DNA of 64,000 nt from positions 1,178,001 through 1,242,000 of the forward strand of contig NC_014216.1 of NCBI RefSeq assembly GCF_000092205.1. The letters run 5' to 3'. A program made the translations under genes and the position numbers. The stretch is from Desulfurivibrio alkaliphilus AHT 2. GTDB taxonomy: Bacteria; Desulfobacterota; Desulfobulbia; Desulfobulbales; Desulfurivibrionaceae. Positions 1 through 64,000 of this stretch are shown one piece after another (the first letter of the stretch is position 1; each line of letters opens with the position of its first letter). The notes beneath the pieces were generated by a model that was given only the letters and a program-made list of their open reading frames with translations, was not told where the DNA came from and did not search any database.

Positions 1-138
1 GCTTTCGCCCGAGAATTCCTCCACTCTCCGACCATGGACGGACTACTGGCAAAAATCCCGGTTTTTTTGATCCAGGCCGAGAACAGCGGCCTCTGGGGCG
101 CTGCCATCAAAGCCCGGCTAATGCTCGCCCAACCCTGA
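1..138 (+). CDS. glk: Glucokinase, C-terminal end (partial)
   Basis: The window opens inside a reading frame that ends with TGA at 136-138 and gives 45 residues. The segment KIPVFLIQAENSGLWGAA matches the C-terminal signature of ROK/Glk-type glucokinases (iPv.l..n...GLlGAA), enzymes that phosphorylate glucose to glucose-6-phosphate with ATP. The next metabolic gene downstream on the same strand is 6-phosphogluconolactonase (2156-2878), which fits sugar-phosphate metabolism. Only the tail is visible, so the assignment rests on one conserved block and on context. A palindromic repeat begins 9 bases after the stop. Confidence 0.7.
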   Translation, partial: AFAREFLHSPTMDGLLAKIPVFLIQAENSGLWGAAIKARLMLAQP

Positions 139-146
139 ACGGTCTT

Positions 147-253
147 GTAACCGTTCAGCAGCACCACATCTTCGGGCGATCAGCCAGGCTTACGTACAGG
201 GGTACGCCGCGCCTGGCTGCTTACCCGAACCTGCGGCACTGCTGAACGGTTAC
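147..253. repeat. Dispersed ~108-bp palindromic element, copy A1
   Basis: An imperfect inverted repeat whose outer arms are GTAACCGTTCAGCAG and CTGCTGAACGGTTAC (perfectly complementary). The inner arms TTCGGG...CAGCCAGGC and GCCTGGCTG...CCCGAA are also complementary, around a small GTAC-containing loop. It lies just past the stop of the glucokinase gene. It is nearly identical in layout to 2015-2122 and related to copies near 50.9, 52.3 and 54.4 kb. As RNA it would fold into one long hairpin. Confidence 0.85.
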
Positions 254-286
254 ACGGTCTTAGCCGTCCTTTACCAACAGGGGCGG

Positions 287-682
287 TTATCGCTGCCCGC
301 CGGTTGCCCGGCCACCCACCGTGATCTTCTCGGTTATTTTACGCCGGTACTCCGCATCTTCCAGGTGCAGGTGGCGACGGCGCTGGTGGCTGAGTTTAAG
401 GTTCAACACCTTGAGCTTTTTCATCTGCCGCAACCGCAGATGTTCATCCTCGGTGGCGGCGATCAACTCTTCGAGCCGGTTGATCTCCCGGCGAGTTTCC
501 AGTTCCGGGGGCAGATAACCGGCATTTTTCAAAACCTTGTAAGCCATGCGCAACTCGGCCGGCACATGGCTGTCATCCTCATAAACCAGCGGTTTGCCCT
601 TTAACGAACCACCATCCAGCCCACCGGCGGCAATGGCTTCGCTGATTCTTCTCTCGGCAATGATTTCAATGGCGGTAAGCAT
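287..682 (-). CDS. DUF1992 (DnaJ-family domain) protein
   Basis: A 131-residue, highly charged protein. The block LKGKPLVYEDDSHVPAELRM followed by AYKVLKNAGYLPPE is the hallmark of the DUF1992 domain (the DNAJC28-like conserved domain), here starting near residue 28. The remainder (about 60-115) is a predicted helical, Glu/Arg/Lys-rich tail. The function of the family is not established; members are small cytoplasmic proteins sometimes annotated as DnaJ-related although no J-domain HPD motif is present here. It stands alone between the end of the glucokinase gene and a sulfotransferase gene, with 11 bases to the latter. Confidence 0.85.
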   Translation of the reverse strand: MLTAIEIIAERRISEAIAAGGLDGGSLKGKPLVYEDDSHVPAELRMAYKVLKNAGYLPPELETRREINRLEELIAATEDEHLRLRQMKKLKVLNLKLSHQRRRHLHLEDAEYRRKITEKITVGGRATGGQR

Positions 683-693
683 GCTTGTGCCTT

Positions 694-1467
694 TTAGCGC
701 TGATTTTTATGGTAACCACCGACTTCAAAGTCCCGGCGGTATAATGTAAATATTCGATCGTAAAGATCTTCCGTGTAATATCTTGCCATTTTTTGCCCAG
801 CGTTGGTAACCTTCCCAACCTGTTCCTGCTCTGAAGGATGCGGCTCCTTAATGCTTAACGATTCGGGCACGGTAATCCCGTTACTGCTTAAAATAAGGCG
901 AAGTTCTTCCTCCAGGCGCTCCAGTTTGCCGATATAAAAAAAATACTCCGGAGGCCAAAACAAGAGATCTACCTGAGGCCACCAGTGCTTATTATAATAC
1001 AGCCCGCCGTTTTCTAGAAAAGCGACAAAACTCTCAAATCCGGCAGCATCATTTTGCCCAAACCCCGCCACCCCCCGATAACGTTCTTTCCCGGCCGCCA
1101 CTTTCTGCAAAAAAGCTGACAGACAGCGAGAATAGGGGTTCCGCATGATGGTAAAGGAATAATATTTTTTAAGATTAAATATTTCTTTGGCTCTCAAGCC
1201 AAAGGGGGTGACGGTGTTGCCCGTGGCCCGTCTTTTTTGCTCATGATAGCGGCCTTCGGTCCAGTCTTTTTTTTCTTCCAAAGCATCTTGCAGGAAAAGC
1301 AAGACACTTGAATTGCCGGACTTTTTAATGCGGTTATAAATAATCCCGGCCGCGGGATAAACCGCCACATTCCCATTGTTTTGCGGGTTAAAATTGAAAG
1401 AGCGTGACCAAAAGGCAAAACGCAGGGCTTCTTTATGGAACTTTTTTTTGTGGAAAATGTAAGTCAT
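694..1467 (-). CDS. Sulfotransferase family 2-like protein
   Basis: A 257-residue protein. The segment IYNRIKKSGNSSVL (about 43-56) resembles the 5'-phosphosulfate loop of Sulfotransfer_2 proteins (normally hxxHIpKtGGTSl, with Lys and Ser/Thr contacting PAPS). FTIMRNPYSRCLSAF (about 106-120) is the 3'-phosphate binding Arg/Ser motif. Family members move sulfate from PAPS to glycans or other acceptors; the acceptor here is unknown. The 5' motif is divergent because the GGTS is replaced by SGNSS. Base composition is visibly more AT-rich than the neighbouring genes, suggesting acquisition. No polysaccharide gene is nearby. Confidence 0.75.
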   Translation of the reverse strand: MTYIFHKKKFHKEALRFAFWSRSFNFNPQNNGNVAVYPAAGIIYNRIKKSGNSSVLLFLQDALEEKKDWTEGRYHEQKRRATGNTVTPFGLRAKEIFNLKKYYSFTIMRNPYSRCLSAFLQKVAAGKERYRGVAGFGQNDAAGFESFVAFLENGGLYYNKHWWPQVDLLFWPPEYFFYIGKLERLEEELRLILSSNGITVPESLSIKEPHPSEQEQVGKVTNAGQKMARYYTEDLYDRIFTLYRRDFEVGGYHKNQR

Positions 1468-1607
1468 GTTACATCCCGGCTGCTAACAGATCTTTGAGGT
1501 TGCATGGCCATTGCGGTGTGCTGCTGCTCCCCAACCGGAAAGCATCTTTACCGGTCGCCTGCAATGGTGTTATGTTGGATGATTAAGCACCAACCTAAGG
1601 AACTATC

Positions 1608-2018
1608 ATGAACATTTTGCTGGGCACATTTATCGGGCTGCTGCTGATCTACGTGATCGCATACACCGATTTCGTCCTGAGCCGCAAGCTCAAAATGCAG
1701 GTGGCGGCCATCAATGACCAGGGGCGGCGGGATTATTCCTTCCAACCGCTGAGCTGGCCGCTGGCGGCGGGGCTGGCCCTGGGTTGCTGGGCCGTGCTCG
1801 GGCTGCTGCCCCGCCAGGCGCTGTACCTGGAATACCGCATCCTGCTGACCCTGCTGGCCTGGGGGGTGATGGCCGGGTTGGTTTACTGGTTCCTTAAGCA
1901 ACGTACCAATGCCCGTCTGGCCCAACAAGCATTGCTGCTGTTGCTGGGCTTTGCGGTGATCAGCGGGCTGCTACTGGCGCCGCTGGCCAACCTGCTCAAC
2001 CAGATGCTGCCATGGTAA
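1608..2018 (+). CDS. Small integral membrane protein, unknown function
   Basis: A 136-residue hydrophobic protein with four likely membrane segments: about residues 3-22, 50-67, 76-94 and 105-130. A short Arg/Lys-containing loop (about 27-45) follows the first. The start has an upstream AAGGAAC Shine-Dalgarno 5 nt before ATG. I do not recognise the family. Its stop codon TAA is embedded in the first bases of palindromic element A2 (GTAAGC), so the element begins inside the gene end. It may be co-transcribed with pgl downstream. Confidence 0.65.
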   Translation: MNILLGTFIGLLLIYVIAYTDFVLSRKLKMQVAAINDQGRRDYSFQPLSWPLAAGLALGCWAVLGLLPRQALYLEYRILLTLLAWGVMAGLVYWFLKQRTNARLAQQALLLLLGFAVISGLLLAPLANLLNQMLPW

Positions 2019-2122
2019 GCGTTCAGCAGCACCGCATCTTCGGGCAAGCAGCCAGGCTTACGTACAGGGGGTACGCTGCGCCTGGCTGCTTGCCCGAACC
2101 TGCGGCACTGCTGAACGCTTAC
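2015..2122. repeat. Dispersed ~108-bp palindromic element, copy A2
   Basis: The best-preserved copy. Outer arms GTAAGCGTTCAGCAG/CTGCTGAACGCTTAC pair without mismatch. A CCGCA/TGCGG pair follows, then inner arms TTCGGGCAAGCAGCCAGGC/GCCTGGCTGCTTGCCCGAA pair perfectly around a GTAC...GTAC tip. It overlaps the stop codon of the preceding gene and ends 34 bases before the pgl start, so it sits in the probable pgl leader. An ATG at 2012 opens a pgl frame running through this repeat, which argues that the long version of pgl is not real. Confidence 0.88.
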
Positions 2123-2155
2123 CTCATCTTAAACCTTGAACACCAGGAAAGCCTG

Positions 2156-2878
2156 ATGGAAATTAAAAAATTTGCCAATACCGACCAGATGGCCCAGGCT
2201 GCCGCCGAATTGGTGCTGACCAGCGCCCTGGCGGCGGTGATCGAGCGGGGGGTTTTCTCTCTGGTGCTGGCCGGCGGCGGCACCCCTCTGCCCCTGTACC
2301 GGCGCCTGGCCGCCCCGCCCTTCCTGGCGCAAATGCCCTGGGAGTTAACCCATCTTTTCCAGGGCGACGAACGCTGCCTGCCGCCGGAGCACCCGGACAG
2401 CAACTTCGGCCGCGCCGCCGCCACCCTGCTGGCCCCCGGCCAGGTGCCGGCGGACAATATCCACCGCATGACCGGCGAGGACCCGGATCCCAAACGAGCT
2501 GCCGCCGCCTACCAGCGCCAGATTGAAGATTTTTGTCGCGATTTTGCGGTGAACAGTTTCGATCTTGTCCTGCTGGGCATGGGCAGCGATGGCCATATCG
2601 CCTCGCTGTTTCCCGGCTCGGCGCTACTGGCGGAACAAGACCGGCTGGTGGCGGCGGAGACCGAGCCTGCAGGCAACCCGCCCGTACCCCGCCTTACCCT
2701 GACCCTGCCCGCCATCAACAGTGCCCGCCGGGTGCTGCTGCTGACCAGCGGCCCGGAAAAGGAAAAAATCATGAACGAAATTATCGCCGACCGGCAGGCG
2801 GCGGCCGCCAGATACCCCGCTGCCCGGGTAATGCCAAGCCAGGAGTTTTACTGGCTGAGGACAATTAGTGATGAGTGA
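2156..2878 (+). CDS. pgl: 6-phosphogluconolactonase
   Basis: Hydrolyses 6-phosphogluconolactone to 6-phosphogluconate in the oxidative pentose phosphate pathway (cytoplasm). The 240-residue product has VLAGGGTPLPLYRRL near residue 37, FQGDERCLPPEHPDSN near 70 and LLGMGSDGHIASLFPG near 140. These are the conserved phosphate-binding and catalytic blocks of the Pgl/DevB (SIS-fold, glucosamine-6-P isomerase-like) family, and the length is typical. I chose the ATG at 2156 (AGGAAA 8 nt upstream) over the ATG at 2012, because the longer frame only translates palindrome A2. It overlaps the NUDIX gene by 8 bases (ATGAGTGA), implying translational coupling. Confidence 0.92.
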   Translation: MEIKKFANTDQMAQAAAELVLTSALAAVIERGVFSLVLAGGGTPLPLYRRLAAPPFLAQMPWELTHLFQGDERCLPPEHPDSNFGRAAATLLAPGQVPADNIHRMTGEDPDPKRAAAAYQRQIEDFCRDFAVNSFDLVLLGMGSDGHIASLFPGSALLAEQDRLVAAETEPAGNPPVPRLTLTLPAINSARRVLLLTSGPEKEKIMNEIIADRQAAAARYPAARVMPSQEFYWLRTISDE

Positions 2879-3320
2879 GATGAGTGAAGCAAGCCAAGTT
2901 GAGGAGCAATCGCCGGACAGGCTGCTGATCATGGCCGCCGGCGGCATTGTGGAGCGGGGCCGGGGCCCGGAATTGCGCATTGCCCTTGTACAGCGCCAGC
3001 GCTACCACAACGATTTAAGCCTCCCCAAGGGCAAGCAGGATCCCGGCGAAAGCCTGCCGGCCACCGCCCTGCGGGAGGTGTACGAGGAAACCGGCTGCCG
3101 GGTACGGCTGGGTGATTTTGCCGGCTGTGTACAGTACTTTGTCGGGGGCACCCCCAAGGTGGTACTTTACTGGAAGATGCAGCCCCTGGGCGACCCGGAT
3201 GCTTTCCAGCCCTCCGGCGAGGTGCAGCAACTGCACTGGCTGCCGCCGGCCGAAGCCTTGGCGCAACTAACCTACGAAGACGAAAAAGAGCTGCTGCGAC
3301 GGGTTTACGACCTTACCTGA
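2871..3320 (+). CDS. NUDIX hydrolase
   Basis: A 149-residue NUDIX enzyme that would hydrolyse a nucleoside diphosphate linked to another moiety, with divalent metal. The Nudix box G-x5-E-x7-REVYEETG is seen from GKQDPGE to REVYEETGC (about 50-72 of the product), with all metal-binding Glu residues present. SLPKGK precedes the box, as is usual. The substrate cannot be read from sequence. It overlaps the 3' end of pgl. A GTG three bases upstream (2868) is an alternative start. Confidence 0.9.
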   Translation: MSEMSEASQVEEQSPDRLLIMAAGGIVERGRGPELRIALVQRQRYHNDLSLPKGKQDPGESLPATALREVYEETGCRVRLGDFAGCVQYFVGGTPKVVLYWKMQPLGDPDAFQPSGEVQQLHWLPPAEALAQLTYEDEKELLRRVYDLT

Positions 3321-3383
3321 AACCAGGCCACCAGCCGCTAAACGTTTGCCGGTTCTTACCCTCAGCCAAAGCCGATTTTCTTC

Positions 3384-5966
3384 ATGCCATCAACTTTACC
3401 CGTCCACCACGTCATACCGCAGCTGCGCCGTGAACTGGCCCGGCAGGCGGCGGTGATCCTCACCGCCCCGCCGGGCTCGGGCAAGACCACCCTGGTCCCG
3501 CCGGCCCTGCTTGATGAGCCGTGGCTGGCGGGGCAAAAAATCCTGCTGCTGCAGCCCCGGCGCCTGGCCGCGCGCCTGGCCGCCACCTTCATGGCGCAGA
3601 GCCGCAACGAAACGGTGGGGCAAAGCATCGGTTACCGGGTCCGTTTTGAAAGCCGGGTATCGGCAGCCACCCGGCTCGAGGTGCTCACCGAAGGCACGTT
3701 GACCCGGCAACTGCAGTCCGACCCGGAACTGGCCGGCATCGGCCTGGTGATCTTCGACGAATTCCACGAACGCAGCCTGGAGGCCGACCTGGCCCTGGCC
3801 CTCTGCCGGGACGTACAACAAGGCCTGCGGCCGGATTTAAAAATTCTGCTGATGTCCGCCACCCTGGACAGCGAACCGCTAAGCGCCCTGCTGGACCAGG
3901 CCCCGGTGATCGGGGCCGAAGGAGAAAGCTTTCCGGTCAGCATCGAGCATCTGGCCACCGCCGCCGGCAGCTTCCCCTACCCTCGGGAAATCGCCGCCCA
4001 AACCGCCGCCGCCATCCGCCGGGCCTGGCGGGAGCACCCCGGCGACATCCTGGCCTTTCTGCCCGGAGCCGGAGAAATCAGGTTATGCCACCAGTTGCTG
4101 AGCGATAATCCGCCGGCGGCGACGACAATTTACCCCCTCTACGGCGATCTGCCTCTGGCCGCCCAGGCGGCGGCGGTGCAACCGGACCCCGGCGGCCGGC
4201 GGCGGATTATTCTGGCCACCTCCATTGCCGAGACCAGCCTTACCATTGAAGGTATTCACACCGTGGTGGACAGCGGCTGGCAGCGCCGTCCCCGGTTCGA
4301 CCCCAACAGCGGTTTAAGCCGCCTGACCACCCGCCGCATCTCGCAAGCCGCCGCCACCCAGCGAACCGGCCGGGCCGGGCGGCTGGGTCCCGGCCACTGC
4401 CTGCGCCTGTGGCACCCCGGCGAAGAACAAGGCCTGCTGCCCTTTGAACCGCCGGAAATCCTCAATGCCGATCTGGCCCCCCTGCTGCTGGAACTGGCCT
4501 GCTGGGGGGTGGGCAACCCCGCTGAACTGACCTGGCTTGACCCACCGCCTCCCGGCCCCTGCGCCCAGGCCCGGGAACTGCTGCTTGCCCTGGGGGCCGT
4601 CGATCAACAAGGGCGGGTCACCCCTCTGGGGCGCCTAATCAACGAACTACCCGTGCATCCGCGCCTGGGGTTGATGCTGCTCAAGGCCGCCGAGGCGGGG
4701 GCCGGAGAGATCGCCTGCGACCTGGCGGCGCTGCTGTCGGAACGGGATCTGCTTAAAGGGCAGGATAAACCGGCCGATCTTGATGAGCGCCTGGAGGCCC
4801 TGCGCCGCTGGCGCCAAGCAAGCGCCCGCCAGACGGCGGCTCCTGATGAACGGCGACGGCCACGGCAAACCTTAGCCAGCGGGCAGGAAATCGACCACGC
4901 GGCCTGCCGGCGGGTTGACCGCACCGCCAGCCAATTACAACGAATCATTCGCCACCAGGAAAGCCGCGGCCCAACCCTGGACAGCGGGGAACTGCTGGCC
5001 CTGGCCTATCCCGACCGCATCGCCCGGAGGCGCCCCGGCATGCGGGGCAAATACAAGCTCAGCGGCGGTCGCGGCGCCACTCTACCCACCGGTGACCGCC
5101 TGGCCGACCAGGAATACCTGGCGGTGGCAGAGCTGGACGCCGGCCGCCGCGAAGGCCGGATTTTCCTGGCCGGCGCCCTTAACCCCGCCGCCCTGCCCCG
5201 CCTCTTTCCGGAACAGCTGCAAAACCGGGAAGAGCTTTACTGGGACCGCGAGGCCGGCGCCGTTAAGGGGCAAAGCGTGGTATGCTTCAAACAGTTGACC
5301 CTGGAAGTCGCCCCCTTGGCCGACCCGGACCCGGAAGCGGTGCGCCGGGTTTTGCTGCAGGCGATCAAGGAAAGTGGGGAAACGGGGAAAAACGGGCTGT
5401 CGTTGCTGCCCTGGAATGACCGGGCCCGGGAATTACAGGCCCGGCTGATCTGTATCGGCCAGTGGCAGCCGGAGGGTAACTGGCCCCGGGTGGATGATCA
5501 ATACTTAAGCCAGCACCTGGAGCAGTGGCTGGGACCATGGCTGGACGGAATTAAAACCGCCGAGCAACTGCGCAAGCTCGACCTGGCCGCCATCCTGGCC
5601 GCCCAGCTCGATTACCAGCAGCAGCGCTATTTAGACCGCGAGGTTCCCACCCATTTAGTGGTGCCCAGCGGCAGTCGCCGCAAGCTGGCCTACCAACCCG
5701 ACCGGCCACCGGTGCTGGCCGTTCGCCTGCAGGAGATGTTCGGTCTGGAAGATACCCCCATGATTGCCCAGGGACGGGTGCCGGTGCTGCTGCACCTGCT
5801 CTCTCCCGCCGGCCGACCGGTGCAAATTACCACCGACCTGCGCGGCTTCTGGGACAGCGGCTACCATCAGGTGAAAAAAGAACTGCAGGGGCGCTACCCC
5901 AAGCACCACTGGCCGGACGACCCCCGCCAGGCAGCGCCCACCGCCCGCGCCAAACCGCGTGGGTAA
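3384..5966 (+). CDS. hrpB: ATP-dependent helicase HrpB (DEAH/RHA family)
   Basis: An 860-residue helicase. Walker A is APPGSGKTT (28-36), motif II is DEFH in FDEFHERSLEADLAL (about 124), motif III is SATLD, and motif VI is QRTGRAGR. A long C-terminal HA2/HrpB-specific region ends in YQVKKELQGRYPKHHWPDDP, the family's diagnostic tail. Length and order match bacterial HrpB, thought to act on RNA or nucleic-acid structures; the exact role is poorly known. The ATG at 3384 has no clear Shine-Dalgarno but aligns with the usual N-terminus (LPVHHVIPQLR). It stands alone, convergent with the next two genes. Confidence 0.95.
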   Translation: MPSTLPVHHVIPQLRRELARQAAVILTAPPGSGKTTLVPPALLDEPWLAGQKILLLQPRRLAARLAATFMAQSRNETVGQSIGYRVRFESRVSAATRLEVLTEGTLTRQLQSDPELAGIGLVIFDEFHERSLEADLALALCRDVQQGLRPDLKILLMSATLDSEPLSALLDQAPVIGAEGESFPVSIEHLATAAGSFPYPREIAAQTAAAIRRAWREHPGDILAFLPGAGEIRLCHQLLSDNPPAATTIYPLYGDLPLAAQAAAVQPDPGGRRRIILATSIAETSLTIEGIHTVVDSGWQRRPRFDPNSGLSRLTTRRISQAAATQRTGRAGRLGPGHCLRLWHPGEEQGLLPFEPPEILNADLAPLLLELACWGVGNPAELTWLDPPPPGPCAQARELLLALGAVDQQGRVTPLGRLINELPVHPRLGLMLLKAAEAGAGEIACDLAALLSERDLLKGQDKPADLDERLEALRRWRQASARQTAAPDERRRPRQTLASGQEIDHAACRRVDRTASQLQRIIRHQESRGPTLDSGELLALAYPDRIARRRPGMRGKYKLSGGRGATLPTGDRLADQEYLAVAELDAGRREGRIFLAGALNPAALPRLFPEQLQNREELYWDREAGAVKGQSVVCFKQLTLEVAPLADPDPEAVRRVLLQAIKESGETGKNGLSLLPWNDRARELQARLICIGQWQPEGNWPRVDDQYLSQHLEQWLGPWLDGIKTAEQLRKLDLAAILAAQLDYQQQRYLDREVPTHLVVPSGSRRKLAYQPDRPPVLAVRLQEMFGLEDTPMIAQGRVPVLLHLLSPAGRPVQITTDLRGFWDSGYHQVKKELQGRYPKHHWPDDPRQAAPTARAKPRG

Positions 5967-6010
5967 GCGAACAGCCGCACCGCCCGCCGAAAACCTGAGC
6001 AGCGGCCAGA

Positions 6011-6493
6011 TCACTTTTCTCGGCTGGATTTCCCCCAAAGATACAGGGCGCCGGCAAGCAAAAAGATAATCCCCAGCCCCAAGACGATCCGCAGGGGTTG
6101 AGGCAGTTGCTCACCGATGAAGGCTCCTTCCATGGCGCTTTTTTCCAGGTCGAAAACCACCCGGTGGCCCATGCCGTCATCAGCCCTGGCCACCACGGCG
6201 GCCGGGTGGGGGGAAAAATAAAAACGCCCTTCCGCGTCGGTTTCTCCCCGCAGCACCACCTCGCCCCGTTCATCCATGATGGTCAACGGCACTTCAGCCG
6301 CCGGAAGCCGACCTTCATAATAGACCCAAAGCTCACCGGCCCGCTTTTCTTCCATCATGATGCGGTGGGCCTCAGCCCCAGCCGGCAGCAACAACCCCAG
6401 CAGCAGCGCGGCCATCAACGCCATCGCAAACCAGATTGCGGCTGGGCGAAAAAAAATGGCGGATGTTGCTTTGCTTGGCTTGCGGTTAATCAT
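6011..6493 (-). CDS. Secreted, membrane-anchored NikL-like protein
   Basis: A 160-residue protein with an N-terminal hydrophobic segment and cleavage-like AGAEAH near 40. A beta-rich carboxypeptidase-regulatory-like domain follows (about 45-120; PLTIMDERGEVVLRGETDAEGRFYF), with a C-terminal membrane helix (about 133-153). A His directly after the signal peptide (AEAHRIMM) recalls NikL/CbiN-type auxiliary proteins of nickel/cobalt ECF transporters, which use an N-terminal His for metal. It lies 106 bases downstream of a DUF4198 gene on the same strand, as NikK-NikL pairs do. No NikM, NikQ or NikO is in the window, so the metal role is inference. Confidence 0.6.
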   Translation of the reverse strand: MINRKPSKATSAIFFRPAAIWFAMALMAALLLGLLLPAGAEAHRIMMEEKRAGELWVYYEGRLPAAEVPLTIMDERGEVVLRGETDAEGRFYFSPHPAAVVARADDGMGHRVVFDLEKSAMEGAFIGEQLPQPLRIVLGLGIIFLLAGALYLWGKSSREK

Positions 6494-6599
6494 GCGACAC
6501 TCCTTAATAACAGTCAGTTGAAAAAGCCTTCCCCGACTTTTTCAACTGACTGTTGGCCAAAGCCCCAAGGCCCCAAAAATATTGTCGGTCAGGCGGCTT

Positions 6600-7352
6600 T
6601 TATTCGCTGATTTCCAGATACATGGAAGAGTTGTAGCGAACCCGATCGTAAGCTGCCCCACCGTAAACGCCGGAGCGTTGCGGGTCAACCATGGTTGTCT
6701 TGATCAGCCAGGTACCCGGCTCGTTAAGCGTTGCCTCCACGCGGCCGTTGGCGTCGGTCACCAGTTCCCGGGCGCGCTCGGAGGGGCTGACCAGCATCAC
6801 CGCCTGGTCGGCCACCTTTTCTCCCCGATAAGTTACCTGGCCGCTGAAGGTGTCCCCCACCCTGGCAGGCATGTTAGCGGTGCTCTGTACTCCCACGTGC
6901 AGGAAGGTGGGCCAGGCCTGGGGAGGCCGACCGCCACCCACCACCAGGGGCGCCTTGGCGTCGTAATAGCGCAGTTGCATACCCGCCGGCGGATTACTGC
7001 CGCTGCGGTCCACCACTCCCCTGGTAACATGGTTTACCACCCAGTAAACCCCTTCCCGCTTTGGAGTAAATTCAGCCACGTAACGATCATCTTGCCGCTG
7101 ATAATCCAGCGGAAACACCGCCCCGTTCTGATCCAGCACCACCAGTTTGGAGGCTCCCACCTGCTGGAAAAAGGGATGTTCATGGTCAAAGATGTCGGGA
7201 AAGTGGCCCAGGGCAAACTCGATGCGCACCGGCTCGTTCACCTTTGCTTTCTGCTCCAGGTAAAGCTTTATTTCATGGGCTTCAACCGTACTAAAAGTGC
7301 CCACCACAACAACCAGGGTCATAACTGCCAGGGTTTTGGACAACAGCCTCAT
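6600..7352 (-). CDS. Periplasmic DUF4198 (NikK-like) protein
   Basis: A 250-residue protein with a signal peptide (residues 1-25, ending STVEAHEI), so the mature protein begins with a His or Ala-His. It has an Ig-like/beta-sandwich architecture: YVAEFTPKREGVYWV at about 90 and a second domain from about 150 with VTYRGEKVADQAV and TDANGRVEATLNEPGTWLIKT. This matches DUF4198 proteins, several of which are accessory components of nickel/cobalt uptake systems. Paired with the NikL-like gene downstream. No promoter was identified in the 447-base upstream region, which is shared with divergent rhlE. Confidence 0.7.
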   Translation of the reverse strand: MRLLSKTLAVMTLVVVVGTFSTVEAHEIKLYLEQKAKVNEPVRIEFALGHFPDIFDHEHPFFQQVGASKLVVLDQNGAVFPLDYQRQDDRYVAEFTPKREGVYWVVNHVTRGVVDRSGSNPPAGMQLRYYDAKAPLVVGGGRPPQAWPTFLHVGVQSTANMPARVGDTFSGQVTYRGEKVADQAVMLVSPSERARELVTDANGRVEATLNEPGTWLIKTTMVDPQRSGVYGGAAYDRVRYNSSMYLEISE

Positions 7353-7799
7353 GGTGCTTACTCCTTCTTCAGTTTGAGTAGTTTTCTCTTAAACAGCCAG
7401 TTTTTCAACGAACCGCCAAGTGTGATATTTTTTTGTTTTGTGCTACCGGCAGTGACATTAGCAGCTCTCATGGGCGGATGTCAAACTATTTTGGAATTAA
7501 CGGGGACAAATGTGGCAGGGGATAAAGCAATGGTTTGGCAACCCAGGCCCATTTTTCGTCAGCCAGAAATTGCGCGTTTACGCACCTTTTTACTGGACAA
7601 CCAAGTGTAAAACTGTTAGTGTTTTCTGTCTTTGACGTCTTCGGTCGACGTCGGCTAGTGTGTCCTTCTGTTTATTCCTGCGTGTTCCTCGCAACATTTA
7701 CTCCTCGACACCCTTACAACAGACTCCTGCCTTCAGACCGTTCCCTGTGCGCCCGCGCCTGGGATAGGCCGGTTCACAATTTTTCGAGAATACAATATC
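7353..7799. other. Divergent intergenic region upstream of rhlE
   Basis: A 447-base gap between the DUF4198 gene (leftward) and rhlE (rightward). I see no supported gene. GACGTCTTCGGTCGACGTC near 7632-7650 can form a small hairpin. The last ~150 bases are C/T-rich and look like a long untranslated leader for rhlE; long leaders are common for cold-induced DEAD-box helicase genes, but nothing here proves regulation. Confidence 0.4.
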
Positions 7800-9128
7800 A
7801 TGACGTTCAACGAACTCGGCCTGCGTGCCGAACTGCTCCGTGCTGTATCTGAATCGGGCTACAGCCAACCATCACCCATTCAAAGCAAAGCCATTCCCGT
7901 GGTGTTGCAAGGCGGCGATCTGCTGGCCGGTGCCCAGACTGGAACCGGCAAAACCGCCGGCTTTGCCCTGCCTTTATTGCAGCGGTTAAGCGAAAAGCCG
8001 GCCCAAAAATCGCGCCCGATTCGGGCCCTGGTCCTTACTCCCACCCGCGAGTTGGCCGCTCAGGTTGAAGCGAGTTTCCGGTTGTATGGCAAGCATCTGC
8101 CACTGCGCACCACCGTGGTTTTCGGCGGGGTCAGCATCCGGCCACAGATCACGACATTGCGCCAAGGGGTCGACATTCTGGTGGCCACTCCCGGCCGTCT
8201 GCTTGACCACGTCAGCCAGAAGACCATCGATCTGTCGAAGGTTGAGATGCTGGTGCTGGATGAAGCGGACCGGATGCTCGACATGGGCTTTCTCCGCGAC
8301 ATCCGGAAAATTCTTGCCCTGCTGCCGATTCAGCGCCAGAATTTACTGTTTTCAGCTACCTTTTCCGACGAGATCAAGCGCCTGGCCGATGGCCTGCTGA
8401 AATCACCGACGCTGATTGAGGTCGCCAGGCGCAATACCGCTGCCGAGCAGGTTGATCAGGCAATTTACCGAATCGACAAAGGTCTCAAGCGGGCCCTGCT
8501 CTCGCATTTGATTTCCGGGCAAAACTGGCAGCAGGTACTGGTCTTTACCCGCACCAAGCATGGGGCCAATCGTCTTGCCGGCCAACTTGCCAAGGATGGG
8601 ATTTCCAGCACGGCGATTCACGGCAACAAGAGCCAGGGGGCCAGAACCAGGGCGCTGGCCGACTTCAAGCAGGGCAAGGTGCGGGTGCTGGTGGCCACCG
8701 ATATTGCCGCGCGCGGCCTCGACATTGAACAGTTGCCCCATGTTGTGAACTATGAGCTGCCCAATGTGCCCGAGGATTATGTCCACCGCATTGGCCGTAC
8801 CGGCCGCGCCGGTTGCTCGGGCAATGCCATCTCTTTTGTCTGTGCTGAAGAGCACAAACAACTGCACGACATCGAGTCTCTGCTGAAACGCCGGATTCCA
8901 CTGCAAGAACAGGAACCGGGGCTGACACTGACCCGATCCGAGGTGGACACCGTGCGTCACAGAACCCCCAGAAGGCCGGCAACACCGGCGGCGAGCCGGC
9001 GCCAACGGACCGGCGGCAACCGCAGCACCGCAGCCCGACCGGATGCAGGTAAAGCAAAAAAACCACAGCCCGGCGCCAATGCTCGGAGTGCACGACCCAA
9101 AGCACATTACGGCAGTTCGCCAAGATAA
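7800..9128 (+). CDS. rhlE: DEAD-box RNA helicase RhlE
   Basis: A 442-residue RNA helicase. Q motif FNELGL...GYSQPSPIQ (3-24), Walker A AQTGTGKT (about 44), motif Ib TPGR, motif II DEAD in [13 protein letters not shown], motif III SAT in [10 protein letters not shown], and motif [12 protein letters not shown]. The C-terminus (about 370-442) is a basic, Arg/Ala/Pro-rich tail typical of RhlE proteins and likely binds RNA. Role: ATP-dependent RNA unwinding in ribosome assembly or RNA decay. The Shine-Dalgarno is weak (GAGAA). A strong intrinsic terminator follows at 9161. Confidence 0.93.
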
Positions 9129-9160
9129 TCTGCCGGATTAACAACCGACAAAAGCCCACC

Positions 9161-9212
9161 AAAAAGGGGACAGATCTTTTTTGATAAGAAAAAAAGATCT
9201 GTCCCCTTTTTT
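9161..9212 (+). terminator. Perfect long inverted repeat / intrinsic terminator after rhlE
   Basis: AAAAAGGGGACAGATCTTTT and its complement AAAAGATCTGTCCCCTTTTT form a ~22-bp stem around GATAAG, followed by T-tract. It is suited to bidirectional termination. The GGGGACAGATCTTTTT motif resembles ends of Y1-transposase-associated palindromes, so it may be a mobile repeat recruited as a terminator; a related GGGGACAGTTTT palindrome is at 54472-54496. Confidence 0.8.
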
Positions 9213-9668
9213 TAGTCTTTTTGCCAACCTGCCCGTGGCGCCACTGCACTGTCGAGCCGACGATTAATTGCCTGCTGTCACCTGTGGGCTTGGCAGGCAG
9301 GCCTGCTCCGACCGGCCAATACCATCCACTCGGAGTTGGCCGCTTTGGCCGTCCCAAAAAACGAAACAGACCTTATATCATCAAGTTGTTGACATCATGA
9401 AACAAAAAACACACGAGTTCCGATTCCTGAAATCAGGACACCCCGGAGCCGTTTCCATATTTGGCACAAATGATCTTTACCCAATAATTCAAGGCATATA
9501 CGACGACTAACCAGAATGGCGCACTTTTTGCATTACAAACCTTTTGTATAGATTTTACGCCTGTTTTTCAGCAAGGCGAACCACTGACACCCAACGCCAT
9601 GGCAGAGGGAAACAACAGTTGGCTCGCACAAGGCCCAGAAGGCAAAAAATCAAAAAAGGAGAGACGCC
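9213..9668. other. Intergenic region upstream of the PEP-CTERM gene
   Basis: About 456 bases with no convincing gene. A 37-codon open frame (9397-9510, starting MKQKTHEFRF and ending GIYDD) has no clear Shine-Dalgarno and no family I recognise; I do not call it. The last 20 bases supply the AAAAGGAGAG ribosome site of the next gene. Confidence 0.4.
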
Positions 9669-10361
9669 ATGAAAGGAGGAACGAAGCTGTTGGGGGCCGT
9701 TGCGGTTGCTGGGATGGCGGTGTTTCTGGCTGTACCCGCCCAAGCTGCCGACCAGTACATTTTTGGATTCAGTGACTATAATGTTAACAACAAGCTTATT
9801 TTGGACGGGGGCACCGTCCAGTTGGGGATGTATGACCAAGGTTGGTATTTCGAGAACGGAACCCACGACACATGGAACCAAAACTACATCGTCGGTCACT
9901 GTGAGACATGTTCTTTGTCGGGCGAATTCCGCAACTGGTTTGCGTTTGACATCGCCAACCTGACCAGCCCGGTTTCCTCGCTGGACCTCTACCTCTATTC
10001 CTACGACGTGACCTTGACGTCGGGCAACTATTACCTGAACGATTATACCGGCTCGATAACAGATCTCATGGCCGGCACCGGTGGCGTCGCCGCCTTCAAT
10101 GATCTTGGTAGCGGCACGAACTTCGGCTTCAACTTTTACCAGTCCACCGAGTCAAATACATATCAAACAATCTCCTTAAATTCGGCGGCGGTTGCCGATC
10201 TCAATGCCGCGATTCTGGGCAGTGCAGGCTTCTGGGCACTCGGCGGATCATTCCTCGCCGGCGACACGCCCGTTCCCCCGCAGCCGGTTCCGCACCCGGC
10301 CCCCATTGCGCTGCTCGCCATCGGTCTCGCCGGGGTAGGCCTGATCCGAAGGTGGCGCTAA
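9669..10361 (+). CDS. Exported protein with PEP-CTERM-type sorting tail
   Basis: A 230-residue protein. The signal peptide (1-27, ending AVPAQA) is followed by an aromatic, Asn/Gly/Thr-rich mature region (about 28-195) resembling choice-of-anchor domains. A C-terminal tripartite tail has a proline-rich VPPQPVPHPAP, hydrophobic IALLAIGLAGVGLI and a final RRWR. This is the layout of the PEP-CTERM sorting signal (VPEP variant, here VPHP). Such proteins are normally processed by an exosortase and exported in organisms making exopolysaccharide. No exosortase gene is in the window. Start: AAAGGAGAGACGCC before ATG. A GC-rich terminator follows. Confidence 0.75.
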   Translation: MKGGTKLLGAVAVAGMAVFLAVPAQAADQYIFGFSDYNVNNKLILDGGTVQLGMYDQGWYFENGTHDTWNQNYIVGHCETCSLSGEFRNWFAFDIANLTSPVSSLDLYLYSYDVTLTSGNYYLNDYTGSITDLMAGTGGVAAFNDLGSGTNFGFNFYQSTESNTYQTISLNSAAVADLNAAILGSAGFWALGGSFLAGDTPVPPQPVPHPAPIALLAIGLAGVGLIRRWR

Positions 10362-10411
10362 GCAGCCGCTCTGGCGTGTTGAACGCCGAACCGAACTGCC
10401 TGGGCGCTCCG

Positions 10412-10446
10412 ACGCCGCCATCGGCCAAAGGGCCCGGTGGCGGCGT
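10412..10446 (+). terminator. GC-rich hairpin after the PEP-CTERM gene
   Basis: ACGCCGCCATCGG pairs with CCGGTGGCGGCGT (one wobble), loop CCAAAGGGC. It is followed by TGTCATTT rather than a clean T-run, so termination may be partial. Confidence 0.6.
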
Positions 10447-10483
10447 TGTCATTTCAAAACCACAGGGACCAAGGGGACCAAGG

Positions 10484-11519
10484 GGGACGGACTTAAAAAC
10501 TTAAGTTAATATTGTTTGTAGCCCCTGTGACAGCTCTGGATGCCGGCCAATCACCTCCTTGCCGCGTCGGGCAGCAATGCTCACTGCCGAACCGGTAAGA
10601 TGGAGTTTGCGGGCAATAGCGACACCGCTGTGGCCACCGCTGAAAGCCAGGTAGCAGATCAGGCTCCTGGCCTGTGCAATTTGCTGTGAACGGGCGGGCG
10701 AGAGCAGATCCTCCATGGTCAGATCGAGCACCGCGCAGACGGTTTCAATGATTTTCTCCAGCGGCACTTTCGTTGTGAGCTGTTCCTCCTCGGTCTGCTG
10801 GAGCAGCTCTTCCGTAAAATCGTCATTCCCCAATACCCGCGCATCCCGTCCCATGCCGTCCTCGTCTTTTTTATTTCGGGCTAGGCCGACCAACTCATCG
10901 CGACGCCCCAGGGTCACTCCATCCTCGATGAACCGGCGATAGTTGTTGCGGGCGGTTTTGATCGTTTTACCGAAACGGGACAGAACTTCGTTCGCAGCTT
11001 GTTCAAACATGTTCTCATGGCCCATGAGGGCAGCATGGCCGCACCAGGGATAGGCGTCCAGTTGATCAACTGTCGAGACAATTCCGGCCCGGAGCGGATT
11101 CAGGTGGATGTAGCGGACCAGTTCGAGCAGATATGTCTCCTCCTCGCAGACCACGGATTTATAGCGGTTCTGAAAGAGGTGGCCGGTGCGGCGATGGCGG
11201 CGATTGAAAGTGACCGCGTACCCCGTCAGCAGTCGCCGCATAAAGGCTCCGAGGGAGACTTTGTGGGGCCGAAGCAACAGATGAAAGTGATTATCGAGCA
11301 GCGCCCAGGCGAGGCACTCTGTTTCGGTCGCAACCAGCAGGGCGGAGAATCGTTTGACGAAGTACCGGCGATCGTCGTCATCAACGAAGATGGCGCGTCG
11401 TTCGTTGCCGCGCACGATGACGTGCTGGAGCAGATGAGGGATATCGATGCGTGCGGTTCGTGGCATGGGCGGGAGATTAACAGGTTAGCGAGATTGATTC
11501 AAGTTTTTAAGTCCGTCCC
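10484..11519. mobile_element. REP-associated Y1 transposase unit with terminal inverted repeats
   Basis: The transposase gene is bracketed by GGGACGGACTTAAAAACTT (from 10484) and its complement AAGTTTTTAAGTCCGTCCC (ending 11519). The left repeat overlaps the last codons and stop of the gene. An 85-bp internally deleted derivative with the same ends lies at 19588-19672. No target duplication is expected for HUH/Y1 elements and none was seen. Confidence 0.8.
10501..11466 (-). CDS. REP-associated tyrosine (Y1/HUH) transposase with C-terminal DnaA-like domain
   Basis: A 321-residue TnpA_REP (RAYT) protein. MPRTARID...HVIVRGNERRAIF opens the Y1 domain. The HUH metal motif is HFH in WALLDNHFHLLLRP (about 57-66). 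The candidate nucleophile Tyr lies in RYKSVVCEEETYLLELVRYI, the usual helix before HLNPLRAG. Residues about 225-321 form an extra helical domain ending with a DnaA domain IV-like helix-turn-helix (GVAIARKLHLTGSAVSIAARRG). RAYTs nick single-stranded REP hairpins and can mobilise them. The gene appears intact and may still act in trans on the MITE at 19.6 kb. Confidence 0.88.
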   Translation of the reverse strand: MPRTARIDIPHLLQHVIVRGNERRAIFVDDDDRRYFVKRFSALLVATETECLAWALLDNHFHLLLRPHKVSLGAFMRRLLTGYAVTFNRRHRRTGHLFQNRYKSVVCEEETYLLELVRYIHLNPLRAGIVSTVDQLDAYPWCGHAALMGHENMFEQAANEVLSRFGKTIKTARNNYRRFIEDGVTLGRRDELVGLARNKKDEDGMGRDARVLGNDDFTEELLQQTEEEQLTTKVPLEKIIETVCAVLDLTMEDLLSPARSQQIAQARSLICYLAFSGGHSGVAIARKLHLTGSAVSIAARRGKEVIGRHPELSQGLQTILT

Positions 11520-11629
11520 CCCGACCCAAAAAAATATCGACAAAAAAAAGGTTACACGCTACATCTAGCTACGACAACGTACCACACAGATGCTCATCGC
11601 CACACTCCTGCGACCATGAAGAGAACCGC

Positions 11630-14221
11630 GTGGACCGGAAATCATCACGGCACAGAACACTAACCCTCCGGCTGATGCCGCCCTTAGCCCTGGCACTGGC
11701 CGCCCTTGTCCTCGGAACCGGGGCCAGCCTGGTCTGGCAGTACAAACTGCACCTCGATTACATCATCAACAGAGAAATTACGGAAACCCCGCACCTGCTC
11801 AGGGCGATCCTGGAAAAACAGGCCCTGGTTATGGAGACGGAACTGCGGGCCATTGCCCGCAGCAAAACAACCCGGCAGGCCTTGAAGGATCGCGACCGGG
11901 ATCGATTGTTAACCGACCACCGGGAGCTGTTCGAACTGCTCCGGCAGGAAAGCGGGCTCACCCATCTCTATTTTCATGCCCCGGACCGGGAGAATCTGGT
12001 GCGCCTGCACCTGCCTGAAAACCGGGGCGGCCGGGTCGAGCGCCACACTTACAGAGAGGCGGAGCGGACCGGCCGGCTGGCAAGCGGCATCGAACTTGGC
12101 GCCATGGGCATTTTCACCCTGCGGGTGGTGCAACCGCTATTCGAGGATGAGAAGCTTATCGGTTTGGTGGAACTGGGCAGGGAAATTGACGATATCCTGC
12201 AGCGGCTGCACACCCCACGCCGGCTGGAGCTGGCCCTCGCCATTCGCAAGGATCTTCTCGACCGGCAGAGCTGGGAGCAGGGCATGCGGATGCTCGGCCG
12301 GGAAGCGGATTGGGATTTTCTGCCCCAAAGAGCCCTTGTCTACTCTTCTCTTGCTCCGTTTCCCAGGCTGCTGGGTTCACTTGCCACCGATGTCGCCCCC
12401 CGCCCTACCCCCGCTCATTTTGATTATAAATCAGACGCCGCCACCTGGCGGGTCGCGCAGTTGCCGAGCACCGATGCCTCGGGAGCCGTGGTGGGCGATC
12501 TCATCGTCATGTACGATATTACCGAGCAGCATATAACGTTCCGGCGATTACTCGCCGTGACCTTTGCCGGCATGGTGATTGTGCTCTCCTCACTCCTCGG
12601 CTTTTTCTACCTGGTGCTCACCCGTACCGACCGCTCTATCAAAGCGCGGGAACAGAAACTTACAGCCTCCGAAGAGAGATACCGGCTGCTGTTTCAAAAC
12701 ATGAACTCCGGCTTTGCCCTGCACGAGCTGATCCTGGATGAGGATGGCAAGCCCTGCGATTATCGATTTCTCGACATAAACCCCGCCTTCGAGAAGCTAA
12801 CCGGCCTGAAAGCCGAGAAGGTTCTCGGCAGGCGGGTTCTCGAGGTTCTGCCGGAAACCGAGCCCTACTGGATCGAAACCTACGGCCGGGTTACCCTCAC
12901 CGGTGAACCCGCCCATTTTCAAAATTATTCCAAGGAAGTTGGCAAATTCTGCGAGGTTGCGGCCTACACCCCCGAGCCCGGCCGGTTCGCCGTGATCGTC
13001 ACAGATGTCACCCCGCAGAAGGAAGCCGAAAAGGAGCGGCACCGACTCGAGGAACAACTGCGCCAGGCCCAGAAGCTGGAAGCGATTGGGCGGTTGGCCG
13101 GCGGGGTGGCCCACGATTTCAACAACAAGCTGCAGACCATCTTAGGCTATACCGATCTTGCACTTGATGTGGTCAACCCGGACGAGCAGCTCCACAAGGA
13201 TCTGAAGGAAGTCCGCACGGCAGCCGTCCAATCGGCCGACCTCACCCGCCAGCTACTCGCCTTTGCCCGGCGGCAGACTATTGTCCCGCAGGTTCTCGAC
13301 CTCAACGAGACCATCACCAGCATGCTAAAAATGCTTAAGCGGCTGCTCGGTGAAGATATCGAACTGCTCTGGCAACCGGGGGCCAACCTGTGGCCGGTGA
13401 AGATTGATCCGGCCCAGATCGACCAGATCCTGGCCAATTTAACGTTAAACAGCCGTGATGCCATTATCGATGCGGGCCAGCTTACCATCGAAACCGCCAA
13501 TGTGGACATCGATGAAGATTATTTCGGGGCCAATTCCGAAATTCCCCCCGGACAATACGTAATGCTCACGATAAGCGACAACGGGGTTGGTATGGAGCGG
13601 GAGATGCTGGAAAAAATCTTCGATCCCTTTTTTACCACCAAACCGCTGGACAAAGGAACCGGTCTTGGGCTGGCCACCGTCTACGGCATTGTCAAACAGA
13701 ACGAGGGATTTATTAACGTCTACAGCGAGCCGGGCCAGGGCACCATTTTTAGGATATATCTGCCCAGGAACCTTGAGAAAATCGCGCCCGAGGAAGAACC
13801 GCAGCGCCGTCAAATACCGACCGGCACCGAAACCGTGCTGCTGGTGGAAGACGAAGTCGCCCTGCTCAACATGGCCAAAATGCTTCTCGAGAAGCTCGGC
13901 TACCGGGTTTTCGCGGCCGCTACCGCCGGGGAGGCCTTGCGCCTGGCCGAGGAGCATCAAGGAGAGATCGAGTTGCTGGTCACCGACGTGATCATGCCGG
14001 AAATGAACGGCCGCGATCTCTACCTGCAACTGAGCCGTTCACACCCCACCCTCAAATGCCTCTACATGTCCGGCTACTCCGCCAACATCATCTCCCACCA
14101 TGGCGCGCTCGACCAAGACATCCACTTTCTCCAGAAGCCTTTTCCCCGGGAGGATCTCGCCGTTAAGGTCCGCGAGGCGCTGGACGATCAGCACCCGGCG
14201 TGCACCAGCAAAAAGTCCTAA
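11630..14221 (+). CDS. Hybrid sensor histidine kinase with Cache-like, PAS, HisKA, HATPase and receiver domains
   Basis: An 863-residue membrane kinase. TM1 is at about 15-35, a large periplasmic sensor follows (about 36-300, double-Cache type; [21 protein letters not shown]), and TM2 is at about 305-328. Next come a PAS domain (about 345-460, [13 protein letters not shown]) and HisKA with H in [20 protein letters not shown] (about 490). HATPase has N-box [10 protein letters not shown]1 DNGVGM and G2 [13 protein letters not shown]-terminal receiver (about 740-855) has phospho-acceptor Asp in [13 protein letters not shown] and Lys in FLQKPF. The HDFNN version of the H-box is typical of one-component-like hybrid kinases. 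The start is GTG at 11630. No dedicated response regulator is adjacent. Confidence 0.9.
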
Positions 14222-14305
14222 CAGCCTTGATGCCTTCCCGCAGTAAAAAAGGCGGACCGGGCTCAAACTGTCGTTGACATTGCTGATCGGTTCGGGTATT
14301 TTCCG

Positions 14306-14319
14306 ACCGAACGTTCGGT
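14306..14319. promoter_or_regulatory. Perfect palindromic operator ACCGA-N4-TCGGT (TetR autoregulation)
   Basis: ACCGAACGTTCGGT is a perfect 14-bp palindrome just upstream of the TetR gene. The same half-sites ACCGA/TCGGT with the same 4-bp spacing recur at 14953-14966 before the next gene. The pair is best explained as binding sites of the encoded TetR protein. Its position inside the longest TetR frame supports the shorter start. Confidence 0.75.
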
Positions 14320-14348
14320 TTGGGGCCGAATATGCTAAATGTGCCAAT

Positions 14349-14930
14349 ATGCCAAAGATGCCAAAGATGATAGATACCAGAAAGCTGATCGTAAAAACCG
14401 CCAGAAAGCTCTTCACCGGCCGCGGCTACTTCAAAACCAGCATTAGAGATGTCTCCAGGGAGGCGGATCTGAGCACGGGTGCCATCTACCATCATTTTAA
14501 AAGCAAGGAAGAAATCGCCTGTGAGATCTTTAACGAGACAACCTCCTTTCTGTTGCAGGAATTTGAAAATGCCGTCGCCAAAGGCTCAACCAGCGAGGAA
14601 AGGGTTTATGCCTTGATTTCCACCATGCTCCGGCTTGCCGATGAGCAGAACGAAATCATGGAATATGCGCTTAAAGTTAACCATCGTGAGATAATTGCAG
14701 AGGGTAAGCCGATCTGCTCTTCCGCACCGTTTGAGTTCATCAAAGAATTTCTGCGGGAGGAAATGGCCCGGGGCGGAATTCGACAGATGGACCTGTATAC
14801 CGCTGCGGTCAGCCTGACCGCCATGCCAATCCGTTTCATGCAACTCAAGTGGGAAGGGCTCTTTGAGGAAAGATTTGCCAGTCGTACCGACGAGATATTT
14901 AACTGTGTCTGGGCTGCACTGAAGCCGTAG
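14349..14930 (+). CDS. TetR/AcrR-family transcriptional regulator
   Basis: About 193 residues. The N-terminal helix-turn-helix is classic TetR: KLFTGRGYFKTSIRDVSREA followed by DLSTGAIYHHFKSKEEI. The C-terminal ligand/dimer domain is generic helical. I place the start at 14349 or 14367 (MPKMPKMIDTRK), because the longer frame from 14274 would translate across its own operator. It probably represses itself and the DsrE-like gene 56 bases downstream, each preceded by an ACCGA-N4-TCGGT site. The inducing ligand is unknown. Confidence 0.88.
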   Translation: MPKMPKMIDTRKLIVKTARKLFTGRGYFKTSIRDVSREADLSTGAIYHHFKSKEEIACEIFNETTSFLLQEFENAVAKGSTSEERVYALISTMLRLADEQNEIMEYALKVNHREIIAEGKPICSSAPFEFIKEFLREEMARGGIRQMDLYTAAVSLTAMPIRFMQLKWEGLFEERFASRTDEIFNCVWAALKP

Positions 14931-14952
14931 ACATTTTTTTACCACCAAACAG

Positions 14953-14966
14953 ACCGAGCGGTCGGT
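14953..14966. promoter_or_regulatory. Second ACCGA-N4-TCGGT operator, upstream of the DsrE-like gene
   Basis: ACCGAGCGGTCGGT keeps both half-sites and the 4-bp spacing of the site at 14306 but differs in the spacer. It ends 20 bases before the ATG at 14987, just upstream of AAGGAGA. A repressor bound here would block transcription or initiation of the DsrE-like gene. Confidence 0.72.
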
Positions 14967-14986
14967 CGGAAACAAGGAGAATTTCA

Positions 14987-15403
14987 ATGGGTAGACTTGC
15001 GATGATTATTCGTGATGATTCATATGACAGGGTGCTCACCCCCCTGGCATTCGGCTATCTCGGGGCGGCGATTTATGACGAGGTGGATATCCTTTTCGTC
15101 AGCTGGGCCGCAAAACTGCTAACTGAAGAGGGTCTGCGGGATGCCAAAATTTCTGCCGACCATGCCGGACAGGAAGAAATGGTCAAGGAGGGAGTAAGGT
15201 CCGCGGGGCTTCCCGATGATCTCTATGAAATCATCAAGCTCATGAAAGAGACGGAAAAGATCAATTTCTACCTTTGCAGCCTTGCCGGACATGTCTTCGG
15301 GGTAAGCAAGGAATCGGCAATTCCTGAACTGAACGAGGTTGTGGGCGCAACCTGGTTTCTGACGAAAAAAGCCCATGGCGCGGAGTGTTTCATGCAGTTC
15401 TGA
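14987..15403 (+). CDS. DsrE/F-like (sulfur-relay fold) protein
   Basis: A 138-residue soluble protein resembling the DsrE/DsrF/DrsH-like fold. MAMIIRDDSYDRVLTPLAF-type start (here MGRLAMIIRDDSYDRVLTPL), the strand-helix block DILFVSWAAKLLTE, and FYLCSLAGHVFGVSKE (Cys in the usual middle position, about 99), then ATWFLTKKAHGAECFMQF. Members carry persulfide sulfur or are uncharacterised companions of redox proteins. Strong ribosome site AAGGAGAATTTCA. Under probable control of the adjacent TetR regulator. The sulfur role is inferred from fold resemblance only. Confidence 0.7.
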   Translation: MGRLAMIIRDDSYDRVLTPLAFGYLGAAIYDEVDILFVSWAAKLLTEEGLRDAKISADHAGQEEMVKEGVRSAGLPDDLYEIIKLMKETEKINFYLCSLAGHVFGVSKESAIPELNEVVGATWFLTKKAHGAECFMQF

Positions 15404-15458
15404 GGTGTTCTTTTGCTGCTCAGCCGGGCGAGGAAGAGCTGGTACAGTCTGGCCTCTC

Positions 15459-18400
15459 TTACCCGGCCTGCTGGTATTTCTTGAAATTCTCGGCCTGTTC
15501 GAAGATTTCCCGGTACACCTCGTCGCGGTCCACCGGGGGGTAGCCGTGCTTGGCCAGGATCAGGATCAGCTCCACCTTTAGTTCGGCCTTGATGTCTTCC
15601 CGTTGGTTCCAGTCGGTGTATTTGACCTTTTCGCCCACCACCTCCTTTACCGCCTTGGCCAGGGTGAGCAGTTTGTCCTCGGGGTAGATGAAGTCGTATT
15701 TAATGGTCAGGTCTTTTAAGATGTCGTAGAAGGCCTTTTCTTCCAGGTCGATGCCTAAGTCGGCGAAGGAATCGCGCTCCTTTTTCAGGGCCTGGATCAG
15801 GTCGATGATTTCGGTGGAAAAATCCTCCAGCACGTTGCTGCGCAGCACTTCATCTTCCTTGCGCTGGTTGTAAACATCCACCAGGGCCTTGAACTTCTTG
15901 GCGAAATCGACCCCCCGGGCCTTGTTGACCTTCTTGAAGTCTTCAATCGCCCGGGCCAGCAGTTGTTGCAGGAGCTTGATCTTGGTGTTGGGGAGCTTGA
16001 TCTTTTCGATCCGGGCCAGGTAGTCGTCGGCGAAGATATCGATTTCGCCGGCCTTATCTTCCCCCAGCCGGAAAATTTCCTCCACCCCCTCGCTTTGCAG
16101 GGCCTCGCCGATCAGCTCCCGCACCCGGGCGTTCATCCGGGCGGTATCCGGGGCATCGCCCTTGGTCAGCTTGAAAACGATGGAGCGCACCGCCAGGTAG
16201 AAGTGAATCCGGTCGCGCTCCTCCCGGCTCAGCTCTTCCGCGCCGCTGCAGATGTCGTAGGCAGCCTTGAGCCGCTTGACCAGGTGCATGAAGCGCTTTT
16301 CGATCTTGTCGGTAATCTGCACATACTCCGCCGCCTGGTTGAGGCAGTTGAGCTGCGCCACCGGGCTGCCCCGGAAATAGGGGGTGGTGTCGAAGCGGTG
16401 GAAGATCCGGCCCAGCAGGTCGAGATGGTCCCGGACCACCACCAGCGACTGGCCGATCTCCTCGATGTTCTGGCGATCAGCCTGGTTGTAGTGGGCCAGG
16501 GCCAGGTTCATTTGCTTCTTGATCCCGATATAGTCCACCACCAGCCCCTTCTCCTTGCCCGCGTAGCGGCGGTTGACCCGCGAGATGGTCTGGATCAGGC
16601 TGTGGCGCTGGATCGGCTTGTCGATATAGATGGTGTCCAGAAAGGGCACATCGAAGCCGGTGAGCCACATATCGACCACGATGGCGATCTTGAAGTTGGA
16701 CTCCGCCTTCTTGAACTGGCGGTCCAACTCCTTGCGGTACTCCGGGGTGCCCAGCATATCGTAGAGTTCCTTGGGGTCGTCGGCGTTCCGGGTCATGATC
16801 AGCTTGACCCGCTCCATGGGCTTGATCTCTTGCCGCTGGGCCGCGCCAAGCTCCTCCCCTTCCCCGCCTGGCCCTTCCCCGCCGGCTCGCGCCACGTTCC
16901 ATTCCGGCCGCAGGGTAATCAGTTCCCGCCACAGGGCGTAGGCGATCTCGCGCTTGCTGCACACAAACATCGCCTTGCCCATTACGCTGGCGCCCTCCTC
17001 CAGCCGCCGCTCGTAGTGGTGGACAAAATCCACCGCCAGGGCCCGAATCCGGTCCGGGTCGCCCAGGATGGCGTGCATCCGGGCGCTGGCCTTCTTGCTC
17101 TCCTCGATCTGGTAGTCGCTGGCCCCCTCCTCGGCGCACTGGGCGTAATAGGCCTCGATCTCTTCGAGCTTGCCGTTGTCCAGAATCACCTTGGCCGCCC
17201 GCCCCTCGTAGACGATGCGCACGGTGATCTCGTCCTTCACCGACTCGGTCATGGTGTAGGCATCCACCACCGGGCCGAAGACATCCAGGGTGGCGTCGAT
17301 GGGGGTGCCGGTGAAGCCGACATAGGTGGCGTTGGGCAGCGAATCGTGCAGGTATTTGGCAAAGCCGAAGGTGCGCTTGACCCCGTTTTCGGTCAGCCGC
17401 ACCTTTTGGTCCAGGTTGACCTGGCTGCGGTGGGCCTCGTCCGAGATGCAGATGATATTGGCCCGGTCGCTGAGCAGCCGGGTATCCTCGGTGAACTTCT
17501 GCACCGTAGTCAAAAAAACCCCGCCGCTGTTGCGGCCCTTGAGCAGTTCCCGCAAGCGGGCCCGGCTCTCGACGCTGACCACCGTCTGGTCGCCGATATA
17601 GCCCTTGGCGTTGGTGAACTGGTGGGCGAGCTGGGCATCGAGATCGGTGCGGTCGGTGATCAGCACGATGGTCGGGCTTTCAAACTCCAGGCTCTTCATC
17701 AGCAGCCGGGTGAGAAAGAGCATGGTGAAGCTCTTGCCGCAGCCGGTGGCGCCGAAGTAGGTGCCGCCCTTGCCATCGCCCCCGGTGCCGTCCGGCAGCT
17801 TACGGTGGGCCCAAATATTGCGGTAAAGCTTGGTGGCCGCGTAGAACTGGGGATAGCGGCAGACCACCTTCTCCTCGCGCTTGGAGACATCGGGGAAGTA
17901 GATGAAGTGGCGGATCACCTGGCGCAGCCGGTCCTGGTCGAAGAGCCCGGCGATCATGGTCTTAAGGGCGTTGATCCCGTCCTGGTCGATGGTTTCCTCG
18001 CCGCTGACCTTGCGCCAGGTATAGAAAAACTCGTAGGAAGCGAACAGCGAGCCCATCCGGCTGTTGACCCCGTCGCTGATCACGCACAGGGCGTTGTACT
18101 TCAGCAGCTCCGGAATCGCCCGGACATAGCGGGTGGTCAGTTGGACATAGGCATCGTGAATGGTGGCCTCTTCCCGGATGGCGCTCTTGAACTCGAAGAC
18201 CACCAGGGGCAGGCCGTTGATGTAGAGCACGGCATCGGGAATCCGCTTTTCCCGGCCCACCACCTCCAACTGGCTGACCAGCCGGTAGATATTGCCGTCG
18301 GCCCGGTAGGCGGGCGACTCTTCGGCGGTAAGCGTTTCCACCTCGCCGGGGCGGGGCCGGCGCTGGGCGGGCAGCCCGGCGTAATCGAGCAGTTGGATGT

Positions 18401-18707
18401 AAAGATCCTTGCGGCTGCGATCCTCGCGCTTGAGCAGAAAACCGTCGGCCACCAGCCGGTGGATGGTCCGGTTGGACTCATAAAGATCAAGGGCCGGCAG
18501 CCGCTCCAGCCGACGGCAGATGGAATCGATCTCGCCGGCGGTGATCCCCTCGCCGCCGTAACGGCGGGCCAGAAACTCGCGCAGATCATCCCGCAGCAGC
18601 ACCTCGTCGGGCCGCCTGGCAAGCTCCTCGCCCCTAAAATGCGGGTAGCCCCGCTCTTCCAGCAGGGCGATGATCGCCTGTTCCAGTTTAGCCTCGGTGA
18701 ACTTCAC
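15459..18707 (-). CDS. hsdR: Type I restriction endonuclease subunit R
   Basis: A 1082-residue HsdR. The N-terminal nuclease domain (about 130-220) has PDAVLYINGLPLVVFEFKS, the PD-(D/E)xK motif (D, then E-x-K). The motor has Walker A GATGCGKSFTM (about 320), DEAH in ISDEAHRSQ, SF2 motif III-like GFTGTPID, and QTISRVNR as motif VI. A helical C-terminal region binds the methyltransferase. It cleaves unmodified DNA after ATP-driven translocation, together with HsdM and HsdS. Start is GTG at 18705-18707 with GGAGG upstream. It is separated from hsdS by about 6.4 kb of ATPase, toxin-antitoxin and insertion-sequence DNA. Confidence 0.95.
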   Translation of the reverse strand: MKFTEAKLEQAIIALLEERGYPHFRGEELARRPDEVLLRDDLREFLARRYGGEGITAGEIDSICRRLERLPALDLYESNRTIHRLVADGFLLKREDRSRKDLYIQLLDYAGLPAQRRPRPGEVETLTAEESPAYRADGNIYRLVSQLEVVGREKRIPDAVLYINGLPLVVFEFKSAIREEATIHDAYVQLTTRYVRAIPELLKYNALCVISDGVNSRMGSLFASYEFFYTWRKVSGEETIDQDGINALKTMIAGLFDQDRLRQVIRHFIYFPDVSKREEKVVCRYPQFYAATKLYRNIWAHRKLPDGTGGDGKGGTYFGATGCGKSFTMLFLTRLLMKSLEFESPTIVLITDRTDLDAQLAHQFTNAKGYIGDQTVVSVESRARLRELLKGRNSGGVFLTTVQKFTEDTRLLSDRANIICISDEAHRSQVNLDQKVRLTENGVKRTFGFAKYLHDSLPNATYVGFTGTPIDATLDVFGPVVDAYTMTESVKDEITVRIVYEGRAAKVILDNGKLEEIEAYYAQCAEEGASDYQIEESKKASARMHAILGDPDRIRALAVDFVHHYERRLEEGASVMGKAMFVCSKREIAYALWRELITLRPEWNVARAGGEGPGGEGEELGAAQRQEIKPMERVKLIMTRNADDPKELYDMLGTPEYRKELDRQFKKAESNFKIAIVVDMWLTGFDVPFLDTIYIDKPIQRHSLIQTISRVNRRYAGKEKGLVVDYIGIKKQMNLALAHYNQADRQNIEEIGQSLVVVRDHLDLLGRIFHRFDTTPYFRGSPVAQLNCLNQAAEYVQITDKIEKRFMHLVKRLKAAYDICSGAEELSREERDRIHFYLAVRSIVFKLTKGDAPDTARMNARVRELIGEALQSEGVEEIFRLGEDKAGEIDIFADDYLARIEKIKLPNTKIKLLQQLLARAIEDFKKVNKARGVDFAKKFKALVDVYNQRKEDEVLRSNVLEDFSTEIIDLIQALKKERDSFADLGIDLEEKAFYDILKDLTIKYDFIYPEDKLLTLAKAVKEVVGEKVKYTDWNQREDIKAELKVELILILAKHGYPPVDRDEVYREIFEQAENFKKYQQAG

Positions 18708-18900
18708 GATGACCTCCTACGATATTGCTGCTACCACCATCATGCCGCACGGTATTGTTTCCGGTACATAGTCGCAAGCAAAAACACACCTTTCCAGCCT
18801 TATCGACAAATCCGCAGGTTGCCGCTGACAGGTGGAGAGGTGCTAAGCGGATGGGGGTTTTAACCAGGCGCCTGAAGCCGAATTAATCGTTTGCATATTG

Positions 18901-18940
18901 CAACTTAAAAGTTGACATTAAATTTGCTTTTCGCTACCAT
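18901..18940 (+). promoter_or_regulatory. Promoter with overlapping palindromic operator for the toxin-antitoxin pair
   Basis: TTGACA (18912-18917), 17 bases, TACCAT (18935-18940). The inverted repeat CAACTT-AA-AAGTTG (18901-18914) overlaps the -35 box and is a likely site for the HTH antitoxin. The first possible toxin ATG (18939) touches the -10, so translation more likely begins at 18948, giving an extremely short leader. Confidence 0.6.
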
Positions 18941-18947
18941 GTCTCAC

Positions 18948-19202
18948 ATGAAGAGACTCACCTACAGCCGGGACGCCTTGAAAACACTGGGACGAATACC
19001 CGCCGACACCGCCCGCTTGATCCGGTCAAAACTTGAACAGTACGCGGCGGAACCGGCAAGCCTGACCAACAACGTCAAAGCTATTAAAGGCCAACCAGGC
19101 TATCTTCGGCTCCGCATTGGCGACTGGCGGGTGATTTTTTCGGATAACGGCGAAGTTATCGCCGTCATTAAGCTCGCGCCGCGTGGCGGCGCTTACAGTT
19201 AG
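18948..19202 (+). CDS. RelE/ParE-superfamily toxin
   Basis: An 84-residue toxin starting MKRLTYSRDALKTLGRIPAD. The conserved RelE-fold core KAIKGQPGYLRLRIGDWRVIF, followed by VIAVIKLAPRGGAY, carries the usual Arg residues (RLRIGDWRVIF). Family members are mRNA interferases or gyrase poisons; which one cannot be told. The toxin gene precedes the antitoxin by 10 bases (higBA-like order). The start was set at 18948 because the upstream frame overlaps the promoter. Confidence 0.88.
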   Translation: MKRLTYSRDALKTLGRIPADTARLIRSKLEQYAAEPASLTNNVKAIKGQPGYLRLRIGDWRVIFSDNGEVIAVIKLAPRGGAYS

Positions 19203-19212
19203 GAGCAAGACC

Positions 19213-19584
19213 ATGCACGAACAGATTATCATCACCGCCGGGGGAGAACGCCTGGTTGTAATTCCCGAGGCCGATTACCTTGCCATGCTCGACGCCATTG
19301 AAGATCGCGAGGATATCGCGGCCATTGAAAAATTCCACCGCCGACTTGCGGCAGGTGAAGAGGAACTGCTGCCCGCCGAAATGGCCAATCGCATCCTTGA
19401 CGGCGAAAACAAAATCCGGGTCTGGCGGGAGTATCGAGGGATGTCGGCACGCGAGCTGGCCTCCACGGCGCAGATAAGCACTTCCTATCTGTCGCAGGTC
19501 GAAACCGGCTCCCGCGAAGGCGGTATCGATACGCTCAAACGCATAGCCGCCGCCCTTCGCGTATCAATCGATGATCTCGTGTGA
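19213..19584 (+). CDS. XRE-family antitoxin
   Basis: A 123-residue protein. The N-terminal part (EQIIITAGGERLVVIPEADY) resembles the toxin-binding arm of RelB/Phd-type antitoxins. Residues about 68-120 form a Cro/C1 helix-turn-helix (YRGMSARELASTAQISTSYL then SQVETGSREGGIDTLKRIAA). It neutralises the RelE-like toxin and should autoregulate via the CAACTT/AAGTTG palindrome. Ribosome site TAGGAGCAAGACC. The stop is immediately followed by the MITE at 19588. Confidence 0.88.
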   Translation: MHEQIIITAGGERLVVIPEADYLAMLDAIEDREDIAAIEKFHRRLAAGEEELLPAEMANRILDGENKIRVWREYRGMSARELASTAQISTSYLSQVETGSREGGIDTLKRIAAALRVSIDDLV

Positions 19585-19587
19585 CGG

Positions 19588-19672
19588 GGGACGGACTTAA
19601 AAACTTAAGTTAATATTGCTTATAGTCTCTGCGACAACTCTGGATGACAATTTAAGTTTTTAAGTCCGTCCC
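19588..19672. repeat. 85-bp MITE derived from the Y1 transposase unit
   Basis: Ends GGGACGGACTTAAAAACTT / AAGTTTTTAAGTCCGTCCC are identical to those of the unit at 10484-11519. The first ~60 bases also match the left end of that unit, including the transposase stop region (GTTAATATTG...CTCTGGATG), with only a few differences, mostly transitions. The rest has been deleted. It abuts the antitoxin stop codon. Confidence 0.85.
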
Positions 19673-20948
19673 TCTTGCCCTCTAAAAAAATTGCCCGGCC
19701 TGTTCAGCGTAAGGCCGCCATAACCTCTTCCGGACCGATCAGGACATTACCGCCGGTATCACCGGCCAACTCCATCTCCTTGCACCATATCGCGGTAATA
19801 ATTTCCTTGCCTTGAGTTCGGGGAAACTTTGCCGCCTTCTGGCGCAAAGTTTCCAGTAAAGGCCGCACCCTGGTCTTCTTTTCCCATTTGGCCTCACCCA
19901 GCAGGATCGCGGTGCCGTCCAGCGATTCCGCGACCACATCGATTTCCATTTCCCCTCCTTTGCCGGCCTTTCCCCACCAGCGTGACGCCGGTTTCCAGCG
20001 CTTGCCGCCAATGGTAAGCCGGGCGACGGAATAACGGGCCAGTTCCTCCCAGGTTTCGGCCACCAGGGCTTGCCGCTGTTGGCCGGTGGCGTCCCACACT
20101 TCCGTAATCAAATCCTGCTCCAGCATCGAACGGTATGGCTGTACCACCCGATACCAGAAACCCAGAAAAGGGTCCGCCAGCCGGTACAGGCTTTTTTTGC
20201 TGGAGCGGGGGTTTTCGCCAAAGGGAATTTCACGTTTGATATAGCCGAGCTGAGCCAGATTGAACAGCGGCCGGGTCAGGCTGGTGGCCGGTTTGCCCAG
20301 GCGGCCGCCAAGTTCCGAAAGACGATTGGCGCCGCCGGCGATCAGGGCCAGCAGGGAATGGGGCTGACCGGCGCCACGCATGTCGTCAAGCAGCAGCCGC
20401 ATGGGCTCTTCATGCAAAACGCCGTTACGATCCAGCACCAGCTCATGGCAGGCGCTTGCCGAATCGGGAAAATCCCTGGCCAGTTCCCAGTACCGGGGCA
20501 CCCCGCCCCATACCGAATAGGCCGCCACCGCCTCCTCCGGCGGCAAAGCCAGAGCTTCCGTAAGCCACCCCGGTTCCAGGGGGCGAATTTTAAGAATCTC
20601 CCGCGCCCGGCCGTACAGCGGGGCAGTACTGTCAAGCACCAGCCCCTGCATCATCCGCTGGGATGAGCCGCAGATAATTAAATGAAAACGGGACCTGCGG
20701 CTGTCCAGCAACTTTTGCATGACGCTGGGCAACTCCGGGGCATTCTGGACCAGGTAAGGAAACTCATCGAGGACCAGGGTCGCACCCGCCGGAAGCTGGT
20801 TGGCGGCAGCATTAAAAAAAACTTCCCAGGAGGGATATTGCACCTCGCCGAATCCGGGCACCAGCCTGCCGATCTCCACCCCCAGGGCTTGGCGCTGCAA
20901 GGGCGCCTCCTGCTGGTCGGCCAGATAGTAAACATCATTTTCCCCGAC

Positions 20949-21005
20949 TGTTAATGATCACCCTAATGGAGCCACCCATGATCAGCTAATGGAGCCACCC
21001 TCAAG
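20949..21005. repeat. IS21 left terminal repeats
   Basis: Two tandem copies of TGATCA(C/G)(C/-)...TAATGGAGCCACC are read from the left tip. The right end (about 23220-23341) carries several inverted copies (TGGCTCCATTAGCTGATCA and variants), so the ends are asymmetric in repeat number. Confidence 0.8.
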
Positions 21006-21032
21006 TGGCCATTTTGGGGCTCCGGACGGTTT

Positions 21033-21818
21033 TTAATTTTTGCCTTTTTTGCTGTTTTCGGCAACCTCGTTTTTGGGGTATTTGGGCAGCGGCCTGGCCG
21101 CTCGGAAGCTTTTGCCGTCCAGGAGCAGTGAGTAAGCGCCGTGGCGGATGCGGTCGATGGTGGCCGAGCCCAGCAGTTTATTGGGGAAGGCGTCACCCCA
21201 CTCGTTGAGATCCAGGTTGCTGGTGATGATGGTGGAACGGCGCTCGTAACGTTCTCCAACCAGGTCATGGATATCCTCATCCTGGGGGGTGCGCAGTGGT
21301 TTGAGGCCGAAGTCGTCGATGATCAGCAGATCGACCTTGGCCAGGGCGTTAAGCCGCCGTTCGTAGGCGTTGGTGGCGCGGGCGGCGTGTAGTTGGCCCA
21401 GCATCTTGGTCTGGGTCGTGAAGAGCACATCGTAGCCCATTCTGACCGCGCAGTGGCCGATGGCCTGGGCGATATGGCTCTTGCCGGTGCCGCAGGGGCC
21501 GACCACCAGCAGGTTGGCGCCCTCTTCCAGGAAGCGGCAGGTGGCCAGGTCCATGATCAGGGCGCGGTTGATGTTGGGGTTGAAGGAGAAGTCGAACTCC
21601 TCCAGGGTTTTGTGGTTACGGAAGTTGGCCCGGCGGACACGCATGGCGAACTTGCGCTGGGAACGGCGGGCGACTTCGTCCTGGACCAGCATGGCCAGGA
21701 AGTCGGTGTAGGCCAGCTTTTCCTCGATGGCCTGGCGGTTTCTGGCTTCCAGGGAATCAAGGATGCCGGAGAGTCGCAACTGTTTGAGCATGGGGATCAG
21801 TTCGGGCATGGGATTCAT
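21033..21818 (-). CDS. istB: IS21 transposition helper ATPase IstB
   Basis: A 261-residue IstB, the AAA+ target-selection partner of IstA. Walker A is VVGPCGTGKSHIAQ (about 105-118), Walker B is LLIIDDFGLKPL, and the sensor is STIITSNLDLNEW. The N-terminal IstB domain is MLKQLRLSGILDSLEARNRQ. Reading frame and length look complete. It lies 15 bases downstream of the istA remnant, as usual. Without a functional IstA it cannot transpose this copy. Confidence 0.95.
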   Translation of the reverse strand: MNPMPELIPMLKQLRLSGILDSLEARNRQAIEEKLAYTDFLAMLVQDEVARRSQRKFAMRVRRANFRNHKTLEEFDFSFNPNINRALIMDLATCRFLEEGANLLVVGPCGTGKSHIAQAIGHCAVRMGYDVLFTTQTKMLGQLHAARATNAYERRLNALAKVDLLIIDDFGLKPLRTPQDEDIHDLVGERYERRSTIITSNLDLNEWGDAFPNKLLGSATIDRIRHGAYSLLLDGKSFRAARPLPKYPKNEVAENSKKGKN

Positions 21819-21833
21819 TGAGGTTCCTCCTTA

Positions 21834-23128
21834 TCAGTGAAAAAGTTGTTGGCGCTGGAAGCGGCCCTGGCCCCGGTAGGCCATGCCGGCCGCCACCGGT
21901 TCCGTTTCCGGGGGCTGTTGGTCAAGCCCCTTGCCGAGGATGGTTTTGACCGTGATGTATTGGGGGCTGTCGTAGATCAGCGCTCGGTGACAGGCGGCCT
22001 CCAGCCGCTCCGGGCCGTATTTGCCGGCCAACCGGAGCACCCCTTGGGCCGCCCGGAGATGATCAACCACCCGGTGACTCAACAGCCGGTGGATCAGGCG
22101 GTGGCAGTGGGGGCCGATCTCACCGGCCTGCTTGAGACACCACTGGGGATCGCGCATCAGGTAGGCGACGGCGTCCGGCGGCAGATGATCGATACAGGTG
22201 GCCTTCTGGCCGGGACGGCCACAGCGGGGATGGATCGCCACCTGTTGATGCTGGTGGTAGATCTTGACGGTGTTTTCGGTCGCCTTGACCCACAGCTTCT
22301 TGTGCACCAGCTTGAAGGGAGCGGAGTAGTAAGCTTTGTCGAACTGGAGATGGCAGTTGCCGTGCAGCTTGTGCTCGGCCCAGACCGCCAACTCCGGGGC
22401 CACGGCGGGCAAAGGTTTAAGGAAGGCCTTCTCCGCCTCGGCGAACATGACCAACGGCTTTTGCTTGGTGGTGCCGTGGCTCCGGTTGCCGGCCGTTGCC
22501 AGCACCCACTCCTTAAGCTGGCGATTGGCATCGACCAGACTGCGGAACGTACGCAAGGGCAGGAAGTTGTTTTTGACGTATTTGACCCCGGACTCCACCC
22601 GCCCCTTCATCTGGGGAGGGTCATGACGAACACCCAGGTGGAAAACGGCTTGCCGGTCTGGGGATCAAGCAGCTTGGGGCCGGAACCGAAATCCACCTGG
22701 GCCGCTTCGCCGGGATCAAAGTCCAGCATTACCGTGGCTTGGGGGTTATCCCCCTTGAGGTCCTGGAGAAAACGTCTGACCGAGGAGTAACTACCGGTAA
22801 AGCCGTGTTCGCGCACCAGGGTCTGGTGCATGGCGGTGCCGTTGATCCCGGCCGCCTGCCAGGTCTTGAGCTGCTCCTGGTACGGCAGCAGCAGCGGCAC
22901 CGCCGATTCACCCGGAGCCGGCAGCTTGATTACTTTGGCCAGCTCGGCATCATCCGGCAACTCCCGGGCGGGATCGAGCCAGCCCTGCTGCTGGGCCAAG
23001 GCCCGCAACTGCGCGGCCTTGCGACGGCCCATCAGCTTGGCCTTGGCGATCTGACGGTCGGACTGGCCCAACCGCATTTGGGTAAGAATTTGACGGTATT
23101 GAAACATCTCGAACCTCCTATTGGCCAT
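21834..23128 (-). pseudogene. istA: IS21 transposase IstA with internal deletion and frameshift
   Basis: Two frames overlap by 4 bases. The upstream one (22607-23128) has the N-terminal helix-turn-helix (ILTQMRLGQSDRQIAKAKLM) and the first DDE-domain strand with D in EAAQVDFGSGP, ending WVFVMTLPR. The downstream one (21834-22610) resumes at MKGRVESGVKYVKNNFLPLR, which has the catalytic E, and continues to the C-terminus. Intact IstA proteins have roughly 80-100 residues between these blocks, including the second catalytic Asp. That stretch is missing here and the join is out of frame, so the transposase is dead. Confidence 0.9.
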
Positions 23129-23622
23129 CGGCTATCCCTCCTGAAAATGGATTTTTTCAGGAAGATATAGCCGATCCGCAGAAAGTCCGGGACCCGTTTA
23201 TGAACTCAAGGGAAGGGGTGGCGCCATTAACTGATCCGCAAGTGGCTCCATTAGCTGATCACGCCATGGCTCCATTAAGCTGATCCTTAACTGGCTCCAT
23301 TAGCTGATCACGAAGTGGCTCCATATGGGTGATCATTAACACCGACTACCTGTTGCAGCAGGGTGGACTTGCCGCAGCGGCGCCGGCCGTAAATTACCAC
23401 CAGGGCCGGCTCCGCCCCGCCGATGGCGCTCTTCAGCCGGGCAATCTCCCGTTGTCTGTTTAAGAATTCAAGTCGCATCGCTCACTCTGTCGCCTCTCGG
23501 TAATTATGCATGTTGAACATAATGTTTGACATACATAAACAACAGGGATTAGTCAAGAATAGATATTTTTTGTCTTGTTTCAGCCCTCTTTGGGGCCTAC
23601 AAGGCGTTGCCTGATAACCCGC

Positions 23623-24876
23623 TTACAGCTCCCAGAGTTTGCGCATGGGGACGGCGAGGAACTTTTTGTCTCCCAGGGGGAGTATATCTCTGCCGTTGTA
23701 AAGCAGCAGCCCGGCTTGAAAGTTTCGACCGCATTTTTCAGCCAGATGAGCAAGGCCCTGCCCGTCTTTATTATTCAAGGTCTCGGCGGCTTTAACCTCG
23801 ATACCCCAGGTTTTGGCACCCCGGGTGACGACCATGTCCACTTCAACCTGGTCTTTGTCGCGGTAATGCCAAAAGCGTAGGTCCGGGTCCGTCCAGGCGG
23901 CCTGGGCGATGATCTGTTGGATCACGAACGATTCCAGCAGATGCCCCATTCGCTCCCTTTGCGCCAGCCAATCTTCCGCCTTTAAACCGGCCAGGGTCGC
24001 TGCCAGGCCGCTGTCGAGCAGGTGTACCTTGGGGGTTTTAATCAATCGTTTGGCATTATTACGATGCCAGGCCGGCAGGCGGCGCAGCAGGAAAAGTCGT
24101 TCCAGGATCGTTAAATAATGGTTCACGGTATCGCGGTGCAGGGCGAGTTCCTTGGCCAGGTTGCTGGCGTTGAGTAATTCGGCGCTGCGGAGGGCCAATA
24201 ACTCCAGGAGACGTGTCACCTCCTCGGCGTTTTTCACTCTGGCTACGTCCTGGATGTCTCGTTCGATAATCGATTTCAGGTATTGCCGCCGCCACTGCCT
24301 GGCTCGGCCGGGCGAGCGCCGCAGTGGTTCAGGATACCCGCCCGCCACCAGCCGCTGGACCAGTGCAGGCCCTGTTGCTCCGCTTTTCGGTGGGGCCTGG
24401 ATCTCCGGCTCAATCGCCCCAGAAAGGAAAGTTTGCAGAAAACGACCGGGCCGGCGCTCTTTTTCCGACTCCGTCAATGGTTGCAAATTGACAATTTCCA
24501 GGCGTCCGGCCAGGGATTCACTTACCTTTGGCAGCAGCAGGAGGTTGGCGGAGCCGGTCAGGAGAAAGCGCCCGGGGCGCCGATCACGATCCACGGCCTG
24601 TTTGATAACAGGCAATAGCTCGGGAGCTCGCTGTACCTCGTCAATGGTGATCTCTTCCGGCAAGCCGGCAATGAAACCGGCCGGATCATGGCGTGCAACC
24701 CGGTAATAGTTAGGTTCGTCCAAGCTGATAAAGGCGCGCTTGGGAAAGGTCTTTTCCGCCAGCGAGGTTTTTCCGCACTGCCGTGGCCCCAGCAGGCAGA
24801 CTACCGGTGTGTCGGCCAATGCTTCCTTGATTACCGGTGCCAGGTTGCGCGGGAACCAGTGAGATGCTTCGTCCAT
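23623..24876 (-). CDS. AAA_14/DUF4143 ATPase
   Basis: A 417-residue protein. Walker A is LLGPRQCGKTSLAEKTFP (about 29-44), the Walker B-like motif is ITIDEVQRAPELLPV (about 75-90), sensor-1 is RFLLTGSANLLLL, and a C-terminal DUF4143 nuclease-like domain (about 200-417) has DLRFWHYRDKDQVEVDMVV and WGIEVKAAET (D-x-D then E-x-K). Such ATPases are widespread, often near mobile or toxin-antitoxin loci, and their role is unknown. It lies between the split DUF234 ATPase and hsdS on the same strand. The sequence looks intact. Confidence 0.9.
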   Translation of the reverse strand: MDEASHWFPRNLAPVIKEALADTPVVCLLGPRQCGKTSLAEKTFPKRAFISLDEPNYYRVARHDPAGFIAGLPEEITIDEVQRAPELLPVIKQAVDRDRRPGRFLLTGSANLLLLPKVSESLAGRLEIVNLQPLTESEKERRPGRFLQTFLSGAIEPEIQAPPKSGATGPALVQRLVAGGYPEPLRRSPGRARQWRRQYLKSIIERDIQDVARVKNAEEVTRLLELLALRSAELLNASNLAKELALHRDTVNHYLTILERLFLLRRLPAWHRNNAKRLIKTPKVHLLDSGLAATLAGLKAEDWLAQRERMGHLLESFVIQQIIAQAAWTDPDLRFWHYRDKDQVEVDMVVTRGAKTWGIEVKAAETLNNKDGQGLAHLAEKCGRNFQAGLLLYNGRDILPLGDKKFLAVPMRKLWEL

Positions 24877-24918
24877 CTGTTGCCCATGGTTTCGTCTGAT
24901 TGTATAGTTACTGTCCGT

Positions 24919-25143
24919 CTAATTGTACATTAGTATATCGTCTGGCTGTTGTTTGTCAACCACGGCGACGAACAGCACGCACTGGCGGCGTTGCAGCAAA
25001 AGCAGCTTGGCGTGCCAGCCGCTCAGCGGGGATTCGCCCGCGTCGATGGCGGAAGGGGGCACCCCCCGCCGGCTTTTCAGCCGCCCGTCCGCATCACACG
25101 GCAGCTTGACCAGTAGTTTTTTGGTGCAGTGCAAGCGTATCAT
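24919..25143 (-). CDS. Truncated DUF6933-like protein
   Basis: A 74-residue frame starting MIRLHCTKKLLVKLPCDADG, then ESPLSGWHAKLLLLQRRQCV and LFV. This is the N-terminal signature of DUF6933 proteins, which normally run to about 150-170 residues. Here the family similarity stops near residue 60 and the frame ends in VVDKQQPDDILMYN, so the C-terminal half is gone. The ATG overlaps the last codons of hsdS. It is probably a remnant rather than a functional gene. Confidence 0.55.
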   Translation of the reverse strand: MIRLHCTKKLLVKLPCDADGRLKSRRGVPPSAIDAGESPLSGWHAKLLLLQRRQCVLFVAVVDKQQPDDILMYN

Positions 25144-26516
25144 ATGGCATCCGCTACGAGTTTTTCCGCATCGGGGATGCGGAGTTGGCCGGAGATTAGT
25201 TTGGGGAGCAGGGTGTCGCGTATTTTTGCTAATGTTTCTTGCGAATTAAGATTTTTAATCCATTTGTCAAAAATGTTATCCACTTGTTTTTCTAACAATT
25301 CGCCAAGCACCACAGGCGGGATGACCACCTTTGTCTGCTGGATAATCCCTTTGCTTATGTTTTGTTGAGCTGAACCTCTGGCTTGATTAGCTAAAGTGGC
25401 GACAATACGCTCAAGAGTGAGGTAGTTAAAAAAACGATATGGTTCCTTTGGGATAAGACCGCATACAGCTTGGTTGGTGGTCAACGGTTCGCCGACAAAC
25501 GCGACTTGCCCTGCAGTTGCACCATACATAGCAATAACCGTGGCACCTGATGGAAGCCACTTGGCCGAGCTGTTTTTCAGCCCTAGATTAGTAATCCTGT
25601 TAACAGTGTTTGTGATTATATTTTGCCTTACCTCACCCGAGGTAAGCCAAGGTACTGTTCCATCATCCCAATATTCTGTTTTATCTTTTCTTGGGGTCCC
25701 TCCATTCTGGATTTTTGTGCATAGCTGTGAAATCTGGGACACCTCCCACCCCTCCGGCACCCAGCCCATTTCTTCGGTGGAGACGAAGCGGCTGGGGAAC
25801 TGTTTTTGGATCGCTTCGGGGAGGGGTTTGCGCTGGTCGCCCAGGGCTTTGCGGGCCTTGGCGCGGGCTTGCAGGGGTTCGGGGATGGGGTTGCCGGCGG
25901 CCAGGGCGTTGTCGATGACCGGGTCGAAATCGACAAACCAGCTCTTGAACAGCGCCCGCGCCATCGCCTCCAGCGTGGCGTTCATCCGGCGGTTGAGCTC
26001 GATTTTGTCGTCGAGGGAGCCGAGGATGTGGGCGATGGCTTTTTGCTCTTCGATTGGCGGAATTGGTAGTTCAAAGTTGGGGATGTCAGCACACCTAAGA
26101 CTGTCAAAGACCGCTCCAACATTCAGGTATTTATCTACTTGAGCCCACCATTCAGGACCGTTAGCAAGCCAACGCAGGAATGGCGGATAGACTCGACTTG
26201 AGTCCGACCGAAGCAATACCAGATTTTGGCCCAAAGCAAACCTGACCCCGGCTGGAACATAGGCTGTTTCACCAGGATTGCATCGCCTAGAGAGAACCAC
26301 ATCATCTTCTTGCGGATTGGCTTTTTTAGTCCATTCCTCTAAATCGGCCGCAGAAATCAAACGAGGATTTGCGTTGAAGTCTATGCGCCCCTCCTTCATC
26401 TGAGGAATCGCAATGTAAGGATATCCGTCCCCAGCATCAGGTGGCGTTTTATGAACACAATCAAGCAAAGAAACACCAGCTTCTTTTAGGGTCAGTCGAA
26501 CCCACTCACCCCTCAT
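25140..26516 (-). CDS. hsdS: Type I restriction-modification specificity subunit
   Basis: A 458-residue HsdS with two target-recognition domains (about 1-150 and 245-400). They are separated by the conserved helical spacer: IPPIEEQKAIAHILGSLDDK, IELNRRMNATLEAMARAL and FKSWFVDFDPV. A second spacer lies at the C-terminus (LNSQETLAKIRDTLLPKLIS). The two domains read the two halves of the asymmetric bipartite DNA target. The start overlaps hsdM's stop by 11 bases. It appears complete, so the methyltransferase is probably active. Confidence 0.93.
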   Translation of the reverse strand: MRGEWVRLTLKEAGVSLLDCVHKTPPDAGDGYPYIAIPQMKEGRIDFNANPRLISAADLEEWTKKANPQEDDVVLSRRCNPGETAYVPAGVRFALGQNLVLLRSDSSRVYPPFLRWLANGPEWWAQVDKYLNVGAVFDSLRCADIPNFELPIPPIEEQKAIAHILGSLDDKIELNRRMNATLEAMARALFKSWFVDFDPVIDNALAAGNPIPEPLQARAKARKALGDQRKPLPEAIQKQFPSRFVSTEEMGWVPEGWEVSQISQLCTKIQNGGTPRKDKTEYWDDGTVPWLTSGEVRQNIITNTVNRITNLGLKNSSAKWLPSGATVIAMYGATAGQVAFVGEPLTTNQAVCGLIPKEPYRFFNYLTLERIVATLANQARGSAQQNISKGIIQQTKVVIPPVVLGELLEKQVDNIFDKWIKNLNSQETLAKIRDTLLPKLISGQLRIPDAEKLVADAI

Positions 26517-28080
26517 AACCCAACGCCTCCAAATTCCTGCGTATCACCGCATCAAGCTTTTCCGCCTCGGCCATCTGGCGGTAGAGGGTCTGGCTTAGTT
26601 CGGTCATTTTTTGCTCGAAGGGGATGCCGTCGTCTTCGATTTCGGCGGCGCCGACGTAGCGGCCCGGGGTCAGGACGTAGTCGTTGGCCTTGATCTCCGC
26701 CAGGGTGGCGGCTTTGCAGAAGCCGGGTTGGTCCTGGTAGGCGCCGTCCTTGGCTTCGCCGCGCCAGGCGTGGTAGGTGCGGGCGATCTCGGCGATGTCG
26801 TCGCAGGTCAGTTCCTTGTGGGTGCGGTCGATCATGGTGCCCATGTTGCGGGCGTCGATGAATAGGGTCTCACCCCGGCGGTCGCGGTGGCTGCTGTCGC
26901 TGTGGCCTTCGATCCGCTGGGCCTTCTTGTTCCTGGTGATGAACCAGAGGCAGACCGGGATCTGGGTGGTGTAGAAGAGCTGGCCGGGCATGGCGATCAT
27001 GCAGTCGATCAGGTCGTTTTCGATCAGCTTGCGGCGGATCAGGCCCTCGCCGGAGGTGTTGGTGGACATGGAGCCGTTGGCCAGGACAAAACCGGCAACA
27101 CCATTTTCCGAGAGCTTGGAGACCATGTGCAGAATCCAGGCGTAGTTGGCGTTGCCGGTGGGGGGCACTTCGTAGCCGGCCCAGCGCGGGTCGTCGGTCA
27201 GCTCGTTGGCGGCACGCCACTCCTTGAGGTTGAAGGGCGGATTGGCCATGATGAAGTCGGCCTTGAGGTCCGGGTGCTGGTCCTTGAAGAAGGTGTCGGC
27301 GGGGGCCTCGCCCAGGTTGGCGGCAATGCCCCGGATCGCCAGGTTCATTTTGGAGAGCTTGTAGGTGGTGGAGGTGTACTCCTGGCCGTAGATGGAGATA
27401 TCCTTCTTGCTGCCCCGGTGGCTTTCGACGAATTTGACCGATTGCACGAACATCCCGCCGGAGCCGCAGCAGGGGTCGTAGATCTTGCCCCGGAAAGGCT
27501 CGATCATCTCGGCGATCAGCTTGACCACGCACTTGGGGGTATAGAACTCGCCGCCGCCCTTGCCCTCGGTGGCGGCGAATTTGCCGAGGAAGTATTCGTA
27601 AACCCGGCCCACCACATCCTGCTCGTGGTCGGCGACGGTGTCGATGTTGTTGATGGAGTCGATCAGGGCCGCCAGCTTGCTGACATCCAGCCCCAGGCGG
27701 GAGAAGTAGTTGTCCGGCAGGGCGCCGCGCAGGGCCGGGTTGTTCTTCTCCACCGTGTGCAGGGCGGTGTCGATCCGCACCGCGATGTCATCCTGCTTGG
27801 CCGCTTTCCGGATGGTGGACCAGCGCGCCTCCTCGGGCAGGTAGAAGACGTTCTTCATGGTGTAGAACTCCACCATATCGACATAGTCCCCCTGGCCCTC
27901 GGCGATCAGTTCCCGCTTGCGCTGCTCGAACTTGTCGCTGACGAACTTGAGGAAGATGAGGCTGAGCACCACATGTTTGTACTCGGAGGACTCCACCGTC
28001 CCCCGCAGCCGGTCGGCGGTTTCCCAGAGGGTTTGTTCGAAGCTTTTGGTGGGTTTTTTGAGGGGTTGTTTTTTGGGCAT
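26506..28080 (-). CDS. hsdM: Type I restriction-modification N6-adenine methyltransferase subunit
   Basis: A 524-residue HsdM from MPKKQPLKKPTKSFEQTLWE. It has the N-terminal HsdM helical domain, SAM-binding motif I in YDPCCGSGGMFVQS (about 210), and catalytic motif IV NPPF in DFIMANPPFNLKEW (about 285). It methylates adenine in the target defined by HsdS. A longer start at 28122 is possible (14 more residues), and neither has a strong Shine-Dalgarno. Order on this strand is Toprim gene, hsdM, hsdS, then the ATPases and finally hsdR. Confidence 0.94.
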   Translation of the reverse strand: MPKKQPLKKPTKSFEQTLWETADRLRGTVESSEYKHVVLSLIFLKFVSDKFEQRKRELIAEGQGDYVDMVEFYTMKNVFYLPEEARWSTIRKAAKQDDIAVRIDTALHTVEKNNPALRGALPDNYFSRLGLDVSKLAALIDSINNIDTVADHEQDVVGRVYEYFLGKFAATEGKGGGEFYTPKCVVKLIAEMIEPFRGKIYDPCCGSGGMFVQSVKFVESHRGSKKDISIYGQEYTSTTYKLSKMNLAIRGIAANLGEAPADTFFKDQHPDLKADFIMANPPFNLKEWRAANELTDDPRWAGYEVPPTGNANYAWILHMVSKLSENGVAGFVLANGSMSTNTSGEGLIRRKLIENDLIDCMIAMPGQLFYTTQIPVCLWFITRNKKAQRIEGHSDSSHRDRRGETLFIDARNMGTMIDRTHKELTCDDIAEIARTYHAWRGEAKDGAYQDQPGFCKAATLAEIKANDYVLTPGRYVGAAEIEDDGIPFEQKMTELSQTLYRQMAEAEKLDAVIRRNLEALGYEG

Positions 28081-28182
28081 GGTTTGTTTTTTTTGATTGG
28101 GCAGCAAGGCCGGTTTCAGCATCTGTGTTTTACTGGTTTACGCTTCGCTCAGCCACTGAGGTCCGTCGGCTGCAGAGGAATG

Positions 28183-29727
28183 TTAGTACTCTTTCGTTCT
28201 AGGTATACAGGCGAAAGTTGATCCATCGAACATGTATTCTTGGCTCTGGTAATCGTAATTAACGGTCCGAGCTTGAAGAGCTGCCCTCAGTTCTCGCCAG
28301 ATCGGCCGTTCCGCTTGAGTATCTGCGCGGTCAGGATGGGATATCGCATACTGGGCAAGAGCACGGCCCCATTCAGCGCCTTTCAAGGATTGCTTCCGCT
28401 CTGACACTGCTTTGTATAGACTCTCGAGGTCTCGGCTGCGAGCGATGCCTGTCCAGTCTGTTTTCCGTACCGCCGCTCCGCAGAAGCCGAGCTCCTCGTC
28501 AAGCTGTGCTGCAATTTCTACGAGTTCTTCCAATGCAAAGTTCGCAAACTCGAAGTCTGGCTGGTGTGCGGCGATATATCCGACGACTCGTTCCTCCTCA
28601 ACGTGACGACGTATGGCCTTAACGTTTGCGGGAACATCGGTGTCGAACGTAATGATGCTGAAGCGCCTCAGAGCACAGTCTTCTTGCAGTCCATCACTGA
28701 GCTTCAGTGCTATGTTATCGCGTTCGCTCGCAAGGTTACCCCTTAGATTCACAAGCTCGACATTCGCCTTAGCTGGCTCCGGCATGATACTTAGGATCGC
28801 TTGATACTCAGTATCTCCTTCCACATACCAGCGAACAGCGCTGCCTGTTGCAAGGCCGAAATGAAGTGTGAGCCGCGGGCGGGAATGCGGTATATCGTCA
28901 AGTGGACGTTCCGATCCGTATACCAAGGTTCGGTCACCATGCGACCACTGACCGAATCCGCGATCCTCCTCAGGCCATACCACTTTGTGGACGCTCTCGA
29001 AGACTCGCCTAATGACCTCCGCCATGTGCCGGAACCATAATCCCGCAGCAACCGCCCCCCTTAGACGTTTTCGCCTGTCCCACCGAGCTACGCGGAGCAA
29101 TAGATAGAGGCTCCCGTTCTCATCGAGCATTGCGGCATCGAGACGCACCTTCTCATGAGCCTTTTGCCACTCCTGGGGATCAAGGCTTTCAACGAGAACC
29201 GTTGCGTTTTTTTGGTAATGGCGTAAGAGCCTGTTGTGCTCTTCTATATCAACCCCTCCGGAGCGGACTGTCCACCCTGTGATGTCAGGCCAATACAGAG
29301 GTTCCAAGCAAGTCGCCAAGTCGACGACTAGATTTGCCTCCGCAGCCGTATGGCTAATGTCTTCGAGCGAAGGCATCTGTTCGGCCAGTACGCGATTAAC
29401 AAGCTCCGGCAGCCGCTCGCAGTTCAGCGAAGCAGAGGGAGCTATGGGTAAGCTGAGCCGCTTCAGTACTCTGTGCACCGTATAGAGCCGGAATGGGTGG
29501 AACAGAATGCGACGGTCAGCAACGACTTCTTCCCCCGGCAACCAACCGCGGCGATTGAACTCACCTGGATCGCCTTCAACAACACCCGAAAGCCGAACAC
29601 CAAGGTCCCTTGCAAACTTTATGAACTGCACCTCCGTCAACGGGGCAACCTGGCGCAAACGCTGTAGTTCGGGATATCGCGTTTCTTTGAAGCTCTGAAT
29701 CTCGGAGCTGGCAGCAGTTGGTGGCAT
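28183..29727 (-). CDS. Toprim-domain protein of the type I RM locus, function unknown
   Basis: A 514-residue protein I do not recognise by name. Residues about 299-430 carry a Toprim-like pattern: VRWYVEGDTEYQAIL (Glu 303, Glu 307) and, about 55 residues on, IITFDTDVPA (Asp 362, Asp 364). This matches the E...D-x-D metal centre of OLD-family nucleases. The N-terminal 290 residues show no Walker A, so it is not a full OLD/GajA ATPase-nuclease. It sits 102 bases upstream of hsdM on the same strand, the place where RM accessory or anti-phage genes are often found. A nuclease role is inference. Confidence 0.6.
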   Translation of the reverse strand: MPPTAASSEIQSFKETRYPELQRLRQVAPLTEVQFIKFARDLGVRLSGVVEGDPGEFNRRGWLPGEEVVADRRILFHPFRLYTVHRVLKRLSLPIAPSASLNCERLPELVNRVLAEQMPSLEDISHTAAEANLVVDLATCLEPLYWPDITGWTVRSGGVDIEEHNRLLRHYQKNATVLVESLDPQEWQKAHEKVRLDAAMLDENGSLYLLLRVARWDRRKRLRGAVAAGLWFRHMAEVIRRVFESVHKVVWPEEDRGFGQWSHGDRTLVYGSERPLDDIPHSRPRLTLHFGLATGSAVRWYVEGDTEYQAILSIMPEPAKANVELVNLRGNLASERDNIALKLSDGLQEDCALRRFSIITFDTDVPANVKAIRRHVEEERVVGYIAAHQPDFEFANFALEELVEIAAQLDEELGFCGAAVRKTDWTGIARSRDLESLYKAVSERKQSLKGAEWGRALAQYAISHPDRADTQAERPIWRELRAALQARTVNYDYQSQEYMFDGSTFACIPRTKEY

Positions 29728-29855
29728 AAGGGAATTCGGTCCTGTGGGATCGCAGAGCGCTCAGCGGGGCGCTGCTTGCGGTGCTAACGTGGAAATCGCC
29801 GGTTTATCCGGTGCATATCATGGTTGGTGTCAAGTATCCCCCCCAAAAAAGACAA

Positions 29856-30464
29856 TTAATGGTCAATTCTAAAAGGATTGATCTGGCTTGATTTACTAAC
29901 TGCTATTTGCCAGATTTCTTCTCTAAGCATGGATGGAGACAAAATTGCAGGATAAACCTTTCCTTCTTCAAAATTTTGGAGCACTCTTTCACTCGGTGAA
30001 ATCCTTGTTGCTATATAACTTTCTCTATATTTCAACACGTCAATGTTGTACTTTGAAATATATGGATCTATTCTGTGTGGATAACGGTCTAGCAGCACAT
30101 CAAGCCTAATATCTGATGCTTTTTTGATCTCTAACTCGATGTCCCATATATCGCGGCTGTCTTTATAAATTTCATATATTTCATTATACTTATTAATCAA
30201 ATTTTCGTTCAATGAATTATAGTCTTTATCGGTTGCTAATAATATTTCAGTTTTCATTTCTCTTAACAATACCACAAAATCAACATAAGTTACCCCAGAA
30301 GTTACAGCAGCACGGGCCGAACGTTCGGCTCTATGTAAATCAATGATCGTGTCTGTGGTATCTTCGTCATTTGGAGCCCGTGATCCCCCATAGCTACAAC
30401 CAGACATATAAAGTAATAGCGCTATCCCAACTACACCAAACAGCAATATAGCCCATTTATTCAT
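29856..30464 (-). CDS. Putative lipoprotein, unknown function
   Basis: A 202-residue protein. An N-terminal membrane segment ends in a lipobox LYMSGC (Cys 23), so it should be lipid-modified and membrane-anchored. The body is rich in Asp/Glu/Ile and helical, with no motif I recognise. Strongly AT-rich codon use unlike the core genes marks it as part of the imported segment that continues to 37 kb. Shine-Dalgarno GAGGTTGATGAG precedes ATG. Confidence 0.65.
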   Translation of the reverse strand: MNKWAILLFGVVGIALLLYMSGCSYGGSRAPNDEDTTDTIIDLHRAERSARAAVTSGVTYVDFVVLLREMKTEILLATDKDYNSLNENLINKYNEIYEIYKDSRDIWDIELEIKKASDIRLDVLLDRYPHRIDPYISKYNIDVLKYRESYIATRISPSERVLQNFEEGKVYPAILSPSMLREEIWQIAVSKSSQINPFRIDH

Positions 30465-30593
30465 CTCATCAACCTCACATTATATCTAGAAAACTTTGCC
30501 GCTGATTCACAATTACCATATAAATCCAGGCTCATTATGGATTCCGTGGACTTGCACCCTCTCTTACCAAAATGCGAACTACTTCAGTGACAG

Positions 30594-31304
30594 CTACCTG
30601 AGGCAGGCAAGCAATCTCGATGAGTTGCTTTCTGCCCAAATTCGTAAAACTTCGAGTTGATCTTCTGTAACTAATCCAGAGGCCAACTGCAATGTCATCT
30701 GCAGCCGGAATTTTTCAAATTTCTTGACACTTGAGGGACTCAGTTCAAGCAGAACGAGCTGCCCTATCAACTCAGTTGGCTTGGCACTGCCATGCAGAAC
30801 GGCAATCACTTCCTGGTACCGCTTGGAAGCAGCATTCGGCCAGGCTGCCTTCAGTTCCTGTATGTACTCACCAACGGTTTCGACGGGGATGTTTGGAAAG
30901 GAGGGAAAAGAGGGTCTGTCAGCAAAAAATTTGTTATCGTAGCTGCGCCTCACAAGATCAGCAGGTGCTTTGTTGTCACAAGGCCCAACGATGTAAATAT
31001 CGTTTAGCGAGACGATCTGGATGTCGACGTAATAGCCAAGAAGTTTGCCATTGTTGTCCATGACGTTACCGTTGGACGCCTGGAGATGGGGCAAAGTGCC
31101 AAATTCTGCAACATACTGATTTTTTTTATCGTCAAATAACAGCCTTTGCGTCTTGGCGGGCTGAATAGCGGGATGTGCCGCTATAACTTGTTCGGCTTTC
31201 GTTTTCTCTTTAGGAACAGGAGCAAGTTTCAGGGTAATCTCAGCATCTTCGGTTTCTGCTGCAGGTATCCTTCCTTTTGATACTTTATTACGTTTGAGCG
31301 CCAT
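30594..31304 (-). CDS. Hypothetical protein of the mobile segment
   Basis: A 236-residue protein with a basic N-terminus (MALKRNKVSKGRIPAAETED), a central DNNGKLLGYYVDIQIVSLND segment and a Leu-rich C-terminus. No recognised domain. It lies 60 bases downstream of the interrupted helicase gene on the same strand and so may once have been co-transcribed with it. Phage or conjugative-element origin is plausible but unproven. Confidence 0.55.
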   Translation of the reverse strand: MALKRNKVSKGRIPAAETEDAEITLKLAPVPKEKTKAEQVIAAHPAIQPAKTQRLLFDDKKNQYVAEFGTLPHLQASNGNVMDNNGKLLGYYVDIQIVSLNDIYIVGPCDNKAPADLVRRSYDNKFFADRPSFPSFPNIPVETVGEYIQELKAAWPNAASKRYQEVIAVLHGSAKPTELIGQLVLLELSPSSVKKFEKFRLQMTLQLASGLVTEDQLEVLRIWAESNSSRLLACLR

Positions 31305-32185
31305 CGTGCTTTATCCCATTTTCTTATTGTGTTGCTATAGTTTGCTGCGCAGTCATTCAGGAGGTTAACGTAATCTCCCCGTAAGCGCCTTTCTTAACGT
31401 TTCCCTCGTTGGGAATACAGTTTGCAATAGGTCCTCCTTGTTTAACAGCCTCTCCCTGATACTCTCCTGAATTGTGCCAATTGCACAGGATGGCCAAACG
31501 GTACACTTTCGGTCCTGCCCACTGCGCTTGATCCTGCCTACGCACTGTTCAAAATCAGAAGAAGTAATCGGCAGCTCCAGGAACATCATATACCTGCAGA
31601 ACTGTAGATTAAGCCCAGCACCTCCCGACTTGGGCTGGGTGATAGCTACCTTGATCGCAGGATCATCCCGGAACTGCTCGACTCGTTTATGGTTATCAGT
31701 CGCACCGCCGTAAATCTGGATACAACCGATCTTCAGCTTATCAAGATGCGCCTTCACAGCATCGTTGGAATCCCGGTAGTTGACGTAGACCAACAGCTTC
31801 TCGTCGTGCAGCCGCTCTACCCCTGTTTCCTCAATCACTTGATTGAGCATATCCAACCCGGCAGGAACTATCTTGGGGTCAGGGACAGATAAGATCATTC
31901 GCTGCGCCCGCTGGTACAAAGCCTGTTGGGTTACAGCGTCGATCACCTGTCCAGAATCGAAAACGACCAGCAATTCTTCCACCAGCTCTTGGTAGTATCG
32001 AGCGTGTTTCCACTGCAGTTCGTATTCGAGGTTGATGTAGTTCACATCCGGGATATCCAGCACATCCTCCGCCTTCGTATCAGTGGCATAAATCATCAGG
32101 TTACTGCGAAGCAAATCGAGATTATCAAAGGTTCGAGGCTGTCCATATCGGTCCACTCTCCTCACATGGGTTATGGTAAAAGAAC

Positions 32186-33570
32186 GAGTTATTGTCAAAT
32201 CTGGTGTACGGAGTCCTCAGGCGGCCATCCGCATAGGTTGATCTGACACCTTGATTCCGTTTTTGAATTGTATGCCGGTGACGACCTCAGCCAGCCGGCG
32301 AAATCCCTTGATCTTTTTCCATCTTTTTTCAGCGCTTTGCAGCAGCTTAAAGACCATGGTCAGGGTGGTGTCCCTGGAACCGCAGTTCCGTGATCTCTTG
32401 CTGCGCAGGCGCACAGTGGCAAAGGCCGACTCGATGGGGTTGGTGGTCCTGATATGCACCCAGTGTTCGGCTGGAAAATCGTAAAAAGCCAGCAACTCGT
32501 CCCGGTCCTTGGCCAGGCACTCCATGGCCTTGGGGTATTTGTCTTCGAAACGGGCCAGCATACGATCAAAAGCCTGGCTGGCATCTTCCTTGGTCTCAGC
32601 CATCCAGATATCATGCAAATCAGCCTTGGCCTTGAGCTGAAGCTTTTTGGGCATCTTGTTCAGCACGTTGGCCGTTTTGTGAACCCAGCAGCGTTGGTGG
32701 CGGGTCTTCGGATAGACCCTGCCCAAGGCGTTCCAGAACCCCAAGGAACCATCGCCAACCGCCAACTCGGGGCCTGTGGTCAGGCCCCGAGCCCGCAGCC
32801 CGGCGAGAAGTTCATACCAGCTGTCGCTTGACTCCCGGTAGCCATCCTCCACCGCTATCAGTTCCTTGTGCCCCTGGTCGGTAACTCCAATGATCACCAG
32901 CAGGCAAAGCTTGTCATCCATGCGGACGTTGCTGTAGATGCCATCCACCCACCAGTAAACGTAGCGTTTTCCGTTCAGGTCACGTTGCCGCCATTTGGTG
33001 TGCTCGGCCAGCCATTTGGCTTTCAAGCGGGAGATGGTGTTGGCCGACAACCCCTTGGCCTGTTCCCCGAGGAGTGCGGCCAGGGCCTCCTGGTAATCGC
33101 CGGTGGAAATTCCTCGCAGGTAAAGCCAGGGCAGCAACTCATCGACACTGCGCGCCCGCTTCAGATAAGGCGGCAACAAACTGCTGTTGAACTTGAGGCC
33201 TTGGCCGCTACGATCTCGCACCTTGGGAACTTTGACCTCGACATCGCCGATTCCGGTCTGGATCGTGCGACCGGGAAGATAGCCGTTTCGGACCACTGTC
33301 CTGCGGCCATCTTCCAAGCGGCTGGAGTATTGGGCCATGAAGGCCTGTAATTCAGCTTCTACGGCCTGGGCAATCAGCATCCTGGCACCATCGCGCAAAA
33401 GGTCGGTAAGCGGGTCGGCGACATTGTTTCCTTGTTGTGAAAGAGCGGTTGGGGTAGACTTGGTCATGGCGTATCCTCCTGTGTTGGCTGTGATCGTCGT
33501 GGTGATCAATCAACCTGGATGATACGCCATTTTCCTCAGTTATCCCATACACCAGATTTGACTATAACCC
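32186..33570. mobile_element. IS256-family insertion sequence
   Basis: A 1385-bp element. Inverted ends GAGTTATTGTCAAATCTGGT (left) and GGGTTATAGTCAAATCTGGT (right, reversed) are followed by GTA on both sides. A 9-bp target duplication TAAAAGAAC lies at 32177-32185 and 33571-33579. It carries one intact transposase. The length, 8-9 bp duplication and single DDE transposase fit IS256. Confidence 0.9.
32217..33467 (-). CDS. IS256-family (mutator-type) transposase
   Basis: A 416-residue DDE transposase from MTKSTPTALSQQGNN. The conserved Transposase_mut regions are seen: RRTVVRNGYLPGR, TGIGDVEVKVPKVRDRSG, YVYWWVDGIYSNVR (first Asp), AVGDGSLGFWNAL (second Asp), RCWVHKTANVLNKMPKK, and TTNPIESAFATVRLR (catalytic Glu). 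The start at 33467 is chosen because AGGAGGATACGCC precedes it; an in-frame start at 33509 lies only 61 bases from the element end. It looks intact, so the element may be active. Confidence 0.95.
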   Translation of the reverse strand: MTKSTPTALSQQGNNVADPLTDLLRDGARMLIAQAVEAELQAFMAQYSSRLEDGRRTVVRNGYLPGRTIQTGIGDVEVKVPKVRDRSGQGLKFNSSLLPPYLKRARSVDELLPWLYLRGISTGDYQEALAALLGEQAKGLSANTISRLKAKWLAEHTKWRQRDLNGKRYVYWWVDGIYSNVRMDDKLCLLVIIGVTDQGHKELIAVEDGYRESSDSWYELLAGLRARGLTTGPELAVGDGSLGFWNALGRVYPKTRHQRCWVHKTANVLNKMPKKLQLKAKADLHDIWMAETKEDASQAFDRMLARFEDKYPKAMECLAKDRDELLAFYDFPAEHWVHIRTTNPIESAFATVRLRSKRSRNCGSRDTTLTMVFKLLQSAEKRWKKIKGFRRLAEVVTGIQFKNGIKVSDQPMRMAA

Positions 33571-34187
33571 TAAAAGAACGATGCGATGGATATATCGTCG
33601 GCGACTTCAACTTTATCAACCCATAGCATGAGGTAGGCACACTCCCGAGCGGAGTCGCGGTCATAAGAATCAACCGCTTGTCAGACAGCTCCACAAACTC
33701 CCTGATCGACTTGAAATTCTGAGTCGCCGGAGATCGCACACACGCTGCTTCGTCCACGATCAGGGTCACCCGCTTATCTCCCAACCCCGTTTTGAACCGC
33801 TCGAAATCGTTCTTCCAGACCCCAATGGAAGTCAGAATCACGTCGTTATCGAGAGAAAGTTGTTTTCGTTTTGTAGGTGTGCCCTGGTAAATTGTTATAC
33901 CGAGGTCGAAATTCTTCAACCATTGCTCCCATTGCCGGATCAGGATTGGAGGGAGCAGGATCACGATCTGATCCGTCAGGTCATCCAGCCCCCAGTGCAG
34001 GGCGATTGCAGTCGATACCGCTGTCTTGCCTGTGCCAAGGCCGTTGAAGATTCCCACCCTCTCATAGTCAACCAAGGCATCAACATCACGCTTCTGGTCT
34101 TCACGCAGTTCAAACGGAAAAGGATAAGCGTTGGTGACCTGCTCCGCAGGGTTATAATATCCCATTCTAGGTCTCGGGCTCATCAGC

Positions 34188-34703
34188 TCACCCCCCCTGC
34201 CGAAAATCAACCGGATTCACGTTGTCGGCCAGCTCGATGTAATGCTTCTTGATGTTGTCGCTGGCGATGTCGAACCAGATGTCGTGGCCGTGGATTTGGT
34301 TGATAATCGGGTCGACCTTGTTGTTCCGAAGATAATCCAGGAATTGCCGGGGCTTCATCTCCTCCGCCAGCTCTCCTAACAGCCGGTCGCCATGCGCTTG
34401 CAGGGCAGTCGCGATCGCAAGCGGCATTGACCCCAAGCTGGCCGGAAACTGGCCGGGATCGTCGCCGTAAGCCAACAGCGATTCCAATTTCTCGGCGCTG
34501 GTAAGCCACATGATATTCCAAGCGCCGGGGGCGGCGTCGAAGATCGGGTCAAGACCAATGCCGACCATTTCGCCGTCGTACAGTACAGAATATGATTCTT
34601 TAGGCTGAGAAGACCATCTTACTTTGCTTGGTCTGCAATTTGAAATTTTATCCATTTCTTGACTCGTTCGCAAAATTTGTGGGTAGATCTCTTTGTGCAC
34701 CAA
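34188..34703 (-). CDS. Hypothetical protein upstream of the split helicase
   Basis: Up to 171 residues. A likely body runs from MDKISNCRPSKVRW (34655) and contains PGAWNIMWLTSAEKLESLLA and LDYLRNNKVDPIINQIHGHD. No family is recognised. The stop lies 4 bases before the preferred helicase start, so the two are probably co-translated. The start is uncertain: 34703 would be GTG and 34655 is ATG with a weak ribosome site. Confidence 0.5.
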   Translation of the reverse strand: MVHKEIYPQILRTSQEMDKISNCRPSKVRWSSQPKESYSVLYDGEMVGIGLDPIFDAAPGAWNIMWLTSAEKLESLLAYGDDPGQFPASLGSMPLAIATALQAHGDRLLGELAEEMKPRQFLDYLRNNKVDPIINQIHGHDIWFDIASDNIKKHYIELADNVNPVDFRQGG

Positions 34704-34794
34704 TGGCTCATGAATATTTTATTATTTTTCTGGTAACCTGACCGCGCCAGCAGCGTTCCCGCAGGGTCGGATTGGCCCGCTGATGTGCAAATTT

Positions 34795-36081
34795 TTATTT
34801 TTCTATTTCTTCTTGAAGCCTTGCCCAAAAAGGTTTCAATTGTTTCTTGATGGCACTTGACCCCATAGTCTCTGCACATCTCAGCCCATAACGAATGAAG
34901 TTTCGTTGCCCAAGATGAGAATATCTCTCATAAATTTTTCTTTTATAAACGTCCTGCCTCGGCTGTCCTTTCCTTATCCTTACACGGTTGTATTTAATTC
35001 TTGTCAATTTAGCCAACCTAACACCGGACTTCATTCTTTCTGAAAATCTTGCAAGTGCGGCAGATCTGATTAACTTGTGGTGCCCATCAAAAACAAAACC
35101 TAAATATTGAAGCGGCTTGTCGCACGTAAGTTGACCTTTGACAACTCTATATTCTGATGTTTTCGTTTTGTCCGTATTGATGTTTAAATTTAACTTCTTT
35201 ATCTCTTTGTTAATCCTGTCGATTATTTCATTTTTTCTGGCAAGTGGGACAATACATAATATGTCGTCGCAATACCTCAGATAACAACCGTTTATTTCCC
35301 CCATTACGCTAGATACAATTTGATCAAACTCAACCATGTAAATATTTGACAGTAATGCACTTATTGGAGATCCTTGGGGAATTCCTTTCTGGGTATTATT
35401 GACTTCAACCAGGCCATTTTTTCTGACCACTTTCCTGAAATCTCTTGGCTCACAAACTCTTTTGTTTTTCTTTTTTGGGTTGTTTTTTGATATGGCAAAA
35501 GCTTCATAGAGTGGATCTTTATAAACTTTTGAGAATTTTGTTAAAGATTTAAAGACATTATAGTGGTCGTCAGGTAATTTTTTTAAGCCAAGAACCCTTG
35601 ACCACGATTCTTTCAAAATTGAATGATTTAAATTGTCAAAAAAACCTTCAATGTCAAAAGCAATAGCTGCACAAAACTGTCTTTCGATAATTTTATTAAA
35701 TGCATCATTTGCAAAATCTATATTGCTCTTACCTAGTTTCCTAAAAGCCATAACATTTTCTTCTACACCAATATCTTTAATAAATTTCTCATACGCCTCA
35801 TTAAGCATATAAGTGTAGTAAGTATAAATATGAGAATCTACATGCGAAGCGTATGAAACTGGTCTTTTTTTCTCCTTAATTGCCAGTGACTTCCCGTCTT
35901 CCCCTTTACGAACTTTTTTACTTTTTATTTCGTAAGCAATGAAAGGATAAAATGAATGCCGTTTCACTCTCTTCGGAGAAGTGGCTATTGCTTCAGCCTG
36001 TCTAACCCCGATAGGAAGATCAAAGTGAATGTAACCACGAGATTTATACCAAGGGTGGTCTTGAGATCGCATAAACACCAT
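34795..36081 (-). CDS. drt2: DRT2-like (UG2) antiviral reverse transcriptase
   Basis: A 428-residue stand-alone reverse transcriptase. It opens HPWYKSRGYIHFDLPI (9-24). RT block 3 is AIAFDIEGFFDNLNH (Asp 143), block 4 is QKGIPQGSPISALLSNIYM (231-249), block 5 is YLRYCDDILCI with the catalytic YCDD (270-273), block 6 is NINTDKTKT and block 7 is LQYLGFVFDG. There is no maturase X or endonuclease domain, so it is not a group II intron protein. RGY.HFD, KRPVSYASHVDSHIYTYY and the YCDD active site fit the DRT2 class, which copies its own upstream noncoding RNA into a concatemeric gene upon phage infection. The upstream region here has just such a template. The class call is from memory of the family, not from a search. 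Confidence 0.8.
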   Translation of the reverse strand: MVFMRSQDHPWYKSRGYIHFDLPIGVRQAEAIATSPKRVKRHSFYPFIAYEIKSKKVRKGEDGKSLAIKEKKRPVSYASHVDSHIYTYYTYMLNEAYEKFIKDIGVEENVMAFRKLGKSNIDFANDAFNKIIERQFCAAIAFDIEGFFDNLNHSILKESWSRVLGLKKLPDDHYNVFKSLTKFSKVYKDPLYEAFAISKNNPKKKNKRVCEPRDFRKVVRKNGLVEVNNTQKGIPQGSPISALLSNIYMVEFDQIVSSVMGEINGCYLRYCDDILCIVPLARKNEIIDRINKEIKKLNLNINTDKTKTSEYRVVKGQLTCDKPLQYLGFVFDGHHKLIRSAALARFSERMKSGVRLAKLTRIKYNRVRIRKGQPRQDVYKRKIYERYSHLGQRNFIRYGLRCAETMGSSAIKKQLKPFWARLQEEIEK

Positions 36082-36084
36082 TAT

Positions 36085-36370
36085 TTATTCTGCAAAACCG
36101 GAAGGGAGTAGGACTGCGGCCATCCAAATATCCCTTCCGGCTTAGCCAAAGGTTTACTAACCCCTTCCGTACTCGGAGGTACGCGCCGCGACTGTTAAGA
36201 ATGTGTTATACTAACACTATGGAGGACAACTTTATGTTCATAGGAACACTAATCATCCTGACCATTGGCCAGATGTCATTATCTCAGCAATGTCTATACA
36301 TTAACTTTCGACTTGACATCCTGTGTCATCCCCCGCTGCCTACACAACGGGCAAAAAACTACAATAATGC
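36085..36370 (-). ncRNA. Predicted DRT2 template noncoding RNA
   Basis: The 400-base gene-free, conserved-looking region directly upstream of the reverse transcriptase on its own strand. Elements in RNA order are as follows. A 7-bp hairpin CCCGTTG-tgtagg-CAGCGGG (36351-36332) lies just before the first ACA (36324-36322). A 129-base template follows. A second ACA (36195-36193) is followed by a GTAC...GTAC hairpin near 36184-36170. Finally a perfect 10-bp stem is formed by CCGGAAGGGA and TCCCTTCCGG (36143-36100). Boundaries and promoter are not resolved; the 5' end is a guess from the hairpin position and the 3' end abuts the RT start. Confidence 0.65.
36196..36324 (+). other. 129-nt 'neo'-type template unit: endless frame and junction promoter when concatenated
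   Basis: Read as cDNA (opposite to the RT gene), the unit runs from after TGT at 36193-36195 to the TGT at 36322-36324. Joined head to tail, TTGACA (36313-36318) falls exactly 17 bases before TATACT (36207-36212). Next come GGAGGA (36221-36226), 7 bases, and ATG (36234). The frame from that ATG has no stop through the unit, and 129 is divisible by three, so each pass re-enters the same frame via TTA-AGA-ATG. The predicted 43-residue repeat is built of MFIGTLIILTIGQMSL, SQQCLYINFRLDILLR and MCYTNTMEDN. In the chromosome itself the -35 and -10 are in the wrong order, so the gene exists only after reverse transcription. Confidence 0.75.
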
Positions 36371-36479
36371 TTCATCTCTTTTACTGCATATCGATAAGCT
36401 AACCTGACCGCACCACCACAAATTGCCGCGTCAGCGCCGCCAGCGTTCTCGCGGTCCGGTTAAGCGATTTGTTGTGCCA

Positions 36480-37187
36480 TTAGCTGATTGCTTTTTTAAA
36501 GGCATCCATCAAAGTTGTTGGTTGCGTATTCCCTTTGTGTATGCTCTCTTCTATTATGGTTCTAACAGATGGTTCCAAGAGGCTTCCCTTAAAAATAAAC
36601 CCTTGTATATGAACATTGTTATTGGATTTTTCTATTTCAAATGTTGACAACCAGACGGATTTGTCATTGTGTATTTTTACGTGGCTAAGATTTTTTTTCA
36701 GCTTATCAATTTTAATTTCATTATTGTTAAAAAATATTGTCTGCTTTTTAAACTCTTTAAGCAATATTCCAACAACTTCATAATGAGTAGCATCAAATTT
36801 CTTAATTTCTTCCACCTGAAATGGTTGCCATAACTCATTAACCCAATTTTTGTATTGAACATTTTGTGATTTTGACCCCGTGACAACATAATCAATACAT
36901 GGATGCTTCGGCCAAGGAGGCCCTAAAGAGTCGAAGTAAACCTTTCCACCATAGGGAGATTCATAATAGAATACAGGCTCACCACACACAGGACATGTGG
37001 CATTCGGATTTATAAACGAAAAATAACTGTAACAATACGGTTTAATAGTTTCATTAATGTGCTTCTCAACTGATTGTCCACAGGAAAATCTATCCCAATC
37101 ATCCCGGTTCACATCATGTTCCCCTACCCAAAATGTTGTCCCGTAACTATTCGTTCGCCAATGTCCGCTCCTTCTAAATTTTGTCAT
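36480..37187 (-). CDS. Zinc-ribbon protein of unknown function
   Basis: A 235-residue protein from MTKFRRSGHWRTNSYGTTFW, with VGEHDVNRDDW following. A zinc-ribbon-like core CPVCGEPVFYY followed by GGKVYFDSLGPPWPKHPC (C-x2-C ... H-x-C) lies at about 80-115. The C-terminal half is a beta-rich Lys/Asn region with no known motif. The start at 37187 is supported by GGGAGGCTCAA. I recall the CPVCG...GPPWPKHPC block in scattered bacterial hypothetical proteins but know no function. It is divergent in composition (AT-rich) and ends about 110 bases upstream of the predicted DRT2 RNA on the same strand, so it may be part of the same island. Confidence 0.65.
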   Translation of the reverse strand: MTKFRRSGHWRTNSYGTTFWVGEHDVNRDDWDRFSCGQSVEKHINETIKPYCYSYFSFINPNATCPVCGEPVFYYESPYGGKVYFDSLGPPWPKHPCIDYVVTGSKSQNVQYKNWVNELWQPFQVEEIKKFDATHYEVVGILLKEFKKQTIFFNNNEIKIDKLKKNLSHVKIHNDKSVWLSTFEIEKSNNNVHIQGFIFKGSLLEPSVRTIIEESIHKGNTQPTTLMDAFKKAIS

Positions 37188-37677
37188 TTGAGCCTCCCGG
37201 ATTAGAGGATTGAAGTCATCTTCAGGCACAACAAGTAATTCAACAAACCTGTATATCTTCCCGCCAAAATAATGGCCAGCATCTTCCCGCTGGCGAGAGA
37301 TATCGCTTCATGCATCAAACATGTTAGGTTGACTGGTTAAATTAGCGAACCAACTCTGGAATATCCTTGACCACCCAACTTTAATGCTTTTCCGTAGATC
37401 ATCCCGACCACAAGATTTAACAGTTTTCCGTTGATTCCCGATGCCTCGTTACCCGAGTGGCGTTACGTCCACAAAAAAGCCGCTCACAAGCTTGGCATGG
37501 CCCGGAGCGGCTGGTGAATATTCGGCTGGTGGCAGCAGGCGGTGATCATCGAGATTGGCATCCACTTTCCCCCATCGTGGCGTTTTTCCAAATTAGCACA
37601 ATGCATAAGCTAGCCAAACCGGCGGGGGTTGGCAAGCAAAAAAGATGCTCCCCGGCGGAGTAAGCACGTGATCCATC
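37188..37677. other. Gene-free gap between the zinc-ribbon gene and the fic remnant
   Basis: About 490 bases. Apart from the terminator at 37473-37513 I see no supported gene, RNA or repeat. Short open frames here are GC-rich shadows without ribosome sites. Confidence 0.4.
37473..37513 (-). terminator. Intrinsic terminator, leftward
   Basis: On the minus strand AGCCGCTC...GAGCGGCT forms an 8-bp stem followed by TTTTTTG. It would end transcripts coming from the fic remnant at 37678-38388. Confidence 0.75.
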
Positions 37678-38388
37678 TCAGCCAAAGGCGTTTTGGTAAA
37701 TGGCCTCGATGGCGGCGGCTTCCGTAGCGGTCAGGGCGCTGAATTCTTTCGCGCGGGCACGGTGGGACAATTTGCCGCCGTTTTGCTGCAGGAGCCGGAA
37801 CAGCAGGTCGATGGTACGATCCGGCATGTCGATCAACTCGCCGATCCGGACCCGGAAGGTATCGTAGTTTTTGAGGAAGGCGGTTTCCTTCGACAGCTCC
37901 TGTTCGATGGTTTCCCGCACCCGGCCGTACAGGAACTCCGCGTGCGGGGTGGCGTCGAAATAACGGTAGAAATCGCCCGTATCGTTGAGTACCCGCACAT
38001 TGCACCGGTCGGTGGCCTCCCACTCGACCAGGGGGAGCAGGCGTTGCGAGTAGTCCTCCAGAACGGCGCGGTAGGATTCAATCCGTTCCAGAATCGTAGC
38101 CGCCACCGGGAAGACGATGCCGGGCGGGCTAAAGCCGCGTTCGGCCAGCACGTGGTGGATCAGGTAGCGGTGCAGCCGGCCGTTGCCGTCTTCAAAAGGG
38201 TGAATATAGACAAAACCAAAGGCGAGGATGGCGGCGGCGATGACCGGATCAAGCGCTCGGCCGGCGCCGGAGTCGAAAGCGATCAGGCCGGAGTGTATTT
38301 CTGTGGGCGCTGGGCAATCAATGAGGCACCAGGGTTGGAGAAAATGCGCTCCGGCAGCAGGTTGTTTTTCAGGTGATGCCGTTTGATT
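37678..38388 (-). pseudogene. Fic/DOC-family AMPylase-like gene, N-terminally truncated
   Basis: The open frame runs from an upstream stop at 38389 with no start codon that restores the family N-terminus. It contains IHSGLIAFDSGAGRALDPVI, then AAAILAFGFVYIHPFEDGNG and RLHRYLIHHVL. HPFEDGNGRLHR is an intact Fic catalytic motif (HxFx(D/E)GNGRxxR) that would transfer AMP to a target. The C-terminal helical part ends TATEAAAIEAIYQNAFG. The N-terminal ~100 residues seen in homologs are missing or scrambled; a different frame runs through 38300-38431. A shortened copy of this gene's end sits at 39374-39450. Confidence 0.75.
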
Positions 38389-38528
38389 TTATGACCGGTT
38401 ACCATGCCTCGAAGCTCCCTGGTAATCATATCGTGGTCACATGACACCTCAAAAAAAAACCCGGCGCGCAGGCAACCGGGGACTGCCGGCCAATGCCGAC
38501 AGGATGATTCTGCGCTTTCTCTAGGACA

Positions 38529-38760
38529 TGACGATGGTTGTTGTCAAGAAAAAAAAGGAGTTGATTAACGCCTTTTCCGGCGAGGAAAAATGAATATCCT
38601 GTTGGACACCTGCCACTTCCTCTGGATTATCTCCGGCAGCGACAAGTAGTCGGCCACCGGTCGGGAGTTGTTCAGGGAGCCGGAAGAGGAAGGCGGGTTA
38701 CGCTTCTACTCCTGGTCAGTGAAGCTGGCCAAGCACTTCCGGGTGTTGCTCTACAATACG
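38529..38760 (+). pseudogene. PIN-domain (VapC-like) toxin remnant with its antitoxin tail
   Basis: A short frame ending VVVKKKKELINAFSGEEK overlaps by ATGA an ATG at 38590. The second frame reads MNILLDTCHFLWIISGSDK, a clear PIN-domain start (first acidic residue in LLDT), then TAG, then SATGRELFREPEEE and WSVKLAKHF in the same frame, which still resemble the family. The stop and later decay show a dead toxin gene. The organisation (antitoxin-toxin overlap) is typical of type II systems. Confidence 0.65.
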
Positions 38761-39003
38761 CAAGAGCGCAACCGCCGGGCCTTGCGGTTCCCGCCGCCCC
38801 TGCTCCCAGTCCTGAAGGGTCCGCACGCTTACTCCCATGAGACCGGCAAAAGCCGATTGCGACATCTTTAATTTCAGCCGAATCACCTTGGGTGGAGACG
38901 GTGCTGAAAGTTCATGGGTCCGCAGTTCCAGTTTGCCTTTCTTGAACCGCTTAATCTCATTGATACCGTCAAGGATTTCTGCTCCAAGGTTCCTGTCAGC
39001 CAT
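38716..39003 (-). CDS. XRE-family antitoxin (HigA/NadS-like)
   Basis: A 95-residue helix-turn-helix protein. MADRNLGAEILDGINEIKRF opens it; the HTH is VIRLKLKMSQSAFAGLMGVS followed by VRTLQDWEQGRREPQGPAVA, as in antitoxins paired with RelE-like toxins. It overlaps the toxin gene upstream by 8 bases. It should bind its own promoter, which is expected upstream of 39271. The antitoxin is intact even though the toxin lacks an obvious start. Confidence 0.88.
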   Translation of the reverse strand: MADRNLGAEILDGINEIKRFKKGKLELRTHELSAPSPPKVIRLKLKMSQSAFAGLMGVSVRTLQDWEQGRREPQGPAVALLRIVEQHPEVLGQLH

Positions 39004-39271
39004 TTTTGATTGCCTCCGCTATCTGCTTGAGCGTATGCCCGGGAATACTGGCCCGCTCCGATTTACTGTAAAGTGTGAGCATCCATATCTCGTGGTCAGA
39101 TTTTTTCCAGTAATAAATCACCCTGAGGCCACCGCTCTTTCCCGTACCCGCCGACGCCCATCGAACCTTGCGAACACCACCTGATCCCTTGATGAGATCG
39201 CCAGCATCCGGCTTCTGCAATAGATAGGTTTGCAGCCCACAATATTCCTCGTCCGAGAGGTAGTTGCGCAA
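38996..39271 (-). CDS. RelE/HigB-family toxin, start codon uncertain
   Basis: At least 91 residues. RNYLSDEEYCGLQTYLLQKP, then VRKVRWASAGTGKSGGLRVI and YYWKKSDHEIWMLTLYSKSE carry the RelE-fold core with Arg/Lys (GKSGGLRVIYYW). The annotated start is TTG at 39271. In-frame codons upstream read SYAIYETSIFTKLL, which matches the usual N-terminus of the family (YxxVETPxFTKxL), yet no ATG or GTG lies in frame there. The toxin may therefore use a rare start or have lost it. Confidence 0.75.
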   Translation of the reverse strand: MRNYLSDEEYCGLQTYLLQKPDAGDLIKGSGGVRKVRWASAGTGKSGGLRVIYYWKKSDHEIWMLTLYSKSERASIPGHTLKQIAEAIKNG

Positions 39272-39373
39272 CAGCTTGGTAAAAATCGATGTTTCATAAA
39301 TAGCATAGCTTAATTGTACGGCGTTGCCGTATCCCTGTCAAGGCTTGATTAAGCTGAAAAAGCTTCGCTCCGG

Positions 39374-39450
39374 TCAGCCAAAGGCGTTTTGGTAAATGGC
39401 CTCGATGGCGGCGGCGATGACCGGATCAAGCGCTCGGCCGGCGCCGGAGC
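39374..39450 (-). pseudogene. Second fic fragment with internal deletion
   Basis: The minus strand reads SGAGRALDPVIAAAI joined in frame to EAIYQNAFG and the stop. Both halves are identical to parts of the fic remnant at 37678-38388. The join lies at a 12-bp direct repeat GCCGCCGCCATC found at both places in the longer copy, so about 520 bp have been lost by recombination between the repeats. Confidence 0.8.
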
Positions 39451-39482
39451 GGTACGGAAAAAACCGAAAGGCCGGGAGCTGA

Positions 39483-39755
39483 TCACCGCTCTTCACGCAA
39501 GCGACCTTCCACATACTTGTGGAGGATGCTGGCAACCAGTGTCTGGTAGGGAATTCCTTCCGCCAGGGCTTTTTTCTGGAGCCCCCGAAGATCCTTGGAA
39601 GAAAGCCTGATGTTAATACGGGCATCTTTCTTGAACGTGGCTTCCGCGTACTGTTGATGCCGCGCTTTCCTTTCCTCGAACCCCGGAGCCCGCTTGAGCT
39701 TGCCGGCATCAAATGCGTCCAGAATGCCTTGCTCTTCTTTATCCAACTTGCTCAT
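39483..39755 (-). CDS. Orphan ribbon-helix-helix (CopG-like) antitoxin
   Basis: A 90-residue protein from [20 protein letters not shown]. The C-terminal half [20 protein letters not shown], then [20 protein letters not shown], is a CopG/Arc-type ribbon-helix-helix as in antitoxins of BrnT/RelE-like toxins. The expected toxin is not adjacent: upstream is a fic C-terminal fragment (overlap ATGA), and downstream is the second fic fragment. It is therefore an orphan. The start was chosen at 39755 because the longer frame reads the fic remnant out of frame. Confidence 0.75.
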
Positions 39756-39960
39756 TTCAGACCCCCAAATAGGTTTTGGTCGCTTTCCGGCTGCTTCAGA
39801 TATCGCGAGGCTGTTTGGCGTTTGGCGATCCCCGCCTCGGTGAGGTTGCCGATCCGGCAATGGGGCAGCTCGAAAATCAGATTAACCAGTTCCTGGCTGT
39901 AGATCTTGGGCAGCCGCTCATGTTCACATTTCCAGTTTTTTTCGACACAACCGCCAGTAC
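39752..39960 (-). pseudogene. C-terminal remnant of another Fic-family gene
   Basis: The frame reads [20 protein letters not shown], then [20 protein letters not shown] and YLKQPESD. This is the winged-helix tail found after the catalytic domain in a different Fic subfamily (KIYSxELlexiFxqPYcRI..l...GIAKRQTAs.YLk.L). No HPF motif or start remains. It overlaps the antitoxin ATG. Confidence 0.6.
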
Positions 39961-40028
39961 ATGTCGATGTTTCGCCATTTTTACACTGAAAAGCGATGAG
40001 ATCGCCCGCATCCTATTTTTGTTTGACC

Positions 40029-40056
40029 TTGACACCAATTAGTAGCACAATAATAG
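40029..40056 (+). promoter_or_regulatory. Probable promoter of the rubredoxin genes
   Basis: TTGACA (40029-40034), 16 bases, TAATAG (40051-40056), about 55 bases before the rubredoxin ATG. The region is AT-rich and lacks other features. Confidence 0.6.
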
Positions 40057-40111
40057 AATATGAGGATAGTAATTTATAACAAAAAATAATTGGTACAGGG
40101 AGAAACAAACC

Positions 40112-40339
40112 ATGGCTAAGCCCGAAGAAATGTATCAGTGTCAAACCTCAAACTGCGGCTATGTTTATGACCCTGACCGTGGTGACCGTAAAGGCAAAAT
40201 CCCACCAGGGACCCAATTTGAAGACTTGCCCGAAAGCTGGCGTTGCCCGATTTGCGGGGGCACCAAAAAGTGTTTTCGTCCTTTGGCCGGGCCAGGATCA
40301 ACCAAAGAAGCCAAGTGTGAGTTGCCCACCGAAAAATAA
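40112..40339 (+). CDS. Rubredoxin
   Basis: A 75-residue small electron carrier with one Fe(SCys)4 site. The first knuckle is C-x4-C in YQCQTSNCGYVYDP (an x4 spacing rather than the usual x2). The second is C-x2-C in WRCPICGGTKKCF. The canonical GDRKGKIPPGTQFEDLPESW lies between. The N- and C-terminal extensions are short and the C-terminus has two extra Cys. It is followed 66 bases later by a second iron-binding protein. Typical of anaerobes, where rubredoxins pass electrons to oxygen or superoxide reductases. Confidence 0.9.
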   Translation: MAKPEEMYQCQTSNCGYVYDPDRGDRKGKIPPGTQFEDLPESWRCPICGGTKKCFRPLAGPGSTKEAKCELPTEK

Positions 40340-40405
40340 TTGGCCGGCCCTACACGTGCCGCAACGATAAACATCAGTGTCCGAAAAAAGATCAGGAGGA
40401 AAAAA

Positions 40406-40678
40406 ATGTCGCAAATTAAAACGGGTTTGTGCGAGGAATGTGGCAAGGATTACAGTGAGATTAAGACCCTCTGCGGTCATTGCGGCTATTCCCCCCATGG
40501 CGAAGCCGTCATGACCAAGGAGGATCCTCATTGGAAATGCGGGAATTGCGGCAGAACCGTGCAAGCGCAACAGCCGCCTGAAAAATGCCCAAGCTGTGGC
40601 GAGGTCTGTGACTTCAAAAATGTTTCCTGTTACCTTCCCGAATGCGGCGGGCCGGGCAATGTTGACCCACGGCTTTGA
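40406..40678 (+). CDS. Rubredoxin-like / zinc-ribbon two-domain protein
   Basis: A 90-residue protein with two Cys4 sites. The N-terminal one is CEECGKDY...CGHCGYSP (C-x2-C ... C-x2-C). The C-terminal one is [20 protein letters not shown] with SCG following (rubrerythrin-like rubredoxin pattern), then [10 protein letters not shown]. The start at 40406 is set by CAGGAGGAAAAAA. Likely co-transcribed with rubredoxin. The metal (Fe or Zn) cannot be decided from sequence. Confidence 0.8.
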
Positions 40679-40766
40679 GAGAAAGGCAACTTTCTATCAC
40701 CATCACCTCACCTATTGCCAAAGCACCTCGGGCTATTAACTGAAAACCGGAAAGGCTGATGCCGAC

Positions 40767-41693
40767 ATGAAAACCCTTTCCCATTTGCTGATTCTGGTCA
40801 CACTGATAATGGTGCCGACTAATAAAGGTGCAGTCGCGATGGACGACTCCAGGAACACCCCTTTACCTGCAATCGGCCTTGCTTTGGGCTCCGGCGGCGC
40901 CGGGGGGCTGGCTCATATCGCCATGCTGCGGGTGTTTGATGATCTGGGGGTTAAGCCGGCCGGAATTGCCGGGACCAGCATCGGAGCGGTAATCGGGGCG
41001 CTTTACGCGGCCGGGTTGAGTGCCGCCGAGATTGAGGAAATTTTTACCGAATTCGGCGGTTCCAGCCTCGATGTTCTTTCTCGGCTGATCACGCCCAATG
41101 CCGAGCTTACCCTGACCGCCCTGCTGAAAATCGGTAATGACGGCGGTGCCTTTGACCCCGGCGGATTCCTCGAGTTTCTGGCCGACAAGGTTGAGGCCCG
41201 CCGTTTTGAGGATCTTGCCATACCCCTTAAGGTCGTAGCCACCGATTACTGGACCGGGAAAACCGTGGTGCTCGACCAGGGTGATCTGTTTTCCGCCGTT
41301 CAAGCGAGCATGGCCGTACCCGGGCTTTTCTCACCGGTTCAGCATGATCAGCAACTTTTAATCGACGGCGGCACCTCCAATCCATTGCCTTTTGATCTCC
41401 TGCTCAAAAGCCACGACTTGGTCGTTGCCATTGACGTTTCCCGGTCGCGAACCCGGCCCGAGGACCAGCAGGTCGATTCCCTGGATTTACTGCTGGGCAG
41501 TTTTACCATGATGCAGCAGTCGATCATCGCGGCCCGAATGGAGGCTACTCAACCGGATATTTACATCAAGCCAGAAATTCACGATATTCGGATGCTTCAC
41601 TTCAATCGGATCGAGGAAGTTCTCGAACAGGCGAAACCGGCCGCCTCCGAACTGAAAAGCAGGCTTCTAAAATATCAAAAAAACGAAGAGTAA
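40767..41693 (+). CDS. Patatin-like phospholipase (RssA-type), exported
   Basis: A 308-residue protein with an N-terminal hydrophobic signal (1-24, ending GAVAM). The oxyanion loop is LGSGGAGGLAHI (about 37-48), the nucleophile is Ser in GTSIGAVIGALYAAG (GxSxG, about 66-70), and the catalytic Asp is in IDGGTSNPLP (DGG). It hydrolyses acyl esters of phospholipids, probably at the envelope. Precedes an OmpV-like porin gene by 140 bases on the same strand. Confidence 0.88.
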   Translation: MKTLSHLLILVTLIMVPTNKGAVAMDDSRNTPLPAIGLALGSGGAGGLAHIAMLRVFDDLGVKPAGIAGTSIGAVIGALYAAGLSAAEIEEIFTEFGGSSLDVLSRLITPNAELTLTALLKIGNDGGAFDPGGFLEFLADKVEARRFEDLAIPLKVVATDYWTGKTVVLDQGDLFSAVQASMAVPGLFSPVQHDQQLLIDGGTSNPLPFDLLLKSHDLVVAIDVSRSRTRPEDQQVDSLDLLLGSFTMMQQSIIAARMEATQPDIYIKPEIHDIRMLHFNRIEEVLEQAKPAASELKSRLLKYQKNEE

Positions 41694-41833
41694 AAGATGG
41701 CGCCCCGAGCGGTTCAAGGGTGCGGGCTCATGGCCACTTGTTCCTGGCAACTTTTAATGAGCGATTGCCTGGAAAAACCAGGAGCGTTGAGCAGAACGGA
41801 AAGGGATGTCTTATCACCTCACCAGGAGAGGCA

Positions 41834-42943
41834 ATGCGTCGGCTAGTGCCCCTGCTTTTCACACTGCTTTTGGGCGTGCCACAGGAAGCCCATTCGGGCA
41901 GCTTTGCCTTCACCATCAGCAACAGTCCCAAAGAAGGTCGACTGATCGTCCGCGCCTACGACGACCCCAGCAGTTTTGGCGATTTTCGCAACCCGATCAA
42001 GGAAAAACACTTTTCGATCGATGCCGTTGACCAGGTTTTCACTCTTTCAGACCTGGACCCCGGTGACTATGCGCTGCTGGTATTTCTGGATGAAAATCTC
42101 AACGGCGAGCTGGATCGCAACTTTATCGGCATCCCCCGCGAGCCCATTGCCCTGTCCAACGATTATCAACCCCGGGGCCCGCCCAGCTTTAACCGCGCCC
42201 GGGTAACCCTGGCGCGGGGCCAGACACTGGAGCAGACTCTGACGCCCAACCGCCCCTTGGGCGACAGGGGCCAGATTGGCGTGGGCCTGGGCATTGTGAT
42301 GCAAAGCTCGCCCTATGTGGGCAGCAGTGGCCTGAGCCTGCAGCCTATCCCGGCCATTGTCTATATAGGCGACCGGCTCCAGGTGTTGGGGCCGGTGGTC
42401 AATTATAACCTTTATGGAGCCGGCCCGCTGCGCCTGGCGGTGCGCGGTGAGATGCGCTTTAGGGCCTACGAAGAGGACGACTCTACCCAATTAACGGGGC
42501 TCGGGAACCGTAAAACCACGGTTTTCGGTGGGTTGGCCATGAACAGCCAGTTGCCCGCCGGGTTCAGCCTATCGCTGAGCTATACCCACGATCTGCTCGG
42601 ACGTATTGACGCCGGCACGGCCCGTGCGTCGTTGTCCCGAGGCTTTCAGTGGGGCAATGTACGCCTGTCGCCATCGGTGTCGGTCAACTGGCTGGATGGC
42701 GACCTGGCCAACTATGAGTTTGGCGTTCCGGAATCGGCGGCGCGTGCGGACAGACCGGCCTACAGCCTGAATGATGCCACCAACTGGGCGGTGGGTCTGA
42801 ATACGATGATGGAGTTAACGCCGGCATGGATGGCGACAATCAACCTGAGCTATGAAATCCTGGATGACAAGATTGGCGAGAGTCCCATTGTGGATAGACG
42901 CTATTTGACGCGCGGATTTATGGCAGTGACCTATACATTTTAA
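41834..42943 (+). CDS. DUF2141 domain fused to MipA/OmpV-like outer-membrane barrel
   Basis: A 369-residue protein from MRRLVPLLFTLLLGVPQEAH (signal peptide). Residues about 20-135 form a DUF2141 beta domain: GRLIVRAYDDPSSFGDFRNP, then LSDLDPGDYALLVFLDENLN and GELDRNFIGIPREP. From about 150 it becomes a beta-barrel of the MipA/OmpV family (GQIGVGLGIVMQSSPYVGSS...) ending in aromatic FMAVTYTF, the C-terminal outer-membrane signal. Fusing a periplasmic DUF2141 domain to the barrel is unusual. The start was chosen for the signal peptide; the frame is open 38 codons further upstream. Confidence 0.78.
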   Translation: MRRLVPLLFTLLLGVPQEAHSGSFAFTISNSPKEGRLIVRAYDDPSSFGDFRNPIKEKHFSIDAVDQVFTLSDLDPGDYALLVFLDENLNGELDRNFIGIPREPIALSNDYQPRGPPSFNRARVTLARGQTLEQTLTPNRPLGDRGQIGVGLGIVMQSSPYVGSSGLSLQPIPAIVYIGDRLQVLGPVVNYNLYGAGPLRLAVRGEMRFRAYEEDDSTQLTGLGNRKTTVFGGLAMNSQLPAGFSLSLSYTHDLLGRIDAGTARASLSRGFQWGNVRLSPSVSVNWLDGDLANYEFGVPESAARADRPAYSLNDATNWAVGLNTMMELTPAWMATINLSYEILDDKIGESPIVDRRYLTRGFMAVTYTF

Positions 42944-42964
42944 AGGGGGCGCTTGGCGCCCCCT
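42944..42964 (+). terminator. Hairpin terminator after the OmpV-like gene
   Basis: AGGGGGCGC-TTG-GCGCCCCCT forms a tight 9-bp stem beginning at the stop codon. No T-run follows, so it may be a strong hairpin or partial terminator. Confidence 0.6.
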
Positions 42965-43137
42965 GTATGGCCAGTATTCGCCGAGGTGGCCCGGTTAAGG
43001 ATGACTGGCCGCCGCGTCGACGCCTGAAAAAACGGGACATATTGGTTTTCGATGCTTAAATTCTCATTTTATGCCTGCTCGCGCAACTCCGGCGGACTCG
43101 CCCGCCAGGCACGCGCGCACCATAATCAGGAGAAGCC

Positions 43138-44715
43138 ATGAAATCCGCCCTTTGTCTTCTGCAAATTTTTTTGCTGCTGCTTACCGCCGGGCCTGCCTTT
43201 GCGGCGCAACCGGGGGATGGCTTTCTCCGGGTGGATGGCCCCAGGGTGGTCAACGCCGCCGGGGAAGAGGTGGTGCTCCGGGGGTTGAATGTTGAGTTCA
43301 GGAGCTTTTTCGACACCCTCGCCCCCGACGATATCGCCCGGATCGCCGGGATGGGGGCCAATGTCATCCGCCTGGCCCTGGACTATCGCGATTTCGAACC
43401 CGAGCCTTTCAGCTATCGCCGGGAGAGCTTTGCTCTGCTGGACCGAATTCTCGACTGGTGCCGGCTGCATGGGGTCTATGTGATCCTGGACATGCACCTG
43501 GCGCCGGGCAAGCAGAACCCGCACGATTTCGTGGTCCATCGCCAGAACCAGGCCCGGTTCTGGATCGAGCCGGAGAACCAGGAAAGGTTTTACGCCCTCT
43601 GGGTCGAACTGGCCCGCCGCTATCGCGATGACCCGGTCATCGCCGGCTATGATCTGCTCAACGAGGGGACGCCGGGCACCATCGAGCGCTACCGGGAAGT
43701 GATGACCACCGTGGCCGCCCGGATCAGGGAGGTCGACCCAAACCATATGCTGATTGTCGAGGAAGCGATCCTGCCCGACTGGGAGAAGCGCCTGATCCTG
43801 CTGGACGACCCCAACGTCCTTTACAGCATCCACTTTTTCCATCCCCCCCAGTTCGCCTTTTACTCGACCACCAGTTATCGGCCGGTGACCACCTATCCCG
43901 GCGAGATGTTCAAGGCCGGGCCGTTGATCGCCAGCGCCAGGGCGGAAATCGGGCCCGAAGAGGCCGAGGAGTGGCGAAAAATCGAAGTTCGGGGCGTGGC
44001 GCCGGAAGGGGCGGATCTCCTGTTGGCCACCATTTATTCGGAGAACCCGGGCCAGATCTGGTTTGACGACCTCAAGCTGGAGGCCGCCGGCCGCGAGATC
44101 GAACTGCCGGCCCCGCTGGTGGCCAACAACGCTTTCGCCATCGACTATCCGGGCTTTAACTGGCGCACCGACGGCGATTGCGTTCTGTTCGATGAATACC
44201 GGGCCCGCAACGGCGGGCGATCCCTGCTTTTCGCCGATTGTCGGCAACCGGCGACCGCGCGCAGCAGCCCCATCCAGGTTGTTCCCGGGGAATACCGGCT
44301 GAGCGGCTGGTACCGGAGCGCCGAAGCCGGCAGCGGCAACGGGGGCCTGGCCTTGAACTGGCACCGGCAAGTCACCATCGGCCAGATCAACCGGCAAGAG
44401 CTTGTCGAACAAATGGCCTACGCCCTGGATTTCATGCGGGAGCATGGGGTCCCGCTCTATGTCGGGGAGTTTACCATGCACACCAACCCCTGGCCGGATA
44501 GCGCCCGCAGATACCTCCACGACCTGCTCACGATCATGGAAGAGGCCGGCCTGCACTGGACCTTCTGGGTCTATTATTCACCCTTTGCCGGGGTCGGCCT
44601 CTTCCGTGACGACCCGCCGGTGCCGGGCAACCCGGTCGCCCTGGAGGTGTTGGGCGATTATTTCCGGCCCGGCCGCTTTCTTTCAGAGCCAGCTTCGGCA
44701 AACGCTTTGGAATAG
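43138..44715 (+). CDS. Glycoside hydrolase family 5 enzyme with inserted beta-domain
   Basis: A 525-residue secreted protein (signal 1-23, AFAAQ). It has the GH5 (beta/alpha)8 barrel: VLRGLNVEFRSFF, LGANVIRL-type (here MGANVIRLALDY), VYVILDMH, acid/base Glu 176 in AGYDLLNEGTPG, HFFHPPQF, and nucleophile Glu 444 in YVGEFTMHTNPWP, with WVYYSPFAG after. Between about 265 and 415 lies a beta-rich insert (VRGVAPEGADLLLATIYSEN ... YRLSGWYRSAEAGSGN) resembling a carbohydrate-binding or glycan-binding module inside the barrel. Substrate unknown (cellulose, mannan or related). Upstream is a terminator; downstream is cheR after 59 bases. Confidence 0.85.
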   Translation: MKSALCLLQIFLLLLTAGPAFAAQPGDGFLRVDGPRVVNAAGEEVVLRGLNVEFRSFFDTLAPDDIARIAGMGANVIRLALDYRDFEPEPFSYRRESFALLDRILDWCRLHGVYVILDMHLAPGKQNPHDFVVHRQNQARFWIEPENQERFYALWVELARRYRDDPVIAGYDLLNEGTPGTIERYREVMTTVAARIREVDPNHMLIVEEAILPDWEKRLILLDDPNVLYSIHFFHPPQFAFYSTTSYRPVTTYPGEMFKAGPLIASARAEIGPEEAEEWRKIEVRGVAPEGADLLLATIYSENPGQIWFDDLKLEAAGREIELPAPLVANNAFAIDYPGFNWRTDGDCVLFDEYRARNGGRSLLFADCRQPATARSSPIQVVPGEYRLSGWYRSAEAGSGNGGLALNWHRQVTIGQINRQELVEQMAYALDFMREHGVPLYVGEFTMHTNPWPDSARRYLHDLLTIMEEAGLHWTFWVYYSPFAGVGLFRDDPPVPGNPVALEVLGDYFRPGRFLSEPASANALE

Positions 44716-44774
44716 GCAACCAAGCAAAGAAGCATGATGGTTGACTCAGCGACAGGCGGCAAGAGGAAATAGTG

Positions 44775-45620
44775 ATGAACGACTCGGAGTGTGTGGCGTT
44801 TCTGCAGTGGGCCCTGCCCCGGATGGCGCTGCGTTGGCCGGGCTACCGGCGGGTACGAGCCCAGGCATGCAAGCGCATTCGGCGGCGCATGGCGGAACTG
44901 GGCTGTGCCGACGCGGCCGCTTATCGGGGCTATCTGGCCGCCCATGAGAGTGAATGGGCAGTTCTGGATGAGCTTTGCCGCATCACCGTGACGCGTTTCT
45001 ACCGGGACCGGCGGGTCTTCGAGACGCTCATCGATGAGGCGCTTCCGGGACTTGCCCAGGCGGCGACAGCCCGCGGCGCGCGCACCCTCAGAATCTGGTG
45101 CGCCGGCTGCGCCTCGGGAGAGGAGCCTTATACCCTGGCCATCGGCTGGAGGCTGGAAATGGCAAGCCGCTTTAAGGAAATCACCCTGGACATTCTCGCC
45201 ACCGATGCCGACGCCGCCCTGCTCTCCCGGGCCGAAACGGCCTGCTACCCCTGGAGCGCCGTGCGCAATCTGCCGCCCGCCTGGCGAACGGCGGCATTTC
45301 GCGAGCATGACGGGCGCCACTGCCTGCAGCCCGGCTTCAAGGCGTCGGTGCGCTTTCTGCCTCACGACCTGCGCACCCCGCTGCCGGAGACCGGCTTCGA
45401 CCTGATCTGTTGCCGCAACCTGGCCTTCACCTACTTCGACCACGCCCTGCAACTGCGCATCGCGCTAACCTTGTATGGGCACTTGCTGCCGGGCGGGGTG
45501 CTACTGCTGGGGGTACATGAACAACTGCCCAAGGGCGAGCCGAACTTCGAGGTTATCTCGGAGCGTCTCGGCCTCTATCGCAGGCCGCGGTCAGTAAGCA
45601 TTGACGATAAAACGAGTTAA
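44775..45620 (+). CDS. CheR-type protein-glutamate methyltransferase
   Basis: A 281-residue SAM-dependent methyltransferase. The N-terminal helical CheR_N-like region (about 1-75) is followed by the SAM motif LRIWCAGCASGEEPYTLAIG (about 110-129), ILATDADAALLSRAE, and FDLICCRNLAFTYFD (CRN block). Chemotaxis CheR methylates receptors, but no receptor, cheA or cheW is in the window. It may belong to a separate wsp-like or stand-alone pathway. The start at 44775 follows GAGGAAATAGTG. It lies 59 bases after the GH5 gene. Confidence 0.85.
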   Translation: MNDSECVAFLQWALPRMALRWPGYRRVRAQACKRIRRRMAELGCADAAAYRGYLAAHESEWAVLDELCRITVTRFYRDRRVFETLIDEALPGLAQAATARGARTLRIWCAGCASGEEPYTLAIGWRLEMASRFKEITLDILATDADAALLSRAETACYPWSAVRNLPPAWRTAAFREHDGRHCLQPGFKASVRFLPHDLRTPLPETGFDLICCRNLAFTYFDHALQLRIALTLYGHLLPGGVLLLGVHEQLPKGEPNFEVISERLGLYRRPRSVSIDDKTS

Positions 45621-45666
45621 CCATGGCCCGGCAACCGGCCCCACCCGCATAGGAGGTTGAGCATTT

Positions 45667-46479
45667 ATGTGTGAATTCTGCACCAAACACGGTGATGGCC
45701 AAATCTGGTTCAAGAATGCCGCCAATTATGGCCGGGATTTGGCCGCCGACCTGCGGCGACGCGGTTACATCAGGGAGTTTTTTACTTCCACCATCGAGGA
45801 GGGAGTGGCGTCCCTGGGGCGGCTGGAGAGCCTTTATCGCCGCAAAGGCAAGCTGCCGGAGCGACTGACCCGGGCCATGGTGGCGCGGGCCAAAGAGGAA
45901 CATTTCGGGCAGGTGGTCACCATAGAGGATATCCGGACCCTGGTGGGCAAGGCCGCCACGGTGGTGCGGCTGCCCTGCGCCTGCCGCTGGGCCGCGTTGA
46001 AGGCGGAAAACCGCTGCTGCTACAGCGTCAGCTACACCCCGGACGCCTGGTATGAAAACCTGGACATGGGTTATTTCGGCCTGGCCCAGGATGAGGGCCT
46101 GGAACGGCTAAGCCCGGAGGAGGCCATCGGCCAGATGGAAGAGCTGGAAAAGGAGGGCGCCATCCATACCATCTGGACCATGATGACCCCTTTCATCGGC
46201 GCCATCTGCAACTGCCGCCCCGCCGAGTGCCTGGGCCTGCGCGCCCTGAATCTGGAGGTAGAGCTGATGTTCCGGGGGGAACAGGTGGCGGTGGTGGATG
46301 AGCAACTCTGCAACGGCTGCGGCGCCTGCACGGAAGCCTGCCAGTTTCAGGCCATCGCCAGCCGCCAAACCACGGACGGCGACCGGGCCGCAATCAGCCC
46401 CCTGCAGTGCTACGGCTGCGGCCTCTGCCGCAACGCCTGCCCCACCGGAGCCCTGAGCATGGCGGAACGCGGCCGCTAA
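45667..46479 (+). CDS. Ferredoxin-type 2[4Fe-4S] protein
   Basis: A 270-residue protein with two C-terminal 4Fe-4S motifs: CNGCGACTEACQFQAI and CYGCGLCRNACPTGAL (C-x2-C-x2-C-x3-C each). Upstream Cys residues lie in MCEFCTKHG, RLPCACRWAA, NRCCYS and AICNCRPAECLG, so additional metal sites are possible. Residues 60-180 are helical. Family members are redox proteins of anaerobes with no assigned partner. Start: AGGAGGTTGAGCATTT before ATG. Confidence 0.8.
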   Translation: MCEFCTKHGDGQIWFKNAANYGRDLAADLRRRGYIREFFTSTIEEGVASLGRLESLYRRKGKLPERLTRAMVARAKEEHFGQVVTIEDIRTLVGKAATVVRLPCACRWAALKAENRCCYSVSYTPDAWYENLDMGYFGLAQDEGLERLSPEEAIGQMEELEKEGAIHTIWTMMTPFIGAICNCRPAECLGLRALNLEVELMFRGEQVAVVDEQLCNGCGACTEACQFQAIASRQTTDGDRAAISPLQCYGCGLCRNACPTGALSMAERGR

Positions 46480-46571
46480 CCCTCCGCCCACTGCCGGGCC
46501 AGGCCGCGGGAACGTTCATGTTTTATGACGCCCGCAAAATGTTCTAATGTTCTACAGATAAGGAGTTGAAA

Positions 46572-46988
46572 ATGAAAAGTTATCGTCAGGAGTTGTGGTT
46601 CAATGTGCCCGGGCGGCGGGCCTTTATCAATATTACGCCGCAGGTGGAGGAATGCCTGCGTGCCTCGGGCATCAAGGAAGGGCTGGTGCTGGTGAACGCC
46701 ATGCACATCACCGCTTCCGTCTTTATCAATGATGATGAGTCGGGTTTGCACCACGACTACGAGGTCTGGCTGGAAAAGCTGGCCCCCCATGAGCCGGTGA
46801 GCCAGTACCGGCACAACGGGTACGAGGATAACGCCGATGCCCACTTGAAACGCCAGGTGATGGGCCGCGAGGTGGTGGTGGCCATCACCGAAGGCAAGCT
46901 GGACTTCGGCACCTGGGAACAGATCTTCTACGGCGAATTCGACGGCGGCCGCAAAAAGCGGGTGCTGGTCAAGATCATCGGCGAGTAA
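46572..46988 (+). CDS. YjbQ family protein
   Basis: A 138-residue protein. [20 protein letters not shown], then [24 protein letters not shown] and [20 protein letters not shown] followed by [16 protein letters not shown], match the UPF0047/YjbQ family. Such proteins have been linked to thiamine-phosphate synthase-like activity; the physiological role is uncertain. The conserved His/Glu (HHDYE) and Gly-rich regions are intact. Start at 46572 after AAGGAGTTGAAA. Short TTG alternative at 46566. Confidence 0.88.
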
Positions 46989-47095
46989 ACCTGACGCTGG
47001 CCACCGCCGCCGAGCACCGTCAAAGAAGCCTGCCGATTAACCGCCCGCCGAACAGCCTTGCCGGCTTTTCCACGGGCGGTTCCGGGTTTAGCGGA

Positions 47096-47614
47096 CTATC
47101 CGAAGTTGAGGCCGCAGTCGGGGCACTCGGTGGTGGTGGGGGGGAATTTGAAGCCGCAGGCCGGGCAGGTGGTTTCTTCTTCCTCGGGGTTGAACACCGC
47201 GTCGGCGGCCACCGGCAGATGATCGTCCAGGGCGGTCATCCGGCGGTATTCCTGCTCGACAATTCGGGCCGCATCCTGGGCGTCGACCTTGCTCACCTCC
47301 ATGACAAACATGGGCGGCCCGCAGCCTTTCTTACAACCGCCCTCCTCGGCGCTGATCCGCACCGCGATCCGCTCTTCGGCCAGCATTCCTTCCAGGTAAC
47401 GCAAATCGGCCAGCGGCGCCCGGTGCAGTTGGACCATCTCCTCGCCGCCGGTGAGGGTGCCGGAACGGCCCATTTTTTTGGCCTCGCGCTCGCTATCTTT
47501 GGCCTGCATCTCGGCCCCGGAAACCAGGGGCACCTCGCAGATACCGCAGCTCTGGATTTCAGGCCGGAACTCGCCCCCGCAGGAAGGGCAGTATTTCAGC
47601 ATTATGTCGTACAT
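47096..47614 (-). CDS. Zinc-ribbon signal-transducing-like protein
   Basis: A 172-residue protein from MYDIMLKYCPSCGGEFRPEI. The N-terminal zinc ribbon is YCPSCGGEFRPEIQSCGICE (C-x2-C ... C-x2-C). The middle region LHRAPLADLRYLEGMLAEER with IAVRISAEEGGCKKGCG resembles DUF2007-type ferredoxin-like domains. A C-terminal zinc ribbon is TCPACGFKFPPTTTECPDCG. Start set at 47614 (GGGAGATTGCC upstream). It lies downstream of hslU and may be co-transcribed with it. Function unknown. Confidence 0.7.
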   Translation of the reverse strand: MYDIMLKYCPSCGGEFRPEIQSCGICEVPLVSGAEMQAKDSEREAKKMGRSGTLTGGEEMVQLHRAPLADLRYLEGMLAEERIAVRISAEEGGCKKGCGPPMFVMEVSKVDAQDAARIVEQEYRRMTALDDHLPVAADAVFNPEEEETTCPACGFKFPPTTTECPDCGLNFG

Positions 47615-47686
47615 TCGGCAATCTCCCGTGTAAAGTAAGCGTTGCCGCCGGGCCAGGGCCGGGCCAAAGTCGTGCGGCGCCGCCAA

Positions 47687-49207
47687 TTAAAGAATAAAGC
47701 GGCTTAAATCCTCGTCTTTTACCACGCCATAGAGCTGTTCCTGCACGTAATCGGCGGTTACCTCAAATTTTTTCTCGGTCATCTCCGGGGCCTCGAAAGC
47801 CAGGTTTTCCAGCAGCCGCTCCAGCATGGTGTGCAGCCGCCGGGCCCCGATATTTTCGGTGCGGGAGTTGACCTCGGCAGCCAGGCGGGCCAGCTCGCGG
47901 ATCGCCCCATCGGTGAAGGTAAGCTCGATATCTTCGGTGGCCAGCAGGGCGGAATACTGCTTGAGCAAGGCGTTCTGGGGTTCGGTAAGGATGCGGTAGA
48001 ACTCTTCCTCGCCCAGGGGGCCAAGCTCCACTCGAATGGGAAAACGCCCCTGCAGTTCGGGGATCAGGTCGGAAGGTTTGCTTACATGGAAAGCGCCGCT
48101 GGCAATGAACAGGATATGGTCGGTGCGGACCATGCCGTGCTTGGTGGTTACCGTGGCGCCCTCGACGATGGGCAGCAGATCCCGCTGCACCCCTTCCCGG
48201 GAAACTTCCGGCCCCTGGCTGGAGCCCCCGCCCTTGGAGGCGATTTTATCGATTTCATCGAGAAAGATAATCCCCGCCTGCTCGGTGCGGCGGATGGCCA
48301 GGCGCAGCACCCGTTCATGATCGATCAGCTTTTCCGCCTCGCTTTGGCGTAAAATCTCCCGGGCCTCACGCACCTTGAGCTTGCGCTTGTGGCTTTTGCG
48401 GGGGAACATCTTGCCGAACATCTCCCGCAGGTTGCTCTCCATCTCTTCCATGCCGCCGGCGGCAAAGACGTCGAACATGGGCGTGGCCTGCTGCTGTTCC
48501 ACCTCGATTTCCACTTCCCGCTCATCCAGTTTGCCCTCGCGCAGCATCCGGCGGAATTTATCCCGGGTGCTCTCGCCGGAGCCGGTGGCGGCGCCGGGGT
48601 CGTGGGCGGATGGGTCGTGAGCGGATTGGTCGTGGGAGGGTTTGGTAAAACCATCTGCTGGGGTGTAAGCGAGGTTGATGGCCGGGGTACCACCGGGGCC
48701 GGCGGCGCCGGGGCGGCGAGGCGGCGGCGGGGGAACCAGCAGGTCTAAAATCCGTTCCTCGGCCATCACCCCGGCCTTTTCCTGGACCTTTTTCCGCTCT
48801 TCCTCGCGGACCATGCCGATGGCCAGCTCCAGCAGGTCGCGGATCATCGATTCCACATCCCGGCCCACGTAGCCCACCTCGGTGAACTTGGAGGCCTCCA
48901 CTTTCAAAAAGGGCGACTGGGCCAGGGTGGCCAGGCGGCGGGCAATCTCAGTCTTGCCGACCCCGGTGGGGCCGATCATGATGATGTTTTTGGGGGCGAT
49001 TTCATCGCGCAGGGGCGGCGGTACCTGGCGGCGGCGCCAGCGGTTGCGCAGGGCGATGGCCACCGAACGCTTGGCCTCTCCCTGGCCGATGATATAGTCA
49101 TCGAGCTGGCGGACGATCTCCCGGGGGGTGAGGGAATTCACCATCTCGGTCTGGTCGTCGCGCTCCCCTTCGGGGTCGTCCGGGTTATAAGCTACGGGCA
49201 TAATCAT
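47687..49207 (-). CDS. hslU: HslU ATPase of the HslUV protease
   Basis: A 506-residue AAA+ unfoldase that feeds substrates to Hsl[21 protein letters not shown] opens it; Walker A is [15 protein letters not shown] (about 79-86), the pore loop is EVGYVGRDV, Walker B is [11 protein letters not shown], sensor-2 and the C-terminus SRFIL dock into HslV. The I-domain (about 165-260) is longer than in E. coli and holds a low-complexity SAHDP-type repeat and a Pro/Arg-rich stretch. Start at 49207 after GAGGTTCAATC. Third gene of an xerC-hslV-hslU operon. Confidence 0.95.
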
Positions 49208-49241
49208 GATTGAACCTCTTCAAAAACTCCGGTTTTCCGGG

Positions 49242-49772
49242 TTACAGCACTTCCAGGTGAATACTGTCGTTGGTGTAAATACAAAGACCGCCGGCGATCT
49301 CCATGGCCGCGCGGCAGATCTCCGGCGCATCAAGGCCGCTGTGGGCCACCAGGGCCTTGGCGGCGGCATGGGCGTAAGGGCCGCCGGAGCCGATGGCCAA
49401 AATGCCGTCATCGGGTTCAATCACGTCGCCGTTGCCGGAGAGCAGCAGCGAGCGCTCGGCATCCACCGCCACCATCATCGCCTCCAGCCGCCGCAGCATA
49501 CGGTCGGTGCGCCATTCCTTGGCCAGCTCCACCGCCGCCCGCAGCAGGTTGCCGCTGTATTGTTCCAGTTGCTGCTCCAGCTTGTCGAACAGGGTAAAGG
49601 CATCGGCGGTGGCGCCGGCAAAGCCGGTGATCACCCGGCCATGGTAAAGCCGGCGGATCTTGCGGGCCTGGTGCTTGACCACCACGTTGCCCAGGGTTAC
49701 CTGACCGTCACCGGCCATGGCCACCATCTCCCGGTGCCTCACCGCCACCACGGTGGTAGAACGTACCTGCAT
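49242..49772 (-). CDS. hslV: HslV peptidase subunit
   Basis: A 176-residue threonine peptidase, the proteasome-like core of HslUV. The sequence starts [20 protein letters not shown]: after removal of MQVRS the mature chain begins with the catalytic Thr (TTVVAVR). [20 protein letters not shown] and [14 protein letters not shown] are conserved. It lies 34 bases upstream of hslU and 41 bases downstream of xerC. Length is typical. Confidence 0.95.
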
Positions 49773-49813
49773 GTTATGGCTCCCATAAAAAAATTATTTA
49801 ACGAAAAAACATA

Positions 49814-50806
49814 CTAACCTTGGGCGCGGGGGTGGGCCTTGTCATACACCGCCGTCAAGTGATCCAGGTTAAGATGCGTATACCTCTGGGTGGTGGACAA
49901 ACTGGCATGTCCCAGCAGTTCCTGCACGGTGCGCAGGTCCGCCCCCATTTCCAGCAAATGGGTGGCAAAGGAGTGGCGCAGGGCGTGGGGGCTGACCCGG
50001 GCGGCGATCCCGGCCCGCTCGGCATACAGCTTCACCAACCGTTCGATGCTGCGGGTGGTCAACCGGCCGCCCCGGGCGTTAAGCAACAGCGGCTGCTCTT
50101 GGGCCGCCTCCCGCCGGGCCGGCCGGCTCCGCTTGCCGCCGGCCGGCGCCGGGGGTTTCTCTTCCTGCGGCTCCTCTCGTTCTCGCTTTGCCGCCCGCAA
50201 CAGCACCTCGCGCTGGGGCAGGTAAGCCTGTACCGCTTCACAGGCCGGGGTACCAATGGGCACCAGGCGTTCCTTGTTGCCCTTGCCCCGTACCCGGACC
50301 ATGCCTTCGGCCAGGTCCAACTGTTCCAGGTTCAGCGCCGCCAGTTCAGCCACCCGCATGCCGGTGGAATACAGCAGCTCCAGCATGGCCCGGTCCCGGG
50401 CAGCGTAGGTGTCGGCCGGGCCCGGCATTTCCAGCAGGGAGAAAACCTCGTCCACACTTAAAACCGTGGGCAAATAGCCTTCCGCTTTGGGGGCGGCGAC
50501 GGCGGCGGCGGGGTCGTGGGCGATGACCCCGTTTTTTTGCAGGTAACGAAAAAAAGTGCGCAACGCCGAAAGCTTGCGGGCCACCGAAGAGCTGCGGTTG
50601 CGGCCGTGCAGGCTGTAAACAAAAGCCCGCACCCGCCGGGCGTCAAGCTGGTCAACGCGCTCCAGCGGCCCGGCGCCCCGGTCGAGGGCCGCAAATTCGT
50701 CGAGATCCCGCCGGTAGCTGCTGACGGTATGGGGCGAGTAGCCCTTTTCCACCTGCAACCACCGCAGAAAGCCGTCGACATGCTCCGCCAATCTGTCGCT
50801 GGTCAT
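49814..50806 (-). CDS. xerC: Tyrosine recombinase XerC
   Basis: A 330-residue recombinase from MTSDRLAEHVDGFLRWLQVE. The catalytic set is Arg in STGMRVAELAAL, Lys region VRGKGNKERLVP, H-x-x-R in SPHALRHSFATHLL, His in LLGHASLSTTQ, and Tyr in RYTHLN. It resolves chromosome dimers at dif with XerD. Between about 212 and 255 there is an insert (AKREREEPQEEKPPAPAGGK ...) not present in typical XerC; it is charged and Pro-rich. Start 50806 is preferred over 50896. First gene of the operon. Confidence 0.92.
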   Translation of the reverse strand: MTSDRLAEHVDGFLRWLQVEKGYSPHTVSSYRRDLDEFAALDRGAGPLERVDQLDARRVRAFVYSLHGRNRSSSVARKLSALRTFFRYLQKNGVIAHDPAAAVAAPKAEGYLPTVLSVDEVFSLLEMPGPADTYAARDRAMLELLYSTGMRVAELAALNLEQLDLAEGMVRVRGKGNKERLVPIGTPACEAVQAYLPQREVLLRAAKREREEPQEEKPPAPAGGKRSRPARREAAQEQPLLLNARGGRLTTRSIERLVKLYAERAGIAARVSPHALRHSFATHLLEMGADLRTVQELLGHASLSTTQRYTHLNLDHLTAVYDKAHPRAQG

Positions 50807-50877
50807 GGTCGGCAACCTACCACAAGCCGGTTTTTTTGGAAAGAGATTGCCCACCCGCCGTGCTTCATTGTATGTTG

Positions 50878-50986
50878 GTAAGCAGTCACAGGGCACCGCA
50901 TCTTGTGGCGATCAGGACAGCTTGCGTACTGAGGTACGCGGCGCCGTCCCGATCACCACAACCTGCGGCACCCTGTGACCGCTTAC
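50878..50986. repeat. Dispersed palindromic element, copy B1
   Basis: Outer arms GTAAGCAGTCACAGG/CCTGTGACCGCTTAC are complementary with one mismatch. Inner arms TTGTGG-GATC-GGAC and GTCC-GATC-CCACAA pair, with the tip GTAC...GTAC. The outer (CACAGG/CCTGTG) and inner sequences differ from the A copies but keep pairing. It lies between the divergent xerC and xseB genes. Confidence 0.85.
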
Positions 50987-51111
50987 CCCGTGGCTCCGTA
51001 ATCGGTTACGTTGGATTGTGGATGCCCGTTGACGCTCAGTTAATTAAGTAATGATGCCGCTTGCTGCACCATTGTTTTTTGGTGGTTCGGCACAACCATA
51101 GGAGTTGCACA

Positions 51112-51342
51112 ATGGCCAAACAGAACTTCGAAGATGCCATGGCCCGACTGGAGAAGATCACCAGGGAGCTGGAGGACGGTGAGTTGAGCCTGGAGCAGTC
51201 TTTGAAAAGGTTCGACGAGGGTATCCGGCTGGCTGCCTTTTGCCGCAAAACCCTGGATGAGGCGGAAAAGAAGGTGGAGCTTTTGCTGGACAAAAACGGC
51301 GATCTGGTGGGCAAACCCTTCAGCGAGGCCGACGAAACCTGA
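51112..51342 (+). CDS. xseB: Exodeoxyribonuclease VII small subunit
   Basis: A 76-residue protein, NFEDAMARLEKITRELEDGE then LSLEQSLKRFDEGIRLAAFC, a perfect match to the XseB family (single helical hairpin). It binds XseA, which is not in the window, to form a single-strand-specific nuclease. Start at 51112 follows ATAGGAGTTGCACA. It lies 79 bases upstream of ispA, the common xseB-ispA-dxs order. Confidence 0.94.
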   Translation: MAKQNFEDAMARLEKITRELEDGELSLEQSLKRFDEGIRLAAFCRKTLDEAEKKVELLLDKNGDLVGKPFSEADET

Positions 51343-51421
51343 TCCTGCCCCCAAGCAACTGCCTGCACCACCACCGACCAGCCCCAAAACCAAATTAAGC
51401 CCAAGCGAACATCATAACCCC

Positions 51422-52312
51422 ATGGACATCAAACAATATCTCAACCATCGATGCCAGGAAGTGGAACAGGCCCTGGACCAGTTGCTGCCCCCCATCGAAG
51501 GGCCGCTGGCCGGCCATGTGGAGGCCATGCGCTACAGCCTGCTGGCCGGGGGCAAGCGCATAAGGCCGATTCTGTGTCTGGCCGCCGCCGAGGCCCTGCC
51601 GACGGATTCCCGGCCGCTGCTGCCGGTGGCCGCCGCCCTGGAGTGCATCCACACCTACTCCCTGATCCACGACGACCTGCCGGCCATGGATGATGACGAC
51701 CTGCGCCGGGGCAACCCCACCTGCCATAAGAAATTCGGGGAAGCCGCCGCAATTTTGGCCGGCGACGGCCTGCTAAGCTTTGCCTTTGAACTGCTGGCCC
51801 GCCCCCTGGCGACCAAGAACATCAGTGCCGGCGAGCAACTGCACCTGATCGGCAACATCGCCGCCGCCATCGGCCCCATGGGCATGGTGGGCGGCCAGGT
51901 GCTGGATATCGAGGCCGAAGGGCGGCAAATTGAGTTGGAGCAATTGCAACAGATTCATCGCTGCAAAACCGGGGCCCTGATCACCGTCGCGGTCCAGAGC
52001 GGGGCCATCGGCGGCGGCGCCGACCGGCGGCAGTACGAGGCCCTGACCAGCTACGGCGAACAGATCGGCCTGGCCTTCCAGATTGTCGATGATCTGCTCA
52101 ATGTCACCGGCGACAGCACCACCCTGGGCAAGGCCGCCGGTAGCGACGCCGCCCGGGGCAAGGCCACCTACCCGGCCCTGCTGGGCCTGGAAGCAACCCG
52201 GCGCCAGGCCGACGAGGCGGTGGCCGGCGCCATAACGGCCTTGAACGGCTTCGGTGAAGAAGCCGAGCCCTTGCGGGAACTGGCCCGCTATATCGCCGCC
52301 CGCAGAAAATAA
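51422..52312 (+). CDS. ispA: Farnesyl/geranyl diphosphate synthase
   Basis: A 296-residue polyprenyl synthase joining IPP and DMAPP. The first aspartate-rich motif is IHDDLPAMDDDDLRRGNPTC (DDx4D, bacterial FPP synthase type). The second is FQIVDDLLNVTGD. GGKRIRPILCLAAAE and GGQVLDIEAEG are also present. It makes the precursor for quinones, undecaprenyl and other isoprenoids. Start at 51422; the longer frame upstream overlaps xseB. The stop is followed within 4 bases by palindrome B2. Confidence 0.93.
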   Translation: MDIKQYLNHRCQEVEQALDQLLPPIEGPLAGHVEAMRYSLLAGGKRIRPILCLAAAEALPTDSRPLLPVAAALECIHTYSLIHDDLPAMDDDDLRRGNPTCHKKFGEAAAILAGDGLLSFAFELLARPLATKNISAGEQLHLIGNIAAAIGPMGMVGGQVLDIEAEGRQIELEQLQQIHRCKTGALITVAVQSGAIGGGADRRQYEALTSYGEQIGLAFQIVDDLLNVTGDSTTLGKAAGSDAARGKATYPALLGLEATRRQADEAVAGAITALNGFGEEAEPLRELARYIAARRK

Positions 52313-52315
52313 CCT

Positions 52316-52424
52316 GTAAGCGATCACAGGATACCGCATCTTGCGGCGATCGGCCCGGCTTGCGTACTGAGGTACGCGGCACCGGTCCGCTTGCCGCAAC
52401 CTGCGGCACCCTGTGACCGCTTAC
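52316..52424. repeat. Dispersed palindromic element, copy B2
   Basis: Outer arms GTAAGCGATCACAGG/CCTGTGACCGCTTAC, then CCGCA/TGCGG, inner arms TTGCGGC.../...GCCGCAA and CGGCCCGG-like/CCGGTCCG, with a GTACTGAGGTAC tip. Compared with B1 the inner arm bases change in a paired manner (TTGTGG/CCACAA versus TTGCGG/CCGCAA). It lies between ispA and dxs. Confidence 0.85.
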
Positions 52425-52509
52425 CATGTGCCCCCGTAATCTTAAATGAACAAAATAACCTGTAAACGATTATTTAACTTAAATCTGCACCCAACCGTAA
52501 CGGATTATT

Positions 52510-54420
52510 ATGAACAATGAAAACAATCATCAGCCAGGCCAGAAGCCCGGCAGCGCTTGTCTGTTGCCGTCCATTGAGTCTCCCTGCGAGCTGCGCCGCC
52601 TGAAAGCCGAGCAGTTGCCGGCGTTGGCGGCTGAACTGCGGAGCACCATCATCAACACCGTGGCCAGCACCGGGGGGCATCTGGCCCCCTGCCTGGGGGT
52701 GGTGGAACTCACCCTGGCGTTGCACTACATTTTCAACACCCCCAACGACAAGATCATCTGGGACGTGGGACATCAGTGTTACGCCCACAAGCTGCTCACC
52801 GGCCGCCAGGCGCGCTTTGCCACCCTGCGCCAGTTCGGGGGGATCAGCGGCTTCCCCAAGCGCGAAGAGAGCGAGTTCGACCACTTCGACACCGGCCACA
52901 GCAGCACCTCCATCTCCGCCGCCCTTGGCATGGCGGCGGGCACCGAGCTCAAGGGAGAGAATAACAAAACCATCGCGGTGATCGGCGACGGCTCCATGAC
53001 CGGCGGCCTGGCCTTTGAGGGGCTGAACCAGGCCGGTCACCTGGGCAAGAACCTGATTGTCATCTTAAACGACAACGAGATGTCGATTTCGCCCAATGTC
53101 GGCGCCTTATCGAGCTTCTTGAGCCGCAAGCTCACCGGCCGGACCATGGTCCGGATTAAAAAAGAGTTGGAACACCTGCTGAAAAACTTCCAGATGGGCG
53201 AGAATGTGCTGCAGTTGCTGAAACGCAGCGAAGAGAGCCTGAAGGGTTTCTTCACCCCGGGCATGCTCTTTGAGGCCCTGAAGTTTGAGTATATCGGCCC
53301 GATCCCCGGCCATCATTTGGACTCGCTGCTGGAAACCTTCCGCAACGTGCGCGATTTCAGCCAGGGGCCGGTACTGATTCACGTGATAACCACCAAGGGC
53401 AAGGGATACCCCCCGGCCGAGGAGCGGCCCGGGGATTTTCACGGGGTCGGCCCCTTCGAGGTGGCCACCGGCAAACCGTTCGCCACCGAGGGGCCGCCCA
53501 GCTATACCAAGGTGTTCGGCGACACCCTGGTGGAGCTGGCCCAGCAGGACCCCAGGATTTGCGCCATTACCGCCGCCATGCCGTCGGGCACCGGCCTGAA
53601 CCGCTTTGCCGCCGAGTTTCCCGACCGTTTTTTCGATGTCGGCATTGCCGAGCAGCACGCCGCCACCTTTGCCGCCGGGCTGGCCTGCGAGGGGCTGCGG
53701 CCGGTGGTGGCGGTTTACTCCACCTTTCTGCAACGGGCCTTTGATCAGGTCGTCCACGATATCTGCCTGCCGGAACTGCCGGTGATTTTCGCCATCGACC
53801 GGGGCGGCGTGGTGGGCGACGACGGCCCGACCCACCACGGTGTATTCGATCTTTCCTTTTTGCGCATCATCCCCAACCTGATCCTGATGGCCCCCAAGGA
53901 TGAAAACGAATTGCGCAACATGCTCTTTACCGCCCTGCAAAGCCCGGAGCCGGTGGCCATCCGCTATCCGCGGGGGGCCGGCCTGGGGGTAACCCTGGCG
54001 CCGGAGTTGCAAAAAATCCCCTTCGGCAAGGGGGAGTTGCTGCAGGAAGGCTCGGATGTGCTGCTGCTGCCGGTGGGCAACCGAGTGGCCACGGCCCTGG
54101 AAGCAGCGGCGGGCCTGGCCAAAACCGGCGTTTCGGCGGCGGTGATCAACCCCCGTTTTGTCAAGCCTCTGGACGGGGATCTGATCTGCCAATGGGCCGG
54201 CAAAACCGGGCGGGTGGTGACGGTGGAGGACAATGTCCGGGCGGGAGGTTTCGGTTCGGCGGTGCTGGAACTGCTCCAGCGCCGGGGCCTGGCCGGGGTA
54301 AAGGTAAAAACCCTGGGCCTGCCGGACCGCTTCCTGGAGCATGGCAGCCAGCAGCAGCTATGGCAGCTGGCCAAAATAGATGCGGCGGCCATCAGCGCCG
54401 CCGCTCTGCAAACCGAATAG
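52510..54420 (+). CDS. dxs: 1-deoxy-D-xylulose-5-phosphate synthase
   Basis: A 636-residue ThDP enzyme condensing pyruvate and glyceraldehyde-3-phosphate, the first step of the MEP pathway. [36 protein letters not shown] (His), [16 protein letters not shown], and the ThDP/Mg motif [18 protein letters not shown] are all seen. The C-terminal transketolase domains have [18 protein letters not shown] and [16 protein letters not shown]. Length is normal. It follows ispA and B2; the stop overlaps element C by one base. Confidence 0.96.
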
Positions 54421-54508
54421 TAAACGCGCAGCAACACCGCATTTTGTGGCAGGCGAAACGGCGAACGGATCGGGGACAGTTTTGAAAACTGTCCCCGTAA
54501 TCGCTTAC
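54420..54508. repeat. Degenerate palindromic element C with nested GGGGACAG repeat
   Basis: The left arm GTAAACGCGCAGCAACACCG and the right end CGCTTAC recall the A/B family. The middle has been replaced by GGGGACAGTTTT-G-AAAACTGTCCCC (54472-54496), a perfect 12-bp inverted repeat of another family related to the palindrome at 9161. It follows the dxs stop codon and lies before the convergent skp-like gene. Confidence 0.75.
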
Positions 54509-54515
54509 CTAACGG

Positions 54516-55070
54516 CTACTCGTTGGTGCCCAACCTGGCATCGAGTTTTTCCTTCACTTCACGGCTGATATCCAGCGCATCGGCGGCGTAAAGCAGACCG
54601 GTACGGGTACGCAGCCCCTTCATGGTGTACTCCAGGATCAGGTCATACCCCTCTTCCCGGCCAAGCTGGTCAATGATTTTGTTGAGGGCTTCCAGAATCG
54701 GCTCCATCAACTCCTGTTCCAGTTCCTGGACGGCAAGCTGGGCATCCTCGTTCCTGGCCTCAAACTCCCGGTAACGGCGCTGCAACTCGCGCTCCTTCTG
54801 AGAGCGTACCTGCTCGCTCCACACCGAACCTTTCTGCTCAATCTCCCGGTGCAACTCTTCCAGTTCCCGCTGTTCGCGCTGCAAAGAGGAGCGGTGTTTC
54901 TCAAACTCGGCCTCGATCTGCCGCCGAGCCTCACCGGCCACCACGGAATTATCGAGCACTTTTTGGACGCTTAAGGTGGCGATCCGACCTTCAACGGCTG
55001 CGGCAGGCACGACAAAAAAGGCCAGCAGCAAAGCAACGGCCAGCAACGATGCGGCAAATTTGTTCTTCAT
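54516..55070 (-). CDS. Skp/OmpH-family periplasmic chaperone
   Basis: A 184-residue protein with a signal peptide (1-25, AAAVEG). ATLSVQKVLDNSVVAGEARR begins the Skp domain, followed by a long coiled coil (about 45-120; SLQREQRELEELHREIEQKG). The family forms tentacle-like trimers that hold unfolded outer-membrane proteins. Convergent with dxs. The gene starts 51 bases after the pal terminator, so it probably has its own promoter. Confidence 0.85.
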   Translation of the reverse strand: MKNKFAASLLAVALLLAFFVVPAAAVEGRIATLSVQKVLDNSVVAGEARRQIEAEFEKHRSSLQREQRELEELHREIEQKGSVWSEQVRSQKERELQRRYREFEARNEDAQLAVQELEQELMEPILEALNKIIDQLGREEGYDLILEYTMKGLRTRTGLLYAADALDISREVKEKLDARLGTNE

Positions 55071-55120
55071 AATCTTATTACTCCTTTTCTGTGCTGCGGC
55101 TTCCGGCCGCCTTACAACAA

Positions 55121-55156
55121 AAAAACCCGGGTTGAGTCTCCCCGCCCCGGGTTTTT
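55121..55156 (-). terminator. Intrinsic terminator between pal and the skp-like gene
   Basis: On the minus strand CCCGGG pairs with CCCGGG, flanked by AAAAA and TTTTTTT, so the stem extends into A-T pairs and a U-tract follows. It ends the pal transcript and is nearly symmetric. Confidence 0.85.
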
Positions 55157-55207
55157 ACAAGCTCAATTAAGGTGGCTGGTCATGGGCCAGGCACCCGACA
55201 CGAGGGT

Positions 55208-55792
55208 TTATCGAATAATAACAAAATCAGAGCGCCGATTCAAAGACCAGGAAAGCTCGTCCCGGCCGAAGCTGATCGGCCTTTCCTCACCATAGCTGAG
55301 GGTCTCCAGGCGCTCGGCGGCAACCCCCAGGTCGATGAGGTACTTTTTGGCGCTCAAGGCCCGGCGCTCACCCAGGGCCATGTTGTATTCACGGGTCCCG
55401 CGCTCATCGGTATTGCCTTCAATCCGCACCCGAACCCGGGGGTTGTCCAGCATGTAGTTGCTGTTGTGCACCAGGCGCTCTTCCTGATCGGCACGGATAT
55501 TGGAGCGATCGAAATCGTAGTAAACCGGCATCAACGGACCAGAGGTACGACCTTCTTTAACGGCCAGCTCGGCGGCGGCGGTGTCATCCAAAGACTCCTC
55601 ATCGGCCTCTCCCGGCCAGGCGTGAGCCGGCTCCCAAGGGGTGTGGGTGGGCTTGGTCTCGGTAACCGCCGGCTCCATGGTCGGCTCGTCCGCCGGATCC
55701 ACCGCAACCCGCTTGCCGCAACCGGCAGCAAACAGGGAAACCGCACAAACAATTGCCACTGCAGTGAAAATCCGTTTAATCTCTTTTTTCAT
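55208..55792 (-). CDS. pal: Peptidoglycan-associated lipoprotein Pal
   Basis: A 194-residue lipoprotein. The signal sequence ends in lipobox LFAAGC (Cys 25). The C-terminal OmpA-like domain (about 88-194) has YYDFDRSNIRADQEE, then VRIEGNTDERGTREYNMALG and ERRALSAKKYLIDLGV, with the TDERG peptidoglycan-binding Asp/Arg. It anchors the outer membrane to peptidoglycan within the Tol-Pal system; no tol gene is upstream within the window. The linker (about 28-85) is acidic and Pro-rich. Confidence 0.93.
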   Translation of the reverse strand: MKKEIKRIFTAVAIVCAVSLFAAGCGKRVAVDPADEPTMEPAVTETKPTHTPWEPAHAWPGEADEESLDDTAAAELAVKEGRTSGPLMPVYYDFDRSNIRADQEERLVHNSNYMLDNPRVRVRIEGNTDERGTREYNMALGERRALSAKKYLIDLGVAAERLETLSYGEERPISFGRDELSWSLNRRSDFVIIR

Positions 55793-56179
55793 CGGGCCAT
55801 CTCCTCATAAATGTGGATAAGTTGTCGACATCGCAAAAAACAAAACCGCTATCCGGGCGCCGTACTGGAACAATTTCGACCCGGAACCACCATCGCATCC
55901 GGTCAAGCATCGTTACGGGACAACAGCGGAACAATGTATAGAAAAGACTCTGCAATTTCAAGCATTTTTTCCGGCTGCCGGGTTTCCGCAGCCCTGGCCG
56001 GAGGGCACTTTTCCCTTTTACAAAAACATTCAAAAACGGTAAGTTTCAAAGGACATGCTTAAGTCGTTCCATTTGTCAGTTTCCACCCCAGAAGACAACC
56101 TGTTGTTGTTATGTGTTAAAGAGTCAGGCAAAATCAACCACGGAGCGTCTGTGCGCAGCTCCGCCAGGATCAACCAGCA
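55793..56179. other. Divergent region between pal and glgP
   Basis: A 387-base gap containing the promoters of both genes. I see no gene, strong hairpin or repeat. The glgP start has GGATCAACCAGCA upstream, a weak ribosome site. Confidence 0.4.
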
Positions 56180-58369
56180 ATGAAATCACGGCAACCAACC
56201 CCTGTTGACCTGACGGCCACCAGCCCTTACGGCACTTTCTTCGGTGTTTCGCAAGCCTGTTTTGACCAAGTCTGGCAAACACTGACCGGCCCAAAGGGGC
56301 AGTCCGTCACTTACGTTTCCATGGAAATCGGCGCCGACCGGGACGTCTACCACCCGATCAAAAATCTCCTGCAGGAGATGGGCAAACAATACAAACTCCC
56401 CCCTGACCTGTCACCCCTGGCCAACAAATTCCTGCACGGCCCGGAAAAGATCCCCACCTACAGCGGTGGCCTGGGAATTCTGGCTGGGGACACCTTAAAG
56501 AGTTTCGCCGACTGCAAGATACCGGTGGCAGCCATTTCCCTGCTTTACCGCCACGGCTATTTCTCCCAACTGGTGGACATGAACCTCGGCCAGGTGGCCT
56601 GGAGACGGGAGTGGGAACCGGAAGCGGTGCCGGGTCTGTACCCGCTGCATCAGCCCGGCAACCCGGACCAGCCCCTTACCGTTACGGTGGATTTTCACGA
56701 TCAGCAGGATCAGCCGATCCAGGCCGTGGCCCAGGTGTGGCTGAAAATGGAGATTGGTAGCGGGCTGGATTTTTTCGTGCCGGAAATTCTGCTGGATTAC
56801 GATATTCCGGCTTCACCGGAGTGGATCAGAAAATCCTCGCATCAACTTTATGACAGCAGTTCGGAGGCCTCCAAGGCCATCCAGCGCCGCCTGCTTGGCG
56901 CCGGCGTACTGCCGGTGATGCGCACCCTGGGGCTGACCTCCGACAGCATCCATCTCAACGAGCAGCATGGGGTGGTGCTGGTCCTGGCCCTGATCAGCGA
57001 GATCCTCCATCGCCGGCTGGGCGATGACTTTCGCCGCCTGGCCGACGACCGGGAGATTATGGCCGCCGCCGAGGAGGCGGCCCGCCATGTGGTTTATACC
57101 ATTCATACCCCGGTCAAGGCCGGCCACGACCGCTTTCCCCGCAGCCTGTACCACGGCCTGGAACACTCATTTTTCCGCCGGATTTTACAGCTGCTTGCCG
57201 AGGATGAACAAAACCCCGAGGCCTACAACTTCACCGCCCTGGCCATGCGGGTCAACCGGGCCACCAACAGCGTCAGCCGGCTGCACCGCGAGGTCACCCG
57301 CACCCAGTTCCCCCAGTTCAAGGAGCGTATCAGTGCCATTACCAACGGTGTCCACCATCTCACCTGGATCAGCGAAAACAAGGCCCAGGTTTACGACTCG
57401 GCCCCGGAACTGGCCGGCTGGCGCCATGATCCCAGTGTCTTCCGGCAGGCCGACAAACTGCTGAAAAGCACCAGGTTCCGCCAGGCCTTCGCCACCGCCT
57501 GGCAAGCGGACAGCAAATATCTTATCGACCATGTCAACGCCATGCTCGCCGAACACCGCCAGCAGCGGATTTCCACCTGGATCGACCCCCCCAACTACCT
57601 CTCTTACCTGGATGAAAAAGAAAGCCGGCTGGACTACCGCACCTTCACCTTCGGCTTTGCCCGCCGCTTCTCCACTTACAAACGGGCCGACCTGGTCTTT
57701 GAAGACCTGGACCACCTGGCCCGCATCCTGGTGGACCAGCAGTGGCCCATCAATTTTATTTACGCCGGCAAGGCCCATCCCGCCGACGAGCCGGGTCAGG
57801 GACTGATCAAGACCATCATCGACATCCAGGAAGAACTTTACCAGCGCACCGACGGCCTGGCCCGGCTGGTCTTCATCCCCGACTACGACATGGCGGTGGC
57901 CAAGATGATGGTGGCCGGCTGCCATGCCTGGCTCAACAGCCCCAAACGGCCGCTGGAAGCCAGCGGCACCAGCGGCATGAAGGCCGCCATGAACGGGGTG
58001 CCCAACGTCAGCATCATGGACGGCTGGTGGGTGGAGGGCTACCACGAAGGGCAGACCGGCTGGAAATTCGGCTACGAAGGGCCGGTCAACCCGGAGTTGC
58101 TCAGCGAACAGCGGGCGGAAATGCTTTACAGCGAAGATGCCGCCTCCTTTTACGAAACCCTGCCGGACATTCTGGCCACCTTCTACCAGGAGCCGGAGCC
58201 GGCGGCCTACCTGGATCGCGGCCTGATGAACCTGGCCCTGAACTGCCCCATCTTCAACACCCACCGCATGGCGGCGGAATATGTGGCACGCTACGGGCTG
58301 GATCTGCCCCAAGACATTGCCGAGCAGATGGCTAAATTTCGTTCACTTTACCGCAGTGACCTGGAATAG
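56180..58369 (+). CDS. glgP: Alpha-glucan (glycogen) phosphorylase
   Basis: A 729-residue GT35 phosphorylase releasing glucose-1-phosphate from alpha-1,4-glucan. VSMEIGADRDVYHPIKNLLQ and TYSGGLGILAGDTLKSFADC lie in the N-terminal domain; LNEQHGVVLVLALI and VVYTIHTPVKAGHDRF in the middle. EASGTSGMKAAMNGVPNVSI followed by MDGWWVEGY surrounds the pyridoxal-phosphate Lys (GMKA). It is the short Thermotoga-like class lacking the N-terminal regulatory extension. Followed by a receiver protein 32 bases later. Confidence 0.92.
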   Translation: MKSRQPTPVDLTATSPYGTFFGVSQACFDQVWQTLTGPKGQSVTYVSMEIGADRDVYHPIKNLLQEMGKQYKLPPDLSPLANKFLHGPEKIPTYSGGLGILAGDTLKSFADCKIPVAAISLLYRHGYFSQLVDMNLGQVAWRREWEPEAVPGLYPLHQPGNPDQPLTVTVDFHDQQDQPIQAVAQVWLKMEIGSGLDFFVPEILLDYDIPASPEWIRKSSHQLYDSSSEASKAIQRRLLGAGVLPVMRTLGLTSDSIHLNEQHGVVLVLALISEILHRRLGDDFRRLADDREIMAAAEEAARHVVYTIHTPVKAGHDRFPRSLYHGLEHSFFRRILQLLAEDEQNPEAYNFTALAMRVNRATNSVSRLHREVTRTQFPQFKERISAITNGVHHLTWISENKAQVYDSAPELAGWRHDPSVFRQADKLLKSTRFRQAFATAWQADSKYLIDHVNAMLAEHRQQRISTWIDPPNYLSYLDEKESRLDYRTFTFGFARRFSTYKRADLVFEDLDHLARILVDQQWPINFIYAGKAHPADEPGQGLIKTIIDIQEELYQRTDGLARLVFIPDYDMAVAKMMVAGCHAWLNSPKRPLEASGTSGMKAAMNGVPNVSIMDGWWVEGYHEGQTGWKFGYEGPVNPELLSEQRAEMLYSEDAASFYETLPDILATFYQEPEPAAYLDRGLMNLALNCPIFNTHRMAAEYVARYGLDLPQDIAEQMAKFRSLYRSDLE

Positions 58370-58401
58370 CAGCCCCCATTGCTTGCAAGCGGAGAAAGCC
58401 C

Positions 58402-58785
58402 ATGAAAGTCCTGATTGCCGAAGACAGCCCCGTGGTGCGCCGGGGCCTGCAAAATTTCCTGGAAAAGTGGGGTTACCAGCCCGTGGAAACCACCAACGGT
58501 AAAGAGGCCTGGCAGGCCCTGATGGCCGACCCGACCATCCGCCTGGCCATTCTGGACTGGAACCTGCCGGAGATAACCGGCATGCAGGTTTGCCACCAGC
58601 TCCGCAAAAAAAGGCTCACCCCGTACGTGTACGTGATCATTTTCAGCGGCCGCACCTCCACCGAAGAACAAATAGCAGCCCTGGAGCACGGCGCCGACGA
58701 CTACCTGGCCAAACCGGCCAAGCCCTCCCTGCTCAAGGCCCGCCTGGCGGTGGGTCGCCGCCTGATCGAACAGCTTCCGGGATGA
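58402..58785 (+). CDS. Single-domain response regulator (receiver)
   Basis: A 127-residue CheY-like receiver. VLIAEDSPVVRRGL has the acidic pair (ED), LAILDWNLPEITGMQVC the phospho-acceptor Asp, IIFSGRTS the Ser/Thr switch, and DDYLAKPAKP the Lys. No output domain. It overlaps nothing; 3 bases later begins the PPDK regulator. Partner kinase unknown; the hybrid kinase at 11.6 kb and the sensor at 63.5 kb are candidates only. Confidence 0.93.
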   Translation: MKVLIAEDSPVVRRGLQNFLEKWGYQPVETTNGKEAWQALMADPTIRLAILDWNLPEITGMQVCHQLRKKRLTPYVYVIIFSGRTSTEEQIAALEHGADDYLAKPAKPSLLKARLAVGRRLIEQLPG

Positions 58786-58788
58786 CCA

Positions 58789-59610
58789 ATGTGGAACTCT
58801 AAAGACATTTATTTCGTTTCCGACAGCACCGGCATTCTGGCCACCAATCTGGGCCATGCCATGATCCGCCAGTTTCCCGAAGTGAGCTTCCACGAAGAGC
58901 GCTTCCCTTTCATCCTCAGCCGGGAAGAGGCGGAAAAGACCCTGGCTTACATCCTCCAGCATTCAGGCGGCCGAAGACCCATTATCTTCAGCACCATCAT
59001 GGATCGGGAAATCCGCCGGATTTTCGACCACCCGGAGGTGGAACTGTTCGATGTCTTTGAGGCTTTCCTGAAAAGACTGGAAGATTCCCTTGAAACCAAG
59101 GCCTTGAGGGTGCCGGGCTTTTCCCGGCAGATCGACAACATCACCATGGCCAAACGGGTTGAGGCCATCCACTTCAGCCTGGAGCATGACGACGGGGTGC
59201 GCTCCAACGAGGCCGATGAAGCGGAGGCAATCCTGCTGGGGGTCTCCCGCACCGGCAAAACCCCGGTCTGCGTCTACCTGGCCACCCAGATGGGGCTGAA
59301 GGCCGCCAATTTTCCCCTGACCGCCGAATATCTACGGGAGTATAAACTGCCGGAGCCGCTGCGGCGCAACGCCCGCCGGTCCGTGGGGCTCACCACCACC
59401 CCGGAGCTGTTGCACAACGTGAGAGAAAAGCGCTACCCCAACAGCTCTTATGCCAAACTGGCCACCTGCCGCAAAGAAATCAAACAGGCGGAACAGATTT
59501 TTCACACCTATAATATCCCTGTCATTTCCACGGCCGGCCGCTCCATTGAAGAGATCGCCACCCAGGTTACCCAGGAACTTGGCATCAGCCGCAAGCCTTC
59601 GGACAAATAA
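58789..59610 (+). CDS. Pyruvate phosphate dikinase/PEP synthase regulatory protein
   Basis: A 273-residue kinase-phosphotransferase (DUF299 family). IYFVSDSTGILATNLGHAMI opens it. The P-loop is ILLGVSRTGKTPVCVYLATQ (about 143-162), and MGLKAANFPLTAEYLREYKL, GLTTTPELLHNVREKRYPNS and ISTAGRSIEEIA follow. Such proteins add or remove phosphate on a Thr of PPDK or PEP synthase using ADP or phosphate, switching gluconeogenic flux. The target enzyme is not in the window. Adjacent to glgP and a receiver, suggesting carbon-storage control. Confidence 0.93.
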   Translation: MWNSKDIYFVSDSTGILATNLGHAMIRQFPEVSFHEERFPFILSREEAEKTLAYILQHSGGRRPIIFSTIMDREIRRIFDHPEVELFDVFEAFLKRLEDSLETKALRVPGFSRQIDNITMAKRVEAIHFSLEHDDGVRSNEADEAEAILLGVSRTGKTPVCVYLATQMGLKAANFPLTAEYLREYKLPEPLRRNARRSVGLTTTPELLHNVREKRYPNSSYAKLATCRKEIKQAEQIFHTYNIPVISTAGRSIEEIATQVTQELGISRKPSDK

Positions 59611-59622
59611 CTTACCTGCTCT

Positions 59623-61104
59623 CTAACCCAGCACCGAACAGAGCCGGTGCCAGGCGGAAACATCCCGCCGCCCCACCTGCACCCCCATCAGGTAGCGACA
59701 ATCCGCCAACTCCTCGACGTGTCGTACCTTAACGGCAAATTGCCGTAAATCGCCGCCGTTTCTAGGGTCAGCCACGGCCCGGCAAAGATAATCAGCCCCC
59801 ATAAGCGGCTCAAATGAAACCAGGCTGTTGAACCCCTCACGGCTCACGTCCATCAAGACACAAAATTGCCATTTCTGATCATGCATGATATCGATGGAGT
59901 GCACGGTGGGTTGCGACGGCCAATCATTCACCAGGGACTCCGGCACCACCCGTAAAGCGGCCCGCTGCCGCGGATGGCGGCGACGGTTCTCGGCCGCCTG
60001 CGCAACCGGAGCCTGGGCCATGGGCCCGACCACCCGGTTACGCCCCTCTTCCTTGCCCTTGTAAAGCCGGCGATCGGCCACCCTGAGTAAGTCGATGACG
60101 GTTTTACCATCCTCGGGGTAAGATGCTACCCCAACGGTCAGATTTATGGTTTTGGGCTGCTCATGCGGAGGGGTGGCCACCAGATCTTCCGCCACCTTAC
60201 TGCGGAGTTTTTCTGCCAGGCAACAGGCCGCTTCCCCGTTGGTGTCCGGCAGCAAAACCACAAACTCCTCACCGCCATAGCGGGCTGGAATGTCGCTTTG
60301 CCGGATTCCACATTGCAGGATCTTGGCCAGTTGGCGCAACACCTGATCACCGAAGACATGGCCGAAATTATCATTCACATCTTTGAAATGGTCGATATCG
60401 ATAAACAGCAATGATAAGCTGTTGCTGCCCCGCTGGCACTTATGCAGTTCCCGCTCGGCGCACTCCAGGAAAAAGCGGCGGTTATAAATCCCGGTCAAAC
60501 CGTCATGCATCGCCTCTTTGCGCACGTTTTCAAACAGCCGGGCCCGTTCCAGGGCCACCGCCAGGTTGTGGGCAACAGCGCAGAAAAACTCCTTATCTTT
60601 TTCCCGGAAGCCATGGCGCTTTGCCTTGTGGATATTGAGCACCCCGAATACCTGGCCATCACTGCCCAACAGGGGCACGGAAAGAAAAGAACCGATCCCC
60701 TGCAGCAAACCTCGATAGTGGAGAAAACGCGAGTCTTGATCGACATCCTGCACCAGAATCGGTTGACCGCTGGCCGCCACCAGCCCGGAGATCCCCTCAC
60801 CACTGCGAAAACAGACATCACCGGCAGCAGCCAGCACCCGCTCGTCGGCACTCCAAACCTCAAAAAGGCCGTTTTCCGGATCTTTGAGCATCAGGCAAAA
60901 CTCTTCCACCCCCAAGGCGTTTTTCAACAGATCGACAATCTTGACAAACAGGGTGCTGGTCTGCATGGCCATACCGCAAGTGCGGCTGGTGGTGTAAAGC
61001 AGATACAACTCCAGCAGTCGCTCCTTCAGCGCCTCGCTCTCCCGCTGGGCCGAGAGAAACAGGCGGTCATCCAGGCCCGAAAACGAGCCGTTCGGCGCGG
61101 CCAT
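59623..61104 (-). CDS. GAF-GGDEF-PilZ diguanylate cyclase
   Basis: A 493-residue signalling protein. The GAF domain (about 40-185) has VEEFCLMLKDPENGLFEVWS and FLSVPLLGSDGQVFGVLNIH. The GGDEF domain (about 205-360) has NRRFFLECAERELHK, FIDIDHFKDVNDNFGHVFGD and RYGGEEF; the I-site RQSD lies just before it (product inhibition). The C-terminal PilZ-like domain (about 380-493) has RRHPRQRAALRV and DVSREGFNSLVSF, binding c-di-GMP. Making and sensing the same second messenger in one chain suggests feedback. Start 61104 follows AAGGAGG. Convergent with the PPDK regulator. Confidence 0.9.
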   Translation of the reverse strand: MAAPNGSFSGLDDRLFLSAQRESEALKERLLELYLLYTTSRTCGMAMQTSTLFVKIVDLLKNALGVEEFCLMLKDPENGLFEVWSADERVLAAAGDVCFRSGEGISGLVAASGQPILVQDVDQDSRFLHYRGLLQGIGSFLSVPLLGSDGQVFGVLNIHKAKRHGFREKDKEFFCAVAHNLAVALERARLFENVRKEAMHDGLTGIYNRRFFLECAERELHKCQRGSNSLSLLFIDIDHFKDVNDNFGHVFGDQVLRQLAKILQCGIRQSDIPARYGGEEFVVLLPDTNGEAACCLAEKLRSKVAEDLVATPPHEQPKTINLTVGVASYPEDGKTVIDLLRVADRRLYKGKEEGRNRVVGPMAQAPVAQAAENRRRHPRQRAALRVVPESLVNDWPSQPTVHSIDIMHDQKWQFCVLMDVSREGFNSLVSFEPLMGADYLCRAVADPRNGGDLRQFAVKVRHVEELADCRYLMGVQVGRRDVSAWHRLCSVLG

Positions 61105-61561
61105 TATCATCCTCCTTCATGACTGGGTAATTCCTGGTATTCGAAACTTGATCACCCCTCTCAGGGCCGGCACAACTTAACCGAAAAGATTCCTGGCGGC
61201 AAGCCGCATACAGTAAAAAAACTTTGCAATTGCAGGGCGTTAACACCTAGTTAACAAATTGTTTCCGCAAGCGCTTTCAAAGTTGCCTGCCTCTCACCTG
61301 ACAGTTGTTAAAAAAACGGGCTGTTACGTCCCCGGAGCGATCTAACGATCTGACCCGGGGACGAAGTCATAAACGGCCTGTTAACAGCCACGGCTTTCAA
61401 ACACGTACTACATCTAAACGACTATACGTTTTTTTCCTCTTGCCCCCAGCCCCCGCATTGGTTATCCTCAAAGGGAGGTTAATACTATTCAGTAGCACTT
61501 GCTGTGCAATAATCTTAACCGGGTGACAGCACCCGTGATATGCGCAAGGAAAAAATAATCT
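61105..61561. other. Intergenic region with hairpin between cyclase and OmpR-type regulator
   Basis: A 457-base gap between divergent genes. At 61327-61363 CGTCCCCGG and CCGGGGACG pair around a loop that holds CGATCT twice. A smaller GCGGC-AA-GCCGC hairpin lies near 61197. No T-run follows the main stem, so a regulatory RNA structure or protein site is more likely than a terminator. No known riboswitch consensus was recognised. Confidence 0.5.
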
Positions 61562-62284
61562 GTGAGCAGCGGTATCGACACCCATCACATTCTGGTTATC
61601 GACGACGACCCTTCTCTCCTATATCTTTGTGCCACCGTGCTCCTTAAGGAAGGCTACCAGGTTGACTATGCCTCCAACCAGGCGGAAGCCATGCAGGCCC
61701 TGGAGCAAAACAAATACGACCTGGTGATACTGGATCTCAATTTGCCGGATGGTGACGGCCTGGAAATTGGGCAGCGGTTGCAACAGCAAAGCATCCCCTT
61801 TCTGGTTATGACCATCCGCAGCCAACCGGCCGAACGGCTTCTCGGCTTTGAATCCGGCGCCGCCGATTATCTGATCAAACCCTTCTTGCCCCATGAGCTT
61901 ACCCATCGGGTGCGCCGTGTGCTGCCGCGCCTGGAAGAGCCTTCCCGGTTCCGGGAATACACATCCGTTCCACTGGGGCGCTGGCATTTTGACCTCAAGC
62001 GGCAGGTGCTGGTGGCCGAAGATGGCCGGGTGACCAAACTGACCGGCGGCGAATTCAAGCTGCTGGCCGCCCTGGCCACCGCGGACGGCCGGGTGATCAG
62101 CCGCGAGCAGTTAAGTATTTTGGTGGCCAGGGAGACGGGGGGAGGACACCAGCGAACGGTGGATGTACTGGTTTCGCGCCTGCGCAAGAAAATCGAAGAC
62201 AACCCCCGCCAGCCGGGAATAATCCTTACGGTAACCGGCGCCGGGTACCGCCTGGAAAAAAACGCAACACCTGCAACCCGGTAA
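61562..62284 (+). CDS. OmpR/PhoB-family response regulator
   Basis: A 240-residue regulator starting at GTG. The receiver domain (about 8-120) has VIDDDPSLL, phospho-acceptor Asp in LVILDLNLPDGDG, a Thr in VMTIRSQ, and Lys in DYLIKPFLPHE. The C-terminal winged helix (about 140-235) has KLTGGEFKLLAALATADGRV and RTVDVLVSRLRKKIEDNPRQ. It binds DNA. It is followed 35 bases later by an HPt protein, then a sensor 1.2 kb downstream, forming a phosphorelay cluster. Confidence 0.92.
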   Translation: MSSGIDTHHILVIDDDPSLLYLCATVLLKEGYQVDYASNQAEAMQALEQNKYDLVILDLNLPDGDGLEIGQRLQQQSIPFLVMTIRSQPAERLLGFESGAADYLIKPFLPHELTHRVRRVLPRLEEPSRFREYTSVPLGRWHFDLKRQVLVAEDGRVTKLTGGEFKLLAALATADGRVISREQLSILVARETGGGHQRTVDVLVSRLRKKIEDNPRQPGIILTVTGAGYRLEKNATPATR

Positions 62285-62319
62285 TCAAAACAGGGTTATC
62301 GTTAACCTGGTGCACAATT

Positions 62320-62721
62320 GTGACAAGAGAACAGAAGTTTGATGAAGAGATGCTGCAGAATTTTCAGCGCTGCCTGTCCCTCGATGAGTTGCAGGAATTC
62401 TTCCACCAGCACCGGCAAATGATGCAGCAGACAGAACAGCAGATCACCCAGGCGCTGGCCGACAACGACCTGCCGACCCTGGGCAAGGCCATCCATAAAA
62501 TCGTCGGCTCCGCCGCCACTCCCTGCTTCCCGATGGTTCACCGGCTGGCCCACTCCCTGGCGGAAGCCGCCCGGGGCAACCGGTTGGAGTTGGCCAGAGC
62601 CCTGGCTACAGAACTCCTGGCCGCCAGAACGGAAGCCTGGCAACTCCTGACCAGCCGCTACCCCCAACTCAACAAACCCGCCGCCGCTCAGCCAACCTCA
62701 TCCCAGCCCGCCCAACCATAA
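62320..62721 (+). CDS. Histidine phosphotransfer (HPt) protein
   Basis: A 133-residue helical protein. His in LGKAIHKIVGSAATPC matches the HPt signature (HxxKG-like, here HKIVG). The flanking helices are EEFFHQHRQMMQQTEQQITQ-type and VHRLAHSLAEAARGNRLELA. The C-terminus is Pro/Ala/Gln-rich. It should shuttle phosphate between a hybrid kinase and a receiver. GTG at 62320 is used as start; ATG at 62350 is possible. It follows the OmpR regulator. Confidence 0.8.
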   Translation: MTREQKFDEEMLQNFQRCLSLDELQEFFHQHRQMMQQTEQQITQALADNDLPTLGKAIHKIVGSAATPCFPMVHRLAHSLAEAARGNRLELARALATELLAARTEAWQLLTSRYPQLNKPAAAQPTSSQPAQP

Positions 62722-62727
62722 AAAAAC

Positions 62728-62761
62728 CGGCGCCGTACCGGTAACAAGCAGCAGGGCGCCG
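62728..62761 (-). terminator. Terminator downstream of the STAS gene
   Basis: On the minus strand CGGCGCC...GGCGCCG forms a 7-bp stem followed by GTTTTTTT, giving a U-tract for leftward transcripts. It can also act as a hairpin for the rightward HPt gene. Confidence 0.75.
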
Positions 62762-62767
62762 ATTTCT

Positions 62768-63178
62768 CTATTGCCGGGGTGATAACGCAAAAAGAGTGTC
62801 CAGCCGCAACTCCCGCAACAAGTGGTATATGGGACCGGGAATATTTGTCAGGTGAAAAACACCCCGATTGGCGGTGATTTTTTTATAGAGGGCCAAAATT
62901 GTGCCGATCCCGGCCCCTCCCAGATAATTCAAACCATCCAGGTCAATCACCACCTCCTGCCCCTGCTCCACGGGCAGGGAGGAGTTCAGGTGGCGCTGCA
63001 ACAACTCCGCCTCCCTGGTACCGATATCGCCACGCAGGGAAATCTCGATGCGGTTGTCCCGCCGCTGCACCGTGCAACACATTCTGCCCAGGCAGTCCCC
63101 CTGATGAGCAACGGCCCGGTTTCTCACCCCCCCTCCTGTACCCACTCGACTCGACTCCACTGTGTTCCTCACAGCCAT
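62768..63178 (-). CDS. STAS-domain protein (anti-sigma factor antagonist-like)
   Basis: A 136-residue protein. The STAS fold (about 40-136) has RIEISLRGDIGTREAELLQR, VVIDLDGLNYLGGAGIGTIL and GVFHLTNIPGPIYHLLRELR. In phosphorylatable SpoIIAA-type proteins the loop reads D-S-S-G; here it is L-G-G-A-G, so the Ser is absent. The start at 63178 (AAAGGGGTTTA before ATG) is preferred over 63199 and 63259. It is convergent with the HPt gene. Confidence 0.8.
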   Translation of the reverse strand: MAVRNTVESSRVGTGGGVRNRAVAHQGDCLGRMCCTVQRRDNRIEISLRGDIGTREAELLQRHLNSSLPVEQGQEVVIDLDGLNYLGGAGIGTILALYKKITANRGVFHLTNIPGPIYHLLRELRLDTLFALSPRQ

Positions 63179-63414
63179 TAAACCCCTTTGATGAATCATT
63201 TTTGTCAAGCGCCAAACACAAAGTAGTATGAACCGAATGCCCCAACAATCACCAGACATGGGTATTTACGGGCGAGCACCACCCCGCTCACCACCCCATA
63301 AAGCTCCCTAAAATCAAGCTTAAAGCGCGTAATCACCATCATCGGGCGCCGTTTTTTTTTCGTTAAAAAACACCGCTTTGGTTGATTTTACGTTAGATTG
63401 ACCGGCATTATATT

Positions 63415-63525
63415 ATGACAATACAAGAACAACAACCAAACTCTACAGCCTTGGGAGGGGAGGTTATGAAGAGATGGTTTTTCAACCAGATGGTCACCGC
63501 GTCTGACCCGGACCTGTTCTTATGA
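63415..63525 (+). CDS. Small ORF / possible leader peptide upstream of the sensor
   Basis: An ATG at 63415 gives a 36-residue frame; a second ATG at 63466 with GGGAGGGGAGGTT immediately upstream gives MKRWFFNQMVTASDPDLFL (19 residues). The stop TGA overlaps the sensor ATG (ATGA), so translation would be coupled. No family is recognised. The very strong ribosome site argues that the short form is translated. Confidence 0.45.
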   Translation: MTIQEQQPNSTALGGEVMKRWFFNQMVTASDPDLFL

Positions 63526-64000
63526 TCGGCAGGCTTAACCGGTTTCACCGCCACAGCAGGATTGCCGGCCGCCTGGTCCTGCTGACCGCTCTTTCCCTGA
63601 CTGTTTTTGCCCTGATTACGATACCGGTTATTCTGGCAATGGAGCGTCAAACCAGCCTGCAGTACAGTCGCGACCAGGCTCGACTGCTGAGCAAGTTGAT
63701 TGGCGCCCGCTGCCTGCCCGAATGCCAGTGCCGGCAGCACTGCCTGACAGCGTCTAACCTTGCCACCCGGCTGGACCACCACCCCCAGGTGCTTTTTGCC
63801 CGCCTTTACGACCACAAACACCAAAAAACAATGCAGTACCAAACAGACGACTATAACCAAGAGCAATACCCGCCACCAACCGAATTCAACCAGCATCTGT
63901 CCTTCTCCCAGGGTCATGCCATTATCGGCCAACCCCTGTTCAGCGGCGATGATTACCTGGGCTTTGTCAAACTGGTTCTAGACCTGAGGGAATTTAACCG
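63522..64000 (+). CDS. Membrane sensor protein, N-terminal part (runs off the window)
   Basis: An open frame of 159 codons to the window end. It has a short basic cytoplasmic start, TM helix (about 18-40; LVLLTALSLTVFALITIPVI), then a periplasmic domain with Cys cluster RCLPECQCRQHC (C-x3-C-x-C-x3-C, about 66-75) and a Cache-like segment GYAIIGQPLF-type (here GHAIIGQPLFSGDDYLGFVK). Position after OmpR regulator and HPt suggests a (hybrid) histidine kinase, but no kinase domain is visible yet. The four Cys could bind metal or sense redox state. Confidence 0.7.
   Translation, partial: MIGRLNRFHRHSRIAGRLVLLTALSLTVFALITIPVILAMERQTSLQYSRDQARLLSKLIGARCLPECQCRQHCLTASNLATRLDHHPQVLFARLYDHKHQKTMQYQTDDYNQEQYPPPTEFNQHLSFSQGHAIIGQPLFSGDDYLGFVKLVLDLREFN

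Follow-up and report, generated by a model that had tools for sequence, protein, structure and literature searches.

A predicted OLD-like Toprim nuclease without an ATPase, encoded upstream of hsdM in Desulfurivibrio alkaliphilus

Toprim effectors old and new

Class 2 OLD nucleases, such as Bp OLD, Xcc OLD and GajA of the Gabija system, carry an ABC ATPase in their N-terminal half and a Toprim domain followed by a helical region in their C-terminal half. The active site of Bp OLD comprises E400, E404, D455, D457, T506, E508 and K562 (PMC6755086). In the class 2 systems that we used as controls, a gene for a UvrD-like helicase (GajB) is present downstream. How the ATPase and the Toprim domain regulate one another, and whether an OLD protein can defend a cell alone, have both been named as open questions (PMC10568477). 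Separately encoded Toprim proteins are known as well. AriB, the Toprim tRNase of PARIS, is the partner of the ATPase AriA; AbiLii and the described relatives of RloB likewise pair with an ATPase, and ATPase-less Toprim proteins of the RloB kind occur in some Type I restriction-modification (R-M) operons (PMC10440598); and JetD of Wadjet, a relative of OLD, is a Toprim protein with a gene of its own (PMC10568477).

The protein described here is encoded in a 64,000-nucleotide stretch of the genome of D. alkaliphilus AHT 2—‘the window’, below—by an uninterrupted reading frame that is single-copy in the 3.1-Mb genome (Table 1). The first-pass annotation of this DNA had placed VEGDTE at residues 302–307 and FDTD at 361–364, had taken these for the acidic E…DxD center of OLD-type nucleases, and had remarked on the absence of Walker A, on the unfamiliarity of the N-terminal 290 residues, and on the position of the gene upstream of hsdM. 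All of this stands. Both motifs lie in the translation where they were said to, and direct reading of it finds no GxxxxGK[ST]; the predicted fold and the conservation of residues support an OLD-type center; fold comparison of the N-terminal part yields no convincing match; and the gene lies 5′ of hsdM, in the same orientation. A Toprim-type protein with E…DxD and without Walker A is confirmed. Searches of Pfam, PADLOC and NCBIfam find no relevant family in it, an ATPase included, and at E up to 10 none of the eight family members has an ATPase or other relevant Pfam match, that to RloB included. The absence of a fused ATPase domain follows from the Walker A and family searches, independently of any fold search. 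In the literature that we covered on ATPase-less or stand-alone Toprim proteins, mostly short of subscription papers and preprints, we found no such architecture.

Table 1. The Toprim protein, its parts, and the neighboring Type I genes
Feature	Position in window	Strand
ATPase-less OLD-like Toprim nuclease (predicted), 514 aa	28183..29727	minus
N-terminal domain, residues 1–294, mostly helical (predicted)	28846..29727	minus
Toprim core and helical tail, residues about 294–514, class 2 OLD-like (predicted)	28186..28848	minus
Putative catalytic residues, by OLD correspondence: E303, E307, D362, D364, D391, E393, K449		
hsdM, neighbor, judged to be outside the Toprim system	26506..28080	minus
hsdS, neighbor	25140..26516	minus
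hsdR, neighbor, completes the Type I system	15459..18707	minus

The two halves of the protein

The AlphaFold model of the protein (pLDDT 84.9), for which the input alignment left out the homologue from an Ideonella plasmid, contains a Toprim core, with the strand-helix alternation typical of this fold at residues about 298–388, and a helical tail. Compared with known structures by VIA-align, the model finds its best matches, over residues 294–493, in the C-terminal parts of class 2 OLD proteins: Xcc OLD and Bp OLD reach Z 10.9–11.2 over 167–169 residues, with rmsd 3.7–4.0, and Ts OLD reaches 8.8. The best five rows are all OLD proteins. Unrelated rows begin at Z 7.4, above AriB of PARIS (8ux9 chain, Z 6.8); the OLD protein of retron Eco8 stands at Z 5.6. 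Foldseek E-values for the whole model all exceed 0.001, so that the structural case rests on the second look with VIA-align; a viral RloB-like model is among the weak matches (Foldseek probability 0.77).

The residues tell a similar story. In an alignment of eight sequences, in which the seven homologues are 26–51% identical overall to the window protein, E303, G304, E307, G330, D362, D364, D391, E393, N396, F397, E401, K449 and W453 are invariant. Because all seven putative catalytic residues are among them, the acidic and lysine motif is beyond what chance would produce. Paired by order, spacing and motif rather than by superposed coordinates, the active-site residues of Bp OLD correspond in order to these seven, metal A and metal B ligands alike, and six of the seven class 2 OLD residues have identical, invariant counterparts. 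The seventh, T506, is replaced by an invariant aspartate, D391. The spacing from the first glutamate to DxD is 55–59 in the family versus 53–59 in six class 2 OLD proteins, and most members of both groups have one of two motifs around the lysine, K-G-x-(x)-[FW]-[AG] or K-K-x-x-F-A. The spacing from DxD to the following E differs, instead: it is 31 in the window protein versus 56–85 in the OLD proteins compared.

Sequence comparison is less forthcoming. Profile-profile comparison with class 2 OLD, of the whole family and of the C-terminal half alone, gives no significant alignment, and the family profile finds no match among PDB sequences up to E 10. A complete but more distant member, P0002 (E 2.5e-15 with the family profile), matches Pfam OLD-like_TOPRIM at E 6.5e-4, its 20.6 bits lying below the cut-off of 23.2. 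The probable link to OLD is drawn, then, from the predicted structure, the ordered motifs, and this one sub-threshold match of a distant relative. The lysine of P0002 is unaligned, but by eye FSKLDIARL can be set opposite FSKGTAWGEAL of the homologue at locus L006, and the lysine is probably, if not certainly, conserved there too.

If the correspondence holds, the C-terminal half would be a Toprim plus helical domain of the class 2 OLD, GajA-like kind, and would cut phosphodiester bonds by two-metal catalysis: E303, D362 and D364 would hold metal A, E307, D391 and E393 would hold metal B, and K449 would face the scissile phosphate. The lysine and the structural ranking favor DNA as the target, as for class 2 OLD, rather than RNA, as for AriB.

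The N-terminal half is harder to place. Folded alone, residues 1–294 give a confident, mostly helical model (pLDDT 86.4, pTM 0.86), unrelated to the ABC ATPase that OLD proteins carry at this position. No ATPase fold occurs in the list of its structural matches to the PDB, although the silence of such a list is no proof. The best three rows of the second look are MerR-type winged helices, matched within residues 12–137 at Z 6.7, 5.8 and 5.3, a range in which the tool warns of chance. The strongest, at residues 28–131, covers just 72 residues, and comparing the sequence with those of 19 MerR proteins gave no match; the MerR reading was not adopted. We leave the domain unassigned, and keep this reading as a hint that it might bind DNA. 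In place of the ATPase, the N-terminal residues may sense a trigger or restrain the nuclease.

Neighbors and relatives

The region of the window is a defense island. In order along the minus strand, it comprises a DRT2 reverse transcriptase, an SNF2 helicase gene split by IS256, two open reading frames, the Toprim gene, hsdM, hsdS, a gene for an AAA/DUF4143 protein (PADLOC PDC-S01), an IS21 element, a gene for a DUF234 protein, and hsdR. The reverse transcriptase gene, drt2 (34795–36081, minus strand; NCBIfam, 589 bits), and the RT-12 RNA directly upstream of it (36089–36197, minus strand; Rfam RF03016, 76.5 bits) apparently form a complete DRT2 system. The SNF2-type gene (31365–34210, minus strand) is probably inactive, since an IS256-family element at 32217–33509 seems to split it. 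Between it and the Toprim gene, the two minus-strand reading frames, 29856–30464 (202 aa, with a lipoprotein-like start and 36% GC) and 30594–31304 (236 aa), match nothing in Pfam or NCBIfam. Between hsdS and hsdR lie the DUF4143-type and DUF234-type ATPase genes and the IS21 element (19704–24876, minus strand), so that the Type I operon appears to be interrupted. The true start of hsdM is probably that in Table 1, where a homologue of hsdM begins, and about 100 bp separate it from the Toprim gene. No ATPase gene directly adjoins the Toprim gene in the window; nor, unlike class 2 OLD, does a gene for a UvrD-like helicase lie downstream, where hsdM comes next.

Relatives of the protein are few and far between. 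Six homologues in the genome collection come from a member of the Bacteroidales, Bryobacter, Alcanivorax, an Anaerolineae bacterium, an Anaerolineales bacterium and a myxococcote, and so from Bacteroidota, Acidobacteriota, Gammaproteobacteria, Chloroflexota and Myxococcota. Another lies on an Ideonella plasmid, with an integrase and a phage tail gene nearby; its 3′ end diverges, and an IS3 transposase gene overlaps there. One more comes from IMG/VR, on a contig that also bears Mu-type portal and F-like genes. Among 97 genomes of relatives, the 96 others have no homologue; 395 genomes of the phylum hold none besides that of the own genome, 347 genomes of the phylum of locus L003 hold no new one, and a search of the phage collection found none. 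P0002 is one of two more distant members in the class of locus L005; the other (L025 103–3378, G848) seems to be interrupted by a transposase-like gene. The scatter of homologues across phyla points to horizontal movement, and we read the gene as rare and horizontally moving.

The neighborhoods of the homologues were surveyed by comparing 861 flanking reading frames with one another. Genes common to different loci are limited to Type I genes (the window and locus L002) and a reverse-transcriptase domain; no partner is conserved at the loci examined, and neither JetABC-like genes, as Wadjet would have, nor an AriA-like ATPase recur. PADLOC has no match for the Toprim protein itself. It was run on selected neighbors. 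In all, defense or candidate-defense genes adjoin four of the nine loci, although nine is too small a number to establish enrichment firmly: in the window, Type I R-M, PDC-S01 and DRT2; at L002, Type I R-M together with PDC-S11; a DitA-type gene upstream of the homologue at L004; and PDC-S54 and PD-T7-5 genes downstream of that at L009. Loci L003, L005, L006 and L007, some of them on short contigs, show no clear defense gene among the neighbors scanned, which for PADLOC means those of L005 and L006, the weak matches at L005 being discounted. At L009 the homologue lies in a Mu-like prophage region (2222–19485), next to an integrase, an IS91-type transposase, PDC-S54 and PD-T7-5; the region is like a prophage defense hotspot.

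What the protein might do

The gene had been thought, from its place at the head of the hsdM-hsdS cluster, to be a defense accessory. A general role in defense is plausible, given four loci of nine; a role as accessory of hsdM-hsdS is not supported. As an accessory, the protein would work with HsdM/HsdS, for example as a back-up effector set off by a block to restriction. Surveys of BREX report TOPRIM/OLD effectors in such a back-up role next to modification systems (PMC12839542), RloB proteins set a precedent within Type I operons (PMC10440598), and the gene itself lies directly 5′ of hsdM and adjoins a Type I system at L002 too. Its relatives argue otherwise. A genome of the same genus (G002) encodes an HsdM 97% identical to that of the window at the corresponding locus, on a contig stretch that includes the chromosomal genes that flank the window's island on its right. 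DNA similarity between the two runs at 96% through hsdM and ends at 28143, which is 40 bases past the stop codon of the Toprim gene; the G002 sequence yielded no Toprim homologue, and the slot upstream of hsdM holds a gene for a 249-aa HNH nuclease (L045 10827–11576), instead. The Toprim gene is absent also from genomes with 80% and 79% identical HsdM; in the first of these (G039), what lies upstream of hsdM is phenylalanyl-tRNA synthetase genes and a MerR-family gene. What G002 and G039 carry there, and the difference in GC3 between the Toprim gene (0.55) and hsdM (0.88), show the slot to be variable and the Toprim gene to be one of its occupants. Type I genes accompany the family at two of nine loci; seven of the eight others besides the window have none among the flanking reading frames compared, and at L002 the gene sits at the opposite end of the operon, with HsdM 53% and HsdR just 31% identical to those of the window. 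The swap at hsdM leaves no case for an integral part, although the two might still benefit from their co-location, and we think the accessory role quite unlikely.

Much the same doubt attaches to a Toprim RNase or DNase of the PARIS, AbiL or RloB sort, restrained by an ABC ATPase whose gene would lie elsewhere in the genome. AriB is a Toprim effector without a fused ATPase, it and the viral RloB-like model are partial or weak structural matches, and the separately encoded effectors of those systems do have partner ATPases (PMC12409363, PMC10440598). But the family has no recurrent neighbor, ATPase or otherwise, at the loci compared; AriB ranks below OLD, and K449 and its motif match class 2 OLD; and a search of this genome for the OLD-like_TOPRIM domain found no further one. 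The architecture differs, too: Toprim is here C-terminal, behind a domain of 290 residues. Unlikely as well, if not so remote, is a function outside defense, as a DNA-processing enzyme or mobile-element nuclease that lies in a defense island because that is where mobile genes land. Several loci adjoin genes of housekeeping type (topA, rplU, sulfatases, a sirtuin), and the prophage contig and the plasmid locus fit a mobile-element nuclease. The four loci with defense or candidate-defense neighbors speak against this, as does the occupation of the slot by an HNH nuclease gene in the sister species; patchy distribution and resemblance to OLD, moreover, are typical of defense genes.

We prefer, with some confidence, to see the protein as a self-contained, mobile OLD-like nuclease, probably serving in defense against phages or plasmids, and not as a Type I subunit. 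As a single gene it would move between unrelated bacteria and through prophages, coming to rest here in the variable slot upstream of hsdM. The company that it keeps and the kinship of its product suggest that protection against phage or plasmid DNA is its likeliest function, and that it would work by cutting nucleic acid of the invader or of the host. More speculative, and rather less than an even bet, is the thought that such defense might be ATP-free and the work of one gene, a previously undescribed and possibly DNA-binding N-terminal sensor directly gating the class 2 OLD catalytic domain without ATPase, helicase or antitoxin partner.

Since the family lies outside the Pfam, NCBIfam and PADLOC models searched, annotation and defense finders based on these would miss it. 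A family with a class 2-like catalytic set, and with neither an ATPase nor a constant partner, would allow this nuclease to be studied under a different form of control.
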